Both the position numbers and the translations under genes were made by a program. Below the pieces are notes generated by a model, which was given only the letters and a program-made list of their open reading frames with translations, had not been told where the DNA came from and made no database searches. From Malania oleifera (lineage: Eukaryota; Streptophyta; Magnoliopsida; Santalales; Ximeniaceae), in contig NC_080423.1 of assembly GCF_029873635.1 (NCBI RefSeq), positions 93,663,691-93,727,690 on the forward strand: a stretch of 64,000 bases of DNA, read 5' to 3'. Position 1 is the stretch's first letter, and each line of letters starts with the position of its first letter. This document shows positions 1 through 64,000 of the stretch, in pieces.

Positions 1-136
1 GGGAACTACAGTGTTGCCTTGTCTGCAGGGTGAATATTTTGGGAAGTCAATTTTGAGTAGTCCCTAGGTTTAGATGAGGGTGTTTTGGGAACGATGATGT
101 ATGCATATTTTGGGAAGAATTCTGACACTCTGGTAT

Positions 137-167
<31 letters not shown>

Positions 168-355
168 TATATTGACATGGTTGTATATATTTTGCTCTTC
201 GCTGCATAGGTAGTTTATTGAGTTCCAGATTCCATGGTCCCTATCCGGTTAGTGATGATGGTTTGGTTTTATTAGAAAGTATCAGAGCAGTGAAATTTTA
301 CAGTTATATATATATTTATTAAGGAAAAAATGGCATGAAAAGTCAAGTTGCTATA
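1..355 (+). mobile_element. Element A (Ty3/gypsy), 3' part of the 5' LTR
   Basis: This stretch matches 9704-10039 almost base for base, including the GTATTTTGGGAAG and TTCTGACACTCTGG blocks, a TA microsatellite, and the run leading to AGGAAAAAA. It is therefore the end of the 5' LTR of the element whose complete 3' LTR lies at 7681-10039. The LTR end is placed at CTATA (355), where the 3' copy has TTACA. A primer-binding site follows at once. The first roughly 2 kb of this LTR lie outside the window. The two copies differ at scattered sites, so the insertion is not recent. Confidence 0.85.
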
Positions 356-358
356 GTT

Positions 359-370
359 TGGTATCAGAGC
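359..370 (+). other. Element A primer-binding site (initiator Met tRNA)
   Basis: TGGTATCAGAGC sits 3 bases after the LTR end. It is the usual complement of the 3' end of plant initiator methionine tRNA and primes minus-strand synthesis in plant gypsy and copia elements. Confidence 0.9.
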
Positions 371-677
371 CTAGGTTGTTAGGTTTGTATACTTTAGAGT
401 GCATCGGAAGCAATACTAGAGTATAAGAAAGGATTTTAGGTTTGTTATGTGGTATGTATACAAGATTTTCATGGTGGTTTCTGTGTCTTTCCTGAGGTGA
501 CGATTTCAGGAAAGTCATAGTAAGCTGTTGTTAAGTCGTGTGTCTAGGTTACATGATTTAATTTTGAATTAAGATCAGGGAGGATAGTTAATCGTGAATA
601 TGAGAATTTGATTAGATGAAATAAATTAGATCTATATAGGAGATAGGGTCCTTAAATTGTGTTTTTTGTTTTTCAGG

Positions 678-1700
678 ATGGACCCACGGAGCAGTGGTAC
701 GAATGTTGGGGGGGGGGGGGGGGTGGAGTAGAACCTTGCAGTATGGGAGGTGGAGATACTGATGCGGTATTGCGTAGCGTCACCCAGAAGGTGATGGCTG
801 AGATGGCCAGGAGCTTGGGGGAGCGTAGCTACACGATCGAGTAGTTTACACGGATGAAGCCCCCATCTTTTGTTGGAGGAGCTGACTCGATTGTGGCTAA
901 AAATTGGGTCTAAGACATTGAGGAAATGTTGGTAGTGCTTCCATGTATAGACGAATAGAAGGTAGTATTTGCAACGTTCAAAATGACAGGAAAGACAAAA
1001 CACTGGTGGAGATAAGCGAGGTTGATTAAGGAGCAGAGACTGGATCTTGTGCCAGTGTCGTGGAGTTGATTTGAGGAATTTTTCTTTGAGTGATATTTCC
1101 CTACTATCATTCGGAGCGCAAAGGCAGCAGAGTTCATACACTTAGCTCAGGGGTAGATGACAGTATCATCGTACGCAACTTGATTTATTGAGTTGTCTCG
1201 GTTTGCCCCGCATTTAGCACTAGACGAGGAGAAAAAGGTAAGGAAGTTTGAAGAAGGCTTGAGGCATAACTTGTTTGAGTAGGTTATAGATTTTCGGGCT
1301 TAGACATTCGCGGAGGTCGTGGATAGGGTTGCGGTTATTGAGAGTCGCATGCAGAGAGGCATCACAGCTCAGAGTTAGAGAAAAAGGCCCACACCTCAGG
1401 GTTTTCAGGCGGGTTCTAGTCGGGGCCTATGGAGAGGAGACCGTTTCAGTGAAGGTCAGAGGCAAATGATGGGACCTTGTGAGGATTAGGGTATACAGAC
1501 CTACCCTGTGTGTCAGACGTGTAGGAGAAGACATCTGGGAGAGTGTTGAGCAGGGAGAGACATTTGTTATTGTTTTGGGAGACCCGACCACATGGCACGA
1601 GCATGCCCACGGCCGCCAATCCAAGTTCCAGCTCCCAAACCTTATCAGGGAGGTTATCGGGTGCCTCGTGGAGGCCAGTAGAGAAATGTAGCCTCGACGA
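678..1700 (+). pseudogene. Element A Gag, decayed
   Basis: An ATG at 678 follows a TTTTTCAGG context that is also seen before the gag start of element C. Across shifting frames the translation follows plant Tekay/Del Gag: the TDAVLRSV start, the WWR capsid motif, an EFFFE.YFP segment, and a C-terminal zinc-knuckle region near 1500-1600 (CQTCRRRH and a second degraded knuckle). At least eight in-frame stops and a guanine run at 709-722 break the frame. In a working element Gag forms the cytoplasmic virus-like particle. This copy cannot make it. Confidence 0.8.
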
Positions 1701-1711
1701 GGGTTTATGCT

Positions 1712-3733
1712 TTGACGTCGGGAGATTTTGAGACTGCCATAAATGTAGTGATAGGTACCTTTACTGTTTTATTATATCAAGTTATTGTCTTATTTGATTT
1801 AGGTGCCACCAATTCTTTTGTGTCTGCGGCCTATGTTAAATTGTCTGGAAACGAGACCCAATTATTAGATGTAGATTTGTCAGTAGCTACACCATTAGGG
1901 TCAGTGATGAAGTGTCGTAAAGTGCTCAGGGGTTATCCAATAAAGATTCAGGGGAGGGTGTTACCAGCTAACCTGATTGTGCTAGATATGTATGGATTCA
2001 ATGTAATACTAGGAATGGATTAGTTGGCAATTAATTATGCTAATATTGACTATCGTATAAAATAGGTGATATTCAGACCACCAGGCAAGCAAGAATTTAA
2101 ATTTGTGGGATCGCAGGTGTGTTCCTCGCCTTAGTTAGTGTCAGCTATGCAGACGAAAAGACTGCTCCTGGAAGGATGTTAGGTGTTTATGGCCTTTGTA
2201 AAGGAGGTGTCAGAAAATGAATCGAAACTTGATAGTACACCAATGGCAAGGGAATTTTTAGATGTTTTTTCAAAAGAGCTACTTAGGTTGCCTCCTGATC
2301 GCAAGGTAGATTTTTCTATAGATTTACCTTTAGGGACAGCGCCAATTTTTAAGGCTCCTTACCGAATGGCTCTAACTGAATTGGGAGAATTAAAGAACCA
2401 GTTGTAGGATCTATTGAATAAAGGGTTTATTAGACCTAGTGTATCGCCCTAGGGAGCGCTAATGCTATTCGTAAATAAGAAAGACGGGTTTATTAGGATG
2501 TGCATAAATTATAGAGAAGTAAACAAGGTAACCATTAAGAATAGATATCCTCTACCTTGTATAAATGATTTATTTGATCAGTTTCAGGGTACACGAGTTT
2601 ATTCCAAGATCGATCTTAAATCAGGTTATCACCAGGTGAAAGTCAAGGTAGAGGACATATCAAAGACAACATTTCGAACTAGGTACAGGTACTACGAGTT
2701 TTTGGTGATGCCGTTCGGGTTGACTAATGCGCTAGCAGTATTTATGGATCTAATGAATAAGGTGTTTCATCAATATCTAGACCAGTTCGTTGTGGTTTTC
2801 ATTGATGATATATTGGCATACTCAAGGAATTTTGAGGAGCATGAGGCACATTTATGGTTAATACTTCAGATGCCCAGGGAAAAGAAATTGTATGCCAAGT
2901 TCAGCAAATGTGATTTTTGGTTAAAGAAAGTTGTGTTTCTGGGGCATGTTATATCAGGGGATGGAATTTTAGTGGATCCCAGTAAGATAGAGGCAGTGGT
3001 AAATTGGGAAAGGCTAAGGAATGTTCAGGAAATTAGGAGTTTCTTGGGACTGGCAGGATATTATCGTCAATATGTAGAAGGATTCTCAAGACTATCAGGG
3101 CCTTTGACGCAACTGACCAGGAAAAATGTCAGATTTGTATGGGATGATGAATGCGAACAGAACTTCCAGGAATTAAAATAGCGGCTCGTCACTGCACCAA
3201 TATTGACGATTCTATCTAGAGGTGATGGCTATGTAATTTATAGTGATACGTCTTTGAAAAGGCTTGGCTGTGTGTTGATGCAGCATGGTAGGATTGTAGC
3301 TTATGCCTCCCGACAGTTGAAAGAGTATGAAAAGAATTACCCTACCCACAATTTAGAATTGGCTACAGTGGTACACGCGTGAAAGATTTGGAGGCATTAC
3401 TTGTACAGTGAGAGATGTGAGATATTCTCTGATCACAAAAGTTTGAAGTACTTTTTCACTCAAAATGAGCTGAATATGAGACAGAGGAGATGGTTGGAAC
3501 TTATTAAAGATTATAACTGCACCATCAGCTACCATCCAGGTAAAGAAAATGTGGTGGCTGATGCATTGAGCCATAAATCAGAGGGTATAGCGCTATTAGT
3601 AGCAGTAATTCAACACCCAACTCAGATGGACTTGGAAAGGCTCAGCGTGGAGTTGGTGGAGGATGGTCACCAGGCATTTATTGCCAGCCTGGTTATGCAG
3701 CCTACGCTATGTGAAAATATTAAAGCCGCTTAG
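1712..3733 (+). pseudogene. Element A Pol: protease, reverse transcriptase, RNase H
   Basis: The protease domain (1712-2023) has DLGATNSF in place of DSGATHSF, so the catalytic Asp is kept, and ends with VILGMD. The reverse transcriptase (2183-3181) has YRMALTEL, the RMCINYRE and [10 protein letters not shown] motifs, and FIDDILAYS with both catalytic aspartates. The RNase H (about 3196-3600) has [21 protein letters not shown] and HHPGK-like [15 protein letters not shown]. Stops at 2021-2023, 2405-2407, 3179-3181 and 3380-3382 divide it. The order PR-RT-RH followed by integrase is that of Ty3/gypsy. Confidence 0.9.
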
Positions 3734-4997
3734 GGAGATGACCCAGAATTAGCAGAGGTAATAGTTAGAGTATAGGATGGTCAGGGAGAGGAGTTCAATA
3801 TTTCAGATGACGGAGCTATGAGGTTTCGCACCAGATTGTGTGTGCCTGCAGATGATGATATTAGGAAAACGACTTTATAGGAGACTCACAGATCTTTATA
3901 CACGATTCATCCTGGTAGTACTAAAAATGTATAGGGATCTGCGAGAGTATTTATGGTGGAGTGGCATGAAGAGGGGGATTGATGAATTTGTGTAGCAATG
4001 CTTGACGTACCAGCAAGTTAAGGCTGAGCACTAGAGGCTGGTAGGGTAGTTGTAGCTACTTTACATCCCTAAGTGGAAGTGGGACCACATATCCATGGAT
4101 TTCATTACTAGGATATCGCTGGCGCCGCATGGTCAGAACGCTATCTGGGTAGTTGTTGATCGGCTGATGAAAACAACTCACTTTCTACCTATTAAAGTTA
4201 GCTACCCCATGAATTGATTGGCAGAGATCTACATTTAGGAGATTGTTCGGCCCCATAGAGTGCCAGTATCTATAGTCTCGAACCGTGATCCACCCTTTAC
4301 ATCACTGTTTTGGAAGAGCTTACAGGAGGCTTTGGGGTCTCAGTTAGCATTCAACACCACTTTTCATCTTCAAACAGATGGTTAGACAGAGAGAATGATC
4401 CGGGTACTCGAGGATATGCTGCGAGCGTGTGTATTGGATTTTGAGGGTAGCTGGACCTAGTATTTGCCGCTGGTTGAATTTGCCTACAATAATAGCTATT
4501 TGGCCAGCATTGGCATGACACCTTATGAGACACTTTATGGTAGAAGGTGTCGTTCTCCTCTATACTGGGATGAATTAGGTGAGATGTGAATTTTGGGGCT
4601 AGAAATAGTGCAATAGGTGTATGATAAAGTCCAACTTATTCGAGATAGAATTAGTGCAGCTTAGATTCAACAAAAAATCTATGCAGATACTCGTCGCCGA
4701 GAATTGGAATTTAAAGTGGGTGACCATTTGTTTTTTAAAATAGCACCATTGAAAGGAGTCATGAGGTTTGGGAAGAAGGGTAAATTGAGCCTTAGGTTTA
4801 TTGGCCTACTTGAGATACTTAAGAAGATTGGGCCAGTTACCTACTAGCTAGCTTTACCACCAGTTCTATTCAGAATACATGACGTATTTCATGTTTCTAT
4901 GTTAAGAAAATACGTCTCAGATCCTTCCCATGTCATCAGTTATGCAAAATTGGAATTCAATGATGCTCTAGCTTATGAGGAAACTCTAGTACAGATC

Positions 4998-7250
4998 TGT
5001 TGACCCTATGGGTCATACCCTATTTTGATTATGACAAATACTTAGGTATTTAATGTCTGCCAAGTTGATGTGCAGGTTTATCTTGGCGGTATCATATGAT
5101 GGCACTCGGAGACCCAGAGGAAAATGAAGACCCTAGTTATAATTTAATTGTTGTAATTTCTATTCGGGTCTGTAATATTTAAGTAGGAAGGGTTTGTAAT
5201 AGTAAATAAGGATTGGTTTGTAATAAGCTCACACACATCATATGCATGATCTAATAGGTAAGCTCAAACCAACCGTAAACTAAAAATGACCTTAGAAAGA
5301 CCTTAGGGAATACCGGTCGACCGACACCGGATTTTTTCGGTGTCTTCAAGAGGACCTAGAAATGACCCTAGGACACTCACACATGCATATATATGAATGG
5401 TCATTTGAATAGGGTAAATGTATAAGGGAGTTGGAACCAAAATGCACTTAAAATGAAAGTTTGATCGACCGTACCATCTAATATAATTCCTCCTGGTCGA
5501 TCGAACCGGGACCGGGGCAACAGTTTGACCACGGCCCGATCGACCGAACTTGCCAGTTCATTTATACCCGGTCGACCGAACTCCCTTGGAGTCAACATAT
5601 TGACCACCTGGTCGACGGAGTCCAAAATGTACTCCAACGCTCTAGTCGACCGAGGGTCCTCAAGTGATGTCCCAACTATCTGATCGACTGAATCACCCAG
5701 TTCATATATCCTTGGTCGACCGAACTGCGCTAGTTGGGAAAATCGCCTCTCCCGATCGACCGACCCTGAAGTTCAAAGTTGGCCCGGTCGACCGAGCCAT
5801 ATGAACTTCAGTCGATCGAAAGTGTTTTGGTCGACCAGTGCTCTCGGGTTGGTCCGAATTTTTGCTGCGGTTAACTTTTTGAAACGGGGTTTAAATAATA
5901 AAAACATCATTAATATTTTCTAATAATCCAAACCTTGCCCCCAACGGTTATAATTCTTGGGGTGTCTATAAATTCCCCTTCATTTGGGAAAATTAGCAAG
6001 AAGATTAGCAAAACAAAGTGAAAAATTTCTCACAAGCCAAAAATCTTCCTACTGCTCATACTCTCTCTAAAACCACTCAAACTTACCTTCTTCAATTCTA
6101 TATATCATCTGTAAGTGTATTGAGTGTTGATATTAAGAGGTTTTCTCTCTAATTGTTGTGTGATTGAATCGATTTTCTACGAGAGCAAAACCTAAGTGTT
6201 CTTAGAAGGCTTTGCTTATAAGCCTATCCTAAGAAGACTTGTGTTGAACTTCCAAGTGTTGCATTCTCATTACAATAACTTAGGAAGTTTGTATTTGTTT
6301 TGGGTTGCAAAACGTTTTTCAAAACCTACTCAAATATCTTGTGGTATTTACATTAATATATTTGTGAAAAGATATTTGTGTTTGTGATAGTGGTCTTTGT
6401 TGCAATATTTATTCAAATATATATCATTTTGCTGAATACAAAGATTACATATATCTTGAAAACCAAACATATACATTACTTGAGCATTATACGACTGAGA
6501 AAATCTGTTGATTGAAATATACATATATATTGTTTGGCTAATATATTTGTTTGAGCATTTAGATTGAACATCTTGTGATACAAAGATCATATTGGTTTGC
6601 ACTCTCATGCACTGATTACATAGATAGAAAACATTTATTTGAGATTTGACATATTATAAACTACATTGAGCTTACATATTATATCTTGTTGGTGGTGTAT
6701 ATGATTGTGCGTAACTGGGTACATATTTGCTTTACTTGAAAGCATAACCACTGTACCATTTCATTGATTAAGCAAAACTGTTGTATTCCAGGCACGGGCC
6801 TGAAGAGGGAGACTAGCCCTTTGAAATAGTCCCGGATTGGCTTAGACCTGGTTAGGAAAGCTAGGTGCACCATCCTGTTAAGGTGTAGGTTGAGGTCAGC
6901 CCTGTGCTAATTGACCTGATTGTAATCGGTGCTGCTTCACCCTTAAGTGAGCCTTTAGTGGAATCCTTGGGCTTGCGAGTTAGAGGCGGGGACGTAGGCA
7001 CAGTTGCCTGAACTTCGGTAACATATCGTGTGTTTGCTTACATTTCCGCACTTTATATTTACCGCACGTGTATGTTATGGTATGAATGATGTGCATGATT
7101 TAAATTTTTGTATACTATATTGATTAGCACATTAGAGATTGCTTAGAAAGACCCTAGGTTATAAAATCCTACTAACATCTAGTTTTATCTAGGAGAAAAG
7201 TTAACAAATTCCAATTCACCCCCCCTCTTGGGAATACACCAATTCTAACA
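4998..7250 (+). mobile_element. Copia-type (SIRE/Maximus-like) solo LTR inserted in element A
   Basis: The 2253-bp segment starts TGTTGACCC, ends ATTCTAACA, and is flanked by the direct repeat AGATC at 4993-4997 and 7251-7255. The element A reading frame continues on both sides, so the edges are exact. It has no coding domains, no second LTR and no primer site, which fits a solo LTR left by LTR-LTR recombination. The CAATTCACCCCCCCTCTTGG stretch just before the end is characteristic of SIRE-type copia LTRs. A palindrome-rich block (5314-5840) and a TATAAATT-type promoter near 5967 lie in the first half. Confidence 0.88.
5314..5840 (+). repeat. Array of GGTCGACCGA-like palindromes in the copia-type LTR
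   Basis: About thirteen copies of a short motif related to GGTCGACCGA (variants GATCGACCGA, GGTCGATCGA, GGTCGACGGA) occur 20-50 bp apart upstream of the likely TATA box near 5967. Most differences are C-to-T or G-to-A changes. The position in the U3 part of the LTR suggests a promoter-proximal function, but no factor is known to me. Confidence 0.7.
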
Positions 7251-7667
7251 AGATCTTAGACAAGAAGGAACATGAATTGCACAGTAAGAAAATACCACTA
7301 GTAAAATTCCTGTGGAGGAATCACGCGGTGGAAAAAGCTTCTTGGGAGCTTGAGGAGAAATTCAAATAGAAATACCCACACCTATTTAGTGGGGTACAGT
7401 AGTGATTTGTAAAGTTCAAGTAATGAATGCTTTATTTTGTTTAGTACAGAGTGACGAATGTGTAATTGTAATTTAGAATATAGGATAGGTAGTGTTTTGG
7501 TTTTGGGAGAATTTTCTTTTATGAGTATATTTGTAATCTCCCAGAACTGCTTATGTAACCACGGTATTTCTCTGCCATAAGTAAGAGTTAGTAATAAAAT
7601 AAGTAGCCCGTTTTATGCTAAGAATGATGTTCAATTCAGATAGCAAATTTCGAGGACAAAATTTTAT

Positions 7668-7680
7668 AAGGAGGGGAGAA
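7668..7680 (+). other. Element A polypurine tract
   Basis: AAGGAGGGGAGAA directly precedes the 3' LTR. Similar tracts precede the LTR starts of elements C, E, F and G, each after an AATTTCGAGGACGAAATTT-like sequence. It primes plus-strand synthesis. Confidence 0.85.
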
Positions 7681-7762
7681 TGAAGAGACTCGGAGAATTT
7701 ATAGCAATTAAATAATAAGAGAAAGAAAGAAAATGGAATTTTAAAGGGGGGCATAGAAGGTC

Positions 7763-7953
7763 CTCGTCGAAGAACGCTCTGCGTTCGTCGATGAACAGCC
7801 TTCTAGGGCTCGTCAACGTGGACGCGTGTCTCATCGACGAGAGTTTACTGAGGGGCTATTTTTAGGGTCTGAAACTCGTCAGCGAGGGTTACATGTTCGT
7901 CGACGAACTCCCTTCTTGAACTTGTCGACAAGGTGACGTGGCTCGTCGATGAG
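7763..7953 (+). promoter_or_regulatory. Eight-palindrome module of the element A promoter
   Basis: Eight 12-bp sites of consensus YTCGTCGACGAR lie in two groups of four with a spacer around 7846-7872 (TACTGAGGGGC). They run from CTCGTCGAAGAA at 7763 to CTCGTCGATGAG at 7942, about 20 bp before the TATA box. The same layout occurs in every complete gypsy LTR of this type in the window. Confidence 0.8.
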
Positions 7954-7970
7954 GCCACGCGGTCAGCCAT

Positions 7971-7980
7971 TTATATATAG
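7971..7980 (+). promoter_or_regulatory. TATA box of element A LTR
   Basis: TTATATATAG follows the palindrome module and precedes a CT-rich leader, as expected for the LTR core promoter at the U3/R boundary. Confidence 0.65.
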
Positions 7981-9368
7981 CCAAAAATTTATTTTTTAGC
8001 GCAAAATTTCATCCAAATTTACTTTCTCTCTCTAAAAGTCAGTGCTCCCTCTTTCTCTCTAGGTTTTTGGCTTCGATTCTCCTCGGTTCGACAATCAGAA
8101 GCTACCACGGTAATTATGGGGAGATTCTCTACAACCTAACTAGAGCGTAAATTCAAATTGAGCAATTTGGGAACCATCCCAAAACCAAGGTAAGTAGAGT
8201 ATTTGGATATTGTTAGTATTACCAAGTTCATTTGAGCTTAAATTTTGTATTATATGAGAATATACTGGAGTTTTGTGAAGTAAAATTAGGGTATTATATT
8301 TTTAGGAATAGGGTGTTTTGGGGACCCCAGTGGGTGATATTTCAGGAACCCAAGTAAAATGATACATGGTTTATAGTTTAGAAATTATGCACATATAGAT
8401 TTGGGGAAAATATGTATGTGATAATTATTTAGGTGAATTCAGTTGTTTAATTGGGAAGTTATATGTGTATTATCTCAGGATGTTGAAATTATAAATGCCG
8501 CACACGTGAGATTGTAAATAGTAGTTAGTGCTCAGATAATCAGGTAAAGGAAATATGCTATGCTAGGAATTTTTAGTATGGTTATTAGTAAAAATTATAT
8601 GTTTTACCAAATTATTATTCAGATAATAAAATATTAGTATAACAGAAAATACAAACTTCAGAACATGTGAATCTAATTATTTTATTGTGTGGCATGAGCT
8701 CATAATAGATTAGAACAATATTTATACAGTCTACAAATACCATGTTTTATAGTATATTAACAGAAAATATTATGGAATATACATGTTCTATAGAATGATG
8801 AATTTTTAGTATACATACAGATAAAAATTTTACAGAATATTTAGAAACATGATTTATAGTATTTCCAAGATACCATGATTTACAGTATACGTATAGAAAC
8901 ATATATTTTCAGCATTTTTCAGAATACAATGATTTCAGAACCATAACACCCAGATACTCAGACATTCAGACAGATATTCAGATATACAGTTGTTAAATAT
9001 TAAGTCAGCTATTCAGATTTTCAAATTATTTAAATCGGTTTTATAGTGTTATGGTTATTTCAAAATCATGGTAAAACAGTAATATAGAAATATCAGTTAC
9101 ATATATAGTATCAGACACTGATGGACTAGATTTAGTCAGCAGAGCACGGTACTACAGCTATTTTCAGTTCAGAGTGCAACCACATAACTCAAATAGTAAG
9201 TGGATTTTTCAGCAGTCAATCGTGCCTATGTTGTGGACAGGCTCCCCGTCAGCTAGGGTTGAGGAGGTCGATCTGAGCCAATGATAGGTCCTGCCTGCGA
9301 GTTGCACAGTCTTGTCTTAAGGGATTAAATCATGACTTTTAGTTAACCATCTAGGGAAATTTCTCTGT

Positions 9369-9412
<44 letters not shown>

Positions 9413-10093
9413 TCAGATTTACAGAAACCGTAGACATACTTATGAACATTATAAGTATTATGAATAGAAATTCAGAAAAATAGTTTATGTTAAGTAACAT
9501 AAGTATGAGCTATACCGTACATTATTTATACGTGTTTTCTCAAACTCAGGTATTTGCAGTACTTCTAAATCAGATTTTACAATTATGTAAACTCATTTGC
9601 CACACACTAGCAAATAGCGTATTTCGTCTTACTGAGCGTTGTCTTATCCCAATAATTTAACATTTTTCAGGTGATCCAGTCAGGCGAGCAGATCAGGTTC
9701 GCAGATAGAGGGAACTATAGTACTACCCTATCTGTAGAGTATTTTGGGAAGTCAATTTTGAGTAGTCCCTAGGTTCAGATGAGGGTATTTTGGGAATGGT
9801 TATGTATGCATATTTTGGGAAGAATTCTGACACTCTGGTATTATATATATATATTGATGTGGTTGTATGTATTTTGCTCTCCGCTGCATAGGTAGTTTAT
9901 TGAGTTCCAGATTCCACGATCCCTATCTGGTTAGTTATGATGGTTTGGTTTTATTAGAAGGTATCAGAGCAGTGAAATTTTATAATTATATATATATTTA
10001 TTAAGGAAAAAAAATGTCATGAAAAGTTAGGTCGTTACAAATGTAATATTCTCCAAAAAAGAATATGTTTTTTAAAATTTAAAGAGTACCAAT

Positions 10094-10440
10094 ATCCAGA
10101 AGAGATGGTAAGATAGTCCTCTTGAAGAGACTTTATATTTAATCTCTTGAAGAGATAGACATTTTGAAGAGGCTATATATCTAGTTTCTAGAATATATGG
10201 TAAATATTTACCTGCTGAAGAGGGTATATTTTTAACCTCCTGAAGAGATATTAAAATCAACCTCCTGAAGAGGTGATACGTTCATCCTCTAGATAAGGTA
10301 ATACATTTAACCTCCAGAAGAGGTGGTAAATTATTACCCATTTTTATATTGTAACTGAAATCACACTCTTGAAGAAGTACAAATTGAGAAAAAAAAATTA
10401 ATGTTCCTGAAGAAACATATTTAAGTACCCACGGAAGGGT
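10094..10440 (+). repeat. Array of CCTCNNGAAGAGG-like inverted repeats in the copia leader
   Basis: About ten imperfect short palindromes (CCTCTTGAAGAGAC, CCTCCTGAAGAGG, CCTCCAGAAGAGG, TTCCTGAAGAAAC and others) are spaced 20-40 bp apart between the element A LTR and the copia gag start at 10533. Each could fold as a 4-5-bp stem. They probably belong to the untranslated leader of the copia element. Confidence 0.6.
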
Positions 10441-10532
10441 GGAAGTAATATTATATCTATTATTATCTCAGTTTTATTTCAGTTTTTACATTTTGTTTTT
10501 TTAAATTGTCTTATTATTTTTAATTTATTAAA

Positions 10533-11554
10533 ATGTCAAACCTAAGAAAAATTGAATTTGTTCCCCTCGATATCAAATATAACAATTATTTATCATGGAT
10601 TCTTGATGTTAATATCCATTTAAATGCAATGAACTTGGGAAATACTATTTTGGATGGAAAAACCACATCCCTGCAGGATCACACAAAAGCTATGATCTTC
10701 CTCCGTTATCATTTAGATAAAGAATTAAAGACTGAATATCTCATTATCAAAATCCACTTATCTTTTGGAAAAATTTAAATGATAAATTTGACCATCAAAA
10801 GACTGTAATTTTAGCAAATGCTTGACATAAATGGTTGCACCTGAGGTTGTAAGATTTTAAACAGTCAGTGAATATAACTTAGCTCTGCATAAGATTAGTT
10901 CAAAACTAAAATTATGTGGTGAAAATATTACTGATGAAGACATGCTTGAAAAGGCATTTACTACTTTCCATCCCACTAATGTGCTCCTACAACAATAATA
11001 TATATAGAGAGAGAGAGAGAGAGAGGAAATTTACTAAATTTTTTGAACTTATATCATGTCTTCTTGTTAGTAAACAAAATAATGAGCTTTTGATGAAAAT
11101 TACCAAACTCTTCCAACTTGTTCAACCACATTCCCTGAAGTGAATATGAATACATATCATGGTCAAGGAGGAGGCCGCAGGCACGGTTGTGGGCATGGTT
11201 AGAGCTGTGGTCGAAATAATCACTGACATCAAAGTGAGGTTGCAATCCCCCAGAAGAGGGATGACCCCCAAAAGCAGGATAATGATCAAGATCAACGACC
11301 CAAGCATCCTGAAAATAAAATTCTATAGATGTGGAGGAAAAGGCCATTGGTCGCATACTTATCGTACGCTAAGACACTTGGTAGATTTATACCAAGCCTC
11401 TATAAAAGAAAAGGAAAAAAGTAAAGAAGTAGAAACAAATTTTACTGATAATGTTGTTTCAATAGACCTTGATGCTGGACCATCCAACTCTATTTATCTT
11501 GATGTTGCTGATTTCCTTGTAAATCAAGACGAAAATAATGATGTAATATTTTAA
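10533..11554 (+). pseudogene. Ty1/copia Gag, decayed
   Basis: The ATG at 10533 opens a typical copia Gag: NYLSWILDVNIHLNAM, then KAMIFLRYHLDKEL. It is frameshifted after 10778 and resumes around 10916 and 11040 (FTKFFELISCLLVSKQNNEL). A GA microsatellite (about 10999-11024) has grown at a spot where intact relatives encode Arg-Glu-Arg. The zinc knuckle near 11320 (FYRCGGKGHWSHTYRT) has lost the first and last cysteines of CX2CX4HX4C. The downstream acidic segment belongs to the Gag-protease linker. It is not functional. Confidence 0.8.
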
Positions 11555-11633
11555 GATATAAAGTAAGTAATATTGTATTTGGATTTCAATAAATAAATTA
11601 TTGTATTGATTGTTACTATGATCAATTATAATA

Positions 11634-14600
11634 ATGAGTTTTTACAATATGTATTGTAGTGTGGATTGTCCTGAAGATTTGATCGATTCTAAGATGTCTA
11701 TTGAAGAAGTTTATTTAGCTAACAGTGCTACAATACACACAATTCTTCGAAATAGGAAATATTTCCATTACTTGAATATCTCTTCAACAAATGTTAATAC
11801 AATATATGACTCTACAAATTTGATTGAAAGCTCCGGAAGAGCTAATATAAGTTACTCAATGGTACTTTATTACAAATTGATAAAACTTTATATTTCAGCA
11901 GATCTAAAAGAAATCTGTTAAACTTTAAAGATTTAAGACTCAATGGATATCACATTGAAACTACAAATGAAGACAGTAAAGAATTCCTTTATATTACTTC
12001 TATTGTTTCTGAGAATAAATAAATTTTAGAAAAACCACCAGCTTTATCTTCTACATTGTATTATACACAGATTAAAGTAGTTGAATCATATCCTACACTA
12101 GAAGTGTAATGATCCAAAGTTATTTATACTTTGACATGATTGTCTTGGACATCCTGAAGATGTAATGATGTGAAAAATCATTGAGAATTCACATGGTCAT
12201 CCACTAAAGAACCAGAAGATTCTTTTATCAAGTGATTTCATGTGAATAACTTGCTTTCAAAGGAAATTAATTGTCAAACCATTTATTTCAAAGGTAAGTA
12301 CTGAATCTCCTAATTTCTTACAAATAATTCATGGTAATATATGCAGACCAATACATCCACCATATGGATGCATCTACTAGATGGTCACATGTTTCACTAC
12401 TTTCTACTCGTAATATTGTATTTTCTAAACTTCTTTCTCAACTGATTAGATTACGAGCTCATTTTCGCGATTATCCAATTAAATCAATTCGTTTGGACAA
12501 TTCTGGTGAATTTACATCCCAAACTTTTAATAACTATTGCATGTCACTTGGAATAGATGTTGAACATCTCATTACTCATACCCATACACAAATGGTTTAG
12601 CTGAATCTTTTATTAAGAGATTTCAACTCATTGTTAGACCTATGTTTATGAGAACCAAATTTTCTTTATCTATTTAGGGACATGCTATTCTTCATGCTGT
12701 ATATTTAGTTCGTATAAGGCCAACTGTTTACAATAAACTTTCACCCATGCAATTAGTTTTTGGGCAACAACCTGATATTTCTTATTTAAGAACATTTGAT
12801 TCTGTGGTATATGTTCCTATTGCTCCTCCTCAAATAATTAAAATGGGCCCTCAACATAAACTTGGTATCTATGTTAGTTTTGATTCCTCTTCTATTATCA
12901 AATGTTTTGAACATTTAATAGGTGATTTGTTTAAAGTACGGTTTCAAGATTGTCATTTTGATGAAACGGTATTCCCTACATTAAGGGGAGCAAAATCAAT
13001 GCCTGAAGCACAACATGAAATCACATGGAATGTTATAAGTTTATCTCATTTAAATTCTCACACAAATCAAAGTAATCAGTTACCAGATTCTTTTGCATAT
13101 ACAAAGGTCATACTAAAATCTCATATACTTGTTGCAAATATTTTAACGCGTATTGATGTCTTTAAAGGATAACAGCTGACTAATAAACCTAAACTCCAAG
13201 TTAAGCGTGGAAGGCCTGTTGGTGCAAAATATAAAATTTCTAGAAGGAGAAAATTAAAATTTGTAAACACTCTAGAAGAGGTTACAGAGGTGGATTATCC
13301 ATTCGATATTCACAAATTTGTTTCTCCTGAAAATGAAATCCCTTATGGAACATCTTGAAGAGGAATCTCCTGAAAAGACATCCCTTGAAAAGAGACAAGC
13401 ATCTGGAAATAATAATGATATCTCAATTCATTACACAAAAGAAATGTGGGATAGAAATAAAGTTGTTGTCAACGACATATTTGCATATGTAGTAGCTACT
13501 GACATTACTAGAAGTAATGAGGATCCTGAACCTAAATATGTTAATGAATGTCGATATAGAAGTGATTGGCCAAAATGGAAAGAGGCTATCACAGTAGAAT
13601 TAAACTCTCTATTAAAAAGAGAAGTTTTGGACCTATAATTCAGACACCAAAAGATGTCCAACTCCTTAGATACAAATGGGTATTTGTGCGCAAGCGAAAT
13701 GAAAATAATGAAAATACTCGATGTAAAGCAAGGCTTGTGGCACAAGGTTTCTCACAGAAATCCAGAATTGATTATGAGGAGACATATTCTCCTATAATGG
13801 ATGAAATTACTTTCATATTCTTAATTGAGCTAGCAGTCGTTGAACGACTGAGCATGCGTCTTATGGACGTAGTAAAAACATATTTATATGAACTGTTAAA
13901 AGTGAAATTTATATGAAAATCCCTGAAGAATATAAATTGCTTGAAGCAAAACCCAAAAATTTATATTCAATTAAACTCCAACGTTCTTTATATGATTAAA
14001 GCAATCTGAGCGCATGTGGTGCAATCGATTAAGTGAGTACCTTGTGGAAGAAGGATTCATAAATGATATAATTTGTCCATGCATTTTTATTAAAAGAACA
14101 GAATCCGGATTTGCCATAATTGCTGTTTATATTGATGATTTAAATTTAGTTGGGGCTCCTGAAGTGCTCACTAAAGCTATTAATTATTTAATGACAGAAT
14201 TTGAAATAAAAGATTTAGGAAAGACAAAATATTGTCTTGGCCTACAGACTGAACATGTGAATGTCTTGGCCTACAGACTGAACATGTGAATGACGAAATT
14301 CTTATTCATCAATCTAAATATACCGAAAAGATATTAAGACAATTATATCTGGACAAAGTTCATCCTTTGGGATCTACAATGATCGTGTGATCACTTGATG
14401 TTAAGAAGGATCCATTTCAACCTCATGACGAGGGATAGGAATTATTTGGTCTTGAAGTACCATATTTAAGTGCTATCGGCTCTTTGAAGTATTTGGCCAT
14501 TTGTACAAGACTCGACATTGCATTTTTTGTAAATATGCTAGCAAGATATATCTCTATTCCTACTCGACGACATTGGAATGGAATAAACACATTCTACGTT

Positions 14601-15130
14601 ATTTGAGAGGTACATTTGATTTGGGTCTATTATATTCATTTGATTCTAAGTTTCAACTAGTAGGAAATGTAGATGCTGGATATCCATCTGACCTCACAAT
14701 GCCAAATCTCAAATTGGATATATATTTCTTTACGAAAAAACTGCTATATCTTGGAAAAAAATAAAGCAGACGGTTACAGTAACATCTTTCAGTCATTCTG
14801 AAATACTAACTATCCATGAAACTGGTAGGAAATGCGTGTTACTCAAATAAATGAGTTCTCATATCAAAACAAATTACAGTCTTCAATCAATCAAGGGTAT
14901 TCCAATAGTTTTATATGAAGACAACGTTGGATGTATAGCTCAACTAAGAGGAGGATACATAAAGGGTGATAGAATGAAGCATATCTCTCCAAAACTTTTC
15001 TATATACATGAATTCCAGAAGAATGATGATATAAATGTTTAGTAGATCCGATCAAGTAATAATCTAGCAGATTTGTTCACCAAAGTTTTTCCTACTACAA
15101 AATTCAAAAAATTGGTTCGTTTCATCATAA
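11634..15130 (+). pseudogene. Ty1/copia Pol: protease, integrase, reverse transcriptase, RNase H
   Basis: The domain order PR-IN-RT-RH marks Ty1/copia. The protease site (near 11727) reads NSATIHTIL where active copies have DSATTHTIL, so the catalytic Asp is lost. The integrase covers about 12130-13000 (DASTRWSHVSLLSTRN, RLDNSGEFTSQTFNNYC) and is frameshifted before the glutamate motif NGLAESFIKR at about 12590. The reverse transcriptase (13540-14300) has KWVFVRKR, KARLVAQGFSQ and YIDDLNLVG. A 29-bp tandem duplication (14233-14290) shifts the frame. RNase H ends near 15050 (YEDNVGCIAQLRGGYIKGDR), with a frameshifted tail to about 15130. Confidence 0.88.
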
Positions 15131-15180
15131 TGAGACATCTTAAAAATTTTAGCAGAAGGAGTTAGCATATGGGTGACATC

Positions 15181-15490
15181 CAAGGAGAAGTATTATGAAA
15201 AGTATAAAAATTAATGACTATCACCCCTTCATTTTTCATTACCATAAATTATGGGCCTCTTTATTTTTACCATCATAAATTCTGTACTATCCTTATTACC
15301 TATAAAATGACCATCTCTCCCTCTCATTTTGAGATACACACATAGAGCTTTAAGGGGGTAGAAAAATAAAAAGGATGTGAGAAGAAAGAAAGAGAGATAT
15401 TATATCCTATTTGCCCGTAAAATAGGCATAACCCAATCACATAAAAATTTATGTCTATTTTCTATTTATTTTTCTACATCTTTTACCATA
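15181..15490 (+). mobile_element. Copia polypurine tract and 3' LTR
   Basis: CAAGGAGAAG (15181-15190) is the polypurine tract; the LTR starts TATTATGAAA at 15191 (ancestral TGTTATG inferred) and ends near TTTTACCATA (15490). It holds a TATAAAA box near 15301. At about 300 bp it has the short length common among plant copia LTRs. No 5' LTR is seen between 10040 and 10533, so the 5' part probably lies left of the window, separated by the insertion of element A. The right boundary is uncertain by some 10 bp. Confidence 0.6.
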
Positions 15491-15712
15491 GGTGATAAGT
15501 ATTCAAATCACTTTTAATTTTAAATGTTTCCAAACAGTCAGGTATTTTATGGGCAATGTTGTAATTTACACAAAGCCCCAACCAAAAGAGCAAACAGGCA
15601 AAGCACGGGCAGGCGATTAGGCGCGCAGCGAAGAGATCGAGATCGACCTTTGCGAAAGTGGAAGAAGACAATAAGAGTGCAGGGGGAGCGTGCAGTAATC
15701 GAAGAAGAGAAG

Positions 15713-16017
15713 ATGACGATGATCTGGTTGGAGGCGATGCTTCCTCTGGGAATCATCGCAGGAATGCTGTGCGTGATGGGAAATGCTCAGTATTACATCC
15801 ACAAGGCCGCTCATGGCCGGGTACTCTCCTGTTCTCTCCCCTCTTCCAAGTTTCATCTTCTCCAGATCCTTCGTCTTGGTTCGTGCAATTGATTTCTTCC
15901 ATATGTTTTCCATATTCGCAGCCGAAGCATATCGGAAGCGACATGTGGGACGTGGCCATGGAAAGAAGAGACAAGAAGATCATGGAGATTCTCACCGCTG
16001 ATGCTTCTCAAAATTAG
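15713..16017 (+). CDS. NDUFA1: Complex I subunit NDUFA1 (MWFE), two exons
   Basis: Joined exons 15713-15820 and 15922-16017 give a 67-residue protein. Exon 1 ends in GNAQYYIHKAAHGR and exon 2 begins PKHIGSDMWDVAMERRD, both hallmarks of the plant MWFE family (usual length about 65). The 101-nt intron starts GTACTC and ends TTCGCAG. Residues 5-24 form one hydrophobic segment that doubles as membrane anchor and uncleaved import signal. The protein is a small accessory subunit of NADH:ubiquinone oxidoreductase in the mitochondrial inner membrane. Two close ATGs (15713, 15719) could both start it. The start lies about 220 bp after the copia LTR. Frame, motifs and splice signals are all intact. Confidence 0.93.
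15821..15921 (+). other. Intron of the NDUFA1 gene
   Basis: The 101-nt phase-0 intron begins with GT after CGG and ends with AG before CCG. Removing it joins HGR to PKHIG exactly as in the family. Retention would give a frame ending at 15892, about 24 residues into the intron. Confidence 0.9.
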
Positions 16018-17438
16018 TCTTATCTAGCGTACCGATTCCTCTTACCTGTCCTTTTTCTCCCCAAATTCTATACTTCATTTTACTTGGGAATGCCTCTATT
16101 GAAACTCTTGAGTTTTGTTAGCAGTGTAAATTGATTGCTTTCCTTCGGCACTTAGGGCTTCTGCAGTATGTTTGATTTGATTTGTTCCACTTTTGTTTCG
16201 TGTTATGATATTTTAGTCATTTATTTACGTGAGGCAGAACTTAGAATTTGTGATGGAATTACAGAGAAAACACTTTAGGTTCCTATATATATATGTGGCT
16301 TGCTATAGCTCCGTGCCCTTTTAGGTGCAGAATTGTGGATTGAACTGGTCAGTTTGTTATACAAGACTACAAGAGTAAGAAGAAATGTTTTTGAAGAAAA
16401 CTAAATGAAAATTCCCCATAAAAAAGGATACAAGTGAAAGCTAATGACTTTAGAAATTTTGATTATTTGTTGTAGTTAGGCTGTAAACAAGCTGACCTGA
16501 GTGGAGCTTTAACATGACCAAGCTCGTCTCGGTAACCTGAAGGCTTGGCTTAGGCTTGGATCAGAGTGAGCTAAAAAATTTAGGTTTGAGCTCGGCTAAG
16601 AAATTAAAGTACAATCTCGGGTTTGAGCTCCGGTTTGGTTCATTTCTCCGTCCCACACTATTTTCCTAGTACGACTCAATTTTTAACCATTTAGGAAAAA
16701 AATTAATCTTTTATAACTAATAATTATTAATAATTAAAGTATAATCGGGGCATAAATCAGTGTAAAGTGGACTTTAAGAGCAAGCTGATTCTACTAGGAT
16801 AGATGAAGCTCAAGCCCGCGGCCTACTGACATAGCCATTCAATAGTGTAAGGTGGCATCATATAAGGAGGAGTGGGCTCTCAAATTTTAGATGAAGCCAA
16901 TGTGGGACAAATGCAAGTGACCGTGTATATAGTGCTTAGATTGAACTGAATGAAGTTTCATTGGCTTTTCTTCAGCGATGCACTTTGATTGATGGGGAAG
17001 AAAACTTTTGAAAAACATGAACATTAGCAAATCAAAGAAATAGAGGCACTGCATGGTTATCTTTCATAGGAAAATTGATCATAGAATAGGAAAGAAGGGA
17101 GAGAGAGAGAAAGCTAAGGTTGTGAATTCAAAGCATGGTGTTTGGATGAACTTATGCAGTTTCAAGATTCTTTGGTGATGTGGTCACTTAAGTGTGGAGG
17201 TAATTTGATTTGTAAAGTTGAATACAGTCAACCGGAGGTTATTCATTCCCCAAAGGAACTTAAGATTGGATGTTATTCCTATTAATCAATGTCTCCATAA
17301 CTTTAAGAGGTAACACAAACAAGGAAGAAGTTTTGGTTTCGGTGTTACTAGCACTAAAAATGGAGTTTTGGAAAGCATCTCATCTCCTCAAATTCTCATC
17401 TAGGAGACTCTGCAATCTTTGATACTACCCCCATGCTT
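16018..17438. other. Downstream and intergenic DNA, MITE-like fragment
   Basis: No further gene was recognised. The first few hundred bases are presumably the 3' untranslated region of the NDUFA1 gene. Bases 16475-16640 begin TAGGCTGTAAACAAGC and are rich in GCTCG words, a pattern common to plant MITE-like repeats. The rest is AT-rich with a short GA run near 17100. Confidence 0.5.
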
Positions 17439-19060
17439 ACAACAACAATAACAATAAGCCTCAAGTCCTACTAGGTGGGGTCAGCTGCATGAATCCTTCC
17501 ACCAATTCACCCGATCAAGAACATTTTCCTCTATCAGATTAAGAGCTACTAAATTCTTCCTCATCACCTTATTCCAAGTCATTTTATACTTATCCCTACC
17601 ACTTTTTATGCCAGAAACAGTAACTAACTCACTCCTCATAGGTGCTCTTCTAGGCCTATGTTTCAAACCCTGAAACCATTTAAGTCGCCCCTCCCTTATC
17701 TTGTCTTCAGTTGGTGCTATGCCTAAATTATAGATGTATGCCCATTTCTTACTTTATTTTTTAATATTATACCACTCATCCATCTCAACATTTGTATTTT
17801 AGCAACTTTTTATTTTTGTACATGTTGTTTCTTAGTTGCCTAACATTTTGAATCATAAAGCATAGCTAGCCTTATAGCTGTCTTATAAAACATTCTTTTT
17901 ACTTTTGAGGATATTCTACGATCATGCAACACATATGATGCACTCCATTTTATCCAACCTCTTTTAATTTTATGTACTACAGTCCCGTCTGCTTGCTTAA
18001 TAGATCCAAGATATTTAAATCTATTAGTGCTATAAATCTCTTGATTATCAAGTTTAATCTTGTCTTCACTGCTACTCCTTATGTTATTGAAATACATTTC
18101 AATATTCTGTCTTATTCCTACGTATCCTATACCCTTTAGACTCTAAGGTAACTCTCAGAAGTTCTAGCTTAGATTCTACTCCACTCCAACTATCTTCAAT
18201 CAACACGATATCATTTGCAAACAACATACACCAAGGGATCTCATTTGGATATTTCTAGTAAGTTCATCAATCACTAAAGTAAAAAGGTAAGGACTCAAAG
18301 AAGAACCTTGATGTACAGTTGTTGTGATTGAAAAATCTCTAAATTACGCTCCTACAGTCCTAATGCTAGTCACCGCTCTATGATACATATCCTTAATGAC
18401 CTCAGTATATTTACTACATATCCCCTTATTTTATAAGACCCACCAAAGAACTTCCCTAGGTACTCCATCATATGCTTTTTCTAGGTCAATAAAAACCATA
18501 TGCAAGTTTCTCTTCTTTTCCCTAAAATTTCCATTCAACTTTTTAAAAGATAAATAGCTTTTGTTGTTGATCTCCCAGTCATAAATCCAAATAGATTTTT
18601 TGAAATCCTCCTTTCTTGTCTTATTCTACGTTCAATTTCCCTTTCCTGTAATTTCATTGTATGACTCATAGTCTTAATTCCACGATAATTATTACAGTTT
18701 TGAATATCATATTTTTTTTTTGTATAAAGACACTAACGTACTTTTGCTCCATACTCCTAGCATTTTCTTTATTTTTATAATAGTGTTGAATAGATTAATT
18801 AACCAAATATTTCTGTTATCCCTTAAACATTCCAAACTTCAATTGGTATTTTATTGGGTCCAGTAGATTTCCCACTTCTCAGTTTTTTAATATCATCGTA
18901 ACTTCAAAGACTCTAATTTTGCGAATAAATATCTTATTTTTAGTCTTCTCCTCATTTGTCACTTCCAAGTTTAATATTTCATTTTGGTTTTTATTAAACA
19001 ACTTATCAAAGTATCTTCGCCACCTCTCTTTTATGTCTTGAGATTCAAAATTGGAATATC
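17439..19060 (-). mobile_element. RTE-type LINE, 5'-truncated relic
   Basis: The minus strand encodes the C-terminal half of an RTE reverse transcriptase. At 18097-17840 it reads KLDNQEIYSTNRFKYLGS, IKRGWIKWSAS and RRISSKVKRMFYKTAIR, matching the family pattern FRYLGS...W..W...K.KFYRTAIRP. At 17666-17481 it ends with the MTWNKVMRKNLVALNL tail. The 3' end (plus 17439-17460) is a TTG-rich tail typical of RTE elements. Upstream frames near 18840-19020 still show FDKLFNKNQNEILNLEV. Many stops; the 5' end is missing. Confidence 0.8.
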
Positions 19061-20320
19061 TACTGGTATGCTTTGAAGGACGAATGCATTGCCGATGTGC
19101 AGCCAGTATGGTGTCCGTGATACAAACGCATCGCTAGTGTGCAAGTGTGCCGAGGGGTTCTGGCAGGTGAATCCTGTGGCATGATGTTGTGAGATGGGTC
19201 CAACAGGTGTTCAGAAGACAGAACTGGATTGCTGTAGTATTGGGCTTTTGTCAATGAGGGATGCGATGTTGCCAGAGACTTTGAGCTAGTTTGACATAAG
19301 CATGAGTCTCACACAGTTCGCCATGGCTGCACTAGAGAGCTTTCTCCATTGTCCCCCATTGTTTAGGAATAAGGAAATAACCCTCATCCTTGTTTAAAAA
19401 AGACTTTCACCCCCTGGTTTAATTGAAATTTTAAATAAATTAATAACTTATTTAAACAAGCCCATCACCGTTAAGTTCAATTTAAGCTTACTAAATGAGT
19501 TAATGTCTCACCAAGCCTAACCCAGCTGCTCACAAGCCAAAACGAACCAAACCATCTGTGTTATAGCTCGGCTCATTTAGTAAATGATCTTGGAAATTGG
19601 GCTTGGGAATTAATCATTTATATAATGAATGAGCGAAACAAGCTCTTATTGAGCCGAGCTCCCAACCCTCTCACATGCGGCTTGGTTTGTTTGGAGCCCT
19701 AGTTCACTGAGTTTGAAAGTTTGTTGAGAAAATCATGCTTTAAAATTTGGCAACAAAATGGAGACAATAAGGACTTGAAAATTGTGAACACTACAAAAAA
19801 GACAAAGATAACATGAATATAAACTTGGACATATATGTAAAAGTACATTTCAAAGCTAGAATGCATGTGGGGATCCATTTTGTCTTGCTTTGAAAACTCA
19901 TCCTTAAAAAACTTACACTTTATATTATCACATTGCTTTTACAGCCAACCTGCAAGGCGCAACAAGCTTGTGAAATTCCACAACTGAGTCAAAAGTGTGG
20001 CATCCATAGACTATGCTGCATCTAAAATTTGCCTGCCTTGAGCAAAAGCATTTTGATTTTAGAACACCACCTTTATGGAGAAAACTTTATGTTGGATGGC
20101 CAACACATTTGCATAATATTTGACATAATGCTTGGGGAATGTTAGGCCAAAACTCAAATGATTTAAATGCCCATTATATCATACCTCTTTGGGTTTAAGG
20201 AGCTGCCTCATTCTGAAGAACACTAGCAATGTTGGATTCTGGACAAAACTTTCTATGTTTCTTAAGCATTTGTAACATTAGAAGAAACATCACTTTGCAT
20301 GCAGACCGATTGTTTAAAAT

Positions 20321-20344
20321 GTATATATGTATATATATATATAC

Positions 20345-20382
<38 letters not shown>
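20321..20382. repeat. TA and CATA microsatellite
   Basis: A compound run of TA units around several CATA units. No coding role. Confidence 0.9.
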
Positions 20383-20385
<3 letters not shown>

Positions 20386-20583
20386 TCAAACATGAGCGCA
20401 CACATGTACACAAAGAGGGGAGAAATCTAAATGACCTTAGCACACTAGTGATCAGAATCCTTGTTTTATGCATACTATTCTTATTGATAATTGTTTTTTG
20501 TTGGGTCTTGTGCAAAGATCTGCTATTGGCCAGTTAGTCGATATTTTATATCAACATTGTGAATACTGATTTTACTGTTTAGG

Positions 20584-20754
20584 ATGACGATTTCTTTGTT
20601 TGAAGAATCGGTGGAGAGGATGAGTGGGCGGCCATGGGCAAGACGGGTATGCATATGCTGTATGTGCTGTACTGAATCTTTGGAGAATTGTTATGACTAT
20701 ATGGACAAAACAAGTGTAGCTGTGTCAATAGCAATGAACATAGGGGTTATATAG
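20584..20754 (+). other. Small open reading frame, 56 codons, unknown
   Basis: An ATG at 20584 opens a frame starting MTISLFEESVERMSGRPW and stopping at TAG 20752-20754. The bases before it (TTTACTGTTTAG/G) look like a splice acceptor, and GACGG/GTATGC at 20646 looks like a donor. The piece could thus be an exon of an untranslated tail or of a noncoding RNA rather than a peptide. No family was recognised, and a frame this short can occur by chance. Confidence 0.2.
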
Positions 20755-21149
20755 GCCCAGCTCTGAAGTAATCAAGCAGGCATCAAAACAAAAGGCCAAG
20801 GCATTTGTGGTCTTTTCATCATTATGATAGATGCAGATCATTTGTTAAAACACCAAATAAGCTTATTAGGAAAAAAATAACCATAAAATAAGGCAACTGT
20901 ATTGAATATGATAATTTGCAGGCAGCCTATTTTTTTAATGATCAGAAACTGTATGCAAGGTTGCATGGGGCAGTGAAGCAGCAAACTTGGTAAGAACTAA
21001 GAAGCTATCATGATCCCATCTGGCTCAAATTACCTCGTTACACTATTCCTTCTCTGTGGGAAGGCCTTTCAAGTGTTTTCTTTTTTAATGAACATTAATG
21101 TGTTCCAACCATCCTACAATGGTTTCTTTAGAGTTTTCTCTTAGCAGAT

Positions 21150-22780
21150 TATTTTTTTTGGATTAGAAAATAAATATTATTGGAAGGAAGGAGCAATTAC
21201 AACAAATTAGAGGACAGGCAGCCCTCCTGAAGTACAGAAAAAAAAGAAATGAACTAAATAATAAAAGATACAGTTAAAAGAACAAAGCCCTGTAGTCTCA
21301 CTGCATTCCAGGAAACAAGCCAAAGGCAGAGCACCATAAAGAAGCCAAAAGAAGAACTCTACTCCGCACCAAATTTGAATCCTTTACAGTTCCCTTGGAA
21401 ATTCTAAATTACATTCCAATCATATGCACCACATAACAGCAAAAATGCTTTGGCACCTCTTAAAGCATTTTTGCTTCCTTACGACCTCCAAACCCCTTAA
21501 TTGTCTAAAGGACAACACCTTTCAAAGAAGGGCATACCCAATTCTCCCCAAACACACCAAAAAGCATGTATCAAATTCCCCAAGAAAAAGGAAAAAGCAA
21601 AACTAACGTGCATTTGTTTAGTTGCTTTGGAAGCCAAGGGGTACATATTTGGAAATGAAGCTCTCTAGGTCTTATAACCTGAAGCCAATCATAGTATTGA
21701 TCCTATCAAGAATCGCAGACCAAATAAAAGTGCTTATTTTGGATGGAGTTTCAGTTTTTCAGATCATAGAGTGTAAAGAAAATTGAGGACCAACAGAATT
21801 ACTTGTAAGATGATCTAAAGAAGATGTGCAAGAAGATTCCATGGAACAAAGCCCAAACTTGAGAGTCACAATGAGAAGGACAAAGAATTTACCACCCCTA
21901 AAAGTTGAGCACACTCAGCTTTTTTCCTCTCAATCAAATTCCTCTTTTGAAATGAAAATTCCTAGAAATAGTCCCTTAGAAAACCAAGAAATTAGATGTT
22001 GGAGCATTGTGGCAATTTGAAAGATGATAAGGACATAGATGTGCAATGCAAACAAGATCTGTCCCAGTCAATGTTACCTAGAGAATGTGGAACATTCTAG
22101 TTTGTAGAATGGAAGCAGGATTGTAGTATGGAACATGCTCTAAAATGTGGGACTTTAGGGGTTTACTTATTTGGATATATTGGTGAAAAATGTGTTGTGC
22201 CATTCATATATTTCGGAGAGGATCTTGAGGTGTCTCTAAATTGAGATTTGAGAAGAGATATTCTTTTGTGAAATATATTGATAATGACAAAAAGTAGAAT
22301 TACATTCCTAGCTACTCAACCGGAATTTTAGAAATGGACAAAAAATAAAGAGGGGTACCAGAGAAACTAGCCTGGTTAAGAGTGATCAAATACCTAGAGA
22401 AAAGCACCTTCTCACCCATCCAAACGTTTAGACAGCCTCTCCACTATCAGATCCCAAAACCCAACAGACCTAGGGTTACCCCCGAAAGGAGCTCCTAAAT
22501 AAGACAATGGCCACTTAAGAATGCCACACCAATCTAAGGAAAGCTAATTCCAGAGACTGACACTACTAAATTTAATAGTAGCAATCCCACTCTTACCCAA
22601 ATTTATTTGTAAACTGGAAACCTTCTAAAAAACTGTAGAATTATGGGAGCATTCTAAGAGACTCTTTGATCATCTAAGAAAAAATAGTATCATTCTATCA
22701 TCTGCAAAGTGAAAATGAGGCACAGCCCACCCCAATCCCCTTCACATGACCTCTATCCATACCCCCAATCTATTATATTT
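21150..22780 (-). mobile_element. L1-type LINE, 5'-truncated relic
   Basis: On the minus strand, bases 22730-22300 translate across frames as the end of an L1 reverse transcriptase: a broken HFHFADD (catalytic FADD), QINLGKSG, SYLGAPFGGNPRSVGFWDLI, VERLSKRLDG and LSISKIPVE. Further down, near 21900-21650, TPSKISTFIWSAILDRINTM matches the zf-RVT region that follows RT in plant L1 elements, and near 21330 VLLLASLWCSAF matches its end. A thymine run at 21151-21158 is the poly(A) tail. All frames are broken. Confidence 0.8.
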
Positions 22781-22939
22781 TATGTTTATATCGTTTCATT
22801 TTTCTCGGATCTTCAGAGAGATTATAAGGTAGTTTTATAAAAAGGGGAAAAAATTAGTTAGCATGCACTCATATTTGCATCTTCTAGGCATATTCCTGCT
22901 ATGCTTTAAAGCTACTCTTATATCCAGCACCATAAAAGT

Positions 22940-22987
<48 letters not shown>

Positions 22988-25900
22988 TGGAGAAAGAGAG
23001 AGAGAGATCACTGGTCCTGCAGGCCGTACATACAAAATGAAAGGTTAGATCTATATTCATTATCTGTCCTATACTCTCATCAACATACAATGTGGGGATG
23101 TAGCAAAAGTATATTTTGAAATTAGCCATTAGCACCTACTAGAGTCAAGATTATACAATGGTTTTACTCACCAGAGATCCAAATTAATTTCCTAGTTATA
23201 ACTCAAATGAAATATATCCACTCCATCACCCCCTTTTGTCTTTTTCCTTTTTCCTATGCATTGATATTGCCATGTTGCAAATAAGTGTGGTCGAATTGGG
23301 CATTTGTACTTGCATTGAATCAAGACTATAGCGTGGTTGATGCTGCATTGACTTGCGAACTCTACTCATCAGGAATGTGAATGAATTTCAAAGTTACACC
23401 TAAAAATTAACTCCTTTATCTTGGGAATGTAGATATTTAACTTTGCAGTCTTAATTTGCCCGGTGTAGTGTGGTCAGTTTTTCTGATTAGCTGCCATGAG
23501 TGAGACTCCAAGCTACTTTGTCATTATCCTTGAAGAGAGGCTTGCTCTGCAAATTATGTTGAGTAGCAGCCACTCACTCCCTTCGATAAGAAAACAACTT
23601 GCTCTTCGAATTACAGTATGTTCCTCACTCTTTGATGAGAGAACAAAAAAGAAAAAGAAAAAGAGAAGTGACATTAAAAAAAGTGAAAGAGAGAGGGGAA
23701 GGAGAACAATTGCAGATGCATGCAGCAGCTGATACTGTGAATTATTGTAATTACCTGCAACTGTCAAAACAATTCATATTACTAACAATGTTGTAGCATG
23801 GATGCAGGATGCTTTTCAAATGGGCTTGTGGAGGAATGAAGTGCTCATCCAATATTTTAGGCTGTTGAAGATAAGCTCAAGGGTGCATCTGATCTTGTTT
23901 TGTTTTCTTGAGTGTAATTTGCATAAGCTTTTGAACCAGTTATTAATTAGTTCTAAAAACTGTATTAAAAGCTTGTACTGTGAATGAACCCATCCTTGTT
24001 ATTTTTCTGAACTTTCTTACTGCCTGGTGGTGGAAATTCCTGTATAACATTGCTTGTATCTGTTGTGCCTGAAGTCCGTAACGACTCCTTTCATTTCTCC
24101 GAACTTATAAATATTAATAATCACTCTACCCTCTTACCTATTCATTTATTTTGAGTTGACAATCACCACCACTCCCCCCCCCCCCCCCCCCCTAATTTTT
24201 TTAGGTAATAGCACTATGATTAAATGTGGGAAAAAAATTAAGAGTGATTTGATGCAGTGCCAACCAGGGCAGGAAAACAAGCAGCTGGTAGGATCATACG
24301 AGAGGAAGGATTAAGGAGAGAAAATGAGGACAAAGACAATGAGAAGGGGTGAGTTGTGTAGGAGTGTTAACTACTGATGAGTGGGTTTTGGTGGTTGACA
24401 AAAGATGAGACACAGCCAGAACAGAGGAGGCACGTTGTGATTGTGAAATCCAACGGCCCCTTTGGATTCCCTTTTTACATTATTGATGAGAGTAGGTGTT
24501 CTAGATTTCTTCTGCCTAAGCTGCCTCACCCTCCTCATCTTAGGTATTCTATGTGCCCCCCAAGTCTTTGAGAATTATTGAGATCCCGCAAGTGTTAGGT
24601 CCAATTCTTACCCCTATCTTTACGAACATCAAGTTTGAGATTGTGGTTTTGATTCAATAGGAATTCAATCATATTCTATACAATTTTATATTTTATTTTA
24701 TCCAGAACAAAGCATCATTTTTCAGTTATTAAATTATTCTTTAGCCTAGGAAAGTACTGTAGATTCCAGTTGAGTCAAAAGTAGGTGAGAAGTTTTTGAG
24801 TGATCCTTCCTAGTCATGCAGAGTCTTAAACTGCTCTTGTTTCGTCATGGGATGAACATGGATGTGGGTCTGTCATGCGTGGAACTGGAAGGAGTGGTGG
24901 TTTGAGATTATATGAGAGCCAGTAGTGTGTAGCAGTTCACATATCATACATAATAGGAGTTGTTGAAAATGTTGCAAATATTGTTCTGTATTCAATTTTT
25001 TGAACACGGGGGACATTTTAAGTTTGAACTCGAGTTGATCACAGTCTATCTTAAGGTTGAACTTTAGCTCGGACTTGATTACGAATTCTTAAAATAAGAG
25101 CTCGACTTAATTGAGTTTGGTCGAAGTATAAGATAACATGAAATATACACATAATTTAAGAAAATGAACAGCAGAAGTTAGGGGGTTGGATCGAAAGGAA
25201 TATTATGGAACCCTCAAAATTGGTTTGTCAAATTACTCTAATCAAATGGAATAATCTAATTGAATTGAGTTAACAAAAGATTGTTTCACAACTTGCAGGC
25301 AGACTAGGCTCGTCTATGCTTTCAAATAGAAATCACAAAAAGTGCAGTCGAGTCAAATATACCCTGGAACAGAAGCCACACAAGACTGGTGGAAAAATTA
25401 GAAGGAATACGATAGAAAGAAAGAAGCGTTTCTCATGTACTTGATGTACCAAATTAACATTGGGTTGTGACAGCTTGAAGCACAGGACGCATAAAAACAT
25501 GAAATTGATTTCGGTGCATCGGTTGGTGACCCTAAAGTTTTCTATGGTTCGACGATCTACTGTACATCCGTGAGCGAAGGGCACTGATGCCACCAACTCC
25601 TCATCTTTTGGCCCTTATCGCTTGTTAATGCTCTTTCTTTGGCCTTTTTCTTGTGAGTTATGACTAGCTTTGTGGCGTATGTGCTGCACTAAGGCCTACC
25701 ACAATATTTAATTTCCTAGACTTCAAATTAACTTATTTTTGTGTTTTGGAAAGGGTAAAATATTATTATTAATCCAATTATTAGTCAGAGTTGAATTTCG
25801 TAAGGAATATATTGGTAAAATTGAAGCTGTTAAATGAATATAAAACCCAGTCAAATTTTTTTCAAAAGAACTTTTAAAGTCAATATTTTTAAAACTTCAA

Positions 25901-27573
25901 TAGAATTAATGATATAGCGAACATTTATTATTATCAGGAAAAAATAAAGAAATAAATAAAATACTACCAAGAGTTTTGCATCGGCAGATAAGTATAAAAT
26001 TCAACTTTTTATTTTTGGCAATAGTAACAAAAACGTGCAAGACATTCTCTCACCTATATATATAATATCCAAAGATGAGTAGAGTAAATTTTTAAATACC
26101 ATTTTATTTTAATAAAGGAAAAGAAAGGTCATGGGAGGCCATTTTTGCTTTTGGCGCTTAGGATCCACATAGCTCTCCACTTTAATTTTATTCTAATTTT
26201 GGAGGGGGCTTTAAGGCTTTTTGTATCTTTTTGTCGACAAGCATTCCACATCAAGCCCTCAACTAAGCATATAAAAATGCAAAAAGGAAAATGATATTTT
26301 TGCTAGGGTGGATGCGATTATCAAAAGTCTCTCGCAAGAAAACAAGCATTCTTTTCTGCCAACTGTAGCCTTAACCTAAGAGCATTCTTTAATTTCAAGA
26401 CCCATTTATTAATTTTTATTTATTTATTTATTTTTTTTTTTAAAAACTTACTCATAAGTCATAAGCTGCTTGGACGTGGATGCAAATTGGGCAATTTGGG
26501 AAAGTGTGTGTTGGAAGTGTGTGTTGGCAGTGGCACCATGTTATATACTCGCATAGAGCAACTGGTCAAAAAGTTGCAGGGTTACAGAGTGCCTTCTGTT
26601 GTCTGGGCCCCTGCTGGGCCCCTGCACTTGTTAATTGTTAAATCTCTCTCTCTTCCCCTCACTCTCACATGGCCATGTTGAGAAGAAAACAAGGGGTAGC
26701 CACCCATTGATTGGGCCATTTCACACTTGCACAGCTGTGTGTTTGTGTTTGGTAGCAGACTGGCTATGCTATTGAGCATTGAGTTCTCACAAATGGCAAT
26801 TACCTGTGCAACTGTTGATGCCTTTATTGCCTTCAGAGGGTAGTAGCATGTCCCAGCCTGTAAATTCACATCTCCAGGCACAAATTTATCACCCAAATTA
26901 AGCAAAAACCTGATTCAGAACTGCAATTATATTATTATTATTTTTCAAAAAAACCTTTTTTCTCTCTCATGAAGATGCCTTAAAAATCATTTAAAATTTT
27001 CAAATTAGGCCAGGCCAGGGCCGGGGCCAGGTGTGAACAGCTTGAACAACATCAGAGAGCAGGAATAGCTGGTGGAGGCTCCACCAAGCTCATGGTAAGC
27101 ACATTCACACGCCCACACTCAAAAGAGGCTCAACCAATTTCTAAGTCTTCCTACCCACGCCATTGTGAATCAACTGTCCACGATCCACACAGCACAAGCC
27201 ACAGGAGAAAGCTGATTCAATTTTGAAGCAATCCAAAAAGGGGAGTGAATTTTATTGCTGTCAATGGGGCGGCTAAACTCTTCACATATAGAATCACTTT
27301 GAGCTACACAAACACACTACAAATGAATCAGAGATATGTGGATGCTTCTGTGAGTGGTAACAGATCATTATATACACAACAATCCTATTCACCAACTCTG
27401 CAACCAAAAGGGACCATGAGAGAACAAAAGCAAAAGAACGAACCAACACCACCAAAAAAAGAAGAGGTGCAATGAGAAAAATATATGAATGCATGAATTG
27501 AACTTGAATATGAATGGCAGACAGATCTTTAGGAAGGAGAGGTGAAAGGTAGGTTGTACAGGTGGGTAAAGAG
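22781..27573. other. Long intergenic region, no recognised gene
   Basis: Nothing with a convincing protein match was found on either strand. It contains a GT/GA microsatellite (22938-23008), a GAAAAAGAAAAAG run near 23650, a cytosine run (24174-24192), a GCTCG-containing MITE-like fragment (about 25015-25330) and a short GGCCAGG-rich patch near 27010. Bases 23806-24110 resemble a gene 3' end by composition, but no coding exon goes with it. Confidence 0.5.
22938..23008. repeat. GT then GA microsatellite
   Basis: About 13 GT units run directly into GA units with one TGGAGAAA interruption. Open frames over it are an artefact of the repeat. Confidence 0.95.
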
Positions 27574-28530
27574 TTAGGGCACATATTCACTCTCTAGGAT
27601 AGGTTGCGTCCGAGTCACCATTGCTATCGGAGCTTTGGTGTTCCCCACTGAGGTCATCTGGAAGGCTTCCCCCACATCTGCAGCTTTCTCCATCTGTTGC
27701 ATTTTCTTCCTGCGCTTATACTTCCCCACCCACAATACCAGGAACGCTAACAAAAACAACAACAAAACCCCACCCACCACAGAGCCAACAATTATCCAGA
27801 CCTTGGAATTGCTCTTCCCACCACTTGGTTCAACTGTTGGGGCTCCACCACTTGGGGTAGGAGGCAATGGTGCCGGAGAAGGCGCAGTTGACTCTACCAC
27901 TATGGAGAAATGCCCCTGTTGGGTCGTTGAGCACACATTACCTGATGCTACATTGCTGAAATTGACCAAACCATGCAAATCAAAGTGAACACACTTGGCA
28001 ACTGACCCATCCGACACTGATTTCAAATTCTGAAACTTGATTGTTATGGGTTCCCCGGATGCTGTAATGTTCAATTCAGGCAAATTTGTAGCTGATAAGT
28101 TTGATGCATCATAAGCAAGAAGACCCACGACAGGAGCTAAATGCATATAACCATCTAGATGGTAATACCTTGAAGACCAATTTCCCAAGTTCTGGTACAC
28201 CAGAACAAGTCTTCGCACATATGGGTGCTCTAAAACACCAATAGGAATGACAAATTCTTTGTACATTTCAACACCTTTACTTCTTAAGCTACCACTTCTG
28301 AGCCTCATTGCTGCAATCTTAATCCCAGTTAAATTTGAAGGAACAACACCATCGTAAGGAATGCCTGTTCTTGGGCGAACAAAGGCCCTGTATGCATAAT
28401 CTTGAAGAAGTGCGTCTAGGGAACGTGCAGGGCCAACAGAAAATCCAGAAGATTGAGCTCTCACCTTCGGAGACCAGAATAATAACCAAATGGACAGAAG
28501 AAGCATCGCGAGACTTCGAAGAAGCCCCAT
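27574..28530 (-). CDS. DUF1191 family membrane protein
   Basis: The frame gives 318 residues from the ATG at 28530 (the upstream in-frame codon at 28542 is TTG, so it is not used). Residues 1-25 are a signal peptide (MGLLRSLAMLLLSIWLLFW, cleavage after VRA). The DUF1191 domain follows: ARSLDALLQDYAYRAF, TGIPYDGVVPSNLTGI and MRLRSGSLR are family hallmarks. A Pro/Ser linker (about 215-242), one transmembrane helix (about 244-269) and a basic KYKRRKK tail end in SEYVP. NXS/T sites in the ectodomain suggest N-glycosylation. It is probably a type I plasma-membrane protein. Its biochemical role is unknown. The frame is intact, without introns. Confidence 0.93.
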   Translation of the reverse strand: MGLLRSLAMLLLSIWLLFWSPKVRAQSSGFSVGPARSLDALLQDYAYRAFVRPRTGIPYDGVVPSNLTGIKIAAMRLRSGSLRSKGVEMYKEFVIPIGVLEHPYVRRLVLVYQNLGNWSSRYYHLDGYMHLAPVVGLLAYDASNLSATNLPELNITASGEPITIKFQNLKSVSDGSVAKCVHFDLHGLVNFSNVASGNVCSTTQQGHFSIVVESTAPSPAPLPPTPSGGAPTVEPSGGKSNSKVWIIVGSVVGGVLLLFLLAFLVLWVGKYKRRKKMQQMEKAADVGEAFQMTSVGNTKAPIAMVTRTQPILESEYVP

Positions 28531-29726
28531 CGATGCTTTCAAGTTTCAAAATTCAGCACAATGCCGCTAGATTGTGTCCTTAAATCCCACCAAGATAAAA
28601 CCCAAAAGTCAAACACAAAAAATGTATGCAATGGTCAGATCCAGAACATAGAATATGGGAAGCCAAGCAAAATGGAATTGAAACTCTGCCAAATTCGTTT
28701 GTGTAAGAATCACTCCTCTCAGAGCTAAAATTCCATATTTGGAAATGATTTGCAGTGGATGCACTGTTAATGGGAACAGCGGGCAGTTGCAATTTACAAA
28801 AGAAAAAGATATATTCTCACGAGATTAAGATTTGGATAATAAAAGCAACTTTGAAGCATTCAATCCAAACCCAACCGTTGCAGAGTATATATAATGTGCC
28901 TCGGATCACTTTTCCCCTTTGGAATCCTTCTAAAAGAGACGCTTACAAGAGCATTGCCAGACAAGTGTAAAGGCCAGGGAATCTTTCAGTTTCGAGGAAA
29001 ATTAAAACCCAAAGTTCTTTGTATTCCTTCCCGGGAGAATAGAAATGAAAGAAAATTGGAATTTGTAGCTACTGGAAGAATCCAGCCCAAACAAGCAATA
29101 CAGCGAATCTATTAACTGCGTTTGTTCAGTAGATTAAGTAATGCAGATTCAGTACGAAGAAGATCAAACAGAATACCTGAACTTCGTTCCAAAAGCTGGA
29201 TTGCATTTGGAAACCCTAAATGCCCGCCCATGATCTTTCAGCTATCCCATCCAATCAAGGGCCAAAGACGACTTGCAGTGGAGGTTCTCCGAACAGTCAA
29301 AATCCACTTAAACACTCCACGCATGCTCTGCCACTACCAATGCCACCGGAAATGCACGAGAAAAAGCAGAAAACCCTAGAACACTCCATCGCGTCACGCC
29401 ATTGCCGAACCAGCAGCACAAGACTTCGCAAAAATTCACAAGAAACCCAGGCAGATTAAGCAGCGCCCAGAACACCCAGCAGATTCAATTGGCCGGCATT
29501 CCCGAAACCCGCCGCGAACAGCGGAGAAACCGTATCAGAGCCGCCGCTATCTTCTGATTCCCCGAAGATCAAAGTCCTTCTTTATGGCGATTTCGGTTTG
29601 CCCCGCGAAACTCGCAGCAGCGAAGCGAATGTCAAGATGCCCAGAGAGAATCAACAATCTCGCGAGCTCGAATCTTGGGTGGAAATCGGAGAGGAGAAAA
29701 GCTCCACCACAGACGAACACAGCGAG

Positions 29727-29773
<47 letters not shown>

Positions 29774-29850
29774 TGCTTCATGTACCAGAGAGGGTAGATA
29801 TACAGATGCGCAAAAACACTGATAAACCCCACATATTTCTTTTGGCTTGA
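28531..29850 (-). promoter_or_regulatory. Probable 5' untranslated region and promoter of the DUF1191 gene
   Basis: Upstream of the DUF1191 start the sequence turns GC-rich (29450-29700) and holds a CT run on the coding strand (plus 29731-29770), both common in plant leaders and promoters. A CAG/GTATTC donor candidate lies at plus 29176, which would allow an intron in the leader. No TATA box could be assigned. Confidence 0.35.
29731..29770. repeat. GA microsatellite upstream of the DUF1191 gene
   Basis: About twenty GA units (CT on the gene's strand). Pyrimidine runs of this kind are frequent near plant transcription starts. Confidence 0.95.
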
Positions 29851-31634
29851 CGATATTGTCCCTGCTGTTTTCCCATATATACAAACCTATCCCCCCTCTT
29901 TTCCCCTATAATAAAATTTTACCAAAACTAGCTTTCCCCTTTGAGGAGTATTTTTCCAAAAATCACTCCCAAGAATTGTTTAAGTAAAATTTGGACTCAA
30001 TCAAATATAAATAATATTTATATTAAATATATTAAAATAGGTCGAACCTCGTATTATTATAATCTTCACCAAGTTATATCTCGTTTAGATTGAAATCTCA
30101 CATAATGAAGTATTTTTTTTTCCTTTTTTTTTATTAAGGGGTAAAAGTAGGACAACATCACTATATTTGAGAAGAAAAAGAATATTTAAATTCAAACTTT
30201 AATAAAAATTTTAAATTTGACACATGATAATAATTTATACTTGGTTGAAGTTCTAAGGAAGTCCAAAAAAACTCGTTAAGGAGTGTTCATAGAGGTTTAT
30301 ATATACACTATATATTTAAATAAATATTAAACCAAATTTCAAACATAAAACCTAAGTTCTCTTCATAAAAAAATATTAGCATTTATTATTCAATTAATAT
30401 AGTATTTCTATAAAGATATACTTATCAATATAAAGAAAATAATTGTAACGCGTAAGAGACCATATCTATAATTGACTTGAATATGCATTTTTAAGTTACT
30501 TTTCTAATGAGCAGCCTAACCTAACGTAGGACAAATAGAAACATAAAATTCCTGACCTCACTCTATATTTGAACGTTTTATTCACTAATCTATTAAATGA
30601 CAATTATGTCTTTTAATTTTTATTTTATCACTTAATTTTTTTACAAGTCAAGTGAAAGGACTATAACAATAATAATAATGAAACAAGGACAAATTTGTCA
30701 TAGTCATTTTATTAAATAAAAAGAAAATAATAGAATACAAATAATATTTTTTAGCATGTCAATAACATCTTCCTCAATAAATTACAATGGGCCATGTGGG
30801 TAAAAAAATCTAGTGCCATTAAATAAAATAACGGAAGTTTTTTTGCCCATAAATAATTAAATATATCAATTAACGTTTGGGATAAACAATGCTTTCAAAC
30901 TTGAGATGCCATAATAATTTAAGCTGGTCAATTACATTAGCAACCTCTCTATTGACTATGAGCAAAATTTGTCAATTCAACTCATGCTTCAATTGTATTA
31001 ATCTTACTCTTTCATGAAATTTTTTTTTTTTCCTAACTTCAATGGATTTGTAATATTCAACAAAAAAAAGTTAGAGAAAATGTGGCAAAAATAAAGCATA
31101 AATTTTTTTTTTTCTTTTTAAAATAGATGTTGGAAAGAAAAAAAGAAGAAGAGAAAGAGTAAGGTATGAAGACAAAGTGTCATATATGACATGTTTGGTT
31201 TGGTGAATATAATGGGTTAAGAAAAGAATATAATCAAAATTTTCGTGTAAGATCGTGATAAATTCAATCTCGTTCCACTGTTTAAAAAAAAAAAAAAACA
31301 ATATATAACATTATAAAAGAGCAGAATGAAAATTTGAACACAAGCCATGATGAAGGGTGCCAAATGTGTTGTTAGTAATTCTTATTATTGTATATTGAAT
31401 ATAGAATATAGTATATATTCTTAGGAGACCATGAATTTTAAATATTATAATTATTACTATTATCATATATTATGAAGCATATTGGATTCGAGTTATGCAA
31501 TGAGAGGCAGCACGTCTCGCTTCATATACCCTTTTTTATCTTTCTTAGAATTTGAGTGTGATATATGCCTTCAACATAAAAGTCTTAAAGTTTAACTATG
31601 GGTGTCTCTTAGACAACTAATAAACATTTTAGTA
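29851..31634. other. AT-rich intergenic DNA
   Basis: No gene, RNA or recognised transposon. Long A and T runs explain the few short open frames. Confidence 0.6.
31619..31634. repeat. Target site duplication of the SINE, left copy
   Basis: AATAAACATTTTAGTA, identical to 31855-31870. Confidence 0.9.
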
Positions 31635-31854
31635 TCCCAGCGGGGTCAACTCAAGTGGTAGTGGCGACTTGTGATTGGTGATCACAATGTCATGAATTCA
31701 ATTCCCGTTTGAGGCATTATGCCAGTGAATTACTAGGAGTGCGTCAATGGGCGGGCGGTTTTTACCCCTAGGTTTGGTACCATACCATAGTGTCCAAAGT
31801 GGCACGATAGTGACTTTACTCCCGAATTATCAAAAGAAAAAAAAAACAAAAACA
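31635..31854 (+). mobile_element. tRNA-derived SINE
   Basis: The 220-bp unit starts TCCCAGCGGGGTCAAC, has an A-box-like TCAAGTGGTAGTGG near 31655 and a B-box-like GAATTCAATTCCC near 31695, and ends in an A-rich tail (31833-31854). It is flanked by the perfect 16-bp direct repeat AATAAACATTTTAGTA at 31619-31634 and 31855-31870. That combination defines a SINE inserted by LINE machinery. The perfect duplication suggests a fairly young insertion. Confidence 0.88.
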
Positions 31855-31870
31855 AATAAACATTTTAGTA
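31855..31870. repeat. Target site duplication of the SINE, right copy
   Basis: AATAAACATTTTAGTA, identical to 31619-31634. Confidence 0.9.
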
Positions 31871-34800
31871 ATAAATAACTGTAAAGCTTATTTGTGAAGG
31901 AAACTATTATCAATAAATATTCTTATGTTTGTGGAAGAGCTCTTGCCAATAAATATATCAAGTAGATCACATTTGGTTGGTAGATCGATTGTTAAAAATA
32001 GAAATTTATAATATAAGGATTCAATAGCTTGTTTGCAAAAGAAACAATAGACAAGAAATAACTATTTAAAAATTTTTCCATGTTATTATTTATTTCTACC
32101 CTATTCTATGGAGTTTTACATGAATGGTTTTTTTTTTTTAACTAAATTATTAATTCATATACAATTTCTTATTACATTTTAATTTTATTTTATTCTATTT
32201 TTATGAATTGACATTTCGATAAATTTGATGTTTTAGATAATTAATTCTTTTGAAGGTTGTACAAGATGCCATAATAATAAAGTAAGTCAATTATATTAAT
32301 TGTGTTTCTATTGATTACTATTTTTTTTTTTAAATTTTGCATTCATGCCTCAATTGCATTCTTACTATTTATGAATAATTTAAATTTCTTCCATATTCAA
32401 CACTAAATATGTAATGCAATGGATTCATGATATATATATTTTTTCCCTCTAAGTTATCTTAAACTCTTGCATAGGCATAGCATGGGTTGATTTGTAGAAC
32501 TTTTTTTTTTTTTTGGGGGAGTTTGGGTACGAATAAATTCATCCAAAAATGGAACCAATTGATAATCAGAGGTAGCTTATCTCCAATCATATAGTTTTGG
32601 TCCTACTCTCTCGAATCATTCTAGAAAATTTGGCCAAAATTGTAGTTAGAGGGCAAGAAATGATTATTAAATTGCATCAATATTAGTTTGTTAAAAAAGG
32701 AATTATTACATGTATTATTATAAGTTAAATCAAATATCTTTTTTGATCTTCACTTAAATAGTTAACATATATAGATATCAAAGGGTTCTTCCATTATCTT
32801 TTATAAATAACATTAACCTTGTGATTGGAAAGATCTTTTATTTGTGTTGTGAAATGTGCAGCAATTATGATGAATAGTACAAAAAACAAAGAAATAGTTA
32901 AAGCAACAAAAACACACGGATCTAACGTTGTTCGACAGTATGCCTACATCCACAAGAGCGAATGGCGGCTAAATTTCACTATATAAAAGTAGGATTATAT
33001 CATATGTATTTATACTAACCTTAGTCGTACAGAGGTATTAGAAAAATTCCTCAAATGCCACTGGATTGTACCGCGAGGGCGTTGCCCCCGCACACCCAAC
33101 CTATTAATAGTCTCAGCCAATGAAATAATAAATTACAAGCCCAAAAAACAAATGTCGCCATTCCGCACCGCTCTACTTCCGGCATCAGCCTGCTTTCTTT
33201 GTACACGTGTTCCACTCGATATAAGCCACATACTACAATAATTTGAATTTGAATTAAATTTGAATAATATATAACATAAAATTATATTAAAATTTGTCTA
33301 AATCACCTCAATTTAATTCAAATTTCAAAATCTATGTTTCTAACATAATATGAAAATATTTAAATTATACATACACACACATATATAATTAATATTCATA
33401 TACATTATTGTCTTCACCAAGCTACACCCTTGCCATTGTCAATTTGTCACACAAATAGTTTTATTTAATAAAAGCACATCTATATTTTGCATGCCCTCCA
33501 AGGCCCTCTTGTAGCTCCATGCCTGGCAGACTTCCTTTTCCTTTTCTATAGCTTTAGTAAATGAGAGCAATATTGTTCCCCACACACCCCCCCCCCCCCC
33601 CCCCCACCTTTCCTTTTTTTTTTTTAGGTCACATTTCTTTAGACATTTTTATTGTCTCTCCTCCTATTTTTTTTTTTTTTAATGAAACTTAAACTAGGTA
33701 AAAGATAGTTGTTCATAGTAAATCACAATTTATTTCTTATTCTTTCTTTAAGTTATATGCTTAATATCTCTATATTGCATACTACGCTTAATATTAGGTT
33801 GTCGTTACTTTAGAGGGACATTTTCTTTTTGTATATGTATCCAAATTTCAATATACAACATACAAAACTTAATGATTTAACAAACCTTTGCAGTATTATT
33901 ATTCAAAATACTATCCAGAGGTAGTCTTCTATAAAAATAAAACATAGTAAATTATTTTTAGGGTATAATTAATGTTTTCTAATTATATTTAATAACTAAT
34001 AAGTGAAATGTTATTCGCAAGAACAAAACTAATATAGCAAGCTTGGGGTAGTGGGTACCCTACTTTTTTTTTTTCTTATAAAGTTTTTCCCCCTTTTTAA
34101 TATGTAAAGAGGGGGGAAATAGAAATTAGCATATCATGATTAATATGTTAATGTCAATTTATCATGATTCTATGGTATAATCTTTTATGTGGTGTTTGAT
34201 TCAAAGTTTCTTTAAATATTTTTAGAAATATAATTATCGACATTCACACAGCTAGAAATCATAGTTTTAAATGATGTCATGTTGCCGTTATTAAAACATA
34301 CATTGATGTCGCAACAAGCTATAGTGGCATAAAGTTTGGCATCGTCAACTTTATTATTGTCATTGCAACTTTGATAATTTTAATATGATTACTAATGTTG
34401 TTAGGCAAATGTAGCTACAGAGAGAAAATGATGACAATAAATGTGGACATTGGAAAAAAAAAATACCTTTGTACATACCATGAGAAATGGAATCAAAGCC
34501 ACCCGAGGGTACTATCATGCGAGACGTTCCTATAAAGAGGTATATAGCCCACACAAGGGTATATATAGATCACTATAATGAGGGCATTAGAGATCGTATT
34601 AAAGAGATCTGACCATACAAAGATTGTGTAGCCTTCAATTATTTGTAACACCTTTTATAGGATAAAACCATGAGCCCTAATGAGGCAAAACAGACAATAT
34701 CTCGCCAATCACTAGAGTTACAGGTCAATATTGTTATACATGGTGTTAGGAAATCTAATAAAATAAAATAATAAACTTAAGTACAAATAAAATATAAATA

Positions 34801-35164
34801 ACCACGATTCACAAATAGGCTGAGACACGTATGTCTCCCTCTCTTTAAAGAGATTCAAGCCCTTTGTGATTTTTGGCTTAGTCCATGAACCGATGCAACA
34901 AAACTCCTCAAGACTTGTCTCTCCTAGGATACAACAGCCTAATTTGAATCCTATGAATGACTCCAATTCTGCACAAATGCAGGAGTCCAAAACTCCACTA
35001 AAAATGCCTTTCTTTGCTTGTCAAACTCTCTAGACTCAAAAGAAGGATGATATGATGAGAATGAAGAGAAGAGATTAATGTGTTATGCTAACGCCTCAAG
35101 AGTCTATTTATAGGCTTAAAATGACCATTCATTCTCCATGTACTTAATAAATAAGATGTATATA
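31871..35164. other. AT-rich intergenic DNA with repeat fragments
   Basis: No gene recognised. Bases 32925-33235 contain the words GTTGTTCGACAGTATGCC and GCGAGGGCGTTGCCCCCG, which resemble pieces of plant copia-type LTRs. A cytosine run lies at about 33588-33605. Bases 34700-35150 look like a moderately repeated segment of unknown type. Confidence 0.4.
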
Positions 35165-35718
35165 TGTAGTAACCCAAACCAAGAAAATAAGAAATAAATA
35201 AAAGAAAAGGAAAGGGGATGAAAAGAGGGAAATTGGTTTGGCATTTAAAATGCCATTTCAAATACAACTAAATAATGGAAGTTTTATATTCATAGGAAAA
35301 CTCATGTTAGTCACACACTGATGATAGTCTAATCTGCCTTACTCAAAAGTGTCTCATCCCATTATCCATATCATTTTTCAGGTCCTATAGGGAACTGTGC
35401 CTAACTTACCCTGGGGTTAGGATTATACGGTTGATAATAGTAGTTAGACCTAGTGAGACACCAGTTATCATATTTTGTTATTTGGGGTTGTATTATGTTG
35501 ACATAAAGTTAATATGTGTATATGGAGGCAGTTAGAACGCTGGTAATGTAATTAAGGTGTTTTCTTCCACTATATGGTTTTATTTTCAATTATGACAGAA
35601 CCACCCGGTTTTCCCTTGTTAGGGCGGGTGGTGGTATTATGGTATCAGAGAGTTTATTTTAGAGAGTTTTTATTTTAACTAGCACCTCGGGTCCCACTCT
35701 TGGGTTCGGGGCACTACA
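35165..35718 (+). mobile_element. Element B 5' LTR, internally deleted
   Basis: It starts TGTAGTAACCCAAACCAAG and ends CACTACA. The first 70 bp match the LTR start at 60152 closely, then the palindromes, promoter and CT leader found there are absent. The remaining part has the conserved CACACACTGATGATAG block (about 35313) and TTTTTCAG/G (35381). At 554 bp it is about a quarter of the size of related LTRs. Confidence 0.75.
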
Positions 35719-35720
35719 AA

Positions 35721-35732
35721 TGGTATTAGAGT
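35721..35732 (+). other. Element B primer-binding site
   Basis: TGGTATTAGAGT, two bases after the LTR; it differs from TGGTATCAGAGC by two C-to-T changes. Confidence 0.7.
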
Positions 35733-36121
35733 AAAGGTTGTTAGGTTCTGTAAACTATGTTAGATGATATTACCAGAGTATAGGTTTAAATTAGGATGAG
35801 GATAGGGATGGGTAGAATGGGAATTTTGAGTTTGTTTCGTAAGCCTAGAGGCAGAAATCCCTTGATGGACTTTTGTGTTTTTCTAAATCAATCGACGAGT
35901 TCAAAAAACCATGGCAATCCATTGACGGTTTTGTTTCCAAGCAGAGGAGCAAGAACTTGAAAACTAGAATGGGAATATGAAATTGGCAGAGTATGTTGTG
36001 ATTTAGGGGACATGATTTAGGTTGGTACTTGAAATTTATTAAAGTGAGCCTTTTACTATTATAATAGCACCAGACATGTAGGATATTAATATTCTAAAAT
36101 CATCTAGGTTATCTCTTCAGG

Positions 36122-37160
36122 ATGGATCCCAAGGATAATAATACGAACGCTGGAGGAAGCAGTAACGAAGGAGTCAAATGCGGACGGTAATGGCTCTATA
36201 TTGGCAATTCGGGACTTCAACCAATAGTTCATGATTGAGGTCATGCGGAGTTCTAGGGGGTAGGACCGTCCCACCACTGAGCTAGGGTGTACCATCGATC
36301 AGTTCACCCGCATGAATCCTCCCACATTCGTGGGAAGCGTTGACCCAATAGTTGTTGAGTATTGGGTGTGGGAAATCAAAAAGATCTTGGCCGTACTGCG
36401 TTGTACAGATGAGCAGAAGGTACTCTATGCCACGTTCAAGTTGACTAGAGAGGCCGAGAGATAGTGGCAGGAAATACATCTATCAGAGGAGCGAAGATTG
36501 GTACCTGTAGTGATGACTTGGAGTCACTTCAGAGAGTTTTTCTTTGACTGGTATTTTCCAGCTTCCGTTAGAAACGCTAAGGTAGAAGAGTTCTAGAATC
36601 TGACTCAAGGATAGCGGACTGTTCAGAAGTAGGCTGCCTGGTTTGTAGAGTAGTCACGTTTTGCTCCCTATATGGTACCAGACGAGTCCAGAAAGGCTTG
36701 GAGGTTTGAGAGGGGTATGAGGTAAGAGATCTTGAACCAGGTGGTTGTATTGTAGGTGCAAGATTTCTCTACACTGGTGGATAAGGCCACTGTGAAAGAG
36801 ACGAGCCTACAGGGAGATGTGGGGGGTTTAAGACCTGAAGAAGAGACCTATGTCTTCTAGTTCTCACACGGGTGCGAGGCAGGGCCCTTGGATGAGGTAT
36901 GGAAATAGCAGAGACCAGTGATGGGAGATGGGTGGTGGAGTATTTTAGGGTATCTCATCATACCCTGCTTGCCCTACATGTGGCAAGAGGCATCTAAGGG
37001 AGTGCAGGGGAGGATTAGTTGGTTGCTTTTAGTGTGGTAGGCTCAAACATATGATGTGATATTATCACGCGACGTTGAACAATGCACCCCCACAGCATTA
37101 GTATCGGGGAGGTAACCAGGCACCGTGCGGAAACTACCGGAGGGGCATGACCTAGGCGCG
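36122..37160 (+). pseudogene. Element B Gag, decayed
   Basis: From the ATG at 36122 the translation follows Tekay/Del Gag through several frames: FTRMNPPTFVGS near 36305, LAVLRCTDEQKVLYATFKLTRE near 36390, and the zinc knuckle region at 36960-37060 (CPTCGKRHLREC and a second knuckle with a stop). It runs into the protease region. Multiple stops. Confidence 0.8.
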
Positions 37161-37161
37161 G

Positions 37162-38759
37162 GTGTATTCCTTGACTCCTGGCGACGCCGAGAATGGAGGA
37201 GATGTGGTAACAGGTAACATTTATGTGCTTTCAAATAGAGCTATTGTATTGTTTGACTCAAAAGCAACGCACTCTTTCATTTCTCAGGGGTTCATCAAAT
37301 TATGCGGGGTAGAGACACAATTGTTAGATGCCAAGTTAGATGTGGTCACACCGATAGGGTCAGTGGTAGTGTGTAGCAAAGTGATTAGAGACTACCCAAT
37401 GAAGATTAAGGGGAGAGTGTTTTCTGCTAGCTTGATTGTTTTTGACATGCATGGTTTTTATGTCATTATGGGGATGGGCTGGTTAGCATCCAGTTACGTG
37501 AGTAATGACTAACACAGGAAGAAGGTAGTGTTCAAACCTCCTGGGGAGCAGGAGTTTAAATTTGTTGGGTCATGTGGGCGCTCTACACCACAGATTCTTT
37601 CAGTCCTTAAGGAAAGGAGACTACTTCTGGAGGGATGCCAGGGGTACCTAGAGTTTGTGAAAGAAGCACTGAGGAAGGAACTTAAGCTTGAGGGTATCCT
37701 TGTGGTAAGGGAGTTCTCAGACGTTTTTCCTAAGGACTTATCAGGATTGCCTCCTGTTCGCGAGGTGGATTTTGCCATTAATTTGATTTTAGGGATGGCA
37801 CCAATTTCTAAAGCTCCATATAGAATGGCTCTAGCTGAACTAAAGGAGTTGAAGGAGCAACTACAGGAACTACTTGACAAGGGGTTTATTTGATCGAGCG
37901 TATCACCTTGGGGAGCACTGGGGTTGTTCTTAAAGAAAAAAAATGGGTTGATGAGGATGTGCATCGACTATAGGGAAATTAACAAAGTGATAGTAAAGAA
38001 TAAGTACCCATTACCTCGTATTGATGATCTGTTCAACCAGTTACAGGGCACACAAGTATTCTCCAAGATTGATCTTCAATCTGGGTATCATCAGGTGAAG
38101 GTTAAATCAGAGGATGTACCAAAGGCGACTTTCCACACTAGGTATGACCATTACGAATTTCTGGTTATGCCTTTTGGATTGACCAATGCTCCTGCGACAT
38201 TTATGGATCTGATGAAGAGGGTATTCCACAAGTACTTAGATCAGTTCATGGTTGTTTTTATCGATGACTTCCTGATTTATTCGAGGATCCATAAGGAGCA
38301 TGCGACTCATTTGAGATTGGTACTTCAGGTACTTCAGGAAAGAAGTTGTTTGCTAAATTCAAGAAATGCGAATTCTAGTTGGAACAAATTGCATTTTTGG
38401 GACATGTAATGTCCAAGGAAGGTGTTTTAGAGGACATGAGCAAAATAGAGGCAGTAATTGATTGGGCGAGACCGAGGAATGAGCATGAGTTTAGAAGTTT
38501 CTTGGGTCTGGCAGGATATTATTGTCGATTTGTAAAGGAATTTTCTAGACTGTCAGGTGCTCTGACATGGCTTATGAGGAAAAACATGAAGTTTGAATGG
38601 ACTGATGAGTGCGAGCAGAGTTTTTAGGAACTGAAGCAGTGACTAGTCACTACCCCAGTGTTGACCATTCCATCTGAAGATGGTGGATTTGTGATCTACA
38701 GTGACGCATCTTAGAAAGGACTCGGGTGTGTCTTAATACAATAGGAAAAGGTCATCGTG
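37162..38759 (+). pseudogene. Element B Pol (protease, RT), cut by element D
   Basis: The protease has DSKATHSFIS, with Lys for the usual Gly of DSGATHSF. The reverse transcriptase (37528-38640) has [43 protein letters not shown] and FIDDFLIYS, and ends with [18 protein letters not shown]. The RNase H begins (IYSDAS) and is cut at 38759 where the LTR of element D starts. A one-base frameshift near 38340 and several stops break it. The rest of RNase H and the integrase were not found to the right, so they have been lost. Confidence 0.88.
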
Positions 38760-40341
38760 TGTAACGCCCTGAACCCCTCGTGGGTCCAGGTGCTACTTTA
38801 GTGATGTCTGTGTACCTGATACCATCTCATAACAATAAACATGCAGCAGAAGTAATAAAACATTCTCCATATATACATTACCAAAGTTCTAAGTTCTTTC
38901 ATACATAAAGGTTTTCCAAACATCCATATTACAAACCAACCGAAAACTGGACAACTAGTTCAGTCTAAACAACCATAATATATATCAATTAACTTACAAC
39001 ATAACTTACATACACCTGAGATCATACGGACCTTCCTAAAAAGATTATTCCAACTTTCACTCCCTGACGCTACTAAGCACGATACCTGTTATTTTTTGAA
39101 AAAATGATTTGTATATTGGGGTGAGACACTTCTCAGTAAGAGAGATCAAGTTAATATCAGTGTGTGAACAACATGCATTAGTGTGTACATAAAACATCCA
39201 TTCTTTATATAATCGAAAATAACTGTCTTTATATCCTACATACTTATACAGTTGAAAATACTCGTTCCATTTTCCTGATATAAACAGTTCATTATCACAT
39301 AACATCATTTACATAAATATACAGATATGCATAAAAGACACCTACTAAGACTAACTGCGATGTAAAAACCCCCGTGCTCAGGGTTGTGCTGCCCAAAGGC
39401 CGGACTAAGCCTAGGGTGATCAACCTAGACAAAGTTAAACATACATTCGAGTCTAACACCGTCCACGCAGGCATCTGAAATTTCTTGCGTGTTCCTATTG
39501 CCCTACCATGTCTTGAAAGTCCAGGCTTCCAGGTAAGGTACACCCTCTACCGAGGCTAATTGGCTGAAGCCACCTACACCACTCTCGCAGTATAGTGTGG
39601 CCGCACATGGTCACTTATATATTTCCTAGCAATGGTACTGTGCTCATAACATAATGGTCCTCAGGGTTCCTAGAGCATATCGAGTAATTTAAGTAGTAAA
39701 AACATATTTCATATTCATTTCATATAAAACCTGTCATTAAAACCTCTGGCCCTCGGCTACGATATAAAACTTGGCTCCCAACCATTAAACCTAATCCTGG
39801 CCTTCGCGGTCGTAAACATCATCTTGGCCCTTGCGGCCATAAACATAATCCTTTATTTTCATAAGCAGTTCTAGTATTTCACAAACATTCATTATTTCGG
39901 TTACAAAAGAGTACATACATATCATTTTCCTGCCACACAATTTCCTGTACTTTGATATAGCCTGTAGGCAACTAAGAAAACATAGCATATACAGTTTGAA
40001 AATATAAAACTAAGCTTCTCACTGTTCGTTCATACTGAAAATACCATAACGTATATCCTAGATTTGAAAACGGATACTTTGAACGGTTGGTTTTAGAAAT
40101 CTCAACTGAAAAAATAAATATACTTACATTATAAACATTTCAAATGGTTCAATTTTATTAAAAAAGTTGACTTAACTTAACCCCTTTCCCTATTTCTGAA
40201 AAAGAATCCGAAATGCTCGAAAATCGAACCCTAACTTTTTCTCGAGATCAAGAATCTACTCCACTAGGATTGTAGATATTCGCTCCCTGATCTTCATGGT
40301 AACCTCCGATCGTCGATTCGGGCTACGAATAGTGAAGAAAC

Positions 40342-40344
<3 letters not shown>

Positions 40345-40393
<49 letters not shown>
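40345..40393. repeat. GA microsatellite in the element D LTR leader
   Basis: About 24 GA units just downstream of the TATA box on the element's own strand, where they read as CT. Confidence 0.95.
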
Positions 40394-40397
<4 letters not shown>

Positions 40398-40455
40398 GCT
40401 TTCTTAATGAAGAAGCAAACAAAAATCCTATTTATAGACTCTTGAACTGGTCAAA

Positions 40456-40646
40456 TTCATCGACGAAGTGGCGCCCTCGTCGACGAGCTACAGAAGGTCG
40501 TTCGTCGACAAAAGAAAGGCTTCGTCGATGAACCCTAAACTTGATATTTTTGGCTGTTCTGGATCTCTTCATTGACGAGACTCTGAATTTCGGCGACGAA
40601 CCACATAAAGGCCTTCATCGACGAGAACTTGGACTTCGTCAACGAA
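40456..40646 (-). promoter_or_regulatory. Eight-palindrome module of the element D promoter
   Basis: Four sites (TTCATCGACGAA, CTCGTCGACGAG, TTCGTCGACAAA, TTCGTCGATGAA), a spacer (about 40537-40568), then four more (TTCATTGACGAG to TTCGTCAACGAA). Total 191 bp, ending 20 bp from the TATA box. Confidence 0.8.
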
Positions 40647-40725
40647 GCTTGCTGTTCATTTTTTTGAAAATTTTCCATTCTTATTTAACTTTCCTTTTTT
40701 TTTTTTCTGGGTTCGGGTCTCTATA

Positions 40726-41098
40726 ATCTCCCCTCCTTATAAAAATTTCGTTCTTGAAATTTGCTAACTATTTTCTATCACATCATTTGAACTATCACTG
40801 CTTTGACTCTAGGAAGAGCTGGTGGCCACCCACATAGTAGCCCTATCTCAAATTTATTACCTGCCCTCACTTATGGCGAAGGAATACTATGGTTACACAT
40901 AATATCTCAGGAATTTACAATACCATACATAATCCTCCTAGAGACCATTCATACATAAACAACCGACACACTAAACATACTTAGCCTACTTGACTTGCAT
41001 ATAAAACTAAATACGTACCTGTCCAACCGTACCGGTTTATTTAATACCGATAAACACTGAAAAGTTGTGGGTACTTCTAGCGTAATTCTATCTCTAGC
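40726..41098 (-). pseudogene. Element D, end of Pol and 3' untranslated part
   Basis: Reading leftwards from 41098, the frame continues the chromodomain tail interrupted at 54145 (SWELE then RYPQLF-like residues), followed by noncoding sequence up to the polypurine tract. The stretch is separated from the rest of D by the insertion of element C. Confidence 0.75.
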
Positions 41099-41178
41099 TG
41101 TAGTGACCCAAATATTTAAATATTTAAATAATGGAAGAAGGAGAAAAAAGGGAATTAAAAGAAATAATTAAACAGGTC

Positions 41179-41367
41179 CTCGTCGACGAACACAGGAAAT
41201 TCTTCGACGAGAGAACAAGGGGGTCTCATCGATGAGGGAGCATTTCGTCGACGAGAAAGTACCGAGAGGATGTTTTGGCAAATTCTGAATTTCTTCGACG
41301 AGGGGAGAGTTCGTCGACGAATTATCTTCATGACCTCGTCGACGAGGTGACATGGCTCGTCAATAAA
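41179..41367 (+). promoter_or_regulatory. Eight-palindrome module, element C 5' LTR
   Basis: Sites in order include CTCGTCGACGAA, TTCTTCGACGAG, CTCATCGATGAG and TTCGTCGACGAG, then a spacer with ACCGAGAGGATG, then TTCTTCGACGAG, TTCGTCGACGAA, CTCGTCGACGAG and CTCGTCAATAAA. The last site ends 8 bp before the TATA box. Confidence 0.85.
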
Positions 41368-41375
41368 GGCCAATG

Positions 41376-41383
41376 TATAAATA
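41376..41383 (+). promoter_or_regulatory. TATA box of element C 5' LTR
   Basis: TATAAATA between the palindrome module and a CT-rich leader. Confidence 0.75.
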
Positions 41384-41992
41384 AGCCAAACTTCATTTTT
41401 TTTAGCTGAAATCCAATGCCCAAACTCTCTCTCTCACCTCCCTTCGTCCCTCCACCCTTCTCTCTTAATTTCTAGGTCCGTTTGCCGCCGGATCGGCGAT
41501 CCGAAGCCACCACGACACTCCTGGAGAAGTTCTCTGCATATCTATTAGAGTGGATGGTCGGTGGGACGAGCTTGGAATTCATCCCAAATTCGGGGTAAGG
41601 TTTTTATTCAATATTTGACCTTCCTAATAGTTGTAGAAAACGTAGTACGTGTAGAAATACTAAAATTTTATTCTCGAAAATGTTGTTTCTAGGGTGTTGA
41701 ACGAGGAACCTAGCGAGTGTTGGATTGATTGCTTTAGGGGTTTTTCCAAGAGTCAGGTAAGGGGATAAATTAAGTTAGTTATTTTATGAAAATATATGTA
41801 TGATATTATAGCATTTGATTTCAGAAAATAAATATATTTATATATACACTATGTAGGGAAAATACTGTTGTAACTGACGATATGTTCTGAATATACGTGA
41901 AACCCATTTTGTGTGGCATGAGTAGAATTTATGATGAATTACTGTTTTCTGGGAATATGATAATGATATAGATTTTTATAATGAAAAACTGG

Positions 41993-42205
41993 TGTACGAG
42001 CAGAGCTATGGATATGCTTTGCCGGCGTACGAGCCGAGCTATGGATATGTTTTGCCGTTGTACAGGTTGAGCTATGGATATGTTTTTTTGGCATACGGGC
42101 CGAGCTATGGATATATTCTGTCAGCGTACGGTCTAAGCTATGGATATGTTTTGCCGGCGTACAGGCTGAACTATGGTAAAATATGAAATGCCGGCGTACG
42201 AGCCG
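41993..42205 (+). repeat. Minisatellite in element C 5' LTR
   Basis: Five to six units of about 36 bp containing GAGCTATGGATATG and GCGTACG. The 3' LTR has fewer units (49017-49140), so copy number changed after insertion. Both strands stay open through the repeat, which creates spurious frames. Confidence 0.9.
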
Positions 42206-43208
42206 ATAATTTTCATGATGTATATATATATATGCAAAATGATGTGATGATATTGATTGGGCAATTAATAGTATGAAATATCCATGTATCACAGTTTCAT
42301 TATATGCTATATGTTATCAGAACCTGGTTGGCTTGGTTTAGGCTAGCACTTGCACGGTACCGCTGCTATGTGTTCATGATCATCATGATATTGTGTTAAC
42401 ACTGTCATACGGGGTGGTGTGAGGACAGATAGTCGTTGTGGTTTTAAGAAGTATGAGCATCCCTGGTGTACGGACTAGGTCTGGCAGACCCATTGGACTT
42501 ACAGACTATACTTTTGACTTGATAGTGGTTGATCAACCATTATCAGGTCCCGCCTTTGGGCCACACAACCGAGTCATGTGGGGGTAATACATGACAACAA
42601 CCAGCTAACCTACTAGGGTTGTTTTATTATTATTATAATATGAGATGAATTATGCTTATGAAAATCTAGTATGTTCTTCCATGTTATGAGTATATATGTT
42701 TTCCCAGATATGGTACAGACAGTTACACTGCTATGTTTATGTATGGTTTTATGTATAACACGGAAATACTCATGTTGCCACACACTAATATTAGTTTATT
42801 TCCCTTACTGAGAGGTGTCTCACCCCGAATTATATGAACTTTTCAGAAGCCCCTGATAGGAGAGCGGATAAAGCTCCGTTGAAGTAGTTACAGCTGGTCT
42901 GCCCTTTTTGAAGGGTAAGTGTTTTGGTAGGGTCGGATGTATTTTGTGGGAAATGACACTAGGACTCCTTTTGAGTTGTAAATATAATTACAATGGATGT
43001 AGTAACTCTGGTATTGTGGTATGGTATGGTGTAGATGGTATTATGAGGTGTTTATGATTTATGTTTCCTGTTGCTTAAGCTTCCGTACTGTATTCTGATG
43101 TATCCCTGGTACCCACGGGTTCAGGTTGATTATGATCTGCCGAGATTATTATATCAAATTTTACTATTATAGAAAAAAAATGTGGAAATTAAGCAGGTCA
43201 TCACAGTT

Positions 43209-43220
43209 TGGTATTAGAGC
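43209..43220 (+). other. Element C primer-binding site
   Basis: TGGTATTAGAGC, three bases after the LTR; one C-to-T change from the canonical initiator Met tRNA site. Confidence 0.85.
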
Positions 43221-43509
43221 CTAGGTTGCTAGATTCTGTAGACTTTAGAATGCAGCGGAAACGATGCCAGAGTATAGGTAAAGAATTTGAGGTGTTGTTT
43301 TACAGTCTAGAGGCAAGACTCTCATGGTGGGTTATGTTCTTTTCCTAGAGTGACGATTCCAGGAAAACCATAGTAAACTATTGTAGGGTTGTGTTCCTAG
43401 AATGTAGGACTGGGGTTAGGAATGAGTTGAGGAAGTTAAAGTGGGAAACTATGTTAGGTGTGTAAGCTATAAGTATAGGATTTCTAAGTTACGTTTGTTG
43501 TTTTTTAGG

Positions 43510-44560
43510 ATGGATCTAAGACGAGGTAGTGCCCATGTGAGTGGCAGTGATGGGCCAGGGCCCTTAGGAGCAGGTGGGACTGACTCTGATGCAGTACTAC
43601 GTAGCGTGGCTCAATAGGTTATGCCTGAGATCGCTAGGAGCTCTGGAGAACAGGGTGGTCCATCTGTAGGCCATGGGTGTACCATAGAGAAGTTTACGAA
43701 GATGAATCCTCAAGAATTTTCAGGAGGAGTCGATCTTGTAGCCGCTGAGAATTGGATGCAGGAGATTGAGAAAATGTTGGCTATGTTGCAGTGTACAGAA
43801 GAACAAAGGGTCCTCTTTGCCACTTATAAACTAACAAGAGAGGCTGAGAGGTGGTGGTCTGCTGTGAGACTTCTAGAGCAGCAGAGCACGACGCCGATAG
43901 CTATGACTTGGGATCGATTTAAAGAGTTGTTCTTTGATAGATATTTTTCAGCTACTGTTAGGGAGGCTAAAGGGGAGGAGTTCCTGAGTTTAAAGCAGGG
44001 ACAATTATCGGTCCAGCAGTATGCGGCGCGGTTTATAGAGCTTTCTCGCTTCGCTTCGTATATTGTGCCTGATAAGGTGAGAAATGCGAGACTATTTGAA
44101 ATAGGTTTGAGGTGAAGCATATTTAAGCAGGTGATAGTGCTAAGAATCCAGGATTTTGCTGAGCTAGTCGACAGAGCAGCCTTGGTAGAGGTTGGTGAGC
44201 GTCTGGATGCATAGGAGCAGGGATAGAGGAAGAGATCTACATCTTTGGGCTACTAGCAGGGCCGTAGACAGAATCAGTGGAGGAGAGGAAACCATGGCAA
44301 AGGATGGAGGCAGGATACTAGAGGACGTAAGGTGCAGGCAGTGCAGGGTACTCCTGTCTGTCAGACTTGTGGGAGGAGACACTGGGGAGACTGTCGAGTA
44401 GATGGAGCTGTCTGCTATCGCTACGGTAGACAGGAGCATATGGTGTGAGACTACCTTACACCACCAGATGCAGCTTCTGCTCCTAGACCATACCGAGGAG
44501 GATATCAGGTGCCACGTGGGGTCCAACAGAGGAATATGACTCCAGCCAGAGTGTTCGCTC
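43510..44560 (+). pseudogene. Element C Gag
   Basis: From the ATG at 43510, with a stop at 43618, the main open part (43621-44115) reads as a well-kept Gag capsid: FTKMNPQEFSGGVD, AENWMQEIEKMLAML, RWWSAV, DRFKELFFDRYFSATVR and LSVQQYAARFIELSRFA. After a stop at 44113 the C-terminal part has two zinc knuckles near 44370-44450 (CQTCGRRHWGDC, then CYRYGRQEHMV with a lost cysteine). Only a handful of stops make this the best preserved Gag in the window. Confidence 0.85.
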
Positions 44561-46558
44561 TGACTCCGGGTGATGCTGAGACAACTGGTGATGTGGTGAC
44601 AGGTATGGTTAGTATGCTTTCTTTTAAAGTTATTACATTGTTTGATTCAAGAGCCATACACTTGTTTGTGTCTTCAAGATGCGTTAAATTATATGGGGTA
44701 GACACACAATCATTAGATGTTGAACTGATGGTATCTACACCGACCAGGTCAACAGTAAGGTGTAGTAGGGTACTATGGAGCTGTCCAGTTGATATTCAAG
44801 GGGAAATTCTGTCTGCCAATCTGATAGTGCTAGACATGCATGGATTTGATGTAATCTTCGGCATGGATTGACTAGCAGCTAATTTTGCTATTATAGAATG
44901 CCAATGACGAGAAGTGTTATTCAGACCTCCATGAAGAGTAGAATTCAGGTTCGAAGGGTCGCGAGTGCAATCTTCGCCACAGCTAGTTTCAACTATTCAG
45001 GCAAGGAGACTACTGCTGAGTGGTTGTCAGGGGTTTATGGCATTTGTGAAGGAAATGTCAGGGAATGAATTGAAACTCACTAGCACGCTTGTAGTAAAGA
45101 AGTTGACACATGTTTTCCAGATGAATTACTAGGGTTGCCACCTGATCGGGAGGTAGATTTTCCTATTGATCTACTTCTGGACACAGTGTCGATTTCTAAA
45201 GTACCTTACCGAATGGTGCCAGTAGAATAGGCAAAATTCAAGAATCGATTGCAAGATTTGCTTGATAAGGGCTTTATATGACCTAGTGTATCGCCATAGG
45301 GAACTCCAGTTTTTTTTGTAAAGAAGAAAGACGGGACTATAAGGATGTGTATAGATTATAGAGAAATTAATAAAGTAGCAATCAAGAACAAGTATCCTCT
45401 ACCCCATATAGATGATTTGTTTGACCAGCTCCAAGGAACACAGGTATATTCAAAGATTGACCTCAAATCAGGTTATCATCAAGTGAAAGTGAAAGCAGAA
45501 GACGTCTTGAAGACGACCTTCAGGACCAGGTACAAGCATTACAAATTTCTTGTTATGCCGTTTGATTTGACGAATGCTTCTGCAGTATTTATGGACTTGA
45601 TAAATAAAGTCTTCCACCAATATTTAGACCAGTTTGTTGTTGTTTTTATTGACGATGTACTGATCTATTCGAGGAATTATGAGGAACATGAGATACACTT
45701 GAGGCAGGTTCTACAGATGCTCAGGGAAAAGAAGTTGTACACCAAGTTCAGTAAATGTAAATTCTGGCTTGAGAAGGTTGTGTTTTTGGGGCATGTTATT
45801 TCAGGAGATGGTATTTCTGTGGATCCTAGTAAAATTGATGTGGTTGTGAATTGGGCTAGACCGAGAAATGTTCTGGAGATCAGGAGTTTCTTGGGGTTAG
45901 CTGGGTATTACCATCGTTTCGTCGAGGGATTCTCAGTGTTATCAAGGCCTCTAACATGACTGACAAGGAAGAATGTCAAGTTTAAGTGGGACGATAACTG
46001 TGAGCAGAGTTTTCAGAAGTTGAAACAGAGGCTTGTTATGACACCGGTGCTGATCATCCCGTCATAGGGTGAAGGTTATGTCATTTAAAGTGATGCGTAC
46101 TTGAAAGGACTTGACTGTGTATTGATGCAGCATGGCAGGGTGTAGCGTATGCTTCTAGGCAGTTGAAAAAGTATGAAAAGAACTACCCTACTCATGATCT
46201 TGAGTTGGCTGCAATAGTACACGCATTGAAAATTTGGAAGCATTACTTGTATGGCGAGCGGTGTGAGATTTTCTCTGACCACAAGAGTTTAAAGTACTTT
46301 TTCTCCTAGAAGGAATTGAATATAAGGCAGAGATAGTGGTTGGAGCTTATTAAATATTTTGACTACACTATCAGTTACCACCCAGGGAAGGCGAACGTGG
46401 TAGCTGATGCATTGAGCAGGAAGTCCAAGGAACGAGCGTTGGCGGCTTTGGAGATCCAGTATCTGATCATGATGGATCTGGAGAGACATGGTATAGAGTT
46501 GGTTGAGGGTGGTCCTCATGTATGTATTGCCAGTCTGGTGGTGCAGCCTACTCTGTAG
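44561..46558 (+). pseudogene. Element C Pol: protease, RT, RNase H
   Basis: The protease segment (to 44871) has DSRAIHLFVS in place of DSGATHSFVS. The reverse transcriptase (main open part 45345-45959) has [38 protein letters not shown] with both aspartates, and [13 protein letters not shown]. RNase H (46040-46440) has KSDAY in place of [23 protein letters not shown], and [18 protein letters not shown]. Stops at 44869, 45286, 45957 and 46308 and a frameshift near 45100 inactivate it. Confidence 0.9.
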
Positions 46559-47900
46559 GAAAGGATTAAAGCTGCTCAGAAAGATGATCCAGAATTAGCA
46601 GAGGTATTAGTTAGGGTGCATAATGATTAGAGGGAGGAGTTTTGTATTGCAGATGATGGAGCGTTGTGGTTTTGTTCTAGGTTATGTGTTCCTGCCATTA
46701 CTGATATCTGTAAAACTATCTTAGAGGAGGCTAACAGATCTTTGTACACAGTTCATCCTATTAGTACGAAGATGTATAGATATCTGCGAGAGTCTTATTG
46801 GTGGAGTAGTATGAAGAAATAAATTGTTGAGTATGTAGCTCAGTGTCTGACGTGTCAGCAGATAAAATGCTGACATCAGTATCACATGGCCAAAATGCGA
46901 TTTGGGTGATTGTAGATCGATTGACTATGACCGCCCATTTCCTACCTATAAAGATCAGCTATCCGCTCAATCGTTTGACAGAGATTTACATTCAGGAGAT
47001 AGTTTGTTCTCATGGAGTTCCAGTATCTATTGTATCAAATTGAGACGTGCGTTTCACGTCACGTTTTTAGAGGAGCTTGTAGGAGGCTCTAGGGTCTCAG
47101 TTATCATTCAGCACGACATTCCATCCTCAGTCAGATGGGCAGACTGAGAGGACAATACAGATATTGGAAGATATGCTTCGAGCGTGTGTATTAGATTTTG
47201 GGGGTAGTTGGACCCAGTTCATGTCGCTGGTGGAATTTGCGTATAATAACACTTATCAGACCAACATTTGCATGGCCCTGTATGAAGCACTGTATGGTAG
47301 GAGATGTCGTTCTCCTTTATTTTGGGATGAGATGGGTGAGCGGCGAGTTATGGGACTAGAGCTGGTACAACAAGCATATGATAAAGTTCGATTCATCTAA
47401 GACAGGATCAGTGCAACTCAGAGCTGACAAAAGAGTTATGCTGATAATCGCCACAGGAATTTGGAATTTGATGTTGGTGATCATGTATTTATAAAAATAG
47501 CTCTATTAAAAGGGGTTATTTGATTTGGAAAGAAAGGTAAACTCAGCCCTAAGTTCATCGATCCGTTTAAGATTCTAGAGAAAGTGGGGCCGATTGCCTA
47601 TAAGCTAGCTTTGCCACTTGTGTTGTCCAGGATTCATGACGTATTCCACATTTCCATGTTGAGGAAATACGTCCCAGACCCTTCTCACATAATTAGTTAT
47701 GGTGAATTAGAGTTCAGTGATTCACTAGCTTATGAGGAGGTGCCAGTATAGATTCTGGATAGGAAGGAAAAAGAATTGTGTAATAAGAAGATTCCTTTGA
47801 TGAAAGTCTTATGGAGAAATCATGCAATAGAAGAAGCCTCTTGGAGCTCGAGGAACAGATAAAGCAGAGATATCCACAAATATTTAGGGAAGTGTAATAG
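46559..47900 (+). pseudogene. Element C integrase and chromodomain, with core deletion
   Basis: The zinc-binding part ends CLTCQQIKC near 46865, and the next residues are already the [21 protein letters not shown] segment. About 40 codons are therefore missing, including the first catalytic Asp (MDF). The core resumes with the [15 protein letters not shown] and QSDGQTERT motifs, then YEALYGRRCRSPLFWDE, and the chromodomain tail ends near 47900. The deletion alone rules out integrase activity. Confidence 0.85.
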
Positions 47901-48206
47901 TAGGTAATGTTTCTTTTGCAGGTACATGTAGTGGTTTAGTTAGTGAATAGTATTTTAGTTTTGGGGGAATTTTCTTTTGTATATGTAATCTCCCAGGACT
48001 TGGAATGTAACCACGGTGTTCCTCCACCATAAGTAAGGGTAAGTAATAAAATAAGTAGACCGTTTTTCTTTTAAGGGATGATGAATAGCAAATTTTGAGG
48101 ATGAAATTTTTATAAGAATGGGAGAATGTAATGACCCAAATATTTAGATATTTAAATAATGGAAGAAGAAGGGAAAAGGGAATTAAAATAAATAATTAAA
48201 CAGGTC

Positions 48207-48395
48207 CTCGTCGACGAACACAGGGAATTCGTCGATGAGAGAACAAGGGGGTCTCGTCGACGATGGAGCGTTTCGTTGGCGAGAAAGTACCGAGAGGATG
48301 TTTTGGCAAATTCTGAATTTCGTCGATGAGGAAGGATTTAATCGACAAATTATCTTCATGACCTCGTTGATGAGGTGACATGGCTCGTTGATGAA
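48207..48395 (+). promoter_or_regulatory. Eight-palindrome module, element C 3' LTR
   Basis: Same 4 + spacer + 4 layout and the same 189-bp length as in the 5' LTR. Several sites have decayed by CG-to-TG or CG-to-CA changes (CTCGTTGATGAG, TTAATCGACAAA). Confidence 0.8.
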
Positions 48396-49016
48396 GGTCA
48401 GTATATATATAGGTCAAACTTCATTTTTTTTAGCTGAAATTTGACGCCCAAACTCTCTCTCTCACCTCCCTTCGCCCCTCCACCCTTCTCTTTTAATTTC
48501 TGGGTGCATGTGCTGCCGGATCGATGATCCAAAGCCACCACGACACTCTTGGGGAAGTTCTCTGCATATCTACTAGAGCGGATCATCGGTGGGACGAGCT
48601 TAGAATTCATCCCAAATTCGGGGGAAGGCTCTTATTTAGTATTTGACCTTCCCAACAGTTGTAGTAAATGTAGTACGCGTAGAAATACTGAAATTTTATT
48701 CTAAGAAATGTTGTTTCTAGGGTGTTGAACGGGAAACCCAGCGGGTGTTGGATTGATTGCTTTAGGGGCTTTTCCAAGAGTCAGGTAAGGGGATAAACTA
48801 AGCTAGTTATTTTATGAAAATATATCTATGATATTACAACATTTGATTTTAGAAAATAAATATATTTATATATACACTATGTTGGGAAATACTGCTGTAA
48901 ATGATGATATGTTCTGAATATACGTGAAACCCATTTTGTGTGGCATGAGTAGAATTTATGATGAATTACTATTTTCTGGGAATATGATAATGATATGGAT
49001 TTTTATAATGAAAAAC

Positions 49017-49140
49017 TGGCGTACGGGTCGAGAATTTTATATATATTTTGTTGGCGTACGGGCTGAGCTATGGATATGTTTTGCTGGTGTACTAGCCGAG
49101 TTATGGATATGTTTTGCCGGCGTACGGGTCAATGATTTTC
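49017..49140 (+). repeat. Minisatellite in element C 3' LTR
   Basis: Three to four units homologous to 41993-42205. Confidence 0.85.

Positions 49141-49146
<6 letters not shown>

Positions 49147-49195
<49 letters not shown>
49147..49195. repeat. TA microsatellite in element C 3' LTR
   Basis: About 24 TA units. The homologous place in the 5' LTR (42223-42232) has only about five. Confidence 0.95.
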
Positions 49196-49198
<3 letters not shown>

Positions 49199-49559
49199 AA
49201 ATGATGTGATGATAATGATTGGGCAATTAATAGTATGAAATATCAATGTATCACAGTTTCATTATATGCTATATGTTATCAGAACCTGGTTGGCTTGGTT
49301 TAGGCTAGCACTTGCATGGTACTGCTACTATGTGTTCATGATCATCATGATATTGTGTTAACGTGTCGTACGGGGGGGGGGTGTGAGGATGGATAGTCTG
49401 TAACGACCCGAATTTAAAATGGAAATTTGAGTAATAAGAGAGAGGGAAATAGAAACAGAAACAGAAGGAGGCCATAGACTTCGTAGACAACATTGCATTT
49501 TTGGAAGGAAAAGAAAAGGGAATGGAAACAAAATAAAATAAAGAAGGAAGCTGCCAAGC

Positions 49560-49725
49560 TTCGTCGATGAACACAGGGTTTTGTCGACAAAGCCTTAAAG
49601 GATTTCGTCTACGAACACAGGGCTTTGTCGACGAGAAAATGCCGAGAGGGGTTTCGGAGCTGATTGAATTTCGTTGACGAGGAGTGGATTTCGTCGATGA
49701 AATTTGTGAAGAACTCGTCGAAGAA
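49560..49725 (+). promoter_or_regulatory. Palindrome array of the solo LTR at 49399
   Basis: Four sites (TTCGTCGATGAA, TTTGTCGACAAA, TTCGTCTACGAA, TTTGTCGACGAG), a spacer with TGCCGAGAGGGG, then three (TTCGTTGACGAG, TTCGTCGATGAA, CTCGTCGAAGAA). The eighth site of the usual layout is missing here. Confidence 0.75.
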
Positions 49726-50463
49726 TTCCGCCACCTATAAATATGAAAAATCTGATTTTTATTTCATATGCAAGCTTCCTCTCCACTCTCTCTCTCTCTC
49801 TCCCCTTTTCGGCCCTCTCACTCTCTCTTTTTGATTTTGAGCTAGTTTTACACTGAATCGAAGATTTGAGGCTACCACGACGCTCCTGGCGAAGTTCCCT
49901 ACAAGTTTGCCGGAGCGGATCGTTGGGGAAACAAAGTTGGAAATCATCCCAGAGTTGAGGTAAGGCTTTTTAAGCCAAATTAGACTTTGTGATAGTTGTA
50001 AGAATTGATGTACGAATGAAAATAATGATGATTAATACTGGGAGTTTTGAGTTTCAGGGTATTGAGTAGGAAATCCTACGGGGGTCAGGCTAGGATTTTA
50101 AGGGGCTTTCTCAGTAGCCAGGTAAGGGAATAAACTAAAGCAGTAATTTTTCATGGATATTATTATTAATTATGAGCACATTTATTTTCAGAAAAGCCTA
50201 TGCTATCTTTGTATATTACGAATGAAATGCATGATTGGGAAAATACTGCTATGATGATTAAAAATGTATATGTATGTATGAGATGCTCGAAAATCATGAT
50301 TTTAGTATAACTATTAACAAAGCATGTGTGGCATGAATATTATTTTACGTAAAATGAGTTATGATATGAATGCTTTTACGAGTAAAATTGGAAAGATGAA
50401 TTATGTTATGTTGAGTTGACGAATATACGATAAATGAGTTATTTTCAAAATGTAAATACCTGA

Positions 50464-50670
50464 AACGTATTTGGCCCGAGGCCATATTTATATTGTCGGC
50501 ACGAGGCCGTATTTATATGATTTTGGCACGAGGCCATGTATGTATGCTATCGGCACGAGGCTGTATTTATGTTATTGGCGCAAGGCCATATTTACTATGA
50601 TTTTGGCATGAGGCCATATGTATGATTTCGGAACGGGGCCGTATCTATGTTTTTGGCACGAGGCCGTGAT
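50464..50670 (+). repeat. GGCACGAGGCC minisatellite
   Basis: Eight units of about 25-30 bp with the core GGCACGAGGCC followed by a TATTTATAT-like tail. It sits at the same relative place in the LTR as the unrelated minisatellites of the other families. Confidence 0.9.
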
Positions 50671-51831
50671 GATGTTATGTATGTTCATGTATTATATGTT
50701 ATTACAATCAGGATGTTAGTTTAGTTCAGTTTAGGGCTCGGTACCGTAGCTATATGTGTAGATCAGATATCTACTTCAGATTAGTGCTAACCATCCCATG
50801 AGGGGATGGGAGATGGATAGTCGATGTGGCTTTCAGTAGAGTGTGGACGTCCACCTGGCAGTCCGGACCAAGGTGTGGCGGGCCCATCGTTTTTACAAAC
50901 ATATTTGATTCGGCAGTGGTCGGCCAACCATTATCGGGTCCCGCCTTCAGGCTGCACAACCCATCATGGGGGGTAATACATGACATTAGCTAGCTATTCA
51001 TCTTGGGTTTGTTTTTAGTATTACGAGTTATAACAGATGTTTATGTATGTTATGATTTATCAACGAATATGAAAGTACATGATTATCTAGTAGGATATTG
51101 TGATTATTTCCAGAATTATGAAATGTACTGTATATGTATAAGCACTTTTAATATTCATGTTGCCACACAGCTGTATTTACTTTATTTTCCTTTACTGAGA
51201 AGTTTCTCACCCCCTACATTAATATATTTTTTAGGAAACCCAGAGAAACCGGCGGGTCTAGGCCGCCGTTGAGTGAGTGGATCTTCCCTACTAGAAGGGT
51301 AAGCTTTGTACTAGGACTAAGAGATTTTTGTTGTGAGGTCCTAGTGTTATTTTTGACTTTTGGAGATTGTACATATAAACAGTATATTGATGTTAATAGA
51401 AAACTCTGGTATTATGTTTCATGGTTGAATGATTGAGATTTTATGTTTACTGCTGCATAGGTTTTCCGCTGTGTTTGACAGATATCCCCGCTACCCACGA
51501 GTTCGGGTTGACCATTTTATCTCATACATTACATTTTATGTTAAGAAATTGAGGGACGTTACATAGTCGATGTGGTTTTAAGGAGTGTGAGCGCCCCTGG
51601 TGTATGGACCAGGTCTGGTAGACCCATCGGACTTACAGACTATACTTTTGAATTGGCAGTGGTCGGCCAACCATTGTCAGGTCCCACCTTCGGGCCACAT
51701 AACCGAGTCATGTGGGGGTAATACATGACAACAGCCAGCTAACCTACCAGGGTTGTTTTATTATTATTATTATAATATGAGATGAATTATGCTTATGAAA
51801 ATTTAGTATGTTCTGCCATGTTATGAGTATA

Positions 51832-53628
51832 TGTCATGCCCCGAACCCGAAAATGGGACCCAGAGTGAAAATGTAATCTAACATGTCCCCATATCATACA
51901 ACCATCCACAGATACAGTACAAAGGATGAGGGTCCGACCCCATGGGGTTCCCAGGCACCCTAAACACATCCAAACATAACCATATACGCAGCAAAAAAAG
52001 GTCAATCTACATATATATATATATATATGAAGTACCATACCAGAGTCTATATAAGAGTAGAAACAGACTCTATCATACAACGTACAGTTGGGTGCCCAAC
52101 ACATCCCAAAATGGCAACCCACCAAAACACAGTCCTAGCACTTACCCAAGTGCTAACCACAGTACACCAGCCACTACGCTCCCTACACAAGGACTCTAGT
52201 TCCGGTTACTCGAAGAACGTGTAAAAATGTTCGTACAATAAGGGTGAGACACCTCTCAGTAAAGAAGAACACAGGTTATATCGGTGTGTAGCATTTGAGT
52301 GCTATCATGATGCAACATATATGTTGTTAAATGCAGTTTCAGTACTAATTTTACACAATGCATGCACGCACACACACGCATACGCACCCCCACGATCTAC
52401 CCGATGTCGTCACACCCCTCGGCCCAAAGCCAGTCTGTAATATCCGACGTTAGCCTATAGCCAACTCGCGATACATGGCACCACTGGCACATAGCTAGTC
52501 CCAAGCTACCAAGGGATCATACCGGCACTAACTGGTGGATCCACACCCTTCGGTGATCAACCGGTACAGCCTCACGCCCTCGGATATAGAGCCGAACACT
52601 CTCAGTACCTGAAACAAATTCAGAACCCCGTTCTTACAAGCATTTAAACCAATCACACACACATGCATGCTCATATAAACAAACAACTCACACCCATTTG
52701 GTAATCTCAAATCATGGTTTTCCAAACATACTCAATTTAAAACAAGTCAAGGCACGACCATCACCATAACACAGTATAAATCAACATATACTCTCGGTTT
52801 TCAACAAAACCAGGGATGCAGCCTGTCGCCCCCTTTTTCCCAAAACTGTAATCATGAAAAACCCATAGTTTTTCCCGTTAGATTTTTTCCCCAAATGAGT
52901 AGCCAAAACATACACAGGACCATGAACCACAGTTCCACCAAGTCTGATTTAAAAAATAACCGATATAAACATAATTCCCCTTACCTTTTCCCCAAATAGC
53001 TAATCTCGAACTCTAAGACCCCTAAACAGCGAACCGAGTTCCAAAACCTACAATCAATAGTACAGAAGACACCCACAACACTGTTCTTTACTAAACTACA
53101 AGATCAGAATTGAAAATCGAACCTTACCTCGATTTTATGCCAAAACCCAAAAATCTCCAAAACGAGATTCCAATCTGTAGAACTTGTAGAGAATCCTTCC
53201 ACGATCCTCGTGGTAACTTCAGATTTACAATTCTTGTGAAGAACGGTGAAGAATTCTAGAGAGATAGAGAGTAGGGAGAGTTCTAGAGAGATAGAGAGAA
53301 AATATTTGAGTTTTCTTAGCTTATGAGTAATGAAACTTCTATTTATAACCCTTTGACCAGGCCACTTCTTGTCAACGAATTGTGTCCTCGTCGACAAGGC
53401 TCTATAGTCTTCTCATCGACAAGCCCAAGAGCTCGTCGATGAGTCTGGGATCTCCGATTTTCTAAAACCCCTCAGCTTCTCCTCATCAACGAGCCTCTAA
53501 ACTTCGTCGACGAGAGATACAAGGCCTTTGTCGACGAACTCTGGCTTTGTCGACGAAACCTGTTCAAATTCCAATTTTACCCCTTTCTTATTTATTTAAA
53601 CCCATTTATTATGGTTTGGGTTCTTACA
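51832..53628 (-). mobile_element. Gypsy solo LTR inserted in reverse in the element C 3' LTR (1797 bp)
   Basis: The plus strand runs TGTCATGCCCCG to GGGTTCTTACA, the reverse complement of an LTR that starts TGTAAGAACCC and ends GGCATGACA. Flanks are GTATA at 51827-51831 and 53629-53633. It belongs to the same family as the element E LTR at 57998. It holds the eight-palindrome module (53368-53557), TATAAATA on the minus strand (53340-53347), and minus-strand splice-like signals at 53127, 53048 and 52984. Confidence 0.92.
53368..53557 (-). promoter_or_regulatory. Eight-palindrome module of the solo LTR at 51832
   Basis: Four plus four sites with a spacer around 53430-53470, 190 bp in all, oriented with the minus-strand TATA box 21 bp beyond its left edge. 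Confidence 0.8.
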
Positions 53629-54144
53629 GTATATATGCTTTCCCATATATGGTACAGACAGTTACACTGCTATGTTTATGTATGGTTTTATGTATAACAT
53701 GGAAATATTCATGTTGACACACACTAGTATTAGTTTATTTCCCTTACTGAGAGGTGTCTCACCTCGAATTTTATGAACTTTTCAAGAGCCCCTGATAGGA
53801 GAGCGGATAAAGTTTCGTTGAGGTAGTTACAGTTGGTCTGCCCTTTCTGAAGGGTAAGTGTTTTGGTAGGGTCGGATGTATTTTGTGGGAAATGACCCTA
53901 GCACTCCTTTTGAGTTGTTAATGTAATTACAATGGATGTAGTAAATTTGGTATTGTGGTATGGTATGGTGTAGAATGTATTATGAGGTGTTTATGATTTA
54001 TGTTTCCTGTTGCTCAGCCTTCCGTACTATATTTTGATGTATCCCTAGTACCCACGGGTTCAGGTTGATTATGATCTGCCAGGATTATTATATCAATTTT
54101 TACTATTGTGGAAAAAAAATGTGGAAATTAAGCAGGTCGTCACA

Positions 54145-57100
54145 CTAGCTCCCAAGAAGCCTCCTTGACCGCATGATTATGCCACAGTACCTTTACTAAC
54201 GGTATTTCCTTCGTATGCAGCTTCTGTACTTTATGATCTAGTATCTGAACTGGTACCTTCTCGTAAGTCAAAACATCCTCGATCTCTAATGGTTCATAGT
54301 TGATCACATGCGTAGGATCTGATACATACTTCCGCAGCACTGATACGTGGAAGACGTTATGAACTCTAGATAATGCTGGTGCTAACACCACTTGATAAGC
54401 GACCAGACCAATCCTTTCCAGGATCTCAAACGGCCCAATGTACCAAGGATTCAGCTTGCCTTTCTTTCCAAATCTCATCACTCCCTTCATCGGAGCAATC
54501 CTCAAGAATACCATATCCCCGATCTCGAACTCTAGCACCCGTCGGCGAGTATCAGCATAACTCTTCTGCCGACTCTGTGCTGCCTTTATCTTCTCCTTGA
54601 TTAGTTCGACCTTTGTAGAGGTCTGCTGAACTAATTTCAGTCCCAAAACCTATCGTTCTCCTACCTCATCCCAGTATAATGGAGATCGACACCGACGACC
54701 ATACAAGGCTTCATATGGTGTCATCTTAATACTGGCCTGATAATTATTGTTATACGCGAACTCGACCAACGACAGATATCTAATCCAACTGCCATCGAAA
54801 TCCAGTACACATACCTGCAGCATATCCTCCAAAATATGAATGGTCCTCTCGGACTGTCTATCCGACTATGGGTGAAACGCAGTACTGAAGATGAGTTGAG
54901 ATCTTAAGGCATCCTGCGCAAACTCTTACAAAAACGAGAGGTGAACCATGGATTTCGATCTAAAACTATAGAAACTAGAACGCCATGAAGTTGTACTATC
55001 TCCTGCACATAAAGCTTTACCAACTTATCAATGGAATAACTGACCCTGATCAGAACGAAGTCGCAGTCTTCATCAACCGATCCACTATAACCCAGATAGC
55101 GTTCTGCTCATGCACCGTCGAAGGCAATCCTGACATAAAGTTTATCAAGATATGCTCCCACTTCCACTTTAGGATGTCAAGTGGCTATAGTGGTCCCGCT
55201 GGCCTCTGGTGCTCGGCCTTCACTTGTTGACACATTAGGCACCACTCTACGAAAGGGGAATCTCTCTTTTCATGTTAAACCCCTAAAAAGAACCTCGCAG
55301 ATCCCTGTACATCTTTGTGCTTCCTGGATGTATCGTATATAAAGAGTGTTGTGCCTCCTCCTAGATGGTTTGTTTAATCTCATCATCATTTGGTACGCAG
55401 ATCTTGGTGTGAAATCTCAACACCCCATCATCTGAGACATGGAAATCTGCATTTAACCCATCTTATATCCCACTCACAATCTCTGCCAGCTCTACATCTT
55501 TCATCTGAGCTAATCTAATCCTCTCCTGTAAGGTTGGTTGACTACCAGTCTAGCAATGAATGCCTGGTGACTTCCTTATACTAAATCTACCCCCAACCTT
55601 TCTAGGTTCATCCAGATCTTATGTTGAATCCCAATCGTTAAGACTGATGCAGGCACCGACTTTTGACTCAATGCATCAGTTACCATATTAGCTTTCTCGG
55701 GGTGGTAACTAATAGTACAGTTGTAGTCTTTAATCAATTCAAGCCACATGCGTTGCCTCATATTCAACTCCTTCTGGGTGAAAAAGTATTTGAGACTCTT
55801 ATGATGAGTAAAGATCTCGCATTTTTCCTCGTATAAGTAGTGTCGACAGATCTTTAGTGCAAATACCACTGCTGCTAGCTCTAAGTCATGTGTAGGGTAA
55901 TTCTTCTCGTACTCCTTGAGTTTATGAGAAGCATACATAATAACCTTACCCTGTTGCATCAAAACACACCCGAGCCCTTTCTGGGATGTGTCATTATAGA
56001 TCACATAACCACCATCCCCTGATGGAATGGTCAATGCTAGGGTTGTGAGTAGACGTTGCTTCAACTCCTGAAAGCTCTGCTGACACTTGCTAGTCTAGTC
56101 AAACCTACTGTTCTTTTTCATAAACAGTGTCGAAGGACCTAGCAGCCTAGAAAAACCCTCGATGAATAGGAAATAGTACCCTGCCAGATCCAAGAAACTT
56201 CTAATCTCATGTACGTTCTTCGGTCTTACCTAGTTTACTACTGCCTCTACTTTGCCCGAGTCTGCTGCAATTCCATCCTTGGAAACTACATGTCCCAAAA
56301 ATGCAACCCGTTCTAGCTAGAACTCGCATTTCTTGAATTTAGCAAACAATCTCTTCTCTCTGAGTACTTGAAGTACTAGCCTCAAATGAGCTTCATGCTC
56401 TATAGGAATCCTTGAATAAATCAGGATGTCATCAATGAATACCACCACGAACTGATCTAACTACGCATGGAACACCTTATTCATCAGGTCCATGAATGCT
56501 GTAGGCGCATTCGTCAAACCAAACGGCATAACAAAAAATTCATAATGGCTATACCAGGTTTGAAAAGCTATTTTCGATACATCTTTTCACTTCACCTTCA
56601 ACTGGTGATACCCGAATGGCAGAACGATCTTAGAGAAAACCTGAGTGCCTTGCAGTTGGTCAAACAGGTCGTCAATACATAGTAACGGGTATTTATTCTT
56701 CACTTTTACCTTGTTAATATGCATATCCTCATCGACCCATCTTTCTTCTTCATGAACAACACCGGTGCTCCCTAGGGTGATACGCTCGGTCTAATGAAAC
56801 CATTGTTCAAAAGTTCCTATAATTGCTCCTTTAGCTCTTTCAGTTCAGTAGGAGCCATTCGGTACAGAGCCTTGGAGATTGGCGATGTCCCTGAAGTCAA
56901 CTCAATGGAGAACTCCACTTCAAGATTAGGAGGTAACCTCGGTAAGTCTTTAAGAAAAACATCCGAGAACTCCTGTATCACTCGAATATTTTTCCAGCTT
57001 CAGTCCTTCCTTTGGTGCTTCTTTCACATGTGCTAATTACCTCTAGAAACCCTCCAGAAGTAATCTCCTTATTTGAATCGCTGAAAGGATTCGTGGTGCA

Positions 57101-57890
57101 GAGCGCATACACGACCCTTCAAATTTAAACTCTTGCTCCCTTAGAGGCCTGAATACCACCTCCTTCCTGTGACAGTCTATGTTTGCGTAGCTAGAGGCTA
57201 GCCAATCCATTCCTAGAATAATGTCAAATCCATGCATATCGAATATTATTAGGCTAGCAGGCAGCTTTCTACCTTGAATCTCCACTGGGTAGTTTCTAAC
57301 CACCTTACTGTATACAATAACCGACCTTGTTAGGGTGGCCATTCCTAACTCAATGCCTAACAGCTGAGCCTCTATTTCACATACTCTAACAAACTATCTA
57401 GATACAAATGAGTGAGTCGCACCTGAATCAAAAAGCACAACATCTTTATGGGAAAACATATAAGCAATACTTGTAACTGCACCCCCTGCGTGCTCGGCTT
57501 CATCCGGTGTGATAGAATACACCCGCGTCTGGGCAGTATTTCCCTGGTGACCATTGCGGGGTGCTTGATTCCCTCTCCCATACTGTTACTATTGAGGTGT
57601 GTAATTCACTGTTACAGGACAGTCCTGCACCTAATGCCTTGCTACACCGCAATGGTAGCAAACTGCTGTTCCAGCCCTACACTCGCCCCAATGCTTCTTA
57701 TGGCATATAGGACAAGTGGCACTCTGGGAACTCCCTTGAGAGGCTCGAGATCCCATCACATGCCACTGACCTAACGAACTATCAGGTCATTTTCAGGAGT
57801 TCTGACCAAAGTTGGACTGATAACTCGGAGGCAAGGGCCTCTTCTTCTAGTTTGCCTCTCTCTCCCCGTATCGTAACGGGGCTGCGTATA
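54145..57890 (-). pseudogene. Element D Gag-Pol (minus strand), 5'-truncated
   Basis: Reading leftwards: Gag end with the zinc knuckle CPICHKKHWGEC and CYHCGVARH (57720-57610); protease with an intact DSGATHSFVSR site (near 57425) and MHGFDIILGMDWLASSYANID; RT (about 56950-56090) with [19 protein letters not shown] and FIDDILIYS; RNase H (56064-55576) with [18 protein letters not shown]; integrase (about 55330-54650) with CQQVKAEHQRPAGPL and NAIWVIVDRLMK; and a well-kept C-terminal region (54646-54145). Stops and frameshifts are frequent. The 5' end is lost at about 57890. Confidence 0.9.
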
Positions 57891-57997
57891 AATGGCCACC
57901 GGTTCATCTTAGAGTGTGTATGTATTTGGTAGTATGAATGTGTTCGTAATAAAAGATTTCAAATTTCGAGGACGAAATTTTTGTAAGGAGGGGAGGT
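57880..57997 (+). mobile_element. Element E, last internal bases and polypurine tract
   Basis: AAATTTCGAGGACGAAATTT followed by a purine tract (GTAAGGAGGGGAGG) is the standard end of the internal region in these elements. Everything upstream is missing; the sequence abuts the truncated Gag of element D in head-to-head orientation. Confidence 0.7.
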
Positions 57998-58067
57998 TGT
58001 AAGAACCCGATTCGTGATAAATGGATTAAATTGATTAAGAGAGGGGGAAAAAGGTAATTGTGCAGAC

Positions 58068-58256
58068 TTCGTCGAGGAGGCCATCATTCGTCGACGAAGG
58101 CTAGTGGCTCCTCATCGACGAAATTCAAAGGCTCGTTGATGAGGGAATGCCGAGAGGTTCGAAAAATTGGAAATATTTGGCTCGTCGACAAAACCACCAT
58201 CTTGTCGACGAGGAACCTGATGAACTCGTCGACGAAGACGTCATCTCATCGATGAA
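58068..58256 (+). promoter_or_regulatory. Eight-palindrome module of element E
   Basis: TTCGTCGAGGAG, TTCGTCGACGAA, CTCATCGACGAA and CTCGTTGATGAG, a spacer with TGCCGAGAGGTTCG, then CTCGTCGACAAA, CTTGTCGACGAG, CTCGTCGACGAA and CTCATCGATGAA. Total 189 bp. Confidence 0.85.
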
Positions 58257-58314
58257 TCCACCCAAGTCAAAGGCCTTTAAAAGATCTTTGGGGTTGCTTT
58301 GGGGTTAAGAAAAC

Positions 58315-58318
<4 letters not shown>

Positions 58319-58379
<61 letters not shown>

Positions 58380-58386
58380 TCTCTAG
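58319..58386. repeat. CT microsatellite in the element E leader
   Basis: About thirty CT units directly after the promoter. Confidence 0.95.
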
Positions 58387-59267
58387 AATTCGAAGCTCTT
58401 TCTATATCTCTCTCTCTTTAGATTTCTTCGTCATTCGTCGCCTGAGTCGTAAATCCAATGTTAGTGCGAGGATCAGGGAAGGATTCTCTACGTTTCTGGC
58501 GGATTGGAATCTCATTTCGAGCAGGTTTGGGTTTGAGGCCAAAATCAAGGTAAGGCTCGATTTTCCTTTCTGATTCGAAATATGTGTAGTAGTATGAGTT
58601 GTAAGCATGTATTGTACTATGGTTTGTAGGTTTTGGAGTCTTAGTTCGTACTTTTGAGGACTGTAGAGTTCGTAGTTGGAATTCGGGTTAAGGTTAGGGG
58701 ATTCAGTTTATATCAGTTACTTTCAAAATTGGGAATGTTAAGCTTGTAGGCTACGATCCTATGTATGTTTTGGTAACTTATTTGGGGAAATCTATAGGGT
58801 AAAATATGGGATTTTCGGTTACAGTTTTTGGGAAAATTTGGGGATTTCGGGTATCATCTCTGCTTTGTTTAGAAAATTGTTTGTTTTGTTTTTAACTGTA
58901 TTATTAAGATGACTGTTATCCATATTTGTATAAAACTGTATACTTGAATGGGAAGACGATATGATTTTCTGTAAACCAAATAAGTGCTGTAGGTATGGTT
59001 GTATGTAATTGTTCCAAGTATTTTGTAAAATAGCTATGTGGTGGCTAATTACTGTATGCCGATGAGTATAGAAACATGAGTTTCAAAATGATTTCAGGTT
59101 TTGTGAAATCGGCTAGGGGCGGCTATTTACCGTACGCTGAAATAGTTATGTGGCGGCCAATTACCGTACGCTGCGCCATGTACCGGTGTCAAAATCGTGG
59201 GTGAGAGTGTCTGGCTCTATATTCGAGGGTGTGAATTATCACCTGTATCCCGACTGGTCACTGAGGG

Positions 59268-59412
59268 GTGTGAGCTACACTCTATTGGCAATGTAATCGC
59301 TGTGAAGCTTCGGGTTTCATGGAGTAGTTGCGTATTAGTGTGAGCTACATCGTATTGGCAACGTAATCGCCGAAAAGCTTCGGGTTTCATAGAGTAGTTG
59401 CGTATTAGTGTG
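59268..59412 (+). repeat. 70-bp tandem duplication in element E LTR
   Basis: Two full copies starting at 59268 and 59338 (GTGTGAGCTACA, ATTGGCAA, AAGCTTCGGGTTTCAT) and the start of a third at 59408. Confidence 0.9.
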
Positions 59413-60005
59413 ACGACACTGACTGTATGTTTGGGTATCGTATGTATTAGAATGCATTTTTGAAAATACTGGAAGTGTATGAAAATGTTTTTGAACTGTA
59501 TTATATTGTATGGTGTTATGTTTTATGTAAAATAACACTAGTATGCCACACACTGATATAATCTACTTTCTTCCTTACTAAGAGATGTCTCACCCCGAAT
59601 GTACGTACAAATGTTTTCAGGTCCTTCAAGTAGCTGTAATTAGCATCCTAGTAGTTGGAAGTGAGGGTGTCGTTAGCTGCTGTTAGTGGCTTTTTAGGTA
59701 CGAGTTTCGTAACCAGGTTGTCGTGATGGTTTTTGTAGACACCTGGGGTATGTTTTGTAATTATGGGAATGTATATCCTAGTTTTGTATAGACTCTGGTA
59801 TGGTTCCGTACATGTATAGAAAGACCGTATTTCACTGTGTATTTGATGAGTATGGATGTGTATGTTTATGTTTTAAGGGCATCTGTGTACCCCACGGGGT
59901 CGGACCCTCATTTGGTATTGTATCATGTATGTTTTAATTGATACAAAAACATGTTACGTTACTATATTCACACCTGGGACTCATCTGTGGGTTCGTGGCA
60001 TGACA

Positions 60006-60151
60006 ATAATTAATAAATTTGGGATGGGGTTGCTATGTGGGTAGCCACTAGCTCTTCGTAGAGTCGGTAGGCATATCAATGATAATCCAGCAGATGCAGT
60101 GAAAGTCATTTAACAAATTTTTAGGATGATATTTTTGTAAGGAGAGGAGAA
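60006..60151 (+). mobile_element. Element F (B-like), last internal bases and polypurine tract
   Basis: The stretch ends AATTTTTAGGATGATATTTTTGT followed by AAGGAGAGGAGAA, the usual pre-LTR signature. Because the LTR that follows matches that of element B, this may be the 3' end of B itself, displaced by the nested elements. Confidence 0.6.
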
Positions 60152-60238
60152 TGTAGTAACCTGAATCAAGAAAATAAGAAATAAATAAAAGAAAAGGGAA
60201 AGGGGATGAAAATCGAGAAATTGGTTTGGCACAGGACT

Positions 60239-60380
60239 AAACCGTCAACGGTTTCAGGGAGTCTCAGAAAAACCATCGACGGTTTCCTACAGGGCAAACA
60301 ACCAAGAGCATTACACGGGCAAAACATGTTTAGTAAGTGGCCAAACCGTCGACAATTTTAGGAAAGTTGTCGACGACTTT
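60239..60380 (+). promoter_or_regulatory. Four-palindrome module of the B/F family
   Basis: AAACCGTCAACGGTTT and AAACCATCGACGGTTT, a spacer of about 75 bp, then AAACCGTCGACAATTT and AAGTTGTCGACGACTTT. It occupies the same place before the promoter as the eight-site modules and shares the GTCGAC core. Confidence 0.75.
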
Positions 60381-60438
60381 CTTGCAAGCTGAGTTACTTA
60401 AGGGCTAAGTAACATATATTTTTTCATAACTCTCTTTT

Positions 60439-60439
<1 letters not shown>

Positions 60440-60502
<63 letters not shown>

Positions 60503-60536
60503 TCTCTCTCTCCCTCTCTCTCTCTTTCTCTCTCTC
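60440..60536. repeat. CT microsatellite in the element F leader
   Basis: About 45 CT units with a few interruptions, directly downstream of the promoter. Confidence 0.95.
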
Positions 60537-61366
60537 CTAAGCCTACCAGATCACTCAAGCGTTCTCCTCGATCCTCTTTCCCTCTTCTCGGCACGTAGGC
60601 TTTTGATCTTCGGCAGATTCGAGCGGTTAGGTTTCGTGATTTCAAAGGTTTTAGGCAAATTCTTCAGGAATAGGTAAGGGGATTAAATTTTTTTAGTTGT
60701 TTTTAAAATATGAACCTATTAAATTGCAGTATATGTTTATTGAAACGATATATATGATTTTTTGAACGAATTAGGCATATGAAAATGGTTGTTTTTGCTT
60801 TTATACATTTTTTTTAGGAAAACTAAAATGAATGGCTTGAACATCTCCTATTTTCAGTAAAATATTTAGTTTGAGTTAAATTAAACCCTGGAGATGCTCA
60901 TATCCCTATTTTCAGCAACTTGTATGTTTTCCAAACAGTTTATTTTATTTATGATTTATGAGATAAAAATTGTTTAGAATGGGAATGGTTTAAAATGGCA
61001 TAAATGAACAAAATATTTATACAGTTATGATACGGTATGATATGACGACTATATGCCAAGATGTGATATGACAGTTGTAAGCTGATGAGTTTTGATATGC
61101 CAATTTTATACCGAGACAGTATATGACAGCTATTTTACAGAATTATGAACAGCTTATGTTTTACACAGTTTTATGAAAGTGAATTCATGACTACATTTTT
61201 TATTACGTAAATTGCTATATATGATTTAATAACCTAAAGGATCATATATGATATTATGAGCACGGTACCGTAGCTATGTTTTGGCTAGTGAGCGCAATCA
61301 CACGGGGATGGAAGTGTGATGCGGGATAGTTGATCTGTGGCCTGGGTACAGTACTGTTAATTTAGG

Positions 61367-63055
61367 TGTAATCCCAAAAGGGGCAGGTGAATTGGGTATT
61401 TAAAAATATTTTGGTATTTCAATCCCTAATTGAAATCCCAACCTTACCTTAAAAAATTTGGATATATACCGATTTCAGTATTATACAACTAAATTGATTT
61501 AATTAGTGGATATCTCAATTAATTAAGTATTACCCAATTATTTTCACGTAATTTAGATATTCATATATATCAATATTTAACACATGCACATCAGATATAA
61601 TATGAATATAAGTATAGAAATTTAAAGAGAGATAGAGGGATAGAGCGCAAACACTGAATTTTTAACGAGGTTTGGCCAAACCCAGCCTACATCCTCGCCT
61701 TGGGCAAAACCCCCAAGGATTTCACTAATTCACTCCCTTAACTGGGACAAAGCTTCCCGTTACAAATCAGCTGCTTACAAGAGGCACAATTTCCTCCTAC
61801 TCCACTGCTTACAAGAGGCACAACTTCCTCCTACTCCGCTTCTTACAAGAGGTACAACTTCCTTTTTCCCGGTTCACCACTCAAACCTTCAATACAATAG
61901 ATTGATAAAATTCCTGAACATTCATATGCTTTTGAACAAGCTAATGAGTATAATAAAAATTCCTAACACATATTCATATGATAAAACTTGAAGCTCAGTA
62001 TGTATGTAACGATAAGATTGTTATATGAATGATATGCTTCACAAATTTACCTTTTAAATCAATATCTCCCAAAAATGATTTTATAAATAAATGCTTTGGA
62101 GAAACGTATGATTCGATTTCAAAATACTTTATGCAAGATTAGAAAATAGGATCCTTTCAAAAATAATATTTCATAATGCGCAGATCTATATTCTTGCTAT
62201 CAATAATCTGTAAAGTTGAATCTTTGAATAAATATAGGACTTCGAATATTGAAAATATTTAAACACTATGTTTCAAAAAATAATATCCCTCAAGAATATG
62301 TATTTAGAGGCTCTTAGGATTTGCAATCTAAAACTTCTTACACTAATCAAATAGCAAATCTTTGAATGAAGATATATTTAAAACTTTCTTCAAGATTTTA
62401 GTTTTAAAAAAAAACTTTTCTCAAGAAGTGATCTTTCACAAAAGTATATATAATTAATAACTCAAGATCAATCTCTCAAAATGAATATTCAAGAATAAGT
62501 TTGTGAGATGAAAAAGTGTTTGAGTATTATGCAGATCTAAGTTCTTGCTATCAAATAACTCGCATGATTAAATCTTTGAATAAAAATATGACTTTGAATA
62601 TATCAAAGATTTAAACAATGTTTTTCAAATACTTTTTGCACCAATAAGATAGATCTCTTTAAATAAAAAAATGCAACTTTGAATATCACTGGGATTCAAA
62701 CTTTAGAATGCTATTCCCAAAAGATTTTTCAAATAAATAACTATAGGAAAATAAGATTCTTGCTCCCAAAAAGATTTTTCAGTAAATGATTAATAGAGAA
62801 GATGATCAATTAATAAAAAATTGAAAGCTCAATAAAATATTTTTCCAAACCTCAAGATCAAACCTAGATTTAGTATAAGTTGCTCATGTATTTGCTCAGG
62901 TCTTGAATATGCGAATGCCCAAGTAAATGTGTGTTCTTTGCAGTGCAGGCGATGATTCTTAGCAATAGTATTCAAAGCTTCTCAAGAGATGTCAAGAATG
63001 TTCAAGGCTCCTCAATCATATGCAAAAAGTGAGGCACTAGGGTTTAGAGGTTGCA
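61367..63055 (-). mobile_element. Copia-type (SIRE-like) LTR, minus orientation
   Basis: The plus strand starts TGTAATCCCAAAAGG and CAGGTGAATTGGG, the inverse of the CCAATTCACCCC...TTGGGA end of the LTR at 7250. Bases 61655-61760 (GAGGTTTGGCCAAACCC, CCTCGCCTTGGGC) also match that LTR type in reverse. The right edge is uncertain; no target duplication was found, and it abuts a gypsy Gag piece. It may be a solo LTR with a damaged end. Confidence 0.55.
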
Positions 63056-63345
63056 GGTTAGGGGTCGGAAAAGAATGATCGAGGATGACAAGGTGATTCA
63101 TCACGCCCCCACTGCCCTAGATGTAACTGGCGGCATTGGGGAGAATGCCGGTCTAGGGGTGTCATGTGTTATAAAAGCGGAAAATATGGTCATATAGCTT
63201 GGAAATGTCGAGAACCAATGAACAACGCACCAGCTTCAAATCAAAATCAGAGGAACAACCCGGTGCCTCGCGGTGGCGGTGCCCTAGCACGTGTTTATAT
63301 GTTGAGTACACCTGAAGAAGGACGACACTAAAGGCGCAGGTAATA
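63056..63345 (+). pseudogene. Element G Gag fragment (zinc knuckle)
   Basis: The translation contains two zinc-knuckle segments (CNWRHWGEC and CYKSGKYGHIAWKC, one cysteine changed to Ser) and the ARVYMLSTPEEG linker that precedes the protease in this lineage. It is followed directly by the 3' untranslated part, so protease, RT and integrase have been deleted. Confidence 0.75.
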
Positions 63346-63508
63346 TGTCTACGTTAGCATGAGTTTTAATTTTGTTTGAATTTTCATAATTCGGTGTTGC
63401 ATATGTTTAAATTGATTGAAATGTATGAATATGGTTAATTAGCTTTTTAGTTGCGAAAATGGGTGATTAAAGAATTTCGAGGACAAAATTCTTTTTAGGA
63501 GGGGAGAA
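63346..63508 (+). mobile_element. Element G, end of internal region and polypurine tract
   Basis: AATTTCGAGGACAAAATTCT and GGAGGGGAGAA precede the LTR, as in the other elements. Confidence 0.75.
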
Positions 63509-64000
63509 TGTAATGACCTGGAAAATTTTAACTATTTAAAATAATAATTAAGATAATAAAAAGGAAAAAGGGAAATAGAAGAAAGGGAAAAGAAATTTTA
63601 AAAAGGAACCAAGCAGGCACTTGTCGACGAACTTGCTTTTCTCGTCGACGAGCAATCTTCTGAGCCTCATCGCCGAGTATGTATGTCTCGTCGATGAGGG
63701 TTTACTAAGAGAGGTTCTCATATTTTTGAATTTCATAGACAAGTGCCCGATTTCGTCCACCAACTGTGTTCTTTGGCTCGTCGACGAGTCCAGATGTCTC
63801 ATCGACGAGGCCACGTGGCAAGTTGCCTATAAATAGGCAAAAATCAGAATTTCAAGGATTTCATTTTCTCTTATGTTTCTCTCTCTAAAAATGGCCTCTC
63901 TACTTTCTCTCTTCAAATATGGCCCGGTTTAGCCCGATTCGACGATCAGAAGTTACCACGAGACTCTTGAAAAGATTCTCTACAACATAGGCGAAGTAGA
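63509..64000 (+). mobile_element. Element G 3' LTR, cut by the window end
   Basis: It starts TGTAATGACCTGG. The eight-palindrome module (63620-63809), TATAAATA (63828-63835), CT-rich leader and the conserved ACGATCAGAAGTTACCACGA block (63942-63961) are present. The element A LTR is the closest match in these parts. Confidence 0.85.
63620..63809 (+). promoter_or_regulatory. Eight-palindrome module of element G
   Basis: CTTGTCGACGAA, CTCGTCGACGAG, CTCATCGCCGAG and CTCGTCGATGAG, a spacer with ACTAAGAGAGGTTC, then TTCATAGACAAG, TTCGTCCACCAA, CTCGTCGACGAG and CTCATCGACGAG. Total 190 bp, 18 bp before the TATA box. Confidence 0.85.

Follow-up and report, generated by a model that had tools for sequence, protein, structure and literature searches.

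An eight-palindrome module ahead of the TATA box in chromovirus-like LTR retrotransposons of Malania oleifera

Palindrome arrays and the elements that carry them

The window, a stretch of 64,000 nucleotides (64 kb) of the Malania oleifera genome, contains eight palindrome arrays, seven of them with eight sites (modules A–G) and one, module H, with seven (Table 1). The site is a 12-bp palindrome, YTCGTCGACGAR, with three CpGs when intact. Allowing up to 2 mismatches, the window has 67 copies of the 12-mer, where shuffles lead one to expect 1.95; a slightly wider site definition gives 69 sites, against a mean of 2.38 in 50 dinucleotide shuffles of the window, in which no array was found. Three mismatches were seen in 3/63 sites (C site 8, D site 6 and G site 5). 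A preliminary description of this DNA had listed a module at each of these eight places and all were found, with lengths of 189–191 bp and, for the seven-site version, 166 bp. They represent seven, not eight, independent insertions, because the modules at 41179 and 48207 lie in the 5′ and 3′ LTRs of one element (hereafter C/D).

Table 1. Modules and associated features in the window.
Feature	Position	Strand	Details
Module A	7763..7953	+	3′ LTR, LTR end 10039; TATA-distance class 18–20
Module B	40456..40646	-	3′ LTR of minus-strand element (presumed)
5′ LTR of C/D	41099..43205	+	TG...CA, 2107 bp; TSD CTAGC at 41094–41098
Module C, eight palindromes	41179..41367	+	5′ LTR of element C/D
Module C sites, 12 bp each	41179, 41200, 41225, 41244 / 41291, 41310, 41335, 41356	+	
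Module C central-gap motif CCGAGAGG	41262..41269	+	6 bp past site 4
Module C last gap gtgacatgg	41347..41355	+	
Module C TATA box TATAAATA	41376..41383	+	8 bp past site 8
PBS-like TGGTATTAGAGC of C/D	43209		one mismatch
C/D gag + pol, decayed	43618..47838	+	Retrotrans_gag, RVT_1; RNase H and integrase C-terminal by tblastn
3′ LTR of C/D	48127..54144	+	interrupted by two nested solo LTRs; TSD CTAGC follows
Module D	48207..48395	+	3′ LTR copy, same element as 41179
Module H, seven sites	49560..49725	+	in solo LTR 49399–51563
Module E	53368..53557	-	in solo LTR 51832–53628
Module F	58068..58256	+	plus-strand LTR adjoining minus-strand element
Module G	63620..63809	+	LTR start near 63509

The carriers of the module are Ty3/gypsy elements of chromovirus-like type, not Ty1/copia. 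Element C/D has the Ty3/gypsy hallmarks of paired LTRs, a 5-bp TSD and a tRNA-type primer binding site (PBS-like, and presumably of the tRNA-Met type), and its gene order, with gag at 43618, RT at 45300, RNase H at 46142 and the integrase C-terminus at 47347, is that of Ty3, in which RT-RNase H precedes integrase. Pfam searches of the window ORFs recovered Retrotrans_gag and Ty3_capsid in the gag of C/D, RVT_1 in the elements of A and C/D, and RT_RNaseH with SH3_Tf2-1 in the minus-strand element of B. C/D is inserted into this older minus-strand element, whose pol similarity runs from about 57500 down to 54143, where integrase similarity stops; from coordinates and orientation, its 3′ LTR would be the one that carries module B. 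The element of module A shows pol similarity at 1505–4997 and 7253–7387, and the intervening gap (4997–7253) is insertion-like, integrase query residues up to 205 ending at 4997 and the match resuming at 7253.

Beyond the window, gag or pol homology was present in 13/20 fetched 10-kb loci and in none of the other 7/20, and the module was found at the expected LTR place in eight loci (L016, L017, L018, L022, L026, L028, L029 and L032). A chromodomain may be present in the carriers: PF00385 occurs in several homologues, although the Pfam Chromo match in window ORF 54140–54649 (E = 0.049, 14 bits) falls under the 25.1 cut-off and Pfam gave no Chromo match in the L022 ORF. The lineage may be that named Tekay/Del. 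No DNA-binding gene besides gag-pol was seen in the ORFs scanned, in a scan that was not exhaustive.

Several other features share the window. The two solo LTRs nested in the single 3′ LTR of C/D, at 49399–51563 (TSD TAGTC) and 51832–53628 (TSD GTATA), belong to different families, are both module-bearing and have clean 5-bp TSDs. A gypsy element at 36231–38759, kin to the lineage of B (RT 75% identical over 122 aa), has no assigned module in the window, and its similarity ends beside TGTAACGCCC at 38760. A 323-aa minus-strand ORF at 27574–28545 encodes a DUF1191 protein and probably belongs to the host, its closest named match being 74% (Ilex paraguariensis), and ORF 12678–13172, with a retroviral-type SH3-like domain (SH3_retrovirus), is presumably the remnant of a copia element. 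A GA microsatellite (40345–40393) lies downstream of the TATA box in the LTR of module B.

Abundance, spacing and conservation of the sites

The module is abundant in the host genome. A search of 1,494,336,490 bases in 510 contigs for core pairs at step 21, tolerating up to 2 mismatches, returned 71,920, and the reversed control gave 23; exact core pairs at gaps of 1–60 numbered 42,824, against 1. Arrays hold 1.13 step-21 pairs each among the eight of the window and 1.44 among 91 fetched arrays, which were chosen for such pairs; dividing 71,920 by 1.44 or 1.13 gives a rough estimate of 50,000–64,000 arrays. Outside the host, the pair pattern in viral contigs amounted to four stretches (L001–L004) of 2–3 sites each and no array, and neither an RT search of viral contigs nor an integrase search of genome contigs returned relatives of the carriers.

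The preliminary description arranged the sites as two groups of four. The number eight stands, but pairs fit the data better (2+2|2+2, with step order a-b-a-c-a-b-a): steps are about 20, 24, 20, 46, 20, 24 and 20 bp, with few between those classes. Mean steps in the 46 complete modules of 99 oriented arrays were 20.4, 24.4, 20.0, 46.7, 20.1, 24.3 and 20.5. Across 97 arrays, 330 steps fell at 19–21, 166 at 24–25 and 98 at 43–52, compared with two each at 17, 22 and 23, one each at 40 and 41, and none at 26–39; a further 38, at 53–71, reflect absent sites or an additional one upstream. Most fetched arrays were picked via an exact step-21 pair on contig C1, a choice from which 16 arrays that were not search targets (8 of them the window's) are exempt, and in these 16 the three step classes hold 98/100 steps. 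The exact pairs at gaps of 1–60 are likewise free of the step-21 choice, although the figures cover the 100 listed first out of 42,824, every one on C1: 34 lay at 19–21, 15 at 24–25, one at 26, 27 at 44–46, five at 48–56 (48, 51, 55–56) and 18 at 63–69, with zero at 11–18, 22–23, 27–43 and 57–62. The basic unit therefore seems to be two sites separated by about two helical turns. Steps drift by 1–2 bp, so helical phase is inexact, and successive pairs lie on different faces of the DNA, rotated by roughly 70–100 degrees if 10.5 bp per turn is assumed.

Two other regularities proposed earlier held less well. The length said to be always 189–191 bp is that of the window, but the 46 complete modules (window included) span 185–195 bp, or 173–183 bp from first to last site start, and constancy of the total is weak (P = 0.03 for all 46 modules, 0.18 for 30 distinct step vectors). 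Mirror (inverted) symmetry across the whole module, an idea that arose from module C, is not supported as a rule, the correlations being weak: 0.27 (s1–s7), 0.28 (s2–s6) and 0.06 (s3–s5). Some 10-site arrays carry on the a-b alternation of short steps, and some arrays have a further site 53–56 bp upstream; the 10–11-site arrays at L015:3367–3600, L017:4957–5246 and L032:8745–9032 continue a similar rhythm. In 14 long steps with an apparently empty slot, a decayed site was recognisable in 7 and not in the other 7.

That the sites have diverged far less than the spacers is borne out when CpG decay is allowed for. Between modules of the window (D left out), identity was 0.966 at non-CpG positions of sites, 0.502 in spacers (0.538 at spacer positions outside CpG/TpG/CpA) and 0.471 in shuffled spacers. 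Over the 1,035 pairs formed by the 46 complete modules, non-CpG site identity stayed at 0.971 to 0.987 in all spacer-identity bins from <0.45 to >0.85, and identity at CpG positions in sites at 0.753 to 0.776. Within 733 detected sites, 549/616 substitutions at positions 2–11 were C>T or G>A at CpG, and non-CpG positions of the 10-bp core were unchanged in 2905/2932 cases, an invariance partly conditioned by detection through a similarity threshold and position filter. Since substitutions are mostly CpG transitions, site variation looks like decay after insertion. These comparisons support the view that transposing copies keep both sites and spacing, with selection acting on both once CpG decay is set aside.

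In four LTR pairs there was no CpG protection within sites (52/86, against 53/106 elsewhere in the LTR, P = 0.19); as site CpGs are not better retained, there is no sign of protected, occupied sites in inserted copies. Differences outside CpG/TpG/CpA in the same pairs were 3/190 in sites and 169/2516 outside, figures that are not relied on, given that three of the four pairs were picked by identical steps and are perhaps not the LTRs of one element, and that their sites were located by similarity. The degenerate end bases of a site match across its dyad in 116/202 cases (104.6 by slot-wise permutation, P = 0.04), a covariation that does not exceed the general linkage between end bases.

Promoter context and descent

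The module was said to lie 8–21 bp before the TATA box. The upstream position is confirmed, but the distance splits into two classes: from the last site to TATA it is 8 bp in 46/78 arrays, 18–20 bp in 22/78 and elsewhere in 10/78. These derive from 105 arrays, of which 6 were unorientable and left out; among the 99 oriented, 21 lacked a TATA motif in the roughly 58 bp next to the last site. Orientation made use of TATA and the central motif, so that motif presence is partly circular and distances are not. The two distances differ by about one helical turn, which suggests, as a sequence pattern, contact with the core promoter machinery.

Companion motifs occupy set places in the array. The spacer motif noted earlier, of CCGAGAGG type, was recovered in 64/103 central gaps compared with 4.2 in shuffled gaps, a count somewhat inflated because the strand was chosen with a similar motif; its offset, unaffected by that choice, was exactly 6 bp past site 4 in 60 of the 64 gaps that bear it. 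In the last gap, the core ACGTG occurred in 33/50 modules of the 8-bp class (TATA at 6–11 bp), 3/22 of the 18–20 class and 4/253 other short gaps, rising to 45/50 last gaps of the 8-bp class when CpG-decayed forms were included under a broad, uncontrolled pattern. The last gap of module C reads as such a form, derived by CpG decay from the GTGACGTGG-type gap, with its ACGTG core, of many related modules. Ahead of TATA, GTCAA was present in 12/22 modules of the 18–20 class and 0/55 of the 8-bp class, and a GCCA(C/T)-type sequence lies directly past the last site in six other 18–20 class modules, including A and G of the window. We take ACGTG to be a core of bZIP/ABRE (G-box) type and GTCAA one of W-box type.

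In a tree of the integrase C-terminal region, a supported split (95/91) separates 9 host sequences, aligned over ≥150 residues, from 12 of other plants or metagenomes picked among the matches listed (120 of 6,310); the root is the midpoint used in drawing. The host sequences form two subgroups, one (95/88) with the element of window B, L022 and L026, and one (98/98) with window A, C, L015, L017, L018 and L032. The module was at the expected 3′ LTR place in 8/9 of them (B again by inference), the nearest to L015 being about 1.5 kb off, and the same step pattern occurs in both subgroups. TATA distance and clade do not correspond one to one, since window A, of the 18–20 class, lies in the second subgroup. 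The LTR families do align poorly, as the preliminary description held in regarding the module as shared between them, but the sampled carriers are one related group, and so it is one inherited design that is being kept. On this sequence evidence, a single origin followed by maintenance would fit.

A putative promoter array, its alternatives and known systems

Taken together, we think it probable that the module is an enhancer and promoter-proximal array of the U3 region, bound by a host dimer in cooperative pairs, that drives LTR transcription. Each YTCGTCGACGAR palindrome would be bound by a sequence-specific host factor, which the 10-bp palindromic core with near-invariant non-CpG positions suggests to be a dimer, most likely a homodimer. 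Two dimers 19–21 bp apart, about two turns and on the same DNA face, would form a cooperative pair; pairs would follow 44–46 bp apart, with two double pairs flanking a central gap that has its own CCGAGAGG-type motif. The last pair would be held at a set position ahead of TATA, beside the ACGTG core in one group and the GTCAA core in the other, and the array and companion cores would jointly drive transcription of the LTR. The sequences themselves show that the sites hardly vary, that steps fall into discrete classes, that TATA lies at either of two distances with motifs accompanying the array, and that the design occurs in two subgroups; protein binding, dimers, cooperativity of pairs, activation rather than repression and the host origin of the factor are what we infer. 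Among the literature titles listed, none named a plant protein binding the core, and no paper joined the core with DAP-seq. Paired dimer sites about two turns apart, beside a core promoter, are familiar from enhanceosome-type or homotypic clusters such as the paired operators of phage; the module, known here from its sequence, resembles them in its paired spacing.

The palindromes might instead act as RNA or single-stranded DNA, adjoining sites pairing as 12-bp hairpins with loops of 7–9 nt. Lying in U3 of the transcript from the 3′ LTR, such hairpins would serve RNA processing or feed small RNAs, a role put forward for the palindromes of maize Sireviruses; we consider this alternative unlikely. 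Pairs at short steps are able to make 12-bp stem-loops, their outer end bases match in 67/96 cases where 51.2 are expected (sd 3.7; 29 modules dereplicated from 74), the next base outward retains a weak signal (z = 2.7 at one threshold and 1.8 at another), the fold of module C has z = −2.06 (8/200 shuffles as good), and smRNAs concentrate on Sirevirus palindrome clusters according to PMC10760457. Against these points, the inner, loop-closing bases show no covariation (52/97 vs 50.8), and the apparent z of about 4 for the outer bases was mostly lost when all 120 end-base pairs were compared: at the 0.65 threshold the four outer pairs rank 2, 6, 20 and 77 of 120, so that shared ancestry may explain much of the match. 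Moreover, the predicted fold of module C, the one module folded, joins site 1 with site 4 and not with its neighbour, and RNA structure alone leaves the set TATA distance unexplained. Hairpins are weaker as an explanation than the dimer array. Equally improbable, in our estimate, is an array that recruits silencing or anti-silencing machinery, for example through a factor that attracts Pol IV or strips methylation. A precedent exists in the REM factors, which act with GDE1 and recruit CLSY3/4-Pol IV only when their repeated motifs are set apart by a fixed spacer (PMC12270911), and the module sites are rich in CpGs, which are lost through transitions. The REM motifs given there, TTTTGCTTAT and AAGCGGAT, are repeats with 1-nt spacers unlike the module site, and as candidates for that site they were rejected on sequence; nor does CpG retention, which in four LTR pairs does not differ between sites and elsewhere, speak for silencing and, as a matter of argument, an element gains nothing by keeping a silencing beacon intact.

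There is a slight chance that the array positions nucleosomes or has an architectural role, with a spacing that results from bending of the DNA or its contacts with nucleosomes and no specific factor involved: the steps are regular and near two turns, and the span is near that of one nucleosome plus linker, but the total length is not fixed (185–195 bp) and, we would argue, a near-invariant 10-bp core is stricter than nucleosome preference needs. Least probable of all, we judge, is the absence of function, the array having arisen by recent tandem duplication or repeat homogenisation. That units can be added is indicated by arrays whose additional sites keep to the rhythm, whereas the divergence of spacers to near shuffle level while sites were kept, the identical step pattern in two subgroups and the 42,824 exact pairs against 1 in the control all contradict it.

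It had been stated that no named element has this form, which overlooks the palindromic repeated motifs (RM) of Sirevirus LTRs (Ty1/copia). Bousios et al. 2010 (PMC2829016) describe 13 Sireviruses with eight or more such motifs per element, situated in the LTR ahead of TATA; RMs are 10–20 bp long, number 3–14 in the 3′ LTR and cluster in its upper half, and that paper calls them a Sirevirus-specific feature, conserved while LTRs diverge, with no common binding factor identified. The module is like them in that at least eight clustered palindromes lie in the LTR ahead of a conserved TATA and outlast LTR divergence, and the Vitis Sirevirus RM CGGTCGACCG has the centre GTCGAC in common with the module site (PMC2829016). 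It differs in its Ty3/gypsy carriers and in its core, TCGTCGACGA, which is without CGG or CCG, while a CGG-CCG core occurs in 12/13 Sirevirus RMs. A predicted CpG island is a further trait of RM clusters; in the module, each intact site has three CpGs. The accessible text gives no fixed site number or quantised steps for RMs, both of which the module has, and reports RMs ahead of the env-like gene too, in nine elements (PMC2829016). The palindrome clusters of maize Sireviruses likewise lie in the cis-regulatory region of the LTR, but the palindrome is CACCGGAC...GTCCGGTG, unlike that of the module, and the small-RNA link is one measured in maize (PMC10760457). Arabidopsis REM/GDE1 repeats share with the module a repeated motif, an obligatory spacing and, if the factor is as we suppose, its dimerisation; they differ in sequence and, as described in PMC12270911, are direct repeats with a 1-nt spacer that recruit Pol IV at rare loci. 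Among the matches listed, no array of this kind in Ty3/gypsy elements was found in titles or abstracts of the open-licence literature.

It is possible, although we hold it as a tentative conjecture, that this chromovirus-like lineage has as its master regulator an undescribed host protein that binds the CpG-rich 12-bp palindromes in cooperative pairs. The several hundred thousand sites so spread, on the rough estimate of 50,000–64,000 arrays with about eight each, would then suffice to titrate that protein or to rewire the network it controls, and the eight-site grammar would have arisen independently of the Sirevirus arrays. Palindrome-array LTR promoters, called Sirevirus-specific in 2010, would extend to chromovirus-like Ty3/gypsy elements, here with a spacing stricter than the accessible text of PMC2829016 reports for Sireviruses. 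The natural variants that this one genome provides by the tens of thousands, alike in their sites and unlike in their spacers, would be a data set for the roles of spacing and phase in cooperative binding in plants, and the factor, if found, would reveal how the lineage is activated and whether its many sites soak up a regulator of the host.
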